In this document: piece by piece, positions 1-64,000 of the stretch | Position numbering within the stretch: the first letter of the stretch is position 1 | How the letters are laid out: the number at the start of each line of letters is the position of its first letter | Assembly: GCA_002989075.1 (NCBI GenBank) | Contig: PSQN01000016.1 | Location: forward strand, 806,001-870,000 | DNA length: 64,000 nucleotides | Source of the DNA: Arthonia radiata | Taxonomy: Eukaryota > Ascomycota > Arthoniomycetes > Arthoniales > Arthoniaceae | Direction of reading: 5' to 3' | The notes under the pieces: model-generated | Database searches by the model: none | What the model saw: the letters and a program-made list of their open reading frames with translations, nothing else | What the model was told of the DNA's origin: nothing | Position numbers and translations under genes: made by a program

Positions 1-137
1 CAACGTGTCGAGGTTATCAGGCGTCGCATTAACAGTCTGACGTCAGTGTTCAAGCGTGCAGACATAGAAGTGAGGACTCAGACCAACGACGACGTGGTAA
101 CGGTTTCTCAGTGCCGAGGAGATATGGCCGCGAACCT

Positions 138-319
138 CGTGACCTGAAAATCAACGAAGCATTACAAGCTGAGCGGCCAAGCTCCAAGCACGCTATGAGC
201 TCCAACTGTGTCATTTGAGGGTGCGATACGTGACCTGAAAATCAGCGAAGCATCACGAGCTGGGCGGCGAAGCTTCAAGCACGCTATAAGCTCCAACTCT
301 GTCATTTAAGGGCGGCGAG
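138..319. repeat. 91-bp direct tandem duplication
   Basis: Two head-to-tail copies of a 91-bp unit, 138-228 and 229-319. Both begin with CGTGACCTGAAAATC and both carry an AAGC-rich middle and a CTCCAACT(G/C)TGTCATTT stretch near the end. The copies differ at roughly ten places, so the duplication is not brand new. It has no open frame and lies about 300 bp beyond the stop of the Zn2Cys6 gene. I see nothing else in positions 1-631. Confidence 0.8.
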
Positions 320-631
320 AAGCCACCTCAGTCGGTATTCGTGAGTTCTGCTGCCGTATATCGTCCAGTCTACCATGCTCCAACATATAAGCAACAGATC
401 TATGTATCCAGTACGGCGCCGGCGACTGCTGGTCGGTAGCTGGTTCAGAGGGGGTATAACGAGGCCCCTGTACGCTCAAGCATCCTGTCTGTCTTGAAAC
501 TTTGCTGGCTCACTCCACAACAGCGTCTTTTGTTGCGTAGTTTTGTTCCCGCAGTATCCGTGCTGCGGTGATCTCCCAGCCCTATCGGTAGCCGTAACGC
601 CACACTTCCATCATCGTACAGTCCCACAGAG

Positions 632-2825
632 CTAGCCGACTTGTATCCTCGACATGCTACCACCACTATTGAATCTCGGATCGTTGAAGAGGTCTGTGTA
701 GCTCTGCTGCGCATTGTTGACGTTCATCAGTTGGCGGAGTACGTCTAATAGGTCGTGCAGTAGAGGCATGTGTACGGAGTGCGGATCGTTGAGGGAGAGG
801 AACTCGACGCTGAGAAACAGGGGGATCGGGGTGAACGGATGGATCTAGTGGAGGGCACGTTAGTGTCGAATCGCTGTCATAAGGCTGATGAGAGGCATAG
901 TGGTGAATCCTGAGGTGGCAAGCCCTCTAGTAGTCGTGGCAGGGGTGGTCACCCCAGAGTTCACCTCAATACCACACATTTGGATCGGCACATACTTTGG
1001 AGAAATGAAAGTCGGTAAGTGAGCGGGCCAACTCGACGATGCGCTCCACAGCGGCGTGCGCCCGCTGCTGGTACTCAGCAACCAAGGACTGGCGACCGCC
1101 TCGGCCACCGCCGCTCCCGTCGTTCGGCCCCTCCATAGATCGAATCTCCCTCCAGAGATAGACCACCGAGGCCTGCGCTAAGAAGTTGGCAAACAAGAGC
1201 ATCGGATCAGAGGAGTCGGTCAACGATGGGTAGTCCTGCGCCAGCGTCTGTAGCCGCAGCGAGAGCACGTTGTCCAGCCACTGTTGCCATTCGAGGCGGT
1301 CGCACTCTGCGTGGCCGTACACGTTCCTATGCTGCTTATTGTTCTGCTGCGTATGAACCATCGTGCGGGCGCACATGGCGATGAGGAGGATACACTCGTT
1401 GAGGGGCGACTTGACGGTCTGGCTGCGCCTGGCGATGCAGTCGCTTAGAGTGCCGGTTGGCGTCTGCTGCCCGTTCTGAAAGTCTTGATCGGGCACGGGT
1501 AGGAAGGTGCTGATCTGTGACTTCATTTCAGCGCTCGGAAATGCGTTGCACCCACAGTCTGCCTGGGGTTTTGGCGCATCGGAGAATCGACATGCAGACT
1601 CGTGGTGGTTTGAAGAATAAGCTCATGCTTACCTTGTGCTCGTTCAAGACCAAGAGTAGGTTATTCCGCATGCTGTATAGAGCTTCCAGAGTGAAAGCCA
1701 TCCAGAACACCCGACGCTTCTCTTCGATAATGATGAAATCAGTCGCACTGGTTCCGGTCGATGACGTGTTGTTGTTTGAGGCTTGATCGACTTCGTGCAA
1801 TCTCATCAACTGGACTAGCCGGAAAGCGCGACCTGCGCTTATGCACGCTTCATGATGGTACATCTTGACAAACTCATACGTTGCAGTGAGAACCCACGCT
1901 TGTGCCAGTTCGACATCCGTCGCGAGCTGTTGACCATTACTACCCTGTGGAAGGCTTGTGCTGGCAAGGGCTCGCTTCAAGTCCGGGTAAAGCATGTCTT
2001 GTAGATACTGGAACTGTGACGACATGAGTGATGCTGTTGCCCACACGGCATATTGAAGGCAGTCACGCGACCTCGTCTTGACGGAGAATTTGGACCGGGA
2101 CAGATACCTACGTTGATGCAGAATAGGAACAGAGGCGTGCATTCTGTCAAAATATATCTGGTCCAGCTCAGCTTGCATGGAATTAGTGACATGTACACTG
2201 CTCGAGCTAGGTCCTGTGACTGAGGGGGTGGACGCATGCTCCGACAGTAGGGGCATTGTTGTCGTTTGCACGACATTGGCGTCGAAGTACGGGTCAAGAA
2301 ATGACTCTGTTGTAGATATCGGTGAGCTTAGACTCGGCAGTGCAAAAGAGTTTGGTTCCGACCTGGGCATTTCGAAGTCTGGTGTTGTTGTTTGTGTTAG
2401 CACAGATGTTGGCGGCAGCATTGCATCCCCATTCTCTAGACTACTCGTATCCGGCCACTTGAGTTGCCCCTGCTCCTGTGCACTAAGACGGCTTTCGAGA
2501 GTGGCTGATCTCGTCAGCGCAAATCCGCAAAGGTGAGGCGGCGACCTCTGTGGTGATATCGTGGGCTATAATGTTTTCGATCTCACCCGTCGGTTGGCCG
2601 TCAGTTACTGAATGAGGCAGACTTACCGATCTTAGTCTGCAATGCCGCGAGATATCCCTTCTTAGGGCCGCGCGGAACGCGATCAGTGCTCGTGTCGCAT
2701 TCTGTTCCGGCATGCTCGCAAGTGGAACACTGCGGCTTTTTACCGTCGCACCGCAGCTTGCGCCGGCGACACTCCTCACAGGCAAAATTCTGTCGGGCTC
2801 GTGAAGGTGGTGGCGTCATTGCCAT
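632..2825 (-). CDS. Zn2Cys6 fungal transcription factor
   Basis: Four exons on the minus strand: 2627-2825, 1633-2504, 996-1514 and 632-844, giving about 600 aa; phases agree at every joint. The first ATG of the exon is at 2825 (MAMTPPPS). Residues about 15-42 hold a binuclear zinc cluster, CEECRRRKLRC then a second C-x2-C-x6-C, followed by a basic linker and a short L-zipper-like helix after the first intron. The middle and C-terminal part fits the fungal-specific transcription factor domain: an EEKRRVFWMAF segment, an LNE-HK / ISTFLPVPD joint across intron 2, and an IHPFTPIP segment at the start of exon 4. Such proteins bind CGG-type sites in the nucleus and regulate metabolic or secondary-metabolite genes. 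The target pathway cannot be read from the neighbours. The broad family is safe; the individual regulator is not recognised. Confidence 0.88.
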
Positions 2826-5051
2826 GCCCAATCCGGCGGGCTGAGAGTCCTCGCTTCGTGCACATAGGAGACGAGGTTATAATCTCGACATGTGGTTGAT
2901 GAGAGGATAAGTTCGCGAGCAGCTAGTTGGATAGATGAAAAGAGTGCTGGTTGTGCCAAGCAGCTGTTGTTCGTGTAAGCTGTTGTGACACGCGTCAAGC
3001 CCAATATGTTGAGAGGGTACTTAGCTGTCAAAGAGCGCATGGTGAACCGCAGGAAACATGTCCAAGCGATTGTACCAGCACAACCAATGCACATGTTCTC
3101 TGAGAGAGCAGCAGAGTATCTACTACATGACCCACTGCAAGGCTATAACGCAACTGCTATCGAGAAGCAGAAAAGCATGAGTAGTCGACCATTGGCCAGA
3201 GGACAACACCGAAGTTGATCGCCGAACGTGAAGGATTCAGACCCCAAAAGGAGTTGCATGTCAGAAATGTCTGTGTGTGGGCATTGGCAGTCTCTCAGCC
3301 TCGTGTTTTCATCGATATTGATCAAAACAGACCATGATACAAACGCGATCCAACTTAGATGGTCTAACGCATGAGGACCAAACAGTTCGATGCGCTTGGA
3401 GTCGCTTGCTGGATGGAGTAACATCCCGTTTCGTGTGGTTGAATGACAGTCGTTCGCACGAGAACCGATTCATAGAATTGCATGAACGATCTCAACAAAA
3501 GAGCGGTCTGGTGCAGGTCATACCGCAAGGCAAATGGCCACTGTTACAAGAGAGAGCCGCATTGATCAGCTTGTCGTAAGCGAGTCGAAGAGGAGCCAGG
3601 GCAGCTGTCGCCATGGCCGCCGCATGACGTCGAGTTCACCTGTACAAGTCTGTAGTTGGAGGGCTGCTTATCTATTGGATCTTTCGGCCGAAGCATTTGC
3701 TAAGACCTTCAATACGCTGCTGATCATTGGCCCCATTAGCCCTTTCCTCGGCCCGTTGAAGCTAGATCGCTTTTCCGACGATCGGTGAGGAAGTGTATTT
3801 CCGGCGCATGCCCGTTGCCAAGGCGCAACGTGGGACGCAAACAAGTATTGGGGGTCTGGGAGAGCTTCCGCCCGCTGGGGTCGGTGCGGCGCGATCCTAG
3901 CTGTAGTAGCTGTGACATGACTACGTCCTGTGACCACCCGTCCACAGATCATTTCCTTCAAACTGGCTCGTGCAGCATCTGGTGTGCGCCGAGGGCTTGA
4001 GCTTGCGGGATGTTGTACACACGCGCAGCATACCATACCTTTCAGCACCAGTAAACGCCGCGCAGTCTCTCTTCGCTTGCCGAGTAGCCTCATCCCTGTG
4101 AGTCGGAAGCAGGTTTAAGCTCTCAGGTCTCAGAACGCCAGCACCGCTGCAGCGGCCCGTACTCGGCTCCCGAAGTTGTCGTAAGTCACCGTGCAGATCG
4201 TTACATGGCGTTCCCAGATCAGTCTCCGTTATCTCGTCTGCCTCTTAGCGATAGCACGAGCTGTGCTACGTGGGGAACGGAGGTATAGAGGTATCAGCGA
4301 AGACGGATTTGTCTAGACCAAACCGCATTTCAAGGATGATCTTGGCCTAGAGCATGTCTGTCGTACGAGACAACGGTCGCGGATCTTTCCAGATGCACGT
4401 CTGCCTCATGGTGGCCATGCTCACCCTCGCGACCACCACCTCTGACCGAACCAATCGCAACAGACTCGGCTCCGACCAAAACGAGACCCACAGCACCGCG
4501 GCGATCGATTCTCAAGTCTGGCGCCATCAGTTTTTGGAAGACCGCTCAGTCTGCATTCTCCACTCATGTCAAAACCGCTGCGGCCAGCTAGTCAGCATCA
4601 TCTCATACCAGCAACAAGCTCAACATCAAAATCGGGGCCAGCGCCTTCGAGAGGCCTGCTACCAGCGGTGCTGGACCCGCGTCGGGTCGTAGACTCTGGA
4701 TCGACGCATGCTGATGCGGATGCTGATGCCTTGCGTGTCGCAGGTCTCGCGGATATGTTGTGGATAGAGGCATCTGATTTGGCCATGAACCTTAGCGCAT
4801 CTGCCTGTCGGAAGCCGAGAGTAAGGCAGGGCATGAATTCGAGATGTGGTCAGCCTGGAAAGGATACGAGAAGATTAAGAGGTCACTGGCGCCAAGACCT
4901 CAGGGGTATGCCCGCTAGCCCTAGTAGTCGTCCTGCCCGGACATAAGGCTGTGATAGCTCCGCACCAAATCAATTCTTGACCATCCATGTCCTCATCCTA
5001 TGCTTCGACCACATCTGGCTCTACACTCGCTCTGCCAGGAGCCAGACACTA
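2826..5051. other. Gene-poor interval
   Basis: About 2.2 kb between the transcription factor and the PITH gene. Open frames here are short, overlap on both strands and show no domain or consistent splice sites. One frame at 4354-4692 (+) starts with ATG, has a hydrophobic stretch near residues 14-30 and several late cysteines, but it is not convincing as a gene. Confidence 0.5.
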
Positions 5052-5798
5052 TGCCGCACAACTGCCACGACGAAAACTGCGATCGTACGTGACCTTTACC
5101 CGTTCTCACTGCCGTCCTCCTACCACCCACAGACCCCTACCCCAGCTTCCACTGACGTCTGGCCTCCAGACGACCACTCCAACGACATAACCCCGGCAAC
5201 GCAATCCCTCCTCTATAGCCAAATCAACTTCCCCGCCGTCCGCTGCCTCAATGAATCCTCCCCCAACACCGGTCGAAAAGTCCTCGAGAAAACCTGGGAC
5301 CAACGCCTCGACCCATCCCCCTCTCTCACCTCCGACGCCGACGCCCAATTGATCCTGCACGTTCCCTTCACCGGCCAAGTCCGTCTGCACTCCATACACA
5401 TCCGCGCGCCCTCTGATAGCTCCTCCCCGCGCACCCTAAAAGTCCACGCCAATAACCTCGACCTCGATTTCAGCTCTGCAGCCGACACGCCCGCTACGCA
5501 GACATTCGAGCTGGTCCAGACCGGAGAGGTACAAGAGCTAGCGGTGAAGCGGGCGAAGTTCACAAGTTGCCAGAGTCTGAGCCTGTTCTTCGAGGATAAT
5601 TGGACGGGCGATGAGGAGGAGGTGACAAGGGTGAGCTATGTGGCGTTCAAGGGGGATTTTATGCGGTTGAACCGGGAGCCCGTGGAGGTGCTGTATGAGA
5701 GTGCGGCGAGGCCGACGGATCATAAGGTTGAGGGGGTGGGGGTGGAAAAGAGTGGGATGGGGTTGGGTGGGGGACCGGGTGGTCGGCAGGGGTTTTGA
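5052..5798 (+). CDS. PITH domain protein (PITHD1/DUF1000 family)
   Basis: Two exons, 5052-5085 and 5170-5798, give 220 aa. The start is MPHNCHDENCD, and removal of the 84-nt intron (GTACGT...CTCCAG, phase 1) joins it to HDHSNDITPATQ, which is the expected histidine-rich head of this family; the longer open frame upstream does not give it. The PITH fold covers about residues 15-190: LYSQINFPAVRCLNES, a jelly-roll-like core with VPFTGQVRLHSIHI, and YVAFKGDFMRLNREPV near the end. Size matches the free-standing PITH proteins of fungi. In thioredoxin-like proteins this domain binds the 26S proteasome; the role of the stand-alone form in fungi is poorly known. The C-terminus is glycine-rich (GMGLGGGPGGRQGF). 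Confidence 0.92.
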   Translation, partial: CRTTATTKTAIVRDLYPFSLPSSYHPQTPTPASTDVWPPDDHSNDITPATQSLLYSQINFPAVRCLNESSPNTGRKVLEKTWDQRLDPSPSLTSDADAQLILHVPFTGQVRLHSIHIRAPSDSSSPRTLKVHANNLDLDFSSAADTPATQTFELVQTGEVQELAVKRAKFTSCQSLSLFFEDNWTGDEEEVTRVSYVAFKGDFMRLNREPVEVLYESAARPTDHKVEGVGVEKSGMGLGGGPGGRQGF

Positions 5799-7391
5799 GG
5801 GGAGGGTGGTGGGGTTATGATGTGATGAGTTATGAGGCAGGTGAACGAATGCACGAATGCGGGTTCAAAAGCGCGGCTAACCGCAAGCGGGTGAGGCGGT
5901 CAACACTGAAGAGAGCAGGGACATCTGTGATGAGCAAGCGCTTGAGTCCGCAGTTGAGAAACAATATTCGACTCGGGCAAGTCTCAGAGCAACATCATTG
6001 GCCGCCAGAATTCCGACATTACCTATCTCCACTCGCCTGCATAGAAGCGAGGCTTCGCCGACGTAAACGCCGAACGAGAATACTCCGTGTTGACATGTTT
6101 CCTTCAAGGTCGGCCTCACACATGGCTGGTTGCAGCCGTTCTGCTTCGTCTCGAAGCAGACCCCACGGCGTAGATATGCGCCCGCTGTTCAGTACACAAG
6201 CATCCATTCTTCTCCAGTGTGTTTGACAACATCGATACACTAAGCCAGTTCTCCGCCCCGGAGCATCACGATCTGACAGCAACGGACACTCAGCACCGAG
6301 AAGCGAACAGCTGCGGAGAACACTCGTAGCTTTTTGCCATGCATGTTAAACGCCTCACTGCTGAGGTTGCTTGCATTTGAACCGGGCTGGTTACATGGAT
6401 TGGTTGTATTCGCGGGGCGGATGGTAGCGCTCGTATTGGTCAAAAGCGCATGTGGACGTCACTATCGCGTCGTAGGCAATATAGAAGGCCAGTTAGATGG
6501 TGAAAATCTCCCTCCCAGATGGGCAGGATGACCAATTGGAATCGAAACACGCGCCTGGGATCTGTTCCCTTACGTGTTCGACGAGCAAGTCTGACTTGAT
6601 GGAATGGCCTATAAAACCTACCTCCTTGCCTGCGCTATGAAGTACGTGTCCGTTTCCAGAGCTTAGCCGAGTGTTTCTGCTCCATGAGCAGCGCTCTGCT
6701 GATCTGGCTGGACGAACCCTGCTTAGTGATTGCTGTCGCGGCTTTCTCCATGAAACTGGGGTCGATGACGGTAGTTTGGCTCGATAGCATCAATCTAGTC
6801 TTGAGAGTAAACCCTTCTACCTTCGATGCAGGCGCTCGGGTGCCAGTTGGTAAGCGATCGATTTACGTTTGAGGCCCAGCGCTTTTGAAGCTCTGCGTGT
6901 TGGAGGTTATTACGCATGTTCAAAGAAGTGCAATGAAAGCAGTAATGATATATCACCATTACAGCAGCGTAGCTATAAGGGCTGGTGCGTTGAACCCCGT
7001 GTTTGGCTCAATATCTTTCCGTACGCCTGGATTAGTAGCATATGGACCATAGCATCGCCCCAAAAGAGCTCACGTACAATCTATAGGGACTCTTCTGAGG
7101 AGAGTGGATGATTCAGTACTCTCATTGACAAAGTAAGCAATTGGATCCGCTTCATTTCGGTGATATATTCCTGGCGAAAAGAGCAAAGAGCCGGGTGGTT
7201 GCTCTGTTCTTCCATGAGGGCCTACATCCTCAATATATCCAGCAGACACACGAGCATCAAGATGCCCACATCCCGCGACGGCATCGTCAACTCTGTGCTC
7301 ATTCCAGAGCGTTGGACAAATCGTCTTATCATCGACCAGATACGAGCATAAGTATCGTGCTGTTATGCTACATTGATGTCTTTTTCTTCAC
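5799..7391. other. Intergenic region without recognisable gene
   Basis: About 1.6 kb between two convergent genes (PITH protein on plus, dipeptidyl peptidase III on minus). Open frames are below 150 codons and show no family features. It should contain both 3' untranslated regions. Confidence 0.5.
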
Positions 7392-10081
7392 CTATACGTA
7401 CTCCCGGTCTGCCCAGCTCTTGATCATGCCGGCGGGAGTAGCTTCATACTCCTTGAGTACGACCTCGTCTCCTTCAATGACCGTATTTGCTTGCACATAA
7501 ACGTTCCGTGGCTTTTTGTTTGCGAGTACGACCGGTCTCACCTTTTCCGCCCACCAGGTGTTGACACTCGTCAACTCGTCAAACATCTTACGGCCAGCAT
7601 CGATGTCAGCAGTCGCCTTGTAGATATGCAGCTTCTGCAGATACTTCTCGACCGCTGGACGGCCATGCGAGATGATCTTCGCGCGGTCGATGTGCACAGT
7701 AAGATCGTCCAACTTGTTCTTATCGCTGTATTGCAGCGTGCAGAAACCACCTCCCGCATCTAGAAAGGTCCTCAGGATACTGAAACGAGCGTGCATATGC
7801 GGCTGGCCCCATCTCTTGGACGAAGGGTCCCAGAACTGGATTGCCAGGAGACCAGCTCGTGCCATTTGCAAGTAAGATACGTACAGCACGTCACTGGCCT
7901 CGTTGCGCTGAGCGGGGTCTGTCTGGCCTTTGTTGTCCAGGCCGAAGATGCGCAGGATGTCGAAGTCACAGCATAGAGCCATGGCCACGCACTCTGCTCT
8001 ACACTCTTCATAGGGGCCCGCGAGAGCACCGAAGACGGAACCCCAGGTTTGACCGGGCTTGTACCATTTATCGACGGGCTTGTTGGTGAGTGGATTCGTT
8101 GGGGGATTTGCATGGTCAAAGTTGTAGCTGCCGGGGGATGTTTCTTGAAGGAGCTTGCCACAGCCGTGACCCAGCAGCTACACATGGAACGTCAGCGAAG
8201 TACCGTTAAGCGCTCCAACAATGGCTGCAGATCAGTGCTTTGAAAGACTTCACTAGGCGTCAAGTGGGTGCTTTTTGAACTCACTTCGTGAAGGCCCACT
8301 TGAACTTCAAATGATACCGTCCGAAGGGCTTGGAAAAGCTCCAAGTCATCGGGATGGACGAAAGGAATGTCGTTGGTCGGTTTTGAGGCGGAGACGACTA
8401 ACACTTCAATCAGCGCAAAGTTCAGATAGGACCCGCAAGTGCCCTCACGGCTCTCATCTGACCTACTGTTACCAAGTGAGACGTTTTTGAACCCCACTTC
8501 TTGGCGAATATCGTTGTAATTCGGTATATTAATTCCACTTGGGATTCCGCTCCCGGCAAAAGTGAGGACTTCAAGTGACGTGAAGTCGGGCGCTAAAAAC
8601 TTGTCTTTTTCAAAGTCTTTTGACCACGGCAGCATCGGTATATACTTCGGCGCAGACTCGACCAGATTTTGAAAGGCACGCGTTCGCTCCTTATTTACCA
8701 TTGCGACGAAACCCTCCCATTCACCTCGGATGCCGTGGGGATCACGGTAAGTCTCAATAAAGCCGATGTCGGTCTCTACCATTGGCTGCTTATCCTTGAC
8801 CCAAGAGGCCTGCGAAGCTTTCCAAGCGTTGCATGAACCGGTCTTGAAGGACTTCACGTACTTGTCTAGCATGTGAGCTTGTGTGTGATTTGCCGCGTAT
8901 GTCTTTGCCTCTTCTAGAGCCGCTGCTATCTTAGTCATCTCCGGACTATGATCCCCATACACGAGGGTCGCAGTCTTGCTTTTGAGCTCACCGTCAAGCT
9001 CGAAGCTGGACCGGTCGAGATCGCGAGTAGATGGAGAAGGATCTTGCCCAGAAGATGCGATCAGAACCTCGAAATCGCCGGAAGGAGTCTTGCGCAAACG
9101 CGTGTTCTCTGGAAGCAGCTTTTTGCTATCAAAGAAGTCGCTGACCGTGCTTATTTCGCTCTTCGTGATGCCTGGGGAGTCTGGGTAATAAGCAGTCACG
9201 TGCCCGTCGTCAGGATATCCCAAAGACAATGAGGCCGACGAATGCGCGCTATATATGCCGGACCGAGCCTCTTCGAAGAGCTGTGTCGCTCTGGGACTCA
9301 CTTTTGCCATCGTCTTGAGCTTCTGTTCTCGAACGCGAGGCAAGATCTTGCTGTCTCCGAAGGAGTTGAAGTTGCCTCATGATTGAAGTGTCAGCACTTG
9401 ACGTTCATTCTATGTAGCAAATCACAACATCATCCATTCAGATGTGGGCCAACAAGGGGCGGACTACAGTGCTCTCAATGGATCAGATGTTAGTTGATCA
9501 GAGGCAGACATCCACGGAGATATTGAACTGGATCTGCCCCTTGCTGGAGATGGGTCGGGTTGGATGCCAAGTTCTGCCAGATATATCTAGTAAAACACGT
9601 GTATATGTATCCAGCAGTCCTCTTGTACAGGGTAGGATTATCTTGCTCGTGGGGATTGGTAGCGTGCGCTACCATTCCAAATCCAGACCGTTCCGATCCA
9701 TTGAGAACACTGGCGGACTAGGCTACAACAGCCCACAAGATGCGACGCTTAACGGTTGAACTCACCTCCATTTCCAAGAAATTGGGCCGCATAGTTCAAA
9801 AAGTGCTTGACATCCTGCTCATTGAGCTCTGTTTCATGCTCGAAAATCCCCCAATCGCCATTACAATGCTTGAAAAGCTCGATGATGAGGTCATGTATCT
9901 TCTGTGACTCAGGTGAGGTCTGCCTGTACAACGCTCTTTGCCCGGAAAAGCAGGCGATACTGAAATGATGAGCGTATAGCTTCTCTTTGTGAGAAAGGCT
10001 CTCAAAGTGTTGCTTGATCTGCAGGGTAACGACCTCAGGGGGGTCGTCCGCCAGATAGTGCTTGAGGACATCAGGATCCAT
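7392..10081 (-). CDS. Dipeptidyl peptidase III (peptidase family M49)
   Basis: Three exons, 9766-10081, 8285-9375 and 7392-8177, give 730 aa, the normal size of the family. The enzyme is a cytosolic zinc exopeptidase that removes N-terminal dipeptides from short peptides. The zinc motif HELLGH is formed at residues 468-473 by splicing: HE ends exon 2 and LLGHGCGKLLQETSPG opens exon 3. The second signature, EECRAE, is at about 526-531. The N-terminal half shows LYAHHFSIACFSG and YAAQFLGNGG|NFNSFGDSK across the first intron. That intron is 390 nt, long for this region. All three joints keep the frame (phases 1 and 0). It is transcribed away from the SskB-type kinase gene and the two share about 780 bp of upstream DNA. 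Confidence 0.95.
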
Positions 10082-10857
10082 GATGATATATGGCGCTTGC
10101 CGCGAACAGGTCTCTGCTCAAGAAAGGCTAGTGAGATAGTGTGAGGAATGTGTTCGATGATTGATGGCCCGCAGCGACCACGCCCTTGGTGGCAAGCTTG
10201 TATAAGCTTTGGAGATGCCTACTCCAGCGTGCTAGCACTTTCTGAAGTGATTTCAGACCGCCTCGCTGGTTGTGCTGTTGCCCTTCACTTTGTTCCCATG
10301 CTTCTCGCGCACGCTAACGTCGCCCCATAGCGAATTCTCCCGAAGTGATGTTCCACGCACTGAGACATGCAATCATACAAGGAATGTACCACGCCAGCGA
10401 GTTGATTTCCAGGCTAGCGCGGGCTCTAGCGTGATCTCTAGCGCCGCCGGGGTTAAGGAGGCCTTAATCCGATGTCAAATCTGGGCATGAATCGCATCTT
10501 AACGCGCATTCATCTCATTTCCAAGATACTCCTCGCGCTGCCCACCGCTGCCAACTATGTACCCGTCTTTCCTTCAACGTTGACCATATCATTTTCCTAG
10601 CACCTGTCACTCCTTTCAGTCCGATGGAATAAGACGGTCGCCAAGCTGACCACGTGCCCCATTGTCTTGAGCTTATGACAGCTCTGCCGGCGATCCGATA
10701 CCTGGCAATTGCGTGGGGCCCACCCTCTACCGAGATGAAACCGCGTTCAAAAAGTCAATAACCTTACAATTAAATCGTCGTCGCTTATCAGCTTTACTCT
10801 ACAAGCGCCGGATTTCCGAATACAAGCCAGAGGCAGGCTGTCGCCGCCAACGCGACC
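10082..10857. promoter_or_regulatory. Divergent promoter region, DPP III and SskB-type kinase
   Basis: A 776-bp stretch between the two divergently transcribed start codons. No open frame of note. It must hold both core promoters and 5' leaders; the part next to the kinase ATG (CGCGACCATGTCC, good start context) is likely the kinase leader. I could not single out regulator sites. Confidence 0.55.
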
Positions 10858-13800
10858 ATGTCCACAGACAACTCGTCCGAGTTCGTGAACGAACCCGTTC
10901 GGGGCACCAACCTTTCCGAATTGTCAATGAACGGCATTGATGGGCACCGCTCGCGACAGCAATCGTCAACGGATGACGCGGAGAGCAGCGATGAGGTTAC
11001 ACCTTTGCGCGACTCTGTATCTTTTGGATCCTCAGCACTACCAGTAACATCAAACGATTTTCTCATTGGCCCACCTCCAGCACCTAGTTCCAGTTACGGA
11101 TCCGCATCTCCCTCATCAGCGTCTCCACACTATGCAACCTTTTCACAAGCGCAGGCTCGGTCTCGGGGCTCAAGCTCGCAGAACCTCAACAGCATTGACA
11201 CGCAGTTTTCCAGCCCCGGAACTCCCTCATCTCGACCGGTGCGCCCAGGTCCGACCCGAACACCTTCGCACGCTTACGCACCAGCTCGTAGACCGAGTCA
11301 ATTTGCACTCAGCGCGGCGAGCCAAAACCGGTCGTCCTCAGGAACACGCTCCTCCCGTTTAAATCCCGACGCCGATTATCGAGCCCAGAAGAAGCTGTAC
11401 GCACAAAGACTGCAGCAAGACAATGCCGAGAACACACAGCCCATCAGTCCTGATGAGTACCCTCCGAGCCTCGCTTACAGCGATCAATCTGGAGATGAAG
11501 AGGAGTCGCCGCTCACCGCCGACTATGGAGACAACGATCCATATGACAATGAACAAGATGCGATGATGTTCTATGGCAACGAAGATAATCAGCCCTCGTT
11601 GGAAGAGCTCAAGAACCCTGACAACCGGGAGAGACTAGAGTGGCACTCCATGCTAGCCAGCGTCTTGACTGGCGACGTGGTGAAACAGGAGAAAAAGCGC
11701 ATAATAGGCGCGCCAGATCAAGCGAGCAATGCAGTCATGAGAGCAGAGCTATGGATGGGTGTGCGAGCCAGAATATGTGGTCGGACTATACCCACGCAAA
11801 AAAGGATGGTTGAAGAGCAGCGGGCCAAAATTGTCACCATGGTCGAGGAGGTTGTCTCTTTCGAGATTCAAGGTGTAACGGAAGTTGGCAAAGGGCCTCG
11901 CGAGCAGGTAGAGGATGCTGTGAACAAGATTGAGAAGATCGAGAGCTTGTATCCAACAAGAGCAGCTTTGGAGGTCGCATACCCGCGAACCGCATCGGAC
12001 GACTATCGAGAAAGCTGCGATGCTTTGATCTCTTGGCACAACACGACCGAGCTTATCAACACGGAGCTGGCTGTGTTGCAGGCCTGGGTCGGCAACGACG
12101 AGCTAGACTTTGCCAAAGCGAACAAAAGCGAGGATGAGAGTGGTCTCGCGGACGAGTCCTCGTTCGTGGAACGAGTACTAAAAGAGGACGGCCTGAAATC
12201 ATTACAGGGAGAGCACAGTATCCTTCACGCAGTCGACAAAGTCATTAACAAGTCGAAAGCGACCTTGATTGAAAACGCACAGCTTTTCCAGAACAAGCAC
12301 TTGCCGCCGTACATTGAAGAGCTGCTTACTCTCATCAACTTCCCCTCGCGGCTGGTGCAGGAAATTATTCGCATGCGGCTCTCTTATGCTAAGAAGATGA
12401 AAGACGCCGCGCAACAGGGCATCCTGCTGACTGAGCAGCTGATTGCGCAGTTCCAAATCTTGCTTGAGCTTGCCGAAAGGATCAAGCAAATGTACCTGAT
12501 TATATCAGCGCCCCAACCCGGTTGGGACTTGCCTCCTTGCATTGATGAAAACTTCGATCTGGTCGTGCTCGACGCACTGCGCTTCTACTTCAAGATGCTC
12601 AACTGGAAGCTGTCTGCGAACAAGAACACTTTCAAGGAAGCCGAGATCCTCGAGCAGGAGTGGGGCTTCTCATCCAGGCTGGGACGTCATTTTCAAGGAG
12701 GTGATGTGCAGGTAGCCGAACAGTTCGCGCAGCTCACGTCCAAGTCTATCAACAGGTTGACTACACATTTCGAAAAGGAGCTTCAGCGAAGACCTGACGA
12801 GGTCGCGGGCCCTGACATGGACAGGCGCTACAAGCAAATGCTCGATTCCGTTCGCGTCCGCCAGCGAAAGTTGTTCCGCTTCTCTCGTCTACTTTCACAA
12901 ACATTCGAGAACGCAACAGAGTTTGCAGTATCTTCCTCGGACGATCAGCTTGAGCAGCTGCACAACAGTCTGCTCGAGACAGGCCATATACTCATCAACC
13001 CTATCGCTGGTAACAGCGACAGGATGTTCATTTTCGCCTCCCCTGTTTTGCAGTCGCGGCCACGAGATGTTGCCTCTCTGTTGGAAGCAGCTTATCGCAT
13101 TGACGCCCCCGATCCATCCGAGCCGTACATCATCGTTGTCTGCCTTGAGTCCGGGTTCGAGTGGGATGGCATCAGGATGGACGTGGATATGCGCCTTCCG
13201 AAGCTCGAGGTCAGGCCTGGCAAGTTGCGGCTCATCGCTGAAGGCGCCCAGACCCTACTGTCAAACGCGATCGAGATTTTCCTCGACACAGTCGGTCTTG
13301 ACTTCGATGTTGTTACCCCGCAGTGTGCAAACCTAGCGAGCGTCGACAAACACTTGCATTACATCCGAAAGAAGACCTATGATTTGTCGAATACAATTAT
13401 GGACAGCGTAGAGATCATTCGAAATCAGCTTGCGGATGTCGAATGTGAGGAACTCATACAGACATGCTTTGCATTTGCGACGGAGTTTGGCCAGCGATCA
13501 GTCATCTACATGGACCGCAATCGACGTATGCTCAACAACCAAAGGCTGGCTCGACTGTCTCTGGATTGGGTTTCGTTCATCTGCGATGACTGCAAGGCGG
13601 CTGAGCGAAGAACCTTCCGTTGGGCAGTGCAGGCTTTGGAATTTGCAATGATGCGGACTTACGGTCAGAACATTCTCCTGCTCTCGCCTCAAGAGTACGC
13701 AAAGCTGCGGATGAAAGTGTCAGGCTGCATGAGTCTGCTCATCTCCCACTTCGATATCATGGGTGCTCGCTCAACGGTCGCCGCGCAAGCCGAGAAGCAA

Positions 13801-15057
13801 CGTGAGTCCATGACGGGCAAGTTCAAGCTTGACGTCAGCAAGATGAAGAACGACGAAGAAAGCTCCCACATGGTCCGTCAACAATGGCTTGAGCAGCTCG
13901 ACTATCTGGATGCTCAGCGTCTTGAGAAAGAAGCAGAATTCCGAGCTTTCGGACGTGTTCTTGAGTCCTCGACCGAAGCCGATCGGTCGCTGACACTGCT
14001 CTCTGCATCTGCCACGAACGTCACTCTGCGTTGGCAGCAGGGGCAGTACATCGGCGGTGGTACCTTCGGAAGTGTATGGGTCGCAACCAACATTGACTCA
14101 GGTCACCTCATGGCCGTCAAAGAGATACGTCTGCAGGACCCACAGATGATACCCACCATCGTCGGCCAGATCCGAGATGAGGTGTCAGTATTGCAGATTC
14201 TACGTCATCCCAATATCGTCAGCTACTACGGTATCGAGGTGCACCGTGACAAGGTCTACATCTTCATGGAGTACTGCAGCGGGGGCTCACTAGCTGCGTT
14301 GCTAGAGCACGGTCGCATCGAGGACGAGATGGTTATTAGCGTCTACGCTCTTCAGTTGCTGGAAGGACTGGCATATCTGCATGAATCCGGAGTCGTTCAC
14401 CGCGACATCAAGCCGGAGAACATACTCCTCGATCACAACGGTGTGCTTAAATACGTCGATTTCGGCGCAGCGAAGATCATTGCCAAGCAGTCTGGACGAA
14501 CCCTCGCACCAGCCGGGCCTGGTGAGAAAGCTGCTGTGAATGCACAAGGCGCCGGTGCCGGTGGCCGAGGTCGACAAAAGTCAATGACGGGCACACCAAT
14601 GTACATGTCTCCCGAAGTCATCCGCGGCACGTCCTCAATGCCAGGTGTGCCCGGCTCACCAACGGCCACGCCACGCCACGGCGCTGTCGACACGTGGTCG
14701 CTCGGCTGCGTAGTACTAGAAATGTCCACTGGACAACGACCATGGGCGAGCCTCGATAACGAATGGGCAATCATGTACAACATCGCGCAGGGCAACCCAC
14801 CGCGCATGCCCACCCGCGACCAACTCAGCGACCAGGGTATCGACTTCCTCAAGAAGTGCTTTGATCGCGATCCCAGCAAGAGGGCCAGCGCGGCGGAGCT
14901 GCTGCAGCATGAGTGGATCATGGCGCTGCGGAACCAGCTGAATCTCGAGCCGACTACGAGCGGGAGTCAGACGCCGCAGACGCCTAGTGACGCCGGTGGT
15001 TCGAATTTTGGGGGCACAAACAGTGGTCATGTGACCAGGCAGAATAGTATGGTGTAG
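10858..15057 (+). CDS. sskB: HOG-pathway MAP kinase kinase kinase (SskB / Ssk2 / Wis4 type)
   Basis: One exon encodes 1399 aa. Residues 1 to about 240 are Ser/Pro-rich and disordered. The long middle (about 250-1040) is the conserved regulatory region found in Ssk2/Ssk22/Wis4/SskB, where the response regulator Ssk1/SskA binds. The kinase domain spans about 1055-1350: glycine loop GGGTFGSVW near 1066, catalytic lysine in MAVKEIRL near 1088, HRDIKPEN near 1181, DFGAAK near 1201, and a GTPMYMSPE activation end near 1246. The C-terminal tail is Ser/Thr/Gly-rich. In the family the kinase phosphorylates the MAPKK Pbs2/PbsB, which activates Hog1 in osmotic and oxidative stress. An uninterrupted 4.2 kb frame is unusual in this window but plausible for this gene. 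Confidence 0.95.
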
Positions 15058-18000
15058 AGTGTATGTTTTGACATTGAGCACGCCTGATCGAATCAAGAGA
15101 AGCACTCGACGAGCGCCTTAGGTTGGAAGAGCTAAACAGGGTTCCGTTCCTGATCCTCGACAACAAGACCAACGATCCCAAGGCAGGGAGCGAGCCGGAG
15201 AACTGAGCTAGAGACGAGTGATATCCTAGGGCTTCATCAGACGACAAGCAAGGGCAAAGGACAAATCATGGAGGATGTGACACCAATCGAGGTCTTCACG
15301 GAGCGTGGTCATGCGCCAAGGCTATCGCGAAGGCTTCCAGTGGCTCGCGCAGTATGTCTAGGTCAACGGACCAGCGCCAAGTCGATGAGTAAGGGGAGAC
15401 TAAATGAACAGCTTTTTTCTGATGACAGAATACCAGCGGTGGTGTATGGGAGCGTTGGACTGCGGTTTGCAGGTTGTATAGCGATACGTGGCTGTGTCCA
15501 CTGTATGAGACACGAGATTATTGTGATAGGCTTTATTAATAAGAGAACGTGGATCCTCAGGTTGGACTTGCGTTTCCGCTCCAGCTGGGGCACTCTGCAA
15601 GTGTCGTAGTGAAGCTGGAAATCATTGAGATTCAGCTATCGATGTAATTAATGTATATCGTGCAGCTTTCAGCCGTCGTTGACGAGGAAGCACCCAGGTC
15701 ACACGCCCTCGTTCTTCATAGCTTCTCATGGGCGCCTTGCTGGCACGACAGTATTCAAAAAGAAGACCGGAAGTTGAGGTACTCTTGCAAGACGTCTCTC
15801 ATACGAGGAAACTCGTCTCAGCTCCACCTCCCTGCGGACTTCAAGGATCCTTACAGGCGCAGACACCAGACGAAGGAGCTCTTCCAGCAGTCGTTCATCG
15901 GTCCCTTCACCGCTGACCTCGGGAAATCTCATAGCCGCGGACCCTTGAGGCTACTGTACTGCATATCTTCGAAGTCACAATCTTCTCTCGGACAGCCTCT
16001 GGACCAAGCAAGGCTTCGTAACGAGGCGCTAGAGCCTTCCGTGGTTGGCGGTAACGTTATCGGTTCTAGTGACGCCCTCCACTAGCTGCCAGCAAAGTCT
16101 CTTATGCAACAACAGGCGCTTGAAAGTGGACAGGGGGTGGGCATCGGGGACTATCCAGGTTGCAGTTACGGTAGGGAAAGTATCGCAGAATTAACGACAT
16201 GGTTAAGGGTGGCTTGCGTGTGCGTCACATTCGCGCGGGAGAAGAGCGTCTGTGGCAAGGAAAGAAGAGTACAATCAACGAGCGTTCGATGCAGCGCAAC
16301 CGTCAGTTTCTCAATCTTGTTAACCACACGATCTAAATACCGCCGTTAACGGATAGGAGACATCCGACACATCCGACACATCCGCATCTACGACTGTGGA
16401 TCACTGGAACTCTTGTCATAGTGCCTATGCGAGCGGAAAGGATGTCCGAACGGGATCTTCCAGCCTTTGGATCTAATATACGTCTGCCTGTTCTTCATTT
16501 TCTCTGCGATACTAACTACAATTAGCGTAGCGCGCGATCGTATCCTGGTAGAACACTTACTCGGCTTTCGTGGTGGGGTCTGTTGCTGCTTCATGGCGCT
16601 CATGCTGGGATTTGAGTCCATCGAGGACCTCGTCCTGGCTCATGTCTTTGTAGGACTTTGGCATGATAGCTATGCGAGAACGTCTTGCGTAGCGCGATTC
16701 GAGGTACGGTGTTTGAGGTGGTGGATGGCGTTGTAGCTTTGTATAAGAGGGGCTGGCTTTGAGAAGGTTGTGAAGATGATTAGAGATGAGAGAATGGTGG
16801 AATAAGGTGTGTTCTTATATCATCTTCCACGGCTCTACATAGACTTACATTGACCACCATGTAATGCTTTGTGCAACGGTGTCTCTTGCGTACGCCGTGC
16901 CTCCTCCTCCGCATCTCACCAGCGCTAGGCCAGCGGAAATCAGACAGGTGGCAGATAGGATACTGGAAGGTCTCATGCAAGACAAGACAGCTGGCAGCTT
17001 GGCGTCTGCTGAGACGAGCATTGCTCGCAACGAGTGAGGTAGAACAGTTTGTATATCCTACAGGATGAACTTCAGTAAGATTAAGCCTCTCAACCTGTTC
17101 TTAGTGTTTTCGGATCGGATCGGGTCAGGCTCTTGACTCAACAACATGGTGATGTTTGGCAACCTTGCAGATGTTTATTCCAGTCCAGTTTCGTGTACCT
17201 TTTGCCACGGATGGGTCGGTTCACATTTCACAGCTGTTGCGTTTGGTTCGTTGCTGGATACGGGCAAGCACTGGGATAGCACGATCGTGGACGGCGTAGT
17301 GCCCAACATTTTCAAGTAACCAAAGTACGCTGTCGATGTAGTCCTAGTACAAGTTCCATGGAAACGTCTGTGTATACAACGCCTTTAAAAGCCAACGTAG
17401 CAGGCGCCGCAAACCTTGAGTCGCGCCACTTTCCCCGGGGTCAAAGCTGTTGAGCTCCGTTCGAGTATAAACCTCTGAAGGACCCCAGACTAGATTCTCG
17501 CGAAAACGAAGCGATGCGAGGCGAAGCGAAGAGCCGCCCAGAGTATGTAGGATTACCTAACGTCGCGAGCTGAGTTCTGGGTGTCTGGGTATGAACTGGG
17601 TTCGTCCATCTGTGCCAAGTACACAGGCAGTGCGTACATTCAGAACGCACTATTGCTGTCCGTCCGTCCCCGCTGACCACGCGCCTACCACCAATGTAAG
17701 CAAGGCATTACCAGCGGCGCCGGGAATGCATCTAGGGTGGTTGCAAACAGGTCTGACGATCCAGGACAATGACGAATATGGCAGAGAAAGAAGAGACACA
17801 CGGCTCATCCTAACGCGACTGCGTCGCATAGTCTGCTCGAAAGCGGCCTGGGGTTTACTGAAAAGCTACTGTGCTTGTATTAGTGGTTTTAAAATAAGCT
17901 GTGTGTAAGCAGTGGATGCACCGATGCGAGATTGTGCTTATGTAACTTGCGACGCGTTTGGAACAGAACACCTAGCTCGCCGCTTCAGGGGGAGAGGAGA

Positions 18001-18591
18001 TGGCAGGATGAATTGCCGCCCGAGATGGAGGTTTCTGCCCCTAATTCATGGCTTTATGAGACGAAATTGTGGCTGATTGAGGGGAGGCCAAACGCCCGAG
18101 CCCCTGAAACACACCAGCCACAAAAGGGCCAGCAACGTATCCTGACACTGCGTGCCGCAGAAGTTGCCAACCTTCGCCCGTGGGTCATTGCCCTGTTCTT
18201 CTTCTGAGTAAGTAATGTTAGGAGCAGTAGTCGGAGGTGCTTAGGCGATATCGAAGCATCTTGCACAACTTGGTTCATCAATGACGATATCGCTGCGGCA
18301 TAGCTGGCATCGCCCACCCTTTATATTATTGCGACTTCACCGAAGTGCGTGGCTGTTCATGCAAAGCGCATGGCTGGACGCGTGAGATGCAGTTCCCCGT
18401 CCCAAATTCTAAAGTAGCTGCTAAGACAGGTGGCGCGTCGTCGGTATTGTGTGATCCTACACCCTGCCATCCGCAGAGCCACCCAGCCACAATTCTTTAC
18501 TGGAGTACCGTCCCCAGGCGCGATAAACCACTGCATTCCAAGTCCCGTCGCAGTTGATCCGACGCTCACGTCTACTTCGCGATTCGACCAA
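15058..18591. other. 3.5 kb gap without recognisable gene
   Basis: The stretch between the kinase and the small-paralogue array. The longest frames (for example 15651-16085 on plus) are short, have no domain features and compete with frames on the other strand. A short triple repeat of ACATCCGAC lies near 16365-16385. I see no tRNA, no transposon ends and no remnant of the paralogue family. Confidence 0.5.
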
Positions 18592-20058
18592 CTACGAGGA
18601 CCTCCCAGCCAGTCCGTTTTCCTCAATGGCCTTCAACGATTCCCCCACGCACTCACTCAAGCGATCCCACAATTTGAAAGGGCAGACGACGTCTAGCCCC
18701 TCGTCATCCGAGTCTGGAACATCCGAGTCTGAAACCTCCTCGAACTCGTAGTTGGTGTTATTGTCACCGTTCTCACCGACCGCCCCATCAATCCTCTCTC
18801 GTTGCTTTCTACTATACTCGTCGGCCAACCTCTTCTGCTCTTCAATATCCACCTTCGTCTCTACGCACTTTACCGACACCGCCTGCAACTCCTTCACAGT
18901 AGTTTCTCTCCAGGACGGACTTATAATTGCGAGCTCCTTCGCAGCGGTAACGAAGGCTGCCTTAGACGTCTTATAACACTCCCCACATTCGATACTCCGA
19001 CGGTGGAGCCAGTCGAATTTCCATTGGCGGTGGTAATAGTATCGAGGGCCGTGGTGATTGAATTCAAGGCCAACAACGTCATCAGAGTCAGCGTCCCAGT
19101 CGGGATCCAGAGGGCAGGTATGGTGCGTGAGATTGTAGTGAAGTGTGGTGAATGCATCGTTGAGCGATGCGATAACGACCAGAGCTTGAAGCTCTGCAGG
19201 CAGCCCTTTCGGAAACGCTTTCGGTATTTTGCAAGGGACTGTGTTGCTGCAATTCGTTGGTTCTGCGAGTTGAGATGACGGCATCGTGGGCATTGGATGT
19301 TGATCTGTTCGTGTAGTAAGTTGAAGACTGGACTGCTCGCTTTCTTCAGTAAGCAGCGAATGCTCGGGCGTTACCGAAAATCGGGAGACGCCGTTTGAGA
19401 GCTCGACCGGAAGAGCATTTTGTGGAAGGTGCTCGTGAGGTAGATTAGGTAGGTGAGGCATCGTCTGCTTGTTCTTCTCAAACCGGTCGATCGCCAGACT
19501 TGCTAAATCCATGCCTTCTTTAGTAACGTCCACAATCTGGCTCCACAGGAAAACATCATCCGTTTCGTCGTCCGCCGAATTTTCGTACGCCCACTTCATA
19601 GCATCACGCTTCGACAACGTCTCTTGCAAGAGCTTCCTCCGCGCGTCTCGCTTCTCTTTTGCATTCTCTAACTTCTCCTTACACCTTGTCAGCATTGGCT
19701 GCAGCTCCTGCAAGACGATGGAAGTCCGCTGCCCGCTGACACAAGCAAAGCGCTCAACCATGAAGGCAAATGCCATGCGCGCTTTATGATGGCAGGCAAT
19801 GCACCCGCGCTCTCCGAGGTGGTCAGCGGGTGTGGTCCAGTGATGCCGGTTCTCAGATGTGTAGGGGTCGATGACTACTTTGTGATCCAGTGGACAGCTG
19901 TATTGGTGGGTGGCTTCGATGAGACTTTTGTATTTCTTGGTGAGTAAGGGGTGGATGATGGCTATGAGGAGCTCCGTCCAGAGCGTCGGGTTGGCATTGC
20001 CATTTTCAGTTCCGTGAGTGGCGGAGGCGGACGTTTGTGGCATTGCCATGGTGAACAT
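18592..20058 (-). CDS. Array member 1: two-domain fusion protein, function unknown
   Basis: Single exon, 488 aa, ATG at 20058; a second in-frame ATG at 20049 has the better context (ACCATGG) and may be the true start. The protein holds the array's domain twice. Copy A, about residues 27-145, has LWTELLIAIIHPLL, SCPLD, CIACHHKARMAFAFMVERFA and VLQELQ. Copy B, about 283-410, has LPAELQALVV, HTCPLD, CGECYKTSKAAFVTAAKELA and ISPSW...VKELQ. The link between them is charged and Ser/Gln-rich, with a coiled-coil-like KEKLENAKEKRDARRKLLQE stretch. The C-terminus is acidic (SDSDVPDSDDEG-like). Neither copy has the intron that splits the single-domain neighbours. No named family recognised; F-box-like by its first helix only. 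Confidence 0.82.
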   Translation of the reverse strand: MFTMAMPQTSASATHGTENGNANPTLWTELLIAIIHPLLTKKYKSLIEATHQYSCPLDHKVVIDPYTSENRHHWTTPADHLGERGCIACHHKARMAFAFMVERFACVSGQRTSIVLQELQPMLTRCKEKLENAKEKRDARRKLLQETLSKRDAMKWAYENSADDETDDVFLWSQIVDVTKEGMDLASLAIDRFEKNKQTMPHLPNLPHEHLPQNALPVELSNGVSRFSVTPEHSLLTEESEQSSLQLTTRTDQHPMPTMPSSQLAEPTNCSNTVPCKIPKAFPKGLPAELQALVVIASLNDAFTTLHYNLTHHTCPLDPDWDADSDDVVGLEFNHHGPRYYYHRQWKFDWLHRRSIECGECYKTSKAAFVTAAKELAIISPSWRETTVKELQAVSVKCVETKVDIEEQKRLADEYSRKQRERIDGAVGENGDNNTNYEFEEVSDSDVPDSDDEGLDVVCPFKLWDRLSECVGESLKAIEENGLAGRSS

Positions 20059-20520
20059 GGGTAGCCGGATGGGTGACAGGGTGAGAATGTTGGCGGTGTT
20101 CGAATATCAATTCAGGACACGTACGAAGGGACGGTGTTGCTGGCCTCTGTCGGGTATTCACGCTCTGTTCTGGAGTGAGACGCAGTGTAGGCGGGCCTGT
20201 GCTGAGTATGTATAGGCGCTGTCTGAGCGCGTTCACTTGGCGAGATGCTGTGCACTCATCTGGCAGCAATCATCCATTGGAGCGCCGTGCTGTCTGAGCA
20301 CTACTCCCCAGTATCGCCACGTCACTGAACCACAAGTAATCAACAATTTATGAAGGGGTCCATACGTCTCAGCAAAGTCCAATACATTATATCTTGTGCA
20401 CACGGAACCTTCTGAGCCATCACCAATGCCGTCTGAAGCCCGCCACGCCAATTGAAACTTTCTCTGGAGCTTGAGACATAAACTTCCAAATTGTCTCACT
20501 TCACACTGCAGCCGTCTCTT

Positions 20521-21115
20521 TCAGACAAGCTCGATAGCCTCCTGAATGCTGAATCGTACTCGGTACCAACATAGCCTATCCCAATGGATCAGTATTTCCC
20601 TTCGGTCAACCCCGTATCCCTTACCACCCGATCCCATAATCCGTTGCCAACCTCCGGCATCTTCAACAAGGGTTTTCGCAAGAAAGTCGTCATCCGCGGA
20701 GGTTAGACGGTCAAGTTCGCGCGCCACTGTCTTGCACCACGGTAGACTTACGCCGCCAAAGCGAACAAATGCGTCGTGGAAGTTGTCAATTGACTAGGGT
20801 TTTCAAGCATGTCAGCACAAGTGCGTGGTCGATAGAATTTGAAAAGGGGGTTTAGAGCACGGAAAACATGGCGTATGGGGTATTAGGTAGACAGCTACGT
20901 ACCTTCGCCAGGAAGGCTGGGCTGCTTGCGGGATCTGTGCGCCTAGTAACACGGTTGTTTACGACATCCTCTTCACTAGGTAAGTAAGTGCGTGAAGGGC
21001 AGAAAATTGAGTAGACGATCTCGTGGAGGAAACCACGCAACGCCTCGGTGATGATCTGGTCTTGTATCTCCGTGGGCAGTAGGGGCAGTCGTTTCTCGAC
21101 TTTTGAATGTGCCAT
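20521..21115 (-). CDS. Array member 2: F-box-like small protein, function unknown
   Basis: Two exons, 20903-21115 and 20521-20793, 161 aa; the 109-nt intron (GTACGT...CCCTAG) is phase 0. I start at ATG 21115 (GCCATGGCA, good context) because the F-box-like LPLLPTEIQDQII then lies at residue 9, as in the neighbours; the frame is open further up to 21235. Exon 1 keeps a CP pair (FCPS) but has lost the C-x2-C. Exon 2 has the family helix, SIDNFHDAFVRFGGVSLPWC then VARELDRL. The tail is diverged. Confidence 0.75.
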
Positions 21116-21558
21116 GGCGATGATTGGATTTGATGCGCCGCGCGTAGGTGTGATTGGTCTTCTGGGCTTTCGTTTGCCAACAACAGTGTCTGAAGCGTGT
21201 TGAATTCCGAGGAGATGGATGCCTTGACACTTCAATCAGCGGCGATTTTGTATTCTATGTGGTAGACATACGAGTGTACAGTAAGCAGATGCTGTTGAGG
21301 ATGCTTTTAGTATCATAAAGTAACAGCTCTTGCACGGTATGCGGCGTCTGAGCACGCTGCATCATCATGACTGTACCTTCTGATCTAAATTATCACAATG
21401 ATTCTTCTACAATTATGACTGGTCGCATGCCTACTTGCCTTGAAATGGGACAATTACACGGTTCACGGTTCGGACGACATCCGACGTACTCTTTTGCACC
21501 TCTTTCCTCCTGCCAAGTCTCGTCAAGTCAACTTACCTGTGTCTTATTTCCAAAACAA

Positions 21559-22157
21559 TTAACTCACGGCGCTTTTTATCCACCACCATGTCCGCACCGC
21601 CTGCGATCCACTGTTCTCGTCATCGGATTCTCCATAGTCATCCGAGTCCTCGTCCTCCTCATCCGAACCACCTTGCGGACGTCTCCCGTAGAGTGACCTA
21701 ATGTGAGCAGCTGCATACCGTTGATCTTCGGCTCTTTGCCGTCTGGCATCGCTAAGGTTCCAAGCCAATTCTCTTTCCAGGCTCATCGCTTCCTCCCGAA
21801 CTGTTCCGCACCACAGTGGGCTGACGTTGGCGAGTCGCATGGTTGTATCCTCAAAGTCGGAGCAACACTATGTGACAGTCAGTGTGTTGCGTTGAGTAAT
21901 CTCCTGTTCGGTAGTGAGGTCTTGTGCGTAGTCCAGAGCGCAGTCAAGGGGTTTCAAAGTCAACTCACACGCTCAAGCCATATGTCGCGGGAATCTTCCC
22001 AGTCCTGACGCTCGTAATCGTCGTATATGCAAGGGCATTCTTCAGTCTCCATCTCTTCGAGTCTCCGGAAAGGATCGCTCAGGATCTCCAGAATAACTTG
22101 GATTTGGACTTCGGCTGGTAGCACAAGCGGTAGCCGGGGCTCAGCGACGCTTGACAT
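21559..22157 (-). CDS. Array member 3: F-box-like small protein with acidic tail
   Basis: Two exons, 21969-22157 and 21559-21867, 165 aa; 101-nt intron with GTGAGT donor and ACATAG acceptor, phase 0. Exon 1 starts MSSVAEPRLPLVLPAEVQIQ, the family's F-box-like motif, and has a CPC in an acidic stretch. Exon 2 opens CCSDFEDTTMRLANVSPLWC and goes on to an E-rich helix. The C-terminus carries an acidic, Ser-rich run at about 135-155 (SDEEDEDSDDYGESDDENSG) not seen in the neighbours. Function unknown. Confidence 0.75.
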
Positions 22158-22571
22158 CGTGATGGTATCGACGGTGGGGCGGTTGGAGGAATTTCAACAG
22201 TAAGCTTTCAGGTGATGTTCGGCAAAGGTCGATGGTGATTTGATGCCGATGCGCGAGCTGGCGTTGAATACGAGAGACGGAAAAGCTCTAGATCGTGTGT
22301 CTGATGAAAAGACTGAGCGTTGTCTGAGCACTCGCGAAATATCCATCATTATGACGCGCAATGAGTCTGCGACTCCAATCCATCGCCTGGCGGTCTGGCG
22401 GCCGTGTCTCTTTCTGTTAGTTACACGGCAGTTCCCCCTGAATACGGATCGCGCCTTCACTCTTTAATCTTTCTTCATTGAGAGCTGCTACTATTGACTA
22501 CCGGTAGTGCTTGAGCTGCGCGGGTAGTCACCGCGGGCAGTCATCGTCCACATTTTGACTGCCCCATCTCA

Positions 22572-23217
22572 TTAAACTGCCTCTCGGATGCTGTTCTCCG
22601 CTACACGCGCCCAAAGCTCTTGTCGCCTTTGCACAGTCTTGGTAGCAACGCTCATCGTATCCAAAAGTAGTTCGCAGCAGTCCAAAGGGGTTACTGCTCC
22701 CTTGAAGTGCGCCCCAAATCGAATCCTTTCAAGATCTTCATCGCTCAATCCCGCGACCTGCTCCCAACTGCTGGGATCTACGCGCAAGGCTTTTGCGACA
22801 TCTTCGTTGAGATTCAACCTCATGCGATGTAGTTCTGCCAGCACCATCTCGCACCATCGCAGACTGACGCCAGAAAGCCGATCGACAGCTTCTATGAAGG
22901 CTTGCTTGTGCTACATGACGTCAGAAGTCAGGCAATCACGTCTCCAGATAGCACTGAGTAAGCTGCTTCTTCTACAGTGTTCTCGAGAGTCGGGTCTGGT
23001 TTACCTTCTTGACGCATACCTGGCATCCTGCAGAGCCTTTGTGCCCGTCCGCAACAAAGCCCGCGTAGATCAGCCCAAGTGAAACCCGAGGGCAACAATT
23101 GTTCAGCAACGTGGTATTGAGGTGATCAACCACAGGCCGCAGAGTATCTGCGATGATGAGCTCTTGTAGCTCTGTGGGTAGTGAAGAAAGTGGTCGGGCA
23201 CTGGATGTCATTGCCAT
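22572..23217 (-). CDS. Array member 4: F-box-like small protein, C-x2-C kept
   Basis: Two exons, 23005-23217 and 22572-22910, 183 aa; 94-nt intron, phase 0. This is the clearest single-domain member. It starts MAMTSSARPL, then LPTELQELIIADTL, CCPR, and C-Q-V-C just before the splice site. Exon 2 opens HKQAFIEAVDRLSGVSLRWC and continues VLAELHRM. Joined across the intron, the stretch lines up with copy B of array member 1 at both cysteines, AF, S-x2-W and EL. The remaining 80 residues are helical and charged. Function unknown. Confidence 0.8.
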
Positions 23218-23512
23218 GTTAGACGATGTTCTCGATATTCACAGCGGGATTGGTGGTAGAATTGTAGACTTGAGCAATCGGGGTGTGAGTAAGGTTGCTG
23301 CGGATGACAAAATCGTAAGTGTAGGTATTGACCTGCGCAGTATTCCATGCTCGCCCTGTCTAAGCACAACCTGAACACAATCCCGGACCCTTGATGAAGT
23401 CATGTTAGAGCACCTCAGCAACACGTAGCCGTATGCGAATAGCCATTTCATCCTCTTAGCGTACCAATGCGCTCGCGGTGCAAGAAATGAAACAAATGGT
23501 AAATCCACACCT

Positions 23513-24175
23513 CTACTGCGCGTACCTCTCTCTCGCTTCCAACCACAGCATGTTCCATCGAGACACAGACCTCGCAGCATCCATCACGAGCTTGTCTATC
23601 TGTCTCCAACCGAACGCCTCGTCAGTTTGCCTATATATATAACCATCTAATTCGTCGTCATCATCTATGTCCACAACAGGCCGTGGTGGAAAACAATCTG
23701 CCTCTTTATCAGGGTTCGTCTCGGCTTCGAACTTTATGCCGTCGACTTCATATGCCAGGCGCCAGATCTCGTTGAACGTTATTTCACACCACATAGGGCT
23801 GATGTTGGCGAAGAGAGTAGTATCTGTGACGAATGTTTGGTACCGCTATGAGGGATTAGCAAGGACTTTAGCTTCGTCAACAAGATAGAGAATGAGAGAG
23901 CGCCGGGAGGTGGGTGGGAGGGGGGAAGATCTCGCGCAAGCTTGCGTGCGGGTTGAGAGAGGACTCACGTCTTTCAGACATTCCAGACATGCCATGCGGC
24001 CGGTATGAGGGAGCCGTGGCCGATAGCCCCAGAAAGCGTGATACCGGTTTGGGCATGCTTGGTGCCATGTAGTATGTATAAGCTCGAACAGTTCAGACCG
24101 TATGGCGATGGTGAGGATTTGGGACAGCAACTCCATTGGTAGAACAGGCGGCGACATGGATATTGCGGGTACCAT
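23513..24175 (-). CDS. Array member 5: F-box-like small protein, C-x2-C kept
   Basis: Two exons, 23969-24175 and 23513-23845, 179 aa; 123-nt intron (GTGAGT...CTCATAG), phase 0. Exon 1 has LPMELLSQILTIAI, ACPN and CLEC three residues from the splice site. Exon 2 opens RYQTFVTDTTLFANISPMWC, then FNEIWRL. A run of aspartates (VVDIDDDDELDGY) lies near residues 120-135. The domain order is that of array members 4 and 6. Function unknown. Confidence 0.78.
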
Positions 24176-24594
24176 GCTGAGCGTTTTGAATCTTAAAAGG
24201 GAATTGTCTTGGGATCGGAGGCTGATACGGCTTTTTGCTTTCTGAGGTGCCAGAAGTCGAGATAGAACTAGTGATAAGGGGTAGATTGGAAGTAGTTATG
24301 AGGGTAGCATAGCATGATTGATGAATGAGGCTCGGGAGTTGTAGTTTGAGCCACGATGCGTCAGCGACGTGACAATCAGATGAAACTCCTCCAAGGGTAG
24401 GCTCATACGGCATCGCAACGTCAGACCATTCACTTCCACCGATAATACCAAGAAGATCTACCTACCAATAGCGGCCCCAGCATTCTATCAGCCCTACTCC
24501 ATCATCGCGCTCTCATCAGAAATCATAGCCTCCTGCTGCAATTTTCAGGACCCGTTTCTAGCTGTTCGTGGATACAAAGTAACAGTCTTGCCAA

Positions 24595-25117
24595 CTATGC
24601 CTCTGCACCCCATACAAGCCACTTGTTTTCGCGCTCAGAAACATAGGCCGAGGGCGAGAGCTGCCACATCGAAAATCTGTGAACAAGATCGGCAAGCGAG
24701 TACTCGATAAAGTCTCCATGCCATGCCCGCAGCACGTGCACCCGAATATATCGCAGTTCTTTAATTGATAGGGTCCACCACATTGGACTAACCTGCGCGA
24801 GGTTTGCGATAGCTGACTTGAACTTCGCGTCGGCCTACAGTGCGTTAGTGCGCTGTGGCCTCAAGACATCATGTATTCACAAGGTATTCATTTCGGGTAT
24901 GATTGGTAGCAGAGAGACTTACGATCATCATGCAACATGCGCAGCCGCCCGCCGCTTTGTGTCCCCCGAGAACGCGAAACTCGATCCGCGGACACACATT
25001 GTTGAACGTTTCGTATACGAGACCATCAAAGGCAGCCCGTACTGTGTGAGCGACTATAAACTCCTGCAGCTCGATTGGGATCGAGAGCGTTGATCTAATG
25101 GCCGCAGTAGATTCCAT
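24595..25117 (-). CDS. Array member 6: F-box-like small protein, shortest
   Basis: Two exons, 24923-25117 and 24595-24834, 144 aa; 88-nt intron (GTAAGT...CTGTAG), phase 0. Exon 1 has IPIELQEFIVAHTV, VCPR and CACC, close to array member 4 in spacing. Exon 2 opens ADAKFKSAIANLAQVSPMWW, then SIKELRYI. The tail after the helix is short. Function unknown. Confidence 0.77.
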
Positions 25118-25544
25118 GCTGGGCTATTGTAGGGCGCAATGTGATGAGGTCGTCGGTATGGCCAAGAAGAGTTTTTTGGTACACGTGCAAGGTGTTAAAG
25201 AAACTGAAGTGCTGATGTCAGACATTGTCATGCATTATCGTTCAAGCAACGTCTAAGCACGCTTAGCATCCCTCATCTTACGCGGAGGCCAGCGGTCGCT
25301 CTTATATCAGTTTTGTCGAGAAACGGTCGGCTGAAACCATGCCTTTGAAACAGCAGACATTGCAAGGGTAAAACACATAAATGCCATGGCTGTACTCACT
25401 GTTCTTTCACCGCTAGCTCTTGATATAAGTGAGCGAACACCACCAGTTCTGTGGAATGCAGCCCTCACCCGGACAAGTGCAACAGCAAAGAGCTCCCAGC
25501 TGCCCCTTCTTCCACCACGCAGTTTAGCACAACTGCTCCGCCCC

Positions 25545-26138
25545 TTAGAGCAGTAGTCCATCTCTCAAAGCAACACTCTCAGCAGCAGCCAGCTCAGCCA
25601 CTTGAAAAGCCTTCTCAACCTCGAGCTCCTTAATAATCATCGCAAAATGCGCCTCAACCAAAAGCGTTTTGTCCATCTCATCACCAATCTCATCACCAAT
25701 CTCATCACCAATCTCATCACATGTGTCACACTTCGGGAACTGATATACGCTGTTGCAAGCGCTGTGAAACCACCTTTCATGCTTGAAGGATCGTTCCATC
25801 AAGAGACTCTGCAGCTCTTGAGCCTGTTGGCGATGCTCGACGCAGAGGCGCAGTAAGGTTTCCGCCGCTGCTACGCCAAGCTCGCACAGTGCGACTGCTG
25901 TGATTTCGTACGCTTCGATTTTGATGATAACGCATGTGTCGCAGTATGTATCTGGCAGGGTTCCACCTGCACGATGTATCCAGTCTGTATCGTCTGTTGG
26001 ACATTTATCGCTTCGAGTGTATCGTAGAATGTCGGCAAAGTGCGAGTCCATGCAGTCCTCAACAATCTTGAGCACAAGCTCCAAGGGCAGTGATAGTAGT
26101 AGTTGATGCAGCTTAGGCAGGAGTAGTGCCGATAACAT
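25545..26138 (-). CDS. Array member 7: F-box-like protein with EIGD repeats and ALR tail
   Basis: Single exon, 197 aa. The N-terminus has LSLPLELVLKIVEDCM, KCPT and YCDTC, matching the intron-bearing members, followed by a helical AVALCELGVAAAETLLRL. The second half is new: a C-x2-C (CDTC), then a DNA-level 12-bp repeat coding EIGD four times, and the tail AESVALRDGLLL shared with array members 8-10. It therefore links the two halves of the array. Function unknown. Confidence 0.75.
   Translation of the reverse strand: MLSALLLPKLHQLLLSLPLELVLKIVEDCMDSHFADILRYTRSDKCPTDDTDWIHRAGGTLPDTYCDTCVIIKIEAYEITAVALCELGVAAAETLLRLCVEHRQQAQELQSLLMERSFKHERWFHSACNSVYQFPKCDTCDEIGDEIGDEIGDEMDKTLLVEAHFAMIIKELEVEKAFQVAELAAAESVALRDGLLL
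25678..25725. repeat. 12-bp microsatellite-like repeat inside array member 7
   Basis: Four perfect copies of TCATCACCAATC plus a partial fifth. On the coding (minus) strand each unit reads as the four codons E-I-G-D, so copy number can change without breaking the frame. Perfect identity suggests recent or ongoing slippage. Confidence 0.9.
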
Positions 26139-26675
26139 TTTTCCGTTAAGGTCTCAATGGTAGTCGCGAGTACGGCTGAATTCGCTGTGCTGTCGCAGCG
26201 TCCGGGATATCCAACAAATTGCTAGTGCCGGTTGATTTGGAAGACGTCGGGCCTGTGGGTCGTGGATTGCAGTATATATTCTATTGTCAGAGCGTACGTA
26301 CTGCTCAGACCTACGACGCTCAGACATGTGCAATATCTGGTGTCGGGTTACGGTACAGTAAGCGTCCACTGCCATACTTATATCCGCCATGCTAATTGAA
26401 AGAAAAATCTCATCTGTGTAAGTCTGATTTTGCACACGTTCTGTTCCGACGCCGCTTTGTGGTCCGAAAGACAATGTAATGGCATTTCGATACGAAAGTA
26501 AGCCGACAGCCTCCACACTGTTTCTTCTCTTGATTCTTTGTGGCCTTTTAGCCCTTAAAGCGGAGAGGATGGCCGAAAAGCTCAATCCAGAAGCAAAATG
26601 AACTCGCTCGTGTACTTTCTCAGAACACATTGTACTAGTACCTAGCACTCTTAGCATATCGCTATGTGCAGCCTA

Positions 26676-27176
26676 TCACACATGAAAAGCCACGCTCTCC
26701 TCCAGCACCATCCCAGTAAATTCGCTTGAGCACACCACCGGCGCTTGCAGGCGCTTCAGCTTCCTGTCAACCAGAAAGAGTTCACGATACTCATTTACGC
26801 CCCATCTGCACCGTTGACGATAATACTGACCTGAGCGTACGTAACTGCCACATATACGAAAGTGCGTTATATGCTCATTCCGAGCGGAGCGCGCATGTTC
26901 GAGTCGCTGTCGCGCCATCGTCTCGTATTTGTTTACGCGCTGCATGGCTTCGATCATTGAAAAGCGAGAAGTAAGAGCAATGCCTTTGAATGCCTGAGTG
27001 AAACCTTTGATGTCAGGTACGGGGTATAGTGTCGTTTGGTCAGAATGTTCTTCCCAGTAGCGCATCGAGAGTTCAGGGAAGTCTGCGTGGAGAGTGTGGT
27101 CAAGGATAGCTAGATAGGTCTCCAGTGGTAGTCGCGGCTGATCACGTTCGAGACGGCTGACGTCGGACTTTGCCAT
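26676..27176 (-). CDS. Array member 8: F-box-like small protein
   Basis: Single exon. I start at ATG 27176 (MAKSDVSRLERDQ), which puts LPLETYLAILDHTL near residue 15 as in the neighbours; an in-frame ATG at 27245 would add a hydrophobic stretch with no counterpart. Length 166 aa. CP and C-x2-C are lost. The C-terminus ends LEESVAFHV, a diverged form of the tail in array members 7, 9 and 10. Function unknown. Confidence 0.65.
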   Translation of the reverse strand: MAKSDVSRLERDQPRLPLETYLAILDHTLHADFPELSMRYWEEHSDQTTLYPVPDIKGFTQAFKGIALTSRFSMIEAMQRVNKYETMARQRLEHARSARNEHITHFRICGSYVRSGQYYRQRCRWGVNEYRELFLVDRKLKRLQAPVVCSSEFTGMVLEESVAFHV

Positions 27177-27524
27177 AGCGGTCGCTGCTGAACGTTTGAT
27201 CTGAAGTAGCGGGGCGATCAGAGCGCTTAAATTAACACAAAGCAAGCTTGCTGTATGAGCTGTCGAGGCGTTGGCAGCAGTTGCGGAGTATAGACAACGT
27301 TTAAGGATCGGTTGACGTGAAAGCGTTGCTCAGTTGGCATCGTATATTAGTCATGAGTCCGGCCAATGAGATGCCGAACACTGATTTGTTGATGAAGCCA
27401 TTGATGAAGAGGACATGATCGATACTCCAACCGAATCCAGTATGGCAGGAAATGGAAAGTGGACAAGCTTGGAATGTTCTTGTGATCGTTGATACCGCCA
27501 AGCTTTGGGGTGCAGGAACCCAAT

Positions 27525-28118
27525 TCAAGCCAGCAGCCCACCGCGCAGTGCAATGCTTTCCTCAAGCACTTCTTCTTGCAAGTCAATAGAGTTAAGTACG
27601 TGCATGTATATCTTGCCTAGGACGCTTTCCACGTCGAGAGCATGCCTGTAGGTCCATCTACCCCAGTTGCAATCGTGGCCTGTACTTGACTGCAAGATTA
27701 CCCATTTGTCCTTGATGTTGTGGACGTTGCGACAGTGCTCATCCCGCGCCTGCGCGGCCTTTCTGGTACTGCCGCGGGCGTTTCGCAGAAAGTTTTCAAG
27801 TATGCCCGCGATTTGCGGCACGCACAGCAGTGACAGCCGCCGCGACAGCTGCATTGTCAACTCTGCTGCCTCCAAAAGGTTTACGTGACCAGAATCAAGA
27901 ATGTAGTTTTGGAGCCGCCCGACTGTTCGATTTTGCTGATCTCTGATGTGGTAGTCGCGAGGGTAATCGGGAAGAGCGAAACAATGTCCTTGCTCAGTAA
28001 ATGATAGCATATTCTGCAACGGAGCTTCCAAACTGGAGCGGATAATCTGGAGGTGTATCTCAGGCGGAAGGTGTAACTTTTGCAGCTGTTTGCGCGGCTG
28101 CGACAATGCCGTAGCCAT
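27525..28118 (-). CDS. Array member 9: F-box-like small protein
   Basis: Single exon, 197 aa, same length as array member 7. It has LHLPPEIHLQIIRSSL at about residues 15-30, a long helical middle (AAELTMQLSRRLSLL) and the tail LEESIALRGGLLA. The cysteine pairs of the array are missing except for one Cys after the first helix. Function unknown. Confidence 0.7.
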   Translation of the reverse strand: MATALSQPRKQLQKLHLPPEIHLQIIRSSLEAPLQNMLSFTEQGHCFALPDYPRDYHIRDQQNRTVGRLQNYILDSGHVNLLEAAELTMQLSRRLSLLCVPQIAGILENFLRNARGSTRKAAQARDEHCRNVHNIKDKWVILQSSTGHDCNWGRWTYRHALDVESVLGKIYMHVLNSIDLQEEVLEESIALRGGLLA

Positions 28119-28953
28119 ACGGACAGTGAGAATCCTAGTGGTCCCGGCGTAGGCGCGTGGCTGATCGGAGGCCCGTTTTGCGAAAGTGATAATGTCGCTT
28201 TGCCGGGGTCAGGGTGGTTCCCTCAACTGGTAGGAATTAGAAAGCAGGCTCCAGGACCGCCGAGACTCTTGGCTAGCCGTTGTTATCATATTGACGCGGT
28301 CAGAGCGTAAGGCAGAGAGATAAGATGATAGATGGTAACGGTCATAATGATGGCGCCAAGCGTCGATCGTTGCAGCGGGCGTTCCACCACACTCTCGTTT
28401 TGATCTTGAATCTTGAATACTTGATGCGCGCGATCGCCTGCAGCAGAGGACCAACAGGTGTCAAGCCTCACCGACTGTCATATTTGAAAAGCGCGAACAG
28501 GCCAGACAACCAGAAGCAACACGGTTGCAAGCACATCCCAATCAATTTACTTGTCGTCGCTATCCAAAGCATTCCTAGGAGCCCTCGAAAGAGTCATCAT
28601 AAACATCACGCAGGAGGAAGACATCAACTAGAGTCAAGTAATTGAGACGCCCCGACGCCAGGATATACCGAGCTGTCGACGACAGAAATGAATCTTGCAA
28701 GATGAACAAGATACTTACTCTTCTTTGAACTTGCTTGCTTTCCTGAAATTTCTACCATTTTGCCGCTAGTGAACGCGCCGACGCGTGCGCGTATGTCACC
28801 TGTATTTGGATACCTTGAGATGGATGTGATTTAGAAGATACAGCCAGGGTGACCTGGTTTGTACGCCCGATGGAGTATCATTCCGCAGGTACGACCGCGC
28901 CAAGCACACGAATCACTTGTCATTCCCACTCCCTCACTCGGCACTGCTGCTAC

Positions 28954-29703
28954 TCACGAAGGAAGAAGCAGTTGTCCATCTCGCAGAGCCAAGCTTGATG
29001 TCAATGTATCGTCCTGGCGCAAGTAAGCTCTCGCCCTCGCATGCATACGGCGCGCGCTGTGAATAGCCATGGGGATCTTGACCAAGTCTTTGTAGTTCCA
29101 CCACACCTGCATGCACCCCGGACAGGAGCAACCCAGCTTGGGGCGAAGAAAGTCCTTGTTGCGTAGAGCCATATGCAGGTGGTCGTTCGGGTCCCTGATG
29201 TCGTCGATGGCCAGAGAACCTGCCTTGACTAGGTAGTCATCGATCCACACGGCCACCTCATCACACACGGACTTCGAGAGAAAACCGATCTCGTAGACTG
29301 CGCGGCGAAAGAAAGGTACGAGAATCGGCACTCTTGAGAATAGTGATTCGTCACTGCTAAAGATAGATTCCATGGTATCATCGGAACGTATCGAGCTGGC
29401 GTCGCCGTCGCTGTCATCCTCTCTGTCATCCTCCGTGATCGTCATGCGCCCTTCCTCCACATCATCGGCGGTCTGGCGGTCGAGAATGGAAACGAGTGTC
29501 AACGATGTCTTGTACGTGCCTCTTATGGTTCTCTTGTACACATCTTCCAGACGGTAAGAGATTATTTTTAGTATGATCTCATCTGGAAGTCGAGGCAGCG
29601 CTGCACTGCTTGGTGCGAAGGACAGATTGTTCTTAGTGACGCGTTCGCAGTTGTCCTTCGTATTGGCCTTTCTTCGCTTCAGCGTTGACGAGCACTGACC
29701 CAT
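28954..29703 (-). CDS. Array member 10: F-box-like protein with possible lipid anchor
   Basis: Single exon. I prefer ATG 29703 (249 aa) over the upstream in-frame ATG 29787 because it gives MGQCSSTLKRRK, a textbook N-myristoylation head (Gly2, Ser6) with a palmitoylatable Cys4 and a basic patch. LPRLPDEIILKIISYRL follows at about residues 33-50, then an acidic Ser/Asp-rich stretch, a helical middle, a C-S-C-P-G-C cluster near residue 205 and the tail SSLALRDGQLLLPS shared with array members 7-9. If lipidation is real this member would sit at a membrane. Function unknown. Confidence 0.7.
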   Translation of the reverse strand: MGQCSSTLKRRKANTKDNCERVTKNNLSFAPSSAALPRLPDEIILKIISYRLEDVYKRTIRGTYKTSLTLVSILDRQTADDVEEGRMTITEDDREDDSDGDASSIRSDDTMESIFSSDESLFSRVPILVPFFRRAVYEIGFLSKSVCDEVAVWIDDYLVKAGSLAIDDIRDPNDHLHMALRNKDFLRPKLGCSCPGCMQVWWNYKDLVKIPMAIHSARRMHARARAYLRQDDTLTSSLALRDGQLLLPS

Positions 29704-30173
29704 GCTGGCACTTGGAGCGAATGATTTTTCAAGATGGTGAGGTGTCGATACTGACACTGTAAGATGCACTCTGATTGAGGCGTTCATGCTGCAGAGAAGT
29801 TAGCGTGTTGTCGAAAGGTGATTGCATAAGCGTTTATCCAGACAACCGTCATATCGTCAGATGACGATAAGCTGGGGTCGAATAGGCGGTGAAAAAGAGT
29901 TCGATATCACAGTCTTTACACAGGTCGTGAAGAGCTATCTACGCGCGACCGGCAAATGGCTCGATGCCCGAATGCAGTCGTGGTGGAGCAGGCGCATTGG
30001 CGGTCGTACATGTACAGCTGTCGTAAGGCCAGTATCAATCTCGGTGGAGCGAGTTTCGCAAGCCGGACGTGCGAGAATCGCAGGTCGCATCCAATTCCCC
30101 AAAGCCGGAAAATGTCGTGGACTCATATCGTCGATTCCAAGATGTCACTTCCAGCGAGGTGGGCTAAGAGTGG

Positions 30174-31686
30174 TCACCCTCCTTTCTCCAGCCACTCTCC
30201 GAATTCATCAATGCGCTTGCCCTCTCCCTCATCAGCACCATCAGCCTCCTTCTCCGGGCGGCTCTTTTTGAAGCGCTCGCTGCCGTCCGCAATCTTGGCG
30301 ATGACAGATTTGCCTGAGAAAACGCGGCCATGCATGATTTTGACACACTCACGGGCGGCCCTCGAGTCTGTGAAGCGAACCGTTGCCGCGCCGCGTGGGT
30401 CTTTGTCAAACACCGTCACATTAGTTACTTGACCCAGCTTTTTAGCTTCGTCCTGGATGTCTTCGCGTATATCTCCAAGCGCGTCGGGGTCATCATCGAT
30501 CTCAGCAAGCGTGAACATGTGCTCTAGTACGACGACTTTGTCGAAACGAGGGTTGGTCTGAGGAAGCGCGGAGACGTCTTCGTCGGAAGACCAGTCGGCC
30601 AGCTTCCTAGGGACCCGTTAGATTGTAGAATGAATGGTTCCAGTACTGGCGATACGTACTCATTCATCTTCTGCGCCTTGGCCTTGACCTGTTTCTGGTT
30701 ATGGGTAGGGCGCTTTTTGCGAATAGAGAATGCCTCATCGCCGTCCACTTTGGCCTCATCATCCTGATTCTCGTGATGCTTCTTGAAGCTGCGATCAGCT
30801 TCGGTTACATGCATTGGGCCACCGGGCCCAGTCACTCTGTGTGGCCAGGGTCAGTATTGAGGACATTCGGGAATAGATCGGATCATCTGCGCTTACCCCA
30901 GTCTAAAGTCGGACTCATCCAACATCTGGATAGCAAGTGAGACACTCTCCGGGCGAAAGAAGACAACGAGCGCCTCGCCCATGAACTTTCCGTTCTTGTC
31001 CGTGTACATCTTGATACGGTGGCGGTTGTTGTCTGTGCCTTCGGCGATCAAGCCATATTTGCCAAAGACGGAGGCGATCTCGTCGGCATCTGCATTTAAA
31101 GGAATTGAAGTCGCGTAGACAGCGGTATTCGGCTTCTCTGGGGCTGGCTTTTTGGCTTTTTTTGAGGGAGCATCATTCTGGTGAATCCAAGTCAGTCCCG
31201 CTGTGTATGCAGCATGAACAGATATGCTCTTGGAAGGCTAAAGACTCGCCTGGGTATCCACCTTCCGCTTGGTGCCAGCTCTTGAGGCAGCCTCATCGTT
31301 ATCACCTCCAGTATGTTCATCGTCATCCTTAGCGGCATAAGCCTGCTGTTGCTGCTCTTTCAGAGAATCATCGAACTGTGTGCGCAAGGCGCAAGTGAGT
31401 ACGTGTCCGTATTTTGCCAAGCTGAGTCACGCTGCTCTCGCTGCTGTCAAGCAAGGAGTCGAAAATGCTGGAAGCGTACCACTAGAGTCCATTTTTTTAC
31501 TTTCTCGTTCCACTCAAACTCCTGTCCGTCGTCATCCTCGAGGAGCCATCTGCCGTCGAGCTGCGACTGAGCACAGCGTGGGTCTTTGACAAAGTCCTCC
31601 TGAGTTTGTGGGAACGCGACCTTGACGGCCGATAGCTGATCGTTGGGCGGTGGGGAGCCCTGTTCGGGCGCGAAAGACTCGGCCAT
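30174..31686 (-). CDS. CUS2: Cus2 / Tat-SF1 family splicing factor, two RRMs
   Basis: Five exons, 31480-31686, 31250-31375, 30897-31177, 30660-30836 and 30174-30606, 407 aa; all phases agree. In yeast Cus2 helps fold U2 snRNA and binds the SF3b protein Hsh155; human Tat-SF1 is the homologue. The N-terminus has a GYF-like WLLEDDDGQEFEW segment. RRM1 lies at about 130-205 (TAVYATSIPLNADADEI, MGEALVVFF). RRM2, of the UHM type, is at about 284-375 (VVVLEHMFTLAEI, GAATVRFTDSRAARECV). Between them is a lysine-rich link. Intron 2 has a GC donor (CAG|GCGAGT) with a normal CAG acceptor; splicing it keeps frame and homology. Confidence 0.9.
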
Positions 31687-31993
31687 TCGTGGGTCTGATC
31701 GCGTCTTAGCAAAATGGTCTTGATCTGTTTGTGTTAGCGGCAGCGTCTGATGGGAAACAGATAGCTGCGTTGTTGATGTTCAAAGACAAGACGGGGATGT
31801 GAGCTGGAGAGCTGGAGACGCCAAGACGAGGGCGGCAAGGCGGCACTACCACCTGCTACCAGCATGTGACAATTGTGACTTCGTTGTAGAAGACAGGACG
31901 TTGCTGAACCTCATCTACGGGCTTTATGGGCGGATGCTTCATGATACCGAACGAGTAGTGGTATCATTCGAAGCGCCGTCGCCATCTGAAAGG

Positions 31994-32972
31994 TCATGCC
32001 GACATGGCACGCAAGCCCCTCAACACCTTCTGCATCTCCGAACCCTCCCACTCGGCATCCTCATACACTCCATGTTCCTTGCACCACTCATCCGTCTTCT
32101 TCCAATTGCTCGCAGTCGCAATGACTTCCATCATCCTCGAAACCAAATCCTTGACTGCTTGATGCTGCAAATCCTTCAAACCAAGCTCCTTGCACAAGGT
32201 CCAGAAATGCACGTAAGTAAACAGATCCTCGGGATATCCGAACTTGCCGCCCATACGTACGACCGTTATGTGCCCGGTGTAAAGAGCTCGTAAAAGGATC
32301 TCGTAAGTGCGAGTCGGATATCCGACGACAGGGAAGTAGAGTTTCCCTTTGTTGTGGAGAGCGTCGAAGTACGCAGACTGCTCGGTTGCGTAGAGCGCCT
32401 CGAAACGGACCTTGAGCTCTGTCATGATAACATCCATTGATTCGGCTGAATCTTCCCTATCAATTCTCCACCTGTCGCAGCAATGGTAATGAATAGAGCC
32501 ATCGTTCTCGTCTACGTCGAACACCTGACAGAGTATCGAGTTCACTGGATCGGGATGTTGGCCAAGTTTGCACAAGGCTTGGTGCATCTGATTGATCATC
32601 AGCAAGCCTCGTTGAGGCAGAGTGAAGGAAAGCAGACTCACGCGTTCGTACTGCTGTTCAAGGCGCTTGTGATCTTCCAGGGGAGACTTTTGACTACCGC
32701 GCTCCACGGTGTAGTATTCGTTGATGCGCTTGACAAGTGCTTTGGCAGACTCCATATAGAATCGTGCGCTGTTCACGAGGCTGACACGTGAAGCAATCTT
32801 TGGAGATCGGCGTAATACGTCTTGATGGATGTAATAGACCTGTTTCTTATCTTGAGGCCCCAGCTCCAGGGCGACGACTGCACCATATGGGAATGTCTCC
32901 GTGCTAATAGCTGTTAGCTTACGCTCCAAATTGGGGAGTGAGTCACCTATCCTCCGGTAATGCGTTTGACAT
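31994..32972 (-). CDS. BTB/POZ-like domain protein
   Basis: Two exons, 32947-32972 and 31994-32903, 311 aa. The long frame has no ATG near its start. A 43-nt intron (GTGACT...CTAAC...TTAG, phase 2) joins it to MSNALPEDS. The first part, VVALELGPQDKKQVYYIHQDVLRRSP, fits the start of a BTB fold, and LFTYVHFWTLCKELGLKDLQ near residues 245-265 is the helix pair common in fungal BTB proteins, with LLRALYTGHI before it. A second possible intron of 54 nt (GTGAGT at about 32632 to ATCAG at about 32579) is in frame, so the protein may be 18 residues shorter. BTB proteins often act as Cullin-3 adaptors; nothing here proves that role. Confidence 0.72.
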
Positions 32973-33463
32973 GACTGTCAAGATCCTCCTCATGCATACC
33001 TGCCATGGTGCTGGGCTCGAAAGAGTCGAGCGAATGTGAAGGTGCTGGTCACAAAGTGCAAATCATGTTCGAGATGCAGAAGAGTGAGAGAAAAGGTCAC
33101 GAAGTTGAGGGGTCTTGGCTTGTCAAAGCACACGCGTCTGGATTCCTATTTGGGAACGAGTGGTTCAGCCACAAAAAGGCGATAGTTCTGATATGTTCAC
33201 ACAAGTACAGCATTCCAGCAAGCTTTGCGTCTATTATGCGCCACATTGCTTCATACTGCAGGCGAAATTCGGTGATTGCCACTTGACAAAGCTCGATATT
33301 GGATGACAGCAGGTGGATGCAACGGCTGCGTGACCGACGAGCGTTGACATGCATGACCTCGGATACTTTCGCCACGATGATCGTTGCGAACTCTGCGTTT
33401 CCATATATTACCTCACGGCCCTCGGTGTCTGGAAGCCGCGACCTGTTGGCTATGCTACTCAGA

Positions 33464-34692
33464 CTAGAGCCACGCTTCCGCCAACGGAACCGCTTGCAGC
33501 ACGAGCAACCCACCTGCTGTCCTCTTGAGCTGCGACAAATCATCGTGTGGGTCGAGAAGTCTATCACAATACCTAAGCTGGAAGCCTGGATGGTTGCATC
33601 GCCACCTCGAGTGTTCGAGCAGGAGAATATTCAGCTTCTCTGCAGGGTATCCCTGCTCACTGTCAGCATACCGAAGCTTTGGGGGACGTCAAGCATCGTG
33701 ACTAACCTCTGAGCCCTTCCCGTGAGTGATCAAGAATGCCTTTGACATCGGTAGGTACGAGATGTTCGTATGTGGAGCGAGGTGGTGCTGTCTTGGTAGA
33801 CACAGATGACAGGGCGAGTAGACAACGCAGGCGGTCTTGCAATCAGGATGCTTTATGTCTTCCTGGGCTGCATCGACCTCTCCGTGGTGCCAGAGTGTCT
33901 CGTAGCAGGGTTGCAGCTTGATGTGCGTGTGAAGATTGCCTTGTAGCTTGTACGCCGTACGATTGATTGTCTCATTGTGAGGATGGGTGGTACGCTTTCG
34001 CATCATATGCGAGACAATGGTCCAAGCATCAAAGACTTCGTTGGCTTTGAAGAAATCCTCAAAGCTCCTCGCCAGTTCTGAGGTGAAAGACGTGTCTCCG
34101 CTGTACGATGTCTGTCCGTCTGAGCAAGCAAGGAGGAGTTCTTGTCTGGCGCTGCGCCTCTCAGAAGTAGGGTTGGTCCTGATGTGTCCGGCTGAACAAC
34201 AGTCAAGGCTGAACAGGATATCCAGTGGACAAGAAGCCTGCACGAATCGCTGTACTTTGTCCCAAACAGCGAACCGGCTTTCTGGCTCAGAGCTGAATTT
34301 GTCAGAAACGTATGACGTTGCTGGATTGGAAAGAACACCTACGTCTCGGTCAACAGGAGCTGACCTTCTTCGTTACCACCATGGCTGTCGATATGAACGA
34401 AGAGGAGTTTTGATCCTGGCTGTCTGTACTCTTGATGAATGAAGCGGCCGATAGTGTGAATCATTGCGTCGGTCATGTCTCGATCCGAATGACACTCTCG
34501 TGACGGTAGCACCTGAATGTCTACATCCCAGAGGTACAAGGTGCGACACACCTTGGCGAACAACGCCCGGCTTTCGTCAAGTTGCTCAAGATGATCGAAA
34601 GACGGAAATGAGACTAACAGCGCACGAACTCCCTGACCATCTGGTTTGACTGGCCCAGTCTTTTCGTTTTCGGGGCGGGATTTAGCAGGCAT
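33464..34692 (-). CDS. Caspase-like protein 1 (peptidase C14), single domain
   Basis: Three exons, 34343-34692, 33707-34292 and 33464-33652, 374 aa, start MPAKSRPENE. The caspase-like domain covers about residues 20-230. The catalytic His is H104 in FVHIDSHGG and the Cys is C149 in LFSLDCCSAG. The 50-nt first intron is phase 2 between the two motifs; the second is phase 0 before the C-terminal segment. A conserved IKLQPC follows the domain, and TAGGLLVLQA near the end matches the tails of the other two genes. Homologues are cysteine peptidases of the caspase/metacaspase clan. Substrate and role unknown; cell-death or stress functions are the usual suggestion. Confidence 0.82.
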
Positions 34693-37600
34693 GGTGACCA
34701 ACTAGATATCAGACTGGTGTGAGAAGATCGAGCAAGATATCAGGAGAAAGATTGAGAGGAATAAGAGAAAGTTAGTAGACAGGCGAAGGGAGCATTAAAT
34801 ATTGTAAAAAAAGGCTCGAGCAGCTCTTCACGGCATCTTGATGAAAGGGAAAGCAGACTGGTACATGGCCTGAGTTGTGACGCTGAAGCTATGTTGCATG
34901 ACCGAAGACACTTACGCCCCACACGTCGTATGCTACGATGATGGTCTTCAGCTGCTCATCTTATTGGTGTGTCCCAATTTGATCTTCGACGTATGCTACC
35001 CCAAAGATGAAAGTTCTGAGATCTTAATTCTGAACAGTGGCAGTTCTGGTAAATTACGCGCATCTTGAGAACGCACATGTGCCTTTCGTAATATCATAGA
35101 CGTTGCCTGAGGTTGTCACGGTTTGCGAGTATAGAGCCTTGCTGGTAGTAGAGACGTTCCACGGTATCTCTCAAATGTTTGCCAGCCGCTGCTGCAGCCC
35201 GTTGAATGAGTGCGGTCGGGAAAACTCTCGAGCTGTGAAGACAAACTTGGATGAGTATCATCCATGGTGTAGATGCAGGTCTTTGTCTCTGAAAATGAAG
35301 GTGCTCTCCACCATACGTTTTGCAAAGCGTATGTGTATAAGTATGACCGACCTCGCGCTACGGAACTCTTAACTCTTTGAACCGTGGTCGGAGCTTGCAA
35401 TGGGCATTTGTTTCAAGTTTGCAGTGCCCCTCAGGGTTCTTCGAGTAGCAGGACCATGCTCATTCCTCCCACGGAGGTGCTAATGCTGATGATCACTGAT
35501 GGTTCTTTGTCCAAATCGAGCTGTCTGGTCACCCGGAAAAGCGTTTCATGGCTCGCACCTACAAGAATAAGCTCCCACTAAGGTTTGGTCGTGGTTGTAG
35601 GCTGGCCAGACAGGTCAAAGGCACTGTCTTGGCGGTAGACATGGATGACTGGAGAGACACCAGACAGAATTGTCGCAGGAAATGCAGAATCACTTCGCAA
35701 ACTTCATTAGCCCGTGATGGCCCTACGGTCCGCAGCTCCGTGCCACAGCGGGTGAAAGCCGCGTGTCACAGCTGAGCAAGGCGGTTCTCCGGTCGTTCGT
35801 CACCGCCTTGGAGTGATATGCTATACAGCATCAGATACCCCTGACTTTCCACGCATTTTTTGACTTGGGTGACCCCTCGATGTCGATCGAGATTGCCTTA
35901 AATACGGCCCGGAAGCTCGCCCGACCCCGTCAATGGTGCATACTTCCGGTGCAAGCTCAGCGGCTGGAGACGCTGAGAAATACTTCACATGTTCAACCGT
36001 GGAACAAGTGAGTTCTGTAAGCCAACGCGTAATTTCTCGAATGAGTCCTCCAGGTTGGCATCGTAGTCTCGAGCGCTGTCTTTCGGGATCGAGAGCGCCC
36101 TTCCCACTGGCTTTGGTGAAGCGTATTATTGCCTCTAGTGTGATAACTCCAATTGCCGTCAATGGCGGCCGCTGGTGCTTGCCCTGCGCTGTCCTGATCG
36201 TGCGGCACTGGACTTATTCAGAGTCCAGGAGAAGCGCCACTAATCAAGAACTTGGGCTTAGCCATATCTACGCTTTGACAGCGTTCATTGATTTGTGTGC
36301 ATGCGTGATCCCTGACGGGGACCTCAAGTCGTCAAGAAGACATGGCGCTGCAAGGTCAGACTATTTCCAGCAATGGCGGGCTGCGTATTCAAGCACGCCG
36401 GCGCCATCATCCCAAGCTGCGAATCGCCGACCGCAGGAAACGCCACGGCCGCGCCAGTGGCTATTACTGATCGAGAAGTACGTACGTGATGCCAGAACCG
36501 CACAGGCAGGATCTTGCACGGTCCATATGTCCTAGAGCATGGGTCATCAATCTGATCCGGCCTGTTCGGAGTGAAAACGCTGCACGCAATATTCGGCATT
36601 GAGAGACGCGTGGCACTAGGCTCGATATGAGACTAGCGTTCTGAAGAAGAGACATCGACAAAACGCCTGCCATTCCGGCTACACCAACACCACAGCGATG
36701 CACTTTGGTAAATAAAAATCAGCGCAAAAAGTCGACCTTAGCGATGTTTCCTTGTGAGTTTAGCAAAATTGGTGCAGTTTCGCATGGCTAGCTGTAAGAT
36801 GATGCCAAGCACACCGCTAGGCTCGATGTAAGACTAGCGTCCCGACGAACAGAAAACGACAAAACGCCTCCCATTCCCGCTACACCAACACCACAGCAAT
36901 GCACTTTACAGAATCGAAATCAGCGCAAAAATTCGACCTTGGCGATGTTCCGTTGTAAGTTTAGCAAAATTGATGCAGGTTTCGCAAAGTTGTGCTGGCC
37001 GGCTGTAAGAAAATGCCAAGAGTGCCGCTAGGCTTAGTCTGTCACTAACGCACCGAGAGCCTCAGATTGACAAACTGCCTGCCATCCCTACTACGTCAAC
37101 GCTACGTTAATACATCTTCGTTTTTTGGAATCAGCGAGGAATTTTGACCTTAGCGACGTTTCCCAGTAAGTTTTATAAAATCGGCGTAGGTTTCGCAGAG
37201 TTGTGCTCGCCAGCTGCAAGACGACGCCAAGCGTACCGCTAGGCTTAGTCTGCTACTAGCGCAGCGAAAGCCTCAGATCAACAAATTGCCTGCTGTTCCT
37301 GCTACGCCAAAGCTACGCTCATGCATCTTCGTTTTTTGGACTCAGCGAGGAAAGTTGACCTTGGCGATGTTCCCCTGTGAGTTTAGTAAGATCGGTGCAG
37401 GTTTCGTGGAGATGTGCAGAGAGGTTCGGGGAAAGGCGCTTGGCTCGATTGGTGGTTAGTGTGCGGCTTTGATGCGTTCCTAGAAATCTGTTGCTCTCTA
37501 CCGCTTCACGACGGCCAGAGCAGGCAGGACGGCTATATAACCTAAGTCTTTGTATGCGACAGCAAGCGCAGCCGTCCCAGCACTGCCATCCATGACACCG

Positions 37601-37803
37601 AAGAACGGTGCCGGCGCGTGCGTTGCTTGGCTCTATAGCGGCCTTCCCTCCTTCCGTAAGTGATTAATTTACAGCCGGCATGGTATTCAAATAGAGACGC
37701 AGCTCATCTTGTTCACGTTCCATCTATGTTACAGGGAGGGTGCCAGCTCAAAAGTTCGTGATATCCGTCACCAGTCCATACAGATCACGTACATCCAACC
37801 CAG
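34693..37803. other. 3.1 kb gap between caspase-like genes 1 and 2
   Basis: Apart from the minisatellite at about 36,600-37,450 I see no gene here. A 200-codon frame at 35933-36535 (+) faces a frame on the other strand and shows no domain. Possible decayed exons at 35,400-35,800 (minus) are too weak to call. Confidence 0.45.
36600..37450. repeat. Minisatellite, four units of about 201-211 bp
   Basis: Four direct copies. The anchor CTAGGCT(C/T) occurs at 36616, 36817, 37028 and 37239, giving periods of 201, 211 and 211 bp; a broken fifth start (TTGGCTCGATT) is at about 37441. Each unit carries CAGCG(C/A)A, TTGACCTT-like (or CGACCTT), (T/C)GATGTT or GACGTT, then GTAAGTTT or GTGAGTTT, and a GCAGGTTTCG stretch. 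Units 1-2 and 3-4 form two subtypes, which suggests stepwise duplication. No open frame runs through. Confidence 0.88.
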
Positions 37804-39889
37804 TCACTCCCGCCTGTCGTGGACCTGATCCTGCCCCTCCTCGTTCCAGCGGTAGGCGCGCCCACCGTCCAGAAACGCCTCGAGTACTAGAAGCCCTCCC
37901 GGTGTCCGTGAGAGCGATGCCAAACGCGTGCCAGCGTCCACGATGCGGAGCTGTGCTTGAACGCCAGCTCGCGGCCCTTGCTCTCGGTGAAGCACTCTTC
38001 GTAGCGTTTCCTGGCTCCTTCAGTGGTGATGTCCTTCATTAGAAAGTCAGTCATCAATCGCATCTCGTTGCACAAGCCACAAACCTTATTGCATGTCCAC
38101 TCCACAACATCCGTAGTAGTTTGAAAGGGGCCGTTGAACCGCACATGTGGAACGATGCACATGACAAAGCAGTCCCCTAGCACCGCTTCGTCTTGGAGAT
38201 TGTCCAAAATGCGATAGAGATTATCTAGGCATGGCCGAATGTGTATGCGAGGAGTCTCTCCAGGTGTGAGCGACAACCAAGTCGGATGAAGATCGATACT
38301 GTCCAGCGGATGGTCCTTCAACTCCTCGATCATTTTGTTGATACTGGGCATATCGATTCGGCGATCTTCGGTGTTGATGAAGATGGATCTTCTCAAGATT
38401 CGCGCTATTGCGGTAGTGTATGTTCGCCTGGATCCTGAAGTCGTGTCGTCCGCGGAACAGGCTTGCGCAATCTCTTGTACTGGTCCTGCGGGCTCGAGCG
38501 GCGATTGGGGGTCGTTCTTGCGAACGTCCACTGTGGCAGCACCAGCATGACAGGAGTCGAAGATCACCAAAAGCTCAGCTTTACAGTGTTGACTCAGGAC
38601 GCTCCAAATGTCGGCGAAAGCAACAGTCGCCCTGGCCATCTCCGGCGGCGAGGGACCCTTGCTGCTGGTCGTTAGTGGCAGGATCAACCACTATGGCGAG
38701 CAGTGCTTACTCGGATAATTTGAGTCCGTCTTTGTGTTGACCGCTACGATGACGTCCACCATGTCCCTCGTAGTGAAAGATTACAAGCTCCTTTGACGCC
38801 TGGCCATACTGTTGTAAAAAGTCTTGCAGTTTTCTGGTCAATTCTTTCTTGGCTTCCGCAGCAGAGAGCTTCCACCCAAGCTCCAGTTGATGGACGTCGA
38901 AGTACAGATCGGTCTCACAGACACTGCGCGAAAATGGAGAGGACACGAATTGGATGAAGGCGTCCGTGTCTCGTTCGGGCTCCCAACAAACGCTGAAGAC
39001 TGTGACGCGATTGTATCGGGTCCTTGTCCCAACTTGTGGTGCGATGTTCACTGATGAGACCGCCATTGGTTCCAGGGGGTCTCGGAGACGTAATCGAAAC
39101 CCCAAGTTGTTGCTCAATCGCGTTGTCACGGGCCACTCTTTCGATCTCGCTGCTTTCACGAGATTTGGGATGGAAAACCATGAAGCGTTGGTACAACCCG
39201 AGGTTACTGAACGGAGCGATTGATAGTAGTGGATGAGGCGACCAGCAAGCACGCCGCGTGCCACTGCTGTGCTGGTGGATATGATTGACTTCTCGGCACC
39301 GGGAGCCAGACCTGTGAAGAGACTTCCGTGCAACGATATATCCGTGCAGTCCTCGCCGCAGTCGAACAGCAACAGCACATCCACCGGCCAATCCTGCGAG
39401 GAATCGAAGATGTAACTGCGCGAGGAGTCAGCGATCGATGCAGGAGGTCAGCTTCAGGACATACTCAAGCGATTTCAACGCCGTCGAAGTATCTCGTGCT
39501 CCACAATAAATGAACGGCAACGTTGGAGGCGACTTGATGTCGCGTGCAGTCTGGGCGGCGGACCTAGCGCTCTGCAAAGACGTGTCATGATCGTCTCCGT
39601 CGATCGCCATGGAATCAACCGTAATTGCATCAACTCTGGCCACAGTTACTCCAGGTAGCAGCTCAAGCACGCCTCCCAAGTCGTTCAACTTCTCCTTCAA
39701 AAAGTCATCTGAACCATCGCGGATTGGGAACGCAGAGACTGCTTCATATTGATGCGGCACGCTGCGGACTGGTCCTGTGTCAGCGCTGAGATTTTCGATT
39801 CCTCGTCTTCAAGACTCACCTTTGTTGTTGGGAGTGATTTTCTCGTCAAGCTCACGCGCGAAACGGTCGTTTTTCTTGCTTTCGGCCAT
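37804..39889 (-). CDS. Caspase-like protein 2: pseudo-caspase plus catalytic caspase domain
   Basis: Five exons, 39820-39889, 39465-39774, 38711-39415, 38085-38664 and 37804-38010, 623 aa; all phases agree. The second domain (about 225-470) is catalytic by motif: H345 in FHYEGHGG, C400 in VIFDSCHAG. The first domain (about 40-220) has the same order but FIYCGAR in place of the His motif (about 111-117) and FDCGED in place of the Cys motif, so it should be inactive. In both domains a phase-2 intron lies between the His and Cys positions. After the second domain come IHIRPCLDNLYRIL and the tail GLLVLEAFLDGGRAY. Intron 4 (74 nt) resolves an apparent frame change at 38,010-38,085 and sits where genes 1 and 3 also have a phase-0 intron. 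Confidence 0.8.
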
Positions 39890-40426
39890 GAGTTGCGTGA
39901 CTGAATCCGATGATGATGTCCGACGAAGTGGGAGCAGTGGTTTTGGCGGAAAAAGGCATGAAGTCTTGGAGTGCGACCGACGCAAACAAGTCTTGGCCGA
40001 ACAAACACCTGTGACACAGGAAGAGAAATATCATCGGCGCTGTTGCATCTGCCCTTAGATTAGCAAGCATCGCTCACAAAGACGGCTCGATTTGAACAAG
40101 GCGTGTTGCTGTTTGAGCAAACCGGCCCTCGATGTGATGTCCAGATGAGGATGCGTCATCTTCTCTGGGCCTCAGAGGCTCTGAAAGTGCTCAATGGTAG
40201 TTGCTTGTCCAGCTAAATACCGATCAAACACTGCGCCCTTGGCGCTCTCTCTGGGCTTGCAGATCACTACCACGCTTGGTGCTGCAGCTTGTCAGCGCAG
40301 GGAAAGCCAGAGGTTGAAAAGAAAGAATGTGATGATACCAGCTCGTGTCCATGATTCTACTCGAACAGAATAAAGAACCTTCCGCAGGTCAGCCCAACGT
40401 TACCAATGACCCCAATGTTCCAATCT
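39890..40426. other. Spacer between caspase-like genes 2 and 3
   Basis: A 537-bp stretch holding the 5' leader of gene 2 and the 3' end of gene 3. No open frame worth naming and no repeats seen. Confidence 0.5.
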
Positions 40427-42480
40427 TCACTCTTTGTCGCAGTAGATGCGCCCACCATCCAAGAAAGCTTCAAGCACGAGCAGACCTCTCTCGGTTCTGT
40501 TCAGCGTACTGATTGGCGTCGAGTCGTCCACGAGGCAAAGGTCGTGTTTGAAGGTCACTGCCCCGCCTTCTGGTACCGGGCTGCTCCTTGCGTAGCTCAG
40601 CTTGATGTCCTTAATCACGCTATGCTGAGACGCTACATTAGCAAGAATTGTTTGTGCAGGAACATGTCACACACCTCTACAAATTTTTCCCTCCTCGGTT
40701 TGATGCTTTCGACCGGACCTCGAATGCGTGAATGAGGTATGACATGAACGCGGATGTAGCCTTGCGGCGGCAGCTTCCCTCGGGATCGATCCAGGATCTT
40801 GTAGAGCCTGGAAAGACAGGGTTGAACGTAAATTGTTCGTGCAGGTCTAGTCGACAGATCATACCACACCGGTTGAATTGGACTTGCATTCGATGAGAGG
40901 TCATCTACACGGTTCCTGATTGCATTGTGCACGTTTGGTGTGTCGATTTGATAACTATCGGCGTTGACCGTATGGAGCATTCTGCGCCAGATCGTCGCTG
41001 TCGCCGTTGTGTCGGTTCTATTGGCTCCTAAAGTTCTTTCATCAGCGCCACAGGCAAGAGCTGCTTCTCGTCTCTCATGCGCATGTCGTATATGCGACGT
41101 TGCATCTTTGCTCAGTGACTGCGAAGGGGGTTCCATTGCTCCAGCATGGCAGCAATCGAGCAGTGTCAGAAGCTCAGCCGAGCAGGACTCAATAAGCACA
41201 CGCCATACTTTGTCGAATGCGACGCGTACGTCTTTATGATGTGCACTAGAAATTCCAGATCAGCAGTGTCGTCTGCGCATACAGTAAGAGCACTTACGAA
41301 TATAATAGTAGTCTCTTTTCCATTTCCTTGCCGTGCCCTGCATAGTGGAAGATGACGAGGCTGTCGGCTTCCCGACTGTAGACCTCACAGAACTGCTTCA
41401 CTCTGGATAGAGCAAGCTTCTCGGCTTCTGCGGAGGAATGTACTGCGGGTATCATGAAGTCTTGAAAGTCGAAGTAGAAGTCAGTCTGGCAGACATCTCG
41501 AAAGAGCGGAAGCTCTGCCGCTCGAATGAGCGAGTCGTGCGACTCCTCCCAGTACATGCTGAGAACGTGACCCACTTGTATTGTCTAGGGGTGGGGGCCG
41601 GAGCTGGCGGGAGCTGCGGTGAGAAGATACGCGAAGGGCCTCGCGTACTCGCGTATCGACGAAGTCGGGCCTTTGGACTCATCTTCGTTTCTATGACGTC
41701 TTCAAAGAGTCGGAGAATTTTCGAGATGTACAGCATGGAGAACCAGTTGGCATTCGAATATTCGCTCAATCTGGGTAGGAGGGGAACGAGGGAGTCCACG
41801 AGCCTGGCGGCAAGCAAGCCAAGCTCAATAAGCGGCTTTGTAGCGACAATGAAAAGCTGGGCTTGGGGCTTGAGGCGGCTTTGAATTGTGTCACTGGCAC
41901 AGCCAAGACCATCTCCACCATCAAAGGATGCCAAAACGTCAATCTGCCATCCTTCGGCCTTGTAGAAAATACCACTTGATGTTGTCAGTTCTTACATGCC
42001 CGATACAGATAGCTTTGCTGCACATGTGCTTACCCAAGAGCGTCATAAATCTGAGTCGTTCGATTTGCACAACAATGAACCCAAAGCAGTGCAGAAGATT
42101 ACCTGGCCTTGTGAATGTTTGATGCTGCAGCTCGTGCATCTTTGCGACCCAATATGGAATTCGGCAATCCTGGTATGTTCGATTCTTTCGACATCGAGCT
42201 GACCTGAGTGACGTCGAAGCCCGGCAATAGGTTCAGAGTACCGAAAAGATGTGTCAATGCAACAGCGATGTCTTTGTTAGCATACTCTCCGATTAGGAAG
42301 ACATGGACCTTTGTGTATTTCGCGCTGGCTGGCTGGTCTAAAGAAGAATTAGTAGGCGCTCGATGCTGCACAGCCTGCGGCACGCATACTATTATGGCGT
42401 ACACCAAAGTTCTTCGCAACTTCCGTCAGAACCTGTTCCCTCCCTGGCTTTGCGTTGTCGGCAACATGCGCTCCTGCCAT
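40427..42480 (-). pseudogene. Caspase-like gene 3, pseudo-caspase plus catalytic domain, probably decayed
   Basis: Same layout as gene 2. Likely start ATG 42480 (MAGAHVADN). The catalytic half reads cleanly in three exons: H motif VIFHYAGHGK ending at 41298, C motif LTLLDCCHAG in 40675-41245, and the tail exon 40427-40624 (GLLVLEAFLDGGRIY), with the same phase-2 and phase-0 introns as genes 1 and 2. The front half aligns with gene 2 (WQIDVLASFDGGDG for WPVDVLLLFDCGED) but has an in-frame TAA near 42,107 and a frame change near 41,590 where the match to gene 2 jumps frames. No phase-compatible intron explains both. A shorter protein made from the intact catalytic half is possible. Confidence 0.6.
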
Positions 42481-43400
42481 AGGATAGTGGAAGAGTGGTA
42501 TATTAACTTGTCCGTGAGCTTTCACTGAGAACAAGGTGGAATCAACGCAATGCAATGGGAGACAAATGTGAATGGAACTAATAACGGTAGGATACGGGAA
42601 AACGACCAGCGTAATATTAAGATGCAATTGAAAGTATGAAAAGGAAACTTGGAGTGTTCTTCAGATTGTATATTAAATGCTTGCATCTGGTCTCATGGAT
42701 CGCCGGTGGGTAGTCTGAGACATGGTTTGACATGGTTTGCCATTGAACACAAGTGGAAATGCAAGACGCAATAATTAGACCTATAACGGTCAGCGGTTCC
42801 GGTTGTGACCTCTCCTGATGCTGCGCTCACGGCCGATTCGTGCCGCTGCAGAAGAGGAAGTGATCCACGTGTGTGTGTGACATGAACAGGGACCTCGTTT
42901 GCCTAGCAGTATGGATAAGCTAAAACGGCTGTGAGCAAACGCATGGAGGCTGAGTCTGGTCCCAGAAGTCCGCAAACGTGCACACTCATGAGCACCTAAA
43001 GTATTCAGAGACCTCCGAGAATCGTCGCATGAAGCAAGAGCTTCTCAATTGTTTCGAAGGATGGAGAAAGATTCTTGAAATCGTTGTGCGGCAAGGAGTA
43101 TGAAGCTCAATGCTACTCGTTCTTGCCAACGTGCAGCCTCGGGGTGTCAGAAGCATTTGAGGGGGCGTCACCGGTATGACAACCGGTTCCAATCGCGTGG
43201 CTATCCAGTGACAACGATCGAATCCGCGATAGCGGAGACTTCCCACTTATCTGGTTTTGTTCAGTATTTCAGTCTCTTCATACTCCGCCGCGAGCTATGA
43301 CGCATCTAAACCATCGCAGGAAATTCTATCCAATTCAGATGCAGCATAGCGTAACAGATCAATATGTCCACAGAGAACGCCAGATTCGGGGTATCAACCA
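42481..43400. other. Gene-free interval
   Basis: About 0.9 kb between the start of caspase-like gene 3 and the end of the hydroxylase-like gene. Only short overlapping frames are present. A direct repeat of GACATGGTTT at about 42719-42739 is the only pattern seen. Confidence 0.5.
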
Positions 43401-44593
43401 TTACTTCTTGCCCTTCCTCCTCCGTCCAGCATTGTTGTTTCCGCCACCATTCGCTTCGACTTCTTGTTGCGGTTCTTCGTAGTCTTCATCATCGTCGTCC
43501 TCGTCGTCATCCCTCCTCCTATCGACCGCACCCTTAGCCTTGTTCGCTGCCCCTCTTGCTTTGCCCTTTACATTGCGCTTCCGTCCTTCCGTCGCGATGT
43601 CATCCATCACGTCATCATCTCCGACTGTCGTCCCGTGCGCAAAGTCCAGAAGACCATATGGCGCGAAGTTGCCTTTCCCACCGGTAATGATATGCAGCTC
43701 CTGTCTTCTCGCCATGCCCGTCAACAGCACCGTGCTTGGCAGAACCTGGTATCCGGAAAACACGAACGCCTCCTCCAGACTCACGAATGCCATGAACAGC
43801 ATGTAGGTGAAGATGTGGAATCTGAACACAAACGCTGGCAGGTATGTTGGGATCCAGCGATGTAAGAGGTATGCAGCAGGATGGTCGTAGGCGGCCGCAA
43901 AAGGCAGCGCGTTTCCCAGACTGTGCGCGTAGCTTTCGTGCGCCTTGGTGAGACGCGGCGAGTACCGGGTGTTGTGAAGCAGGTAGCGGTGAATATAGTA
44001 CATGAGCGTGCCGCGGATCATGAGCGCTTTCATGATGTCGAGGATGAGAGTCCAAGGCGTAGGTAGACGGGACGAGACCTTCAGAACGGAACGGAAAGGA
44101 AGAAGGTCCGTAAAAGCATAGTCAATGGCTGTTTGCAAGGCGATGCCGAGGAGAATGTTGAAAATCGCGAGTCCGACAATGCGCGCGAGGCGTTCCGTTT
44201 GTGACCTTGCGCGATGTGCGGACCCGGCAGCTTCAAAAGGAAGCGCGCCATCACGGGCTTTGAGACTACGCGCCGCTGTTGGGATGGAGAGGTCGAATCC
44301 GAGGAAGAGGGCGGAAGGGAGGACAAAGCAAAATAGGCGCGCGAGGAGGATGGAGAAGAACTCGACGGCAAGTGGAGGCTGTGTCCAAACGAGTGATGTC
44401 CAAGCCAGGGAGAAGAAGATGAGGTTCAGGTAGGTGGACTGCAGGCCGCTGGTCAGCAAAGGGGTGTTGAGGAAAGAGCGATCAGAGATTGAGGATATAC
44501 CCAGCCGGTTGTGGTAGTTGGCAGCAGGAAATAGGAGACGAGTGGAAGTGAGAGAAGGTAGTTGAAGTTGAGAAAGGGGATTCCAAAGGCCAT
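43401..44593 (-). CDS. Fatty acid hydroxylase / sterol desaturase superfamily membrane protein
   Basis: Two exons, 44501-44593 and 43401-44438, 376 aa. The long frame lacks a usable ATG. A 62-nt intron (GTATAT...CTGAC...CTGCAG, phase 0) joins it to MAFGIPFLNFNYLLSLPLVS, which makes the first membrane segment. More hydrophobic stretches lie at about 35-85, 125-150, 170-195 and 245-290. Histidine boxes are altered: HRYLLH, AHESYAH and RRQELHIITG replace the usual H-x3-H / H-x2-HH boxes, while KGNFAPYGLLDFAHGT keeps the family's end motif. The tail is lysine-rich with an acidic run (DDDEDDDDEDYEE). Likely an ER protein of lipid metabolism; activity uncertain because of the boxes. Confidence 0.85.
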
Positions 44594-45489
44594 TGCGTCT
44601 TGTTGATCTTTGCGCTTGAGCTAGGAGTGTCGCTCCACTTCGAGGCTTCAATGCTGGAAGTCGCGCCTGGTTAGCTCGGACGCGTCGCGTGTTCGGAGCC
44701 CCCCAGGTCTCGAAGACGTATCTTGAGGACGGCCGATTGATATGGGTGCGTCCAAATCAACACGCTGTAATGCGCCAGTGATCACAAGATGCATGCATCA
44801 GGCAGCAGCGGGAACTGCCAACTTACCCAGAGTCGCACGTCGCACGTCGCAGCTCACGATGCAGTGGAGCTACGTCAGATCCTCTCCAAACACGCGCTTG
44901 GCCTAATCTGGAGTAGAGCAGACGCTTAGCGGTGCGGACCGGGGTCAGGAGGCTCAGCCCTCGGTGCAATACCACGACTCAAGTCTGGGATTTGGAACAA
45001 TATACTATCTGCAGCATCGACAACATTCATATCATTCAATCAACTGTTGCTTCACCGTCGTCAGGTGACAGCCAGACATCCGGCGGGTTTTATCTCCCGA
45101 GTCACCGGCAGTCAGCGAACGTTTCCATCGCCCCCAGATTCGACCAAGAACCAAGGCCCCTTCATCTCAAACTGCCGCGCACCAGCCACTTTCGCATCCA
45201 GCTCAAAGCTCCCATCTCGACTTCACCATCGTCCATACACGCGATCAGCAACTTCCGGTCAAGACACACGCGCAGCCGCTGTGTCTGATCATGATCGGGT
45301 TGCTGCTGTTCGACCGCCAGATCCCATCCTTCCCCGCTGCATCCCGTCGGTTAAGCTTAACTGCGATCTGAGTATTGAATTCGCGACCCAACCGAGTATT
45401 GATTCTCCAGATCAGGCAGCTCCTCTGACAGATGTACCTCTCCGCCTGACAACGTTTTATCTCAAGCACCTTCCGAACAGTCCGAAGAC
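44594..45489. promoter_or_regulatory. Divergent promoter, hydroxylase-like and alpha/beta hydrolase genes
   Basis: About 0.9 kb between two divergent start codons. The half next to the plus-strand gene is C/T- and CA-rich, as fungal promoters and leaders often are. A tandem GTCGCACGTCGCACGTCGCA lies at about 44833-44851. No coding frame is convincing. Confidence 0.5.
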
Positions 45490-48400
45490 ATGTCGTTGGC
45501 CAATGGAGGTCCACAATCCTCTACCTCCACTGTCAAGCGCTCGCGAAACGACATCCGCATCAAAGAGGCCTCCCCCGATGTTATAAACGACCTGCTTGCC
45601 TCTCTGTCCACAATCTCGTTACCCGCCGACTCCGATAGCTATTCGCCATTGATACCCGACCGCGAAGCTTCTCTGCGATCACCTCCGCCATCTGTTCGAG
45701 CATCCTCATCCCAAAGACCGTCCGCGCCCACCTCCATCTTCTCGCGCGAACCATCCGCCAGCTTCCAGGAGGAGCCACAATCTGCAGCTGCTTCGAGCTC
45801 ATCCATCGGCGAAGTGTCTGTGACACATGTCGCCGATTCACCAACCATCAGAACCTCACGACGTCCTTCTGGCTACTCCAAGATCACCGCGCCGAAATCC
45901 TCACAGAAGACCAAACCATCACAGAACTTACGTAGTCCGTACGCGCCTTCACCAAACACTACAGCTCCTCCGTCAAGGCAGCGTCAGGAGCCGACGCTGC
46001 CGCAACTCCCTGAAGAAGCCACCACACCACCGAAGACTATCAAATCAAAGAAGACTTCAGACGAAGCACGAAGAGCACGCGCATTAACGGCAAGAACTCA
46101 AAGAGATAGCCTCCAGGTCACAAGATCGCGAGACACCAAAGGCAAGCAGAAAGCGTCGTCTGATTCGCCCACCACTCCTCTCTACAGTCCGCTAGAGCCG
46201 CCTCCACCACAGTCTTTGCAAGGTCACATTCCATATCAGAGGAGTCGATCGCCCACGACGAAGCCGACTCAGCGATTGTTCCTGTCGGAACAAGTCTCGC
46301 CAGCCGCGAGATCGCCAGCACGTGCGCCGAGAGGCCAGGATGACTTATATACTTCTCGGACCAGTTCGAGGACAATACGTCCGGAACGATCGACCGAAAA
46401 TTTCGTCATCGTGCACCGCAAGAAAGATGAAGTAGCGGCGCCTCCTTCTGACAGACGAAAGGTCATACCTTCACGAAGCTCGTCGGTCGGACGCACCTCA
46501 GGTAGCCCACCAAAATTCGGTCGATCTTCACGACGCTCGAGTTTGCGCAGTCAGCACCAGTCGCCCGAGACAGTCCCCGAAGAGAAGAACGAAGATGAGC
46601 AGGCAGCTGTGGGTCATCAGGAATCAAGCGCACAAGCAGGGACCGTGCAAGAGGAGCCTGAAGAGTTTGAGATGGAGGAAGAAAACAGCGTGATGAGACG
46701 AATTCGGGAGCTGCGGGCAGCCAAAGAGCAACGAGATAAGACTAGCCAGCAATCAGTAATAAGTAATCCTAATCAGCTTGCAACTCCATCGAGTCCGCGC
46801 AACACGACAACGCCGCGACAGAGACCCCCGGATACATCACGGGCAGCAACACAGGTGCAAGAAGCGACGCGCGTAAAAGAGCGCAAGATCAGTGTCAAGA
46901 CCGATGGACAAGTACAGACTCTCGAACCCCCGCCAGCGATATCCTCCGGCTCAGCGTCACCGACCCGCGCAAGTTTCTCGCGACCTCGTCCAACAGGTGT
47001 CGACGGACGTCCGCTATCACCTATGGGCGCTCTTTCAGGGGCACCTTTCCCGCGCAAATCACCGCTCAATGCCAATCCAGTCACATTCGCACAGGACGTA
47101 CCTCTATCCAGATCTGCATCGAGAATCAAACGCTGGTCAAATCCTGATCTCGCGGCTGCTAAGAAATCGTATCAACGTCACACGCGCGATGATTCCAGCA
47201 AGACGGAAAAGGGCGTTGCGGCCTCGCCACCTTTACTCGAGGAGAAGCCACCTAACGAAAACGACGTCAGTGATGCCGTTGAGAAGTTTGTAAACTCGCC
47301 CCGCTTATCCCAGCGCATCACGCCTTCAGGTGAGTCTCGCGTCATCTCTTTCTCTGAGGTAGGTGACCCGTTCGGCCACGCAGTGTTCTGCTGCGTCGGT
47401 ATGGGTCTCACCCGGTACGTGATGGCTTTCTATGAAGAGCTAGCAACTAGTCTGAAATTACGCCTCATTACTCTCGAGAGACCTGGCATCGGAGAAAGCA
47501 CCCCCTATCAAGAACCACGCTCTCCGCTTTACTGGCCTGATGACATCCGTGCGGTGTGCAACCGTTTGTCTATCCGCAACTTCTCCCTTGTCGCCCACTC
47601 CGCTGGTGCGATTTACGCTCTAGCAACTGCCCTGAAAATGCCATCTCGCGTTCGGGGTAGGATACATCTGCTTGCGCCGTGGATACCACCTTCGCAGCTG
47701 TCTTCACAGTCAACTTCCAACTCGCCCTCCGGCTCTCCGGCAAAAGTTCAAGCACTGCCACGCGCCCAGCGATTTCTCCGCTACGTTCCCACGCCATTGT
47801 TGAGGCTCGGGAGCTCTTCATACGGTATGGGCAAGCCTGTAGGCCAGCAGTCACCGACACCCAAGAATGGTAAAAGCTCAAGTACAAGCGCAATGACGAG
47901 TCCACGGCCGAGCATGGGCTCAAAGACTTTCAGTAATGGTCCAAGCTTTCTGGCCGTGAGCACGCGTCCTTCGGTCGACAGACGGCAGGGGATAATTGGG
48001 CTTCCCGCTGGCTCGCCTCGTCTCGAAGATCTAGTCACGGTACCCAGCGACCATAATCTCGCTGCTGCTGTGCTCTCTGCGGGTCGAGATGCTGCAGCAA
48101 CACCACCGCCAATCAACCGGGCGCGCAGCACGACCAGCCCTGAGGAATCCATGGCGTGGCAGAAACGGTACGATGTGGAGCTGACAGCTACTATCTGGGA
48201 GCTTGCAACGCGCAATGCCAATCCGGCAGTCGATCTGTTTGTCTGTCTCGAGCGTAATAGTCCGGTCGGCTTCCGCTATCGTGATGTTGCGCGCGAGGTT
48301 GTCATTCGACATGGGAGCAAAGATACCCGTGTGCCCCTGGACAATGTCAAGTGGCTTGGGACGCAAGTGTTGCAAAAAGCCGAGGTCAGAATACTTGAGG

Positions 48401-48555
48401 GCGAAGGTCACGGGTTGATGGCCAACGCTGGTGTCATGGCCAGCGTTCTGGCCGAGGTCGGCAAGGAGGCGGAGATGGGTGATACGTATGGCAATCTGGG
48501 GTCGAACAGCGCTTACAACAGTCCTGTGCTGGAGACAGAGGCGGCAACGTTCTGA
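45490..48555 (+). CDS. Large alpha/beta hydrolase fold protein
   Basis: Single exon, 1021 aa, start MSLANGGPQS. Residues 1 to about 600 are Ser/Pro/Arg-rich, low-complexity and likely disordered, with a short acidic coiled-coil-like part near 385-420 (EEPEEFEMEEENSVMRRIRE). The hydrolase fold runs from about 615 to 1005. The nucleophile elbow is AHSAGA with S704; the acid is probably D945 in GSKDTRVP and the base H974 in EGEGHGLM. A Ser-rich insert at about 745-880 lies in the cap position. Conserved in filamentous ascomycetes as an uncharacterised hydrolase; substrate unknown. The long disordered head points to a regulated or scaffold-bound protein. Confidence 0.88.
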   Translation: MSLANGGPQSSTSTVKRSRNDIRIKEASPDVINDLLASLSTISLPADSDSYSPLIPDREASLRSPPPSVRASSSQRPSAPTSIFSREPSASFQEEPQSAAASSSSIGEVSVTHVADSPTIRTSRRPSGYSKITAPKSSQKTKPSQNLRSPYAPSPNTTAPPSRQRQEPTLPQLPEEATTPPKTIKSKKTSDEARRARALTARTQRDSLQVTRSRDTKGKQKASSDSPTTPLYSPLEPPPPQSLQGHIPYQRSRSPTTKPTQRLFLSEQVSPAARSPARAPRGQDDLYTSRTSSRTIRPERSTENFVIVHRKKDEVAAPPSDRRKVIPSRSSSVGRTSGSPPKFGRSSRRSSLRSQHQSPETVPEEKNEDEQAAVGHQESSAQAGTVQEEPEEFEMEEENSVMRRIRELRAAKEQRDKTSQQSVISNPNQLATPSSPRNTTTPRQRPPDTSRAATQVQEATRVKERKISVKTDGQVQTLEPPPAISSGSASPTRASFSRPRPTGVDGRPLSPMGALSGAPFPRKSPLNANPVTFAQDVPLSRSASRIKRWSNPDLAAAKKSYQRHTRDDSSKTEKGVAASPPLLEEKPPNENDVSDAVEKFVNSPRLSQRITPSGESRVISFSEVGDPFGHAVFCCVGMGLTRYVMAFYEELATSLKLRLITLERPGIGESTPYQEPRSPLYWPDDIRAVCNRLSIRNFSLVAHSAGAIYALATALKMPSRVRGRIHLLAPWIPPSQLSSQSTSNSPSGSPAKVQALPRAQRFLRYVPTPLLRLGSSSYGMGKPVGQQSPTPKNGKSSSTSAMTSPRPSMGSKTFSNGPSFLAVSTRPSVDRRQGIIGLPAGSPRLEDLVTVPSDHNLAAAVLSAGRDAAATPPPINRARSTTSPEESMAWQKRYDVELTATIWELATRNANPAVDLFVCLERNSPVGFRYRDVAREVVIRHGSKDTRVPLDNVKWLGTQVLQKAEVRILEGEGHGLMANAGVMASVLAEVGKEAEMGDTYGNLGSNSAYNSPVLETEAATF

Positions 48556-49265
48556 TGAGCCCTGGCTTATGCCACAGACGGTGGGGTACTTACCGGCGTT
48601 AATGGGAGGTTTTTTGCTTCTATGATACCACTGCAGCGCACATTCGAATTTAGTGTATTCTTTCAAGAGGAGAAGCAAGGCGGACAGACTTACGATACAA
48701 GTCACCAAAGGGTCATTGTGAGGAACCAATGTAAGAAGCATGCAAGACGTAGAAGAAGAAGCTGTGGCTCCAGAAGATGCCGAAATCGTCTCTTGTCTCG
48801 ACTCTACATCTGGTGTCTAGACTCTAAATTAACTTGCGGTGCCGGTATCATTCGATTCCCTCTACCCTCGAACATGATCGCCAGCCCAAATCTCTGCTAT
48901 CGTTCTATATCACCTTCTCCGTGATCTGTCTTCGGTCCTCCGTCGTTGAGAATCATGCCTGACACTCGCTTGTGATCGTGTAGTGCTGAGCCTGGTCCGC
49001 TGCTCATACCATGCAGAACATGACCGTGACCACACCGGTTCTGAGCGGTGCGCACCAACTCGGAGCGTTTCGTCTTGCGAGTTCTCAGCTCTGACCAGAT
49101 TGATGGCGGTCTTCGCCAGTCACCGGTCGTAGTGAAACGCCCATGTCCAGGACCGCTCACTCTTCATCACCATGTCTCGCAGGGCCGATCAATCTTCATG
49201 CGAGCAAGAGAGCAGCTTACGAATCCGCATGCAAGTCCCTCCCGTTCAGATACGCTCTGCATTGC
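48556..49265. other. Intergenic stretch between convergent genes
   Basis: About 0.7 kb holding the 3' ends of the hydrolase gene (plus) and VPS20 (minus). No supported gene. Confidence 0.5.
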
Positions 49266-50046
49266 TCAAGAAGGCATCATCTTCCACTTCCTCTTCCCCT
49301 CTTCCTCCACCCTATCCACAACCACCTCACCCTCCGGCGCATCCGGCAGCGGCGCCCCCACCGGCACCTGCGGCATCCCCATCTTTCTCCCCTCCTCAAC
49401 CCCACCACCAGTCTTAACCCCCCCACCAACCCATTCCACACCCTCCCTCTCCAACACCCCCAACTCCACCTCCACCTCCCCCTCCTCCTCCACACTCAAC
49501 TGCCCAGCCAACATCCCCGCAACCTCCTCCTGATACCCCCTCTCCTCCTCACTCCTCCCCATAATCCGCTCCACCCCCTCCACGCCCCCCATCTCCTTCC
49601 GAATCTCCTTCAGCACCTCCGTCCCCCGCTGCAGACCAAAAAGCACATCCTTCTGTATCAGCGCGAACTCCACATCATTGGCTAACTTTTGCAGTTGCTC
49701 GAGTTGGGCGTCCGTGCGCGAGAGGAGGGTTTCTTGGTACTTCTTGCGGCGGAGGGCGAGGAGGGCGGCGGGCCGGTTGTGTTGGGTGAGGGCAGTGCGG
49801 GCGGCGGCGGTTTCGAGGGATGTGAGGTGGGTGAGGCGGAGGGAGTGTTGTTTTAGTTTGTCGCGTTGGAGTTTGAGGTCGAGGATTGCTCTGGTGGGGT
49901 GTTAGTGGGTGTGGTGGTGGGGGGTGTGTGTGGAGGGTAAGGTGGTGGTGGCGGAGGGGTGTGGAGGGTACGGGAGGTATAGGGTGGGACTGGAGGGCGT
50001 ACTTGTCTTGCGCGGTTACTTTAGGCGCGGAGGAGGTGTTGCCCAT
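49266..50046 (-). CDS. VPS20: ESCRT-III subunit Vps20 (CHMP6, Snf7 family)
   Basis: Two exons, 50003-50046 and 49266-49890, 222 aa. The tiny first exon gives MGNTSSAPKVTAQDK, including the Gly2 that is myristoylated in this family. The 112-nt intron (phase 2) joins it to AILDLKLQRDKLKQ. The Snf7 core follows: RRKKYQETLLSRTDAQLEQL, NDVEFALIQKDVLFGLQ and VLKEIRKEMGG. The C-terminal third is acidic and Gly/Val-rich, as usual. Vps20 links ESCRT-II to Snf7 assembly on endosomes during multivesicular body sorting. The C-terminal coding strand is very purine-rich, which gives long C/T runs on the plus strand. Confidence 0.95.
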
Positions 50047-50366
50047 GCTAGAGCGGCTGGGATGTCAGGGGAGAGTGATGCGCCGGCTCGTCGTGGATGC
50101 GATGATGTTGGCGTGATGAGATGCCAAGGTGGAGATAAGAGGCCATACGGTTATCTCCGAATGCGTATCGATAAACACTTTTTGGATGAAAACGAGAACG
50201 ACGATCTCGAGCGTCGACATGAAATCGCATTTGCCAGCGTTCCGTCACTTCGACGTCCGATACACCGGCGCGCCGCCGTCAGCGATCTCACAACCAAAAT
50301 CTCACATAGCGCCAATCCACCTCTGACCACTCTCCAGCATCACCACCATCACCGCCCCTCCCCGTA
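50047..50366. promoter_or_regulatory. Divergent promoter, VPS20 and RIX7
   Basis: A compact 320-bp stretch between two divergent start codons. The RIX7 side ends in a CACCACCATCACCGCCCC run just before the ATG, typical of a pyrimidine-rich fungal leader. Confidence 0.55.
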
Positions 50367-53494
<3,128 letters not shown>

Positions 53495-54169
53495 TGAGTG
53501 TAGAAGCGGAATGAACAGCTTGCGCGGTGGTTGAGTGTTGTTCTCTTGGTTTGCTTTTTAGAGTGATGCCGCCGTGCCAGCAGTTTTTCGCAGGGGCTAA
53601 AGGACTTTGCTCTAGGCTGGATGTGCTCTTAACTTTCCACTCGTTTGCTATGCTTGAGATAGTCTGTGCTCAGAGTCGTCATGAATGCTGCCCGTCGAAC
53701 ACGATGACATACAGGCGATCTAAGCAGTAGAAAGAGCACGAATATTGAGTCGTGGTGATGCGCGTGAAATCAAGTGCGCGCCGGCATGCTGGTGCCGAGA
53801 AGTACAAGAAAAAGCGGAGGCATATGCTAAAAGCTGAGGCGCGATGATTTTAAAATGTAGATATGGCAATATGAGCGCTGCTTCTACAGAAATAGCATGT
53901 CTCAAGTCTCGTTCAACTTATGCCGCTGCATATCGTACACGCTTGGCTCTGTCCCCTACATTCTTCTTACCGTTCTCACTCATTCTTGGGGAGTTTTTTG
54001 GTTCTAAACTTCTCTTGCGAGCCTCTGTTGACTTATTGCTGGTGATTTCTCTTCGTCTAGTATCGGGTCACTTTTGCAAGTATAGCCCGAGGGAGCCTTT
54101 CACGAACTCAAGTACCAGCTCACAATGCCTGAGCAATTCCGAAACCCACTGAATGTCAACGCTTTGTTA
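53495..54169. other. Intergenic stretch between convergent RIX7 and NLR-like genes
   Basis: About 0.7 kb of 3' flanking DNA for both genes. No open frame of note. Confidence 0.5.
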
Positions 54170-57100
54170 TCAGTCGGTCATCGGGAACTTGAGCAATCCA
54201 CGCGAAAGCGTCGGCGCTGTTGCAGGATCACACTCGTACAGAATGCGTGCAGTCTCTGCAACAAGCTCGGTAGCGTCTGTGTCCCGTTCATCCAGTCCAG
54301 TGGGAGCGGGCTTGATGACTGCCCGACATGCCAGCTTCTGCTCATCGTCAGAAGCCTCGTAGATGACGGCGATGTCGGCGACAGGTCGGTCGCAAAGATG
54401 ATTAGCCGAGCGAGCAGCTTGCTGAGGCTCAAGTTGGTGTGCGACGTCGCATCCTATCGCAATGGTGTCGATGACTGTGAGATTAGGGGCAAACTGCGCT
54501 GTCAACACTTCTACAACGTCCGCCAAGGCTGGCAAGACGCTGGAGAAGGTAGAACAAAGGGCCAACGGCGAGCATCGCCGCTTGATCATCAGGTCTCGGT
54601 TGTCTGTTGTGACTGCGCTCATCTTGATGTCGCATCCAACAAATTCTTGACGGTTGGCGCGGAATTCGAGGAAAGCCAGCATCAATTTTACTGCGACATG
54701 ACAATGAAATGCCGCATCATCGGCATTCCTGGTCCGCAAAGTCTCGTAGACCTCTGTAAGCAGCAGCTGCCACAGTGTGCACTTTCCCCGCAGGTTGCGA
54801 GGAGTCCGAAAGCTCTTGAGTCGATGTTCCATGCTTAAAGGTTGGTCTGTATCCGGCTCGTTGACATCGATTCCAGACTTGATGAAGGCTCCTGTGATAT
54901 CCAGATAGTCAGCAGAGCTCTCATCTGAACCACGTGCCTGTTTTAAGCAGCAGATTATGACAGAAAATAGATCTCTCCGCAGTAGCGAGTTGGACTTGAA
55001 TGGTTCGGTCTTCATGTTCATCTTGGTGTATTTGATACAGCCAGACGCAGCGGCTTTCGCCACGAACGTCCACTTTGCCCCATCGGAGGGATCGTGGCGG
55101 TCAGTGAGGTTGTGGATTCTGATCATTGACTGGAAATAGATGTCCAGCAACTCCGCCACGGGCTTTTGAAAACTTTCCTGAAGCTCTGCTAGAGCAGCAT
55201 GAATGAAAGGTGCGTTAGTGTCAATAGAGAAACCATACTTGTCGTCCGGGGGCCCGGCATGCCCTTTGCTCAGGCTAATGCGAAGAACATCAGCCTTGAG
55301 CAAACGCATGTTGGCTTTCGGGCTATTCCAGTTGCCAAAGCCGAGGTCTTGAAGCTTCTTCCGATTTTTCAGGACAATCCCAACCAGAGATCCATGTATA
55401 AAGTCGACGTTCCAGCGGTCGTTGAACTATTTGACGGCTCCGTCTTGGCCCTCTGTACCTGCAATTGAATCTTTGACATCAGTCTCTACACATTGCTCGA
55501 CAGTAAGAAGGCCGGCCGATACAAGAGGAAGAATCTCTTTGAGTCGGTAGCAGTAAGTTGCAGCACTTGCAAGCTGCATCTGCCATCCCTCATCTGGTAA
55601 TGGTTCCTCACCGACGAAATACGCCAAGGCGATCCTCAGTAAAGAAGTTCCTCCGCAAGCGTGAGAGGCTGTTATGAGTATATCAAAAAGTACCGTGAGG
55701 TGCGGCCTCCATTTCGACGTGACTGAATGCAGTCCATAATCGATCAATGGTTCGAGCATAGTCGGCATTTTTGCGAGATACTCTTGGACGTGTGCAAGCG
55801 TAGACCCTGTGTTCAATAGATCTTGAATAAAGCCAACACACAACTTCGCCCATATAAAGAGTCCCTCGGACCTTACACTCACGTCTTCCCTGAGGGTTGC
55901 CACCTCGGTAGTGGTTAGCTTGTGTGGGCAGATAGAATGCTGAGATATCTTTTGGAGTCTGTTCAGTATATAGGTTGAAATATCATTGTAAATGAAGTGA
56001 TGCAGTGGAAGTTGTGCGTATGACGCAAGAGCTGAATACAACTCGACTGTGGGTCTTGAAGAGACACAATATTTGACGCGACCTCTTTTTTTTGTCGCCA
56101 TCATGAAATCCAGTAATGTATTTGTATTATTTTCAAGTTCGTCGACGCCGTCAAGAAACAGGCACACTGGCGTCTTCAATGTTGCAAGAGCTATTGACAG
56201 ACAACGGTGCAACATAGGCAGAGACCAAAGAGGCAAGCTCATTCCTTCGTCGAGCTGGAAGCCCGTGTTTGTCGACATGAACAAGCAGACATGGTCAATC
56301 AAGCCGTTCTCTGCGACGAGGACCTGGTATAAAAGGCTCCTGAAACAGCCTTCAAGGTCTCGTTGAAGAGAGTATCCAGCTGTCGAAAAGTAATGCGCTA
56401 GCACTAGCACTGGCTCGGGCTTGCTCCAGATATGAAGAAAAGAATTTGTTTGAGGCGATTGATGTAGGAACTTCATGAATGTCGACTTGCCTTTCGAGTC
56501 ATATCAACATTGCAATCTCGCTTCCGTTACGTAGCCACTTAACTATTCCATGGATCCCCCGAATCCAATATAGACTCTCTCCATGCTGCAGCCAATCCAG
56601 AAACTCCTCCCGCGGTGGAACGTTGCTAGAGGGGTGAAAGATCCACTCAAATGTTTTGTCGTCTCTGTTTTCAATCTGATGCTCCCGCGAGAACATTCCT
56701 GGAAACTCAAGGCTTTGTAGCAATTTTCCGAGCACGTCTGAAGAACTTGTAGTGAGGCGGGGGCTGCGATCGAGTGGATGTGTTTCATTTGAGGAGTTAG
56801 AGGTGTCAGTCAGATCTGAGGTCATGGCCTGCACGTCGTATTTTGGAATTTCTCCATATCTGTGCGCTGCTTGGATGACAGACGTGTCAATTGCGGGATA
56901 CCGGTATCTGATTAATTTACGGAGGTCTTCAGAATCGCTCAGGCTTTGATCTAACGCCTGTGCCATCTTCCTCATGTCGTACTTGAGCTCGTTGAGATAT
57001 ACGTGAGTGGCTTCCGCGAATGAGATAGTCCGCGACCTGTAATAGTACTATTGTCAGTGCTTTGATCAGACGTGAGTTGTGAACAGCTAACCAACCTCAA

Positions 57101-57529
57101 GTCAATGGTAACAAGTGTGCTCAATGTCCTCTGGTAGTCATCAAGCTCTCTTTGGATCTCCTGTATCTTCCCTCGCTTACGAAATAGTTGCACTGATGTC
57201 TTCATCGCTTCACGCCGTTTCGCTGCGCCATCGAGTCTAAGCGGACGCAGCTCATCGAGAAGCTTCTTTATCGATCGACAACAGCCCACACCCACATCGT
57301 GAAGTTGCTCATCTGCCGCAGACATATTGCCCCTCAGCGCTGCGCTTTCAATATTGTGGTTGAGATCGATCATGGCCATTTCCAATGCTCCTACGAGCTT
57401 GGCCAAGGTCCTAGTCTCCGCGGCAGCGCCATTCCGATATATCTGCTGACAATACACGGCGAGCTTCCATCCAATACTAAGTAGGTCTGCCACACCGCAA
57501 GCGATGGAGAAGGCTGTTCCTGGGTCCAT
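54170..57529 (-). CDS. NACHT-domain NLR-like (STAND) protein, probably interrupted
   Basis: Exon 1, 57096-57529, encodes a helical N-terminal domain (MDPGTAFSIACGVADLLSIG) of the kind found in front of fungal STAND proteins. A 59-nt phase-2 intron leads to 57036 downward, with a segment ending LYWIRGIHG. KSTFMKFL near 56490 is the P-loop end, but the joint is unclear: the only phase-fitting GT donor I find (about 56531) gives R-K-S-T in place of G-K-S-T. Walker B is CLFLDGVDELEN. RVKYCVSSRP fits the sensor region. A TAG at 55427-55429 then stops the frame, yet the same frame goes on with WNVDFIHGSLVG, the usual post-NACHT 'F-I-H-x-S' motif, to a stop at 54170. No clear ankyrin, WD or TPR repeats follow. 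So either a pseudogene or a shortened protein. Confidence 0.7.
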
Positions 57530-58040
57530 GTCAGCAACGCGTAAGTCACAGCGATCACAGCTGTCGAGGCGAATTCAGCTGCTGTAAAATGAAGGCCTCA
57601 TGGCTTCACAGTAGCATTACAAGAAGACTAAAAACATAGTTTGTCATGGGCCACAATGGAGGGGAGCGGACAGCCGTTGATAAGACGAGTTTGGAGCGAG
57701 AAAGTGCCTCCGCATCTACACGGGAACATGCATAACACCCCTCATTCTCGTGTTACACAAAAGCCTAAGACACGTCATGTGCGAGAGAGCACGAAGGCAC
57801 ACGCTTTCAGAGACGCGTCGAATTTTCCAGGTGTCCCGTTGCCGCTTGGTCCGTTCCGTCTTTTCGCCAAAAGCTGGAGAACAAAAGTCGTGGCAGACTA
57901 ACAGCAAACCCATATCTCTCCGAGACAGCGAGAACCGTCGTTATAAGCTCTAAAAGCACGCTGTGGGATATCTGAGGTCTTATTAAATATTTCTGCGAGC
58001 TCAACTTCGCTCTTGCTTTTGAGTCTGTGAAGACTGAAAG

Positions 58041-58150
58041 GTGTTATGTGCAGGATCGGCCAGTCCAGATAAGTATGCCAAGACACGGGATGCTCAGTGG
58101 GGAATTGCCTAAATAGGCATATACTGTAGTTACGTGATGGACGCGCACAC
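58041..58150 (+). repeat. Left arm of a ~110-bp inverted repeat pair
   Basis: Its reverse complement matches 60959-61067 at about 85% by eye, over the whole length, including GCATCCCGTGTCTTGG and CGATCCTGCACA-type blocks. Most differences are C/T or G/A changes. The two arms enclose about 2.8 kb. Confidence 0.8.
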
Positions 58151-58549
58151 ACTTTGCCGCTCATCACCATGTATCCTAGACCTCTCCCTCATGCAGTCCG
58201 GAATTAATAATTGTCCAAACCTCAACAAAAGGATTAGGTCAAGGTGATTCGACACAAGCATTCCATGACTTTTGTGCCCCAGCCTTGGCCGCAGTCAAGA
58301 TGATGAGCTTCGCAAAACACGAAAGGCGCAAGCGAGGCGTTGACACCACATCGAGTCATACTAATTGTATGGTTGTTCATGTGTGCTCGTTTCACTGCAG
58401 TGTTGACGCTGCGAGGATGCCCTTCGCTGCCATTGTCACCAAGATATACAATAAGTGATGTTGTTATTGTTGTAAGAGAGCAATCACGGCAGTATCACAG
58501 TATTTCCCCGCGGGGCGGTGAGACTCATTCTTTGGACGGAAAAGGGCGA

Positions 58550-58756
58550 TCACGCTAAGTACATCCTTGCGTATTGGAACTCGGATGCATTTCCTAATGT
58601 TGAGTACATGCACCCCTTGAACCTCGGGTCCTCGACGCAGCATTTCCTTTTCTCACTAGCATTATTGATCTCTCCCGGAGGGAATTCCCACAAGGCCATC
58701 GCGCGGCATCCATAGCATGGCAGAGCAAGAGCGGAAACAATGCGCAGCGCATACAT
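58550..58756 (-). CDS. Weak candidate: small Cys-containing secreted protein
   Basis: ATG at 58756, 68 aa, single exon. The first 19 residues (MYALRIVSALALPCYGCRA) could be a signal peptide, with A-x-A-like cleavage near CRA|MALW. The rest has a Cys pair and one further Cys (KRKCCVEDPRFKGC) and one N-glycosylation site. No family recognised. Sits inside the inverted repeat pair. May be chance. Confidence 0.25.
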   Translation of the reverse strand: MYALRIVSALALPCYGCRAMALWEFPPGEINNASEKRKCCVEDPRFKGCMYSTLGNASEFQYARMYLA

Positions 58757-59232
58757 GACTACGAAGGCCACTGTAGAGCGCTTGCAGCCTACAATACCGA
58801 TTGCCGGCCGGGTTTCATTCAACCTTACGATAGGAGATTACCGAGACTCAATCTTGCAATGGCGTCTTCTCATCTACTTCTACGAGTCTGCCTTATTGGC
58901 CTCACGTCAGTAAAAGACAGTAAACACATTCCAGTGACGATGGGAGACACATACATAGGCGGCACTGTGTGCAGTGGAGCAGCAAAAGGATCAAAGAGTT
59001 TCGATGGTTACGACCGACAACACACAGGCCTCTGGCGCCCGATCTTACACGCTCCATCACAAGGTAAGTCACGGCGCCAGAGTGCAGGAACCAGCAACAA
59101 AAGCGCTTCAGCGGACTAAGAGCGTAACGGTGATGTCGCGCGCACTGATCGTATAAGCGTCAATCAGGCGACAAGAACATATGGGTCCGTTCTACATGAC
59201 AGCAGGTGGCTTATTTCCCAGCGTGAACCGCT

Positions 59233-59511
59233 CTAACGCCCTTGACTCCCTTCTCCTTGATCGTCATCGCGATTCTGTCTTGTCAGATCATGCTCCCTCT
59301 CCCACTGCTCATAGTGCGTGTCAGTATAGGCAGGCACTCGACAGCCTCGGCCTTGGATCTCTTGCTCCGACTCCTCTAAGTCCCTCTTATGACTACCTGC
59401 AGTTAGTCTTGGTGCAGGAAAGAGCGAAGCCGGATTAATCGTACAATGTGAGTACTGAAGCAATACTGCGAGGGAGAAAATGATTTTCTCCATGCTTCGT
59501 TTTGGCATCAT
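59233..59511 (-). CDS. Weak candidate: secreted peptide precursor with dibasic site
   Basis: 92 aa from ATG 59511; ATG 59493 (MEKIIFSLAVLLQYSHC) gives the neater signal peptide. A Lys-Arg site (GSHKRDLEE) lies about 40 residues in, as in Kex2-processed precursors. The rest is charged and Gln/Glu/Asp-rich, with one Cys. No family recognised and the plus strand is also open here, so this may be chance. Confidence 0.25.
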   Translation of the reverse strand: MMPKRSMEKIIFSLAVLLQYSHCTINPASLFPAPRLTAGSHKRDLEESEQEIQGRGCRVPAYTDTHYEQWEREHDLTRQNRDDDQGEGSQGR

Positions 59512-60958
59512 CCAGCTGTTGTTCCCCCTGTCTGACCCTGCAGTGCGCGTGGAAATGTTTGTTTTTGAGTTCTGTTGGGATTACGGGAAAGCCGGGCATC
59601 TTCTGAAGAGTAGAAAAAATAAGGCTGTGGCTTGCGAGGACGACAAATTGGTGCTTAGATGCTTGAAACTTTTCGATCACCAAGATACGATCTTTTATAA
59701 GGGGTTGCAAGTCCAAGCGCACAATCTCTTCTTGAACTGACGTAGTCAAGATGTGTTCATTCTGACGATACGACGGTCTGTCCTTTTTATGCTGACACTC
59801 TTACGAGGTTTACATCAGCTTACCTGTCGCAGTAAGCGAAAACCCGTTCCGCAAAAGGAAGTCAAATCCAATTCAAGGCTCAAGTCAGAGCTCAAGTCAA
59901 GACTCAAACCAACGCAAGGCAGCCAACAGAGGTCGCGCTCGAAAAGGGGTTTGACTCAAGAGCCGCAAGGTGAAGTCTGCCCATTTTACTCTCATGCTAC
60001 CAGGGTAAGGAAGGAGCGCGAGCTGGATCCGGGTAAGGCCTCTCTAACTTGCCTCAAGGTAATCAAGGAAAGGCCGACACGGCTGTCATGTGCATGATCC
60101 GGAAATTTGAGGTTTTGATCCTTGTTACGGCGCCTTTGTGCAGTCAACTGTAACTCGTGAGCCCTGAAAACAGTTCAGCTACGTAACTCACTTTTCGCCA
60201 TGAGGCAAAGACAGCAATTCGAAGCCATGTCAGGCACGAGCACTGGCTCACAGCTCAAGTCGCACAATTGGCACGAATGCCGTGTGAATCTACCAATTTA
60301 TATCAATGGTGACACCTTTTGCATCAGTTACCACGGGTGGGGTGGCGGAGACCATCGATAAGCGATGTGCGGCTCCTAAGCGATATGCGGTTCAGCAAGA
60401 CCACTTGGCACCATCAGTAAGCAGTGAAGTTCGGACGGCCTACATGTCACACATACCGAAAACGCAGTAGACGAGTACAGCGGGACCCATTGAGGCCAGC
60501 TATGATATAGGTACAAAGACTGTCACTCGGGTGTCAAGACGACGAGGCTCAAACGAAAGGTCTGCTGCCGCATGCAGACCATCGACTACAGGAAACCACT
60601 GATTGTTTCCCAATCTTCGTTGCTTGGGCGGTACGGGATTGGTTATCCGTAGCCCCCAGTATTGCAGCCCCTTTTAATCTTGCAGACCTTACGTAAGCCC
60701 CAGCCCAAGACGGTTTCTACGCGCGAGGGCTAGGACTTACCGTTTTACGACCAGTGTCACCTGGTATTGACGCTTGTGCACAACATCACATACGACTACA
60801 GGAATGATCCCGCAACTCAAAGATGTCCTCTCGTTTTCCCTCAATATGCGCAGCTCTGCTCGGCATATTTAGGTGATTCCTGATAAGGTATATGGCTTTT
60901 ATCACATTCCGACTAACATGGTAGGAAGGTAGGTACAGGAGGATGAGACGGAAGATAT

Positions 60959-61067
60959 GAGTGCGTCCATCACGTAATCCCAATATATGCCTATTCAGGC
61001 AATTCTCCACCAGGCATCCCGTGTCTTGGTATAGCCATCTGAACTGGGCGATCCTGCACACAACACA
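60959..61067 (-). repeat. Right arm of the ~110-bp inverted repeat pair
   Basis: Inverse partner of 58041-58150. On the minus strand this copy lies in an open frame (60786-61106) reading RWLYQDTGC and LNRHILGLRDGR, while the left arm is not open in that frame. Thus the arm may be a piece of an old gene carried by a repeat rather than a transposon end. Confidence 0.75.
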
Positions 61068-61119
61068 CCCCCTTAGGATTACCAATATAGGTAAATAACA
61101 AGCCAAATATTATCGTTTT

Positions 61120-61368
61120 GAACAAAAGAAACGGCCTACCGAAGGCAGTAAGTAACAAAAGAAACAGCGCACGAAGTGCGGCTAGGCGCGGAGCTCTAAT
61201 TGTCGAATAAAGCCTACTTACATCGGAAGTAGCAAAGGCTTAGTAAGACTATCTGTAGCTTAATCTATAGTATCGATCTTTTAAACGCGAACAGAGCCGT
61301 TTTCGACTAATTGTTGGTAAATATAATTAGCTAGATTAATATACTTAGAGCGCTTATAATTAGTATAG
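61120..61368 (-). mobile_element. Copia-type (Ty1) retrotransposon fragment, fossil
   Basis: An AT-rich, broken remnant on the minus strand. Its frame resembles the end of a Copia RNase H domain, with an 'LVENGSV' and 'DSLTKPL' type ending. It stops abruptly at 61368, where the Gypsy LTR begins, so the younger element inserted into it. Only a few hundred bases remain; no LTR seen. Confidence 0.6.
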
Positions 61369-61840
61369 TGTAACGCCGGTCGCTGGAAGGACCGAACTAA
61401 GGCTCACTTGCCTTGTGTGCTTGTCGACCTTGGTGGTGGGTGTCTTGTGTGCTAGAGACTAAAAGGCAGGAGAGGCGAGATAAATTACTAAGGGTAAGAG
61501 GGGCTTGACTAAAGTAGACAGAAGGTGAAGTACGTTACCTAAATATAGTTAAGAAACTTATATTCAGATATTAAGTTAATAGACTAAAGTCTATCTAAAG
61601 GTTAGCCATTAGTCTAGCTATATAGTCTAAGGTATATAGAGAGAGTTCCTTTGTGTTCGCTAACCCGACAATGTCTATATCGGGTTTGTAGAGAATGTAG
61701 GCCTTTATAGCTGTCTTGTTCAATAATGTCTACGGCGGGTTTATAGACTTAGTCGGGAATGGTGCTAATAGGGCTGAGATAACTAGCGGTAGTTAATACT
61801 TGGGTGTGCGCTAGGCCGTCTGGGGCTGGTACCCGTAACA
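61369..61840 (-). repeat. 3' LTR of the Gypsy-type fossil
   Basis: About 472 bp, beginning TGTAACGCCGG and ending ACCCGTAACA, so the ends form short inverted TGT(T/A)ACG repeats. The left neighbour is the Copia fragment. Target-site duplication cannot be tested without the other end. Confidence 0.75.
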
Positions 61841-64000
61841 CAATCCCTTCTCTTCTAGTTAAATTGTCCTTGATTGACCCTTAGCCTTTTAAACACCTAT
61901 AAGTTGCGTTTCGTCCCTCCTTTTCGTAACTAATCTGTAAGTCGCTATGCCTCGTATAAAGTCCGTTGCTGCGGGTCCTAATAAAAAGTATAGCTAATAC
62001 CTGTTAATTGAAGCCTACGGTATCGAAATGCCTCCTTGTTCTAGATATGTGTCGACTAAGGAAAGATATGTAGTTTAGTTCAGGAAGGCAATATGTTCGG
62101 TATGTACTTAAGATAGGAAGAGTTATAATTTACGGGTGTTAATAATAGATAGTATGCCTTGTTAGTGTCTTTTTGTGGTAACTAGAACTAACTTAGTTAC
62201 AGCGCGTTCGGTTTATTCTCAATATTCCTCTTAGTCGGCTGCCCTTTAGCGCGCAAAGAGCCAATTATGTGCGTTAAAGGCTCAGGCAGCAGCGTTGGTT
62301 GCGGTTGTATAGCGTAACCGATCTAAGGTCCGGAAGTTAAAAGAGAAGGTTAAGAAGACTTGTACGCGGGCAGCAGCGAAGTTAGCTCGAAATAAGTTGT
62401 TAGAGTAAGAAGAGTTTGCTACGTCGATAGCTGGTAATAATATATTTAAATGTCTGAGCGGATTATCTATTAACTTTCAGAGTAACCTCTATCCGGTATT
62501 AAGTAGTAGTCCTGTAACATAGTAAGCTGGTTCGTTTAAGGGTAATCTAGGTACCGGCGAGGCACACTAGGTAGTAAATTAGGGTGTTAGTACTGCTACG
62601 ACCGATTAATATTTTAGTCTCAATATCGTCGAATAGTGTCTTTATAGTTAATTAGGTTTTATTCCGGTTTCTATTAATTTTTATGTTCGGAATATTCTTT
62701 CTACTTTATGAGATACTGTCGTTTGCCTCGGTGTTGTCTATAAGCTCGGATCGTTTCGATCTTATACTCGGGTTCTTAATTGTTAGAAAGGATTTCTAGG
62801 TTGAGTTGTTCTGCTTTTTGGGAGTAGGCTGGTTCTAACAGCGCTACGTAGAATATAAGATGTATTCTTATTGTCTTCGGGAGTTTAAGTTTAAAGGTTA
62901 TAGGTCTTAATTGCTGTAAGATTTTAAATAGTTCTGTCTTAGTATAGTCGAGTTTTTTGCTTAGTCTAACGGTTTTTAAGTTTCTTATAAGCAAGTAAGC
63001 TCTTTCCCCCTCTTTTATGCCTGTGTTTAGGGTCGTTCTAGACTTATTATATTATTTTCTCGTTCGTTCTGTAATAAACTCGCTGTTAGACTTTAACTGC
63101 TAGTGTAGGTATCTTATGTTCGTAGCTATTCGCGTAGCTAATTCGTTCTCTGTAGTATTTTGTAGTTGTCTTCCTTAAAGAGGGTGATAGCTATATAAGG
63201 CGTAAAACGGAGTTATCTTAGTTATATCGTTCTTTGTATCGTTGTACGCTGCTTGCGCTACTAATAGTAACTGTACCTAGTCGTTTTACTGGTAGTTAAT
63301 GTATGCCCGCAGATACTATTTTAATGTTTAATTCGTTCGTTCTATTTGTCTGTCTGTTTGTAGATAAAATAACGTAGACATCTTTTATTTTGTTTCTAGT
63401 TGTTGTATTAGGGATGTTTAAAATCGTAAGACGAATTTCTGGTCTCTGTCCGAGACAATTCTTTGCGGTTAACTATAGTTTGCCAGGATAATCCGAAGGA
63501 ATGTATATACTAATTGTTCTAAGTTGCTAGCTTCCTTGTAAGGTACAAAATATGCGTATTTTGTTAGTTTGTCGTATATAACGAGGATAGCGTCGTAAGC
63601 TACTTCTGTAAGTAGATCCTTGGATATTAGTAGTTTGGTTATAAAGTTCAGTAAGACTGTATACTATAGTCTCTCGGGTATTTCTAGTAGTTGTAGTTTA
63701 CCGTATAGTAAATATCTTGGGTGCTTGGTTCTTACGTATATATCGCATTCTTAGATATAATTCTCGACGTAGTGTTAGATTCTCGGAATATAGTACGTTC
63801 GTATAATCTTTTTAATAGTGTTGTCGATGCTCTTGTGTCCCTTCGTTGGGTTATCGTAGAAGTTACTGATAATATGCTGGATTAGATTCCTCGGAACGTA
63901 GATTTTGCCTTAGAATTCGTAACAGCCTTTATTGTTCTTAGTTAATCTTAGGTGTTGTTTCTCGTTTTCCTGGTAGATTTTAGGATCATTCAGGATATCC
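61369..64000 (-). mobile_element. Gypsy-type (Ty3) LTR retrotransposon, fossil, runs off the window
   Basis: Minus-strand element. Its 3' LTR is 61369-61840. A short surviving frame at 62776-62994 matches the region after the Gypsy integrase core ('KLDY' to 'LLEPAY'), and pol-like sequence continues to the window end. Between pol and the LTR, about 61945-62560 on the opposite strand, lies a relic of an extra basic, Cys-containing reading frame. The DNA is AT- and TpA-rich, as after repeat-induced point mutation. Broken many times over (dozens of breaks). Age cannot be set because the other LTR is outside. Confidence 0.8.

Follow-up and report, generated by a model that had tools for sequence, protein, structure and literature searches.

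The genes at positions 18592 to 29703 of a window from the Arthonia radiata genome raise the question of whether they form a protein family of their own, how far that family extends beyond the locus, and whether its members may work like F-box proteins. The window is the whole stretch of DNA that was analysed (64,000 nucleotides; GCA_002989075.1, PSQN01000016.1, positions 806,001 to 870,000 of the forward strand), and coordinates given without a contig name refer to it.

Genes of the array and a shared upstream element

Ten genes, named A to J, were found on the minus strand, as a preliminary description of this DNA had stated. They contain eleven domains, gene J contributing two. The genes are as follows, with E values from leave-one-out profile searches where available.

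Gene A: 28954..29703, minus strand, single exon, 249 amino acids; first helix LPDEIILKII, C-terminal CPGC; second-branch member
Gene B: 27525..28118, minus strand, single exon, 197 amino acids; LPPEIHLQII
Gene C: 26676..27176, minus strand, single exon, 166 amino acids; LPLETYLAIL
Gene D: 25545..26138, minus strand, single exon, 197 amino acids; CP plus CxxC close to the first helix, second CxxC behind
Gene E: 24595..25117, minus strand, exons 25117-24923 and 24834-24595, 144 amino acids; E 7.4e-16
Gene F: 23513..24175, minus strand, exons 24175-23969 and 23845-23513, 179 amino acids; E 1.9e-16
Gene G: 22572..23217, minus strand, exons 23217-23005 and 22910-22572, 183 amino acids; E 3.2e-22
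Gene H: 21559..22157, minus strand, exons 22157-21969 and 21867-21559, 165 amino acids; CP present, H-x5-C-x2-C absent; E 6.8e-10
Gene I: 20521..21115, minus strand, exons 21115-20903 and 20793-20521, 161 amino acids; CP present, H-x5-C-x2-C absent; E 3.3e-10
Gene J: 18592..20058, minus strand, single exon, 488 amino acids; tandem domains J1 (about 19609-19995) and J2 (about 18769-19227)

An alternative in-frame ATG at 29787 is possible for gene A, and gene J lies inside an open frame of 504 codons. The fixed intron place previously claimed for five genes was borne out in genes E to I, each of which has a phase-0 intron of 88 to 123 bp with GT and AG ends; in E, F and G it lies three codons past the last Cys of CxxC.

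Six of the ten genes (D, E, G, H, I and J) have the 9-base element TGCTYAGAC in their upstream region, compared with no more than four regions reached by the best such 9-mer in 200 shuffles. Its sites, with distances to the ATG, are:

Before E: 25251..25259, minus strand, 142 bp
Before G: 23358..23366, minus strand, 149 bp
Before H: 22322..22330, minus strand, 173 bp
Before I: 21346..21354, minus strand, 239 bp
Before J: 20292..20300, minus strand, 242 bp
Before J, second copy (C for T): 20221-20229, minus strand, 171 bp
Before D, pair: 26302-26310 and 26317-26325 (C for T), plus strand, opposite to the gene

This distribution suggests that the six genes are co-regulated. A longer form of the element has 208 sites genome-wide, five of which fall within a 5.04-kb stretch at this array, all on one strand. 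With one mismatch allowed, the window holds 44 sites versus 34.2 expected, which is no clear excess (7 of 100 shuffles were as high). There is no clear enrichment at the other arrays described below, with 5 sites in 40 kb on contig C16 (2.4 expected) and 5 in 60 kb on contig C2 (3.7 expected); the 10 kb made up of C16:983-989 kb and C9:1320.5-1324.5 kb contains no site.

The Cys/His knuckle and a second branch of the family

Genes E to J constitute a tight subfamily: when each gene in turn was left out, a profile made from the rest recovered it (E 3.2e-22 to 6.8e-10; 4.6e-22 for J with both its domains left out) against a background of 634 decoy frames and 400 shuffles, in which the best scorer, at 0.003, was a frame afterwards shown to be kin. 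The order within these domains is an LPxE helix, then C-P...H-x5-C-x2-C, then a VSxxW helix. The motifs do not line up across all ten genes as had been proposed: all seven E-J domains and gene D carry CP, and gene A has it far downstream; only E, F, G, J1, J2 and D have CxxC close to the first helix; and S-x2-W, present in six of the seven E-J domains (J1 lacks it), is missing from the corresponding place in all of A to D. In the alignment, J1 also has LWTE in place of LPxE.

A conserved His that was absent from the earlier motif list precedes CxxC in all five E-J domains that have the latter, giving a four-ligand set, C..H-x5-C-x2-C, in five of seven domains; H-x5-C-x2-C is wholly missing from H and I, and the ligands behind CP are retained or lost as a set. 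The positions of H-x5-C-x2-C, converted from residue numbers, are:

Gene E: 24932..24961, minus strand
Gene F: 23978-24007, minus strand
Gene G: 23014-23043, minus strand
Domain J1: 19792-19821, minus strand
Domain J2: 18976-19005, minus strand

The C-P...H-x5-C-x2-C segment is likely to be a zinc site, and this ligand pattern strengthens the metal binding earlier suggested, as a prediction from sequence. The knuckle of E to J matched no named zinc-finger family in Pfam.

Seven genes were used alone as genome queries (A, B, D, E, G, I and J). Pairwise searches with G, J, E and I detected no relatives beyond the array at that sensitivity, apart from one stray match on contig C1 (E 0.21), and D and B matched only themselves. 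Gene A gave weak matches elsewhere that were found to mark additional arrays, located on contigs C2, C16 and C9, and confinement of the whole family to one array was therefore rejected. A profile built from these outside members found 40 outside frames at E<1e-3 in the 136.5 kb of DNA covered, 23 of them its own seeds. The consensus of the outside branch contains LPxEII and has no W in the region of the second motif, and CxxC is placed after the second helix in 26 of 34 members, compared with 1 of 99 decoy frames. The gene structure near C2:3384556-3385307 appears to be broken or spliced.

The outside profile matched gene A (E 3.6e-9), gene C (E 1.6e-6) and gene B (E 0.009, higher-scoring than every decoy and shuffle); gene D was matched by both profiles (E 1.3e-5 with that of E-J, 2.8e-5 with the outside one). 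Alone, the outside profile misses the H, E, G and J domains (E 0.18-62). Genes A to D group with the outside branch rather than with E to J in a tree of 46 rows, without forming one clade, and the E-J clade has support of 96/97; the tree carries a long-branch warning. Strong divergence, taken in the preliminary description to mark an old or fast-evolving array, was confirmed: the median end branch is 1.77 changes per column, and E and G share 38% identity over 79 columns. Arrays are clustered on the tree (11 changes versus a shuffled mean of 25.3; none of 200 shuffles was as low). Comparison of the E-J profile with the outside branch gave 95.9-96.0%, against a column-shuffle maximum of 0.4 in 100, column shuffles being a mild control that leaves out unrelated helical families; the second block alone gave 14.4%, a figure without shuffle control. 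We read the array as one among several local expansions, within the same genome, of a single family of small, presumably helical proteins undescribed in Pfam. A role in recognition or conflict becomes more plausible because relatives occur in several arrays of this genome.

Resemblance to F-box proteins and possible functions

No protein of the ten window genes exceeds any Pfam cut-off, in agreement with their description as unassigned; the best F-box-like match is that of gene A (E 0.06), and no F-box family is among the matches listed for 9 outside members (E<=1) or for 30 (E<=0.1). The resemblance to F-box domains (PF00646, PF12937) that had been pointed out holds in that an LPxE-headed first helix, seen in the E-J alignment and the outside consensus, and, less clearly, a VSxxW block occur in the same order, and in tandem expansion, as in F-box genes elsewhere. 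However, the blocks are far apart, with the Cys/His knuckle between or behind them, and the long insert between the E-J blocks departs from a compact F-box core of about 45 residues. When the profiles were compared with seven F-boxes from this genome, the alignment took in the first helix only (16-17 columns; 19.9% for E-J and 56.6% for the outside branch, with column-shuffled maxima of 3.0 and 1.6). Taken by itself, the second block aligns in register with that of the F-box, barely above shuffles (5.3 versus 3.9). Thus, F-box kinship is weak, a resemblance only.

Structure prediction, proposed earlier as a comparison with F-box folds, gave a moderate model of J2 (pLDDT 71.8, pTM 0.47), with helices of 24, 19 and 49 residues. 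No PDB entry matched this model at E<=0.001 (best E 1.2), and none of its 12 matches was an F-box. The model of D is uninformative (pLDDT 48.1). Profile matches to solved structures (best E 0.21 for E-J and 0.027 for the outside branch, to a mitochondrial ribosomal protein) were taken as chance.

The best explanation, which we hold tentatively and at somewhat less than even odds, is a family of rapidly diversifying adaptors that act in the manner of F-box proteins and have a predicted zinc knuckle that changed place. The first helix, headed by LPxE, and the second, with LAxVS, are each reminiscent of one half of an F-box, and the helix pair would most likely dock on a Skp1- or cullin-type partner. 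The Cys/His knuckle, between the helices in E to J and beyond both in the outside branch, probably holds zinc; changing targets would be recognised by this diverged knuckle together with the linker and the C-terminal part, which are diverged as well. The whole set would act as a fast-turnover F-box-like repertoire, with new genes arising by local tandem duplication, and the upstream element may set a joint expression programme for the six genes that share it. The family, its arrays, its divergence, the conserved ligands and the common upstream element are observations, whereas zinc binding, Skp1 docking, target recognition and co-regulation are predicted here from sequence.

It is possible, but on balance unlikely, that these are instead helical or coiled-coil proteins stabilised by zinc and unrelated to Skp1, whose partners are one another, nucleic acid or something else, with LPxE serving only as a helix cap. 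The long third helix of the J2 model, the lack of F-boxes among its PDB matches, the restriction of the F-box likeness to the LPxE helix and the faint similarity of one outside member to a RING-like zinc domain (E 0.004, under the cut-off) are in keeping with such proteins. On the other side stand the register of the second block, slight as its margin over shuffles is, and the lack of a convincing Pfam match to known nucleic-acid-binding families among window genes and outside members.

An extended form of the F-box-like reading, in which the lineage evolved a large adaptor repertoire, with branch-dependent placing of the zinc knuckle and fast tandem arrays, for recognition in conflicts (self/non-self, viruses, transposons or host proteins), one array having a common promoter element, is clearly doubtful. 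Slightly more doubtful still is a recognition repertoire for allorecognition or other conflict that acts with NLR-type proteins instead of or besides SCF ligases. The local arrays, extreme divergence and motif loss in some members would suit it, and the largest array begins about 230 bases after a run of frames, the first of them NB-ARC-like (C2:3360939-3362201; E 0.0016, under the cut-off), but nothing NB-ARC-like was found in four frames beside the other arrays (the C9 array at 1.32 Mb left out) or in ten frames of the window flanks.

That the array consists mostly of decaying duplicates under weak constraint is improbable. In genes H and I the metal ligands that would follow CP are missing, J1 lacks W, and the gene structure around C2:3384556-3385307 looks broken or spliced, but the frames remain open despite very high divergence, all five introns have intact ends, the ligands are kept or lost together, and six genes have the upstream element in common. 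It is very improbable that the first helix is an element of DUF3420 (PF11900), which occurs in NPR1-like cullin-3 adaptors: this is the sole Pfam family with more than one match among the 30 outside members at E<=0.1 (best E 3.4e-4), but the short LP-helix resemblance concerns only two of them, spans 17 residues of the LPxE helix where residues are shown, and is joined by no further domain match, with no BTB match in the window genes and outside members scanned.

Comparison with known repertoires

The recognised F-box set of this genome is of ordinary size (at least 32 matches, counted exon by exon), near the 31 reported for Macrophomina phaseolina (PMC7991009). Approximately 50 frames of the present family are invisible to Pfam, and therefore family counts based on Pfam would miss the expansion. 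According to PMC8665587, the expanded F-box families of Caenorhabditis arose by species-specific tandem duplication with rapid birth and death, and a role against foreign proteins has been proposed for them; the Arthonia family is similar in mode of expansion and in the kind of role proposed, but the nematode families are annotated F-box proteins, whereas this one is not recognised as such by Pfam. In the parts of the open-licence PMC literature available, no family of this kind is named, and a term search found 'F-box' absent from the main text of a rock-fungus genome paper (PMC12560822).

If these proteins feed a ubiquitin ligase, the fungus would join nematodes and plants in having a large, fast-evolving repertoire of degradation adaptors; if there is no such link, they would add one more to the families of small Cys/His proteins. 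Under either reading, the family can be put to the test with the profiles and the upstream element. An LPxE-type opening is also shared with 2EXR (PF20150), a domain that opens with an LPPELR-like motif. None of the ten window genes matched it at E<=10; the genome has three 2EXR matches, and one frame with the LPPELR-like 2EXR opening is present.

Array setting and gene models

The genome comprises 33.5 Mb in 16 contigs, and the window corresponds to positions 806001-870000 of contig C2 (3,489,740 bases), so about 0.82 Mb separates the array of ten minus-strand genes (A to J, window 18592-29703) from the closer end of the contig. The short introns of the genes, together with a fungal transcription-factor domain, indicate a fungal genome. 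Of the recognised features, two lie closest to the array:
10774-15054, plus strand: MEKK4-type kinase gene
30177-30617, minus strand: RRM frame
GC content drops to 0.366, with a GC skew of 0.194, at 62001-64000, which differs from the rest of the window and is perhaps a repeat or a mutated transposon.

Gene models were predicted by eye and by script. Genes A to D are intronless, as is J, which has two domains (J1 and J2) inside a 504-codon open frame. Genes E to I have one intron apiece (88-123 bp, GT/AG ends), located three codons past the second cysteine of CxxC in E, F and G; all five are in phase 0 and directly 5' of the second helix block, confirming the fixed intron position previously noticed in five genes. 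Gene D also contains a 12-base tandem repeat (25675-25720) encoding a GDEI repeat.

The claim of the preliminary description that the ten genes form one family was examined with a profile of hand-trimmed E-J domains, each gene being left out in turn against a background of 634 decoy frames and 400 shuffles. All six were recovered (E-values: G, 3.2e-22; J, 4.6e-22; F, 1.9e-16; E, 7.4e-16; I, 3.3e-10; H, 6.8e-10), and the full profile matched D (1.3e-5), but not A, B or C (0.98, 0.04 and 0.10). Thus, by this test, the ten genes resolve into a group of six, a bridge (D), and three more distant members. The C-termini of A, B and D (window ends 28954, 27525 and 25545) read S-[VIL]-A-L-R-[DG]-G and then leucine residues, and that of C (26676) reads SVAFHV, a tail common to the four genes. 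A pattern search for this tail among the fetched frames from outside the window gave no match, although TMLRNGLLA closes a frame at C9:148731-149750.

Relatives elsewhere in the genome

A search with gene A gave three weak matches elsewhere (E 0.02-0.28), and these places, as well as some from genome searches, held arrays once fetched. A profile of 23 seed frames, searched against the 136.5 kb fetched, identified 40 outside frames at E<1e-3, namely the seeds and 17 others:
C2:3363.7-3384.9 kb, plus strand: 21 frames
C2:3405-3410 kb, minus strand: 2 frames
C16:1143-1148 kb, plus strand: 6 frames
C16:984.5-988.1 kb, minus strand: 3 frames
C9:1320.5-1324.4 kb, plus strand: 5 frames
C9:150.5-152.1 kb: 2 frames
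C6:65 kb: 1 frame
Four further outside frames are similar by eye, with weak scores (E 0.027-0.34). Including the ten of the window, the total is about 50 frames, some of these 50 perhaps being exons of a single gene. This figure is probably a minimum, given that only the best candidates are scored in the genome search and that weak matches on contigs C3, C10, C12 and elsewhere are uncounted. Weak matches at C9:1331908 (E 0.28) and C10:2197801 (E 0.027) are perhaps further members. Just before the largest array, C2:3360939-3363493 looks like an NLR-type gene: its first frame matches NB-ARC weakly (E 0.0016, below the cut-off), and the two further frames match nothing.

A 37-member outside profile, with a background of 568 decoys and 2000 shuffles, clearly recovered A (3.6e-9), C (1.6e-6) and D (2.8e-5), and placed F, B and I (E 0.004-0.012) above the entire background; H (0.18), J2 (1.8), J1 (19), E (44) and G (62) were not recovered. 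Comparison of the E-J and outside profiles gave 95.9-96.0% over 64-68 columns spanning both helices, versus at most 0.4% in 100 column-shuffled controls, and 14.4% for the second block alone. In a tree of 46 rows, a branch (96/97) separates E-J from the remaining 39 rows, which include A-D; branches are long, with a program warning about long branches meeting, also where the two sides join, and the bootstrap had not settled. A-D are not a single clade. Arrays cluster on this tree (11 changes versus a shuffled mean of 25.3), as local duplication predicts.

Cysteine motifs and resemblance to F-boxes

The order in E-J is an LPxELQ helix, CP, H-x5-C-x2-C, then AF..A..RLA.VSP.WC..V..EL, whereas the outside consensus is K..P.LPxEII..I...RL, a linker, Y......LA..S......V, then H...C and CxxC; the Cys/His motif thus precedes the second helix block in E-J and follows it in the outside branch. 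Of the 34 outside members that are long enough, 26 have a CxxC beyond residue 85 of the trimmed segment, versus 1 of 99 decoy frames from the same loci, the decoys being mechanical and mostly probably not proteins. A histidine stands six residues ahead of the first cysteine in all five E-J domains with CxxC; H and I retain CP but have neither H-x5-C-x2-C nor CxxC. In gene D, CP and one CxxC lie near the first helix, and another CxxC lies farther on. Our reading of these motifs is that a putative metal knuckle may have been either relocated or gained twice.

No Pfam family matched the ten window genes or nine outside members over cut-off, in agreement with their earlier description as unassigned, and any one family matched at most two of 30 outside members, with DUF3420 giving the best E (3.4e-4). 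The Holin_2-3 match of the outside member C2:3374660-3375289 (E 4.8e-5, under cut-off) is probably chance.

The earlier label "F-box-like" survives in part. Set against seven F-boxes from this genome, the profiles of E-J and of the outside branch gave 19.9% and 56.6% (shuffled maxima 3.0 and 1.6), but the alignment of both is limited to the LPxE helix (16-17 columns); the second block alone, in F-box register, gave 5.3% versus 3.9% shuffled. The AlphaFold model of J2 (with window sequences) has three helices (11-34, 82-100 and 104-152; pLDDT 71.8, pTM 0.47), and Foldseek listed 12 PDB matches for it, the best at E 1.2, with no F-box among them; the model of D was poor (pLDDT 48.1). The link to F-boxes is therefore one of resemblance, not membership. 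The safest statement is that these genes form an expanded, tandemly arrayed family of small helical Cys/His proteins, undescribed by Pfam. Our best guess, a tentative one, is that the family acts as an F-box repertoire would; almost equally likely is a helical, zinc-bound protein that has a different partner.

An element upstream of six array genes

TGCTYAGAC was found in the 300 bp upstream of six of the ten genes (E, G, H, I, J and, on the opposite strand, D), and is absent within 350 bp upstream of A, B, C and F. In 200 shuffles of the upstream regions, no 9-mer with one degenerate site or none reached more than four; the 9-mer is the stronger statement, since for 8-mers six was likewise reached in 2 of 200 random sets drawn from window regions. 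Without degeneracy, the best 9-mer was in four regions versus at most three in 300 shuffles. The element showed no clear excess across the window with one mismatch allowed, and no clear enrichment at other family arrays. The longer form GCTYAGAC-N3-GC has 208 genome sites versus 143 for a reversed control, a count that is not an independent test because the motif was picked from the array. Among the 100 places listed of the 208, no other region has three sites within 10 kb; five sites fall in a span of 5.04 kb at the array, one each before E, G, H, I and J. Between C and D, an open frame of 172 codons (26157-26672) overlaps both copies of the element before D.
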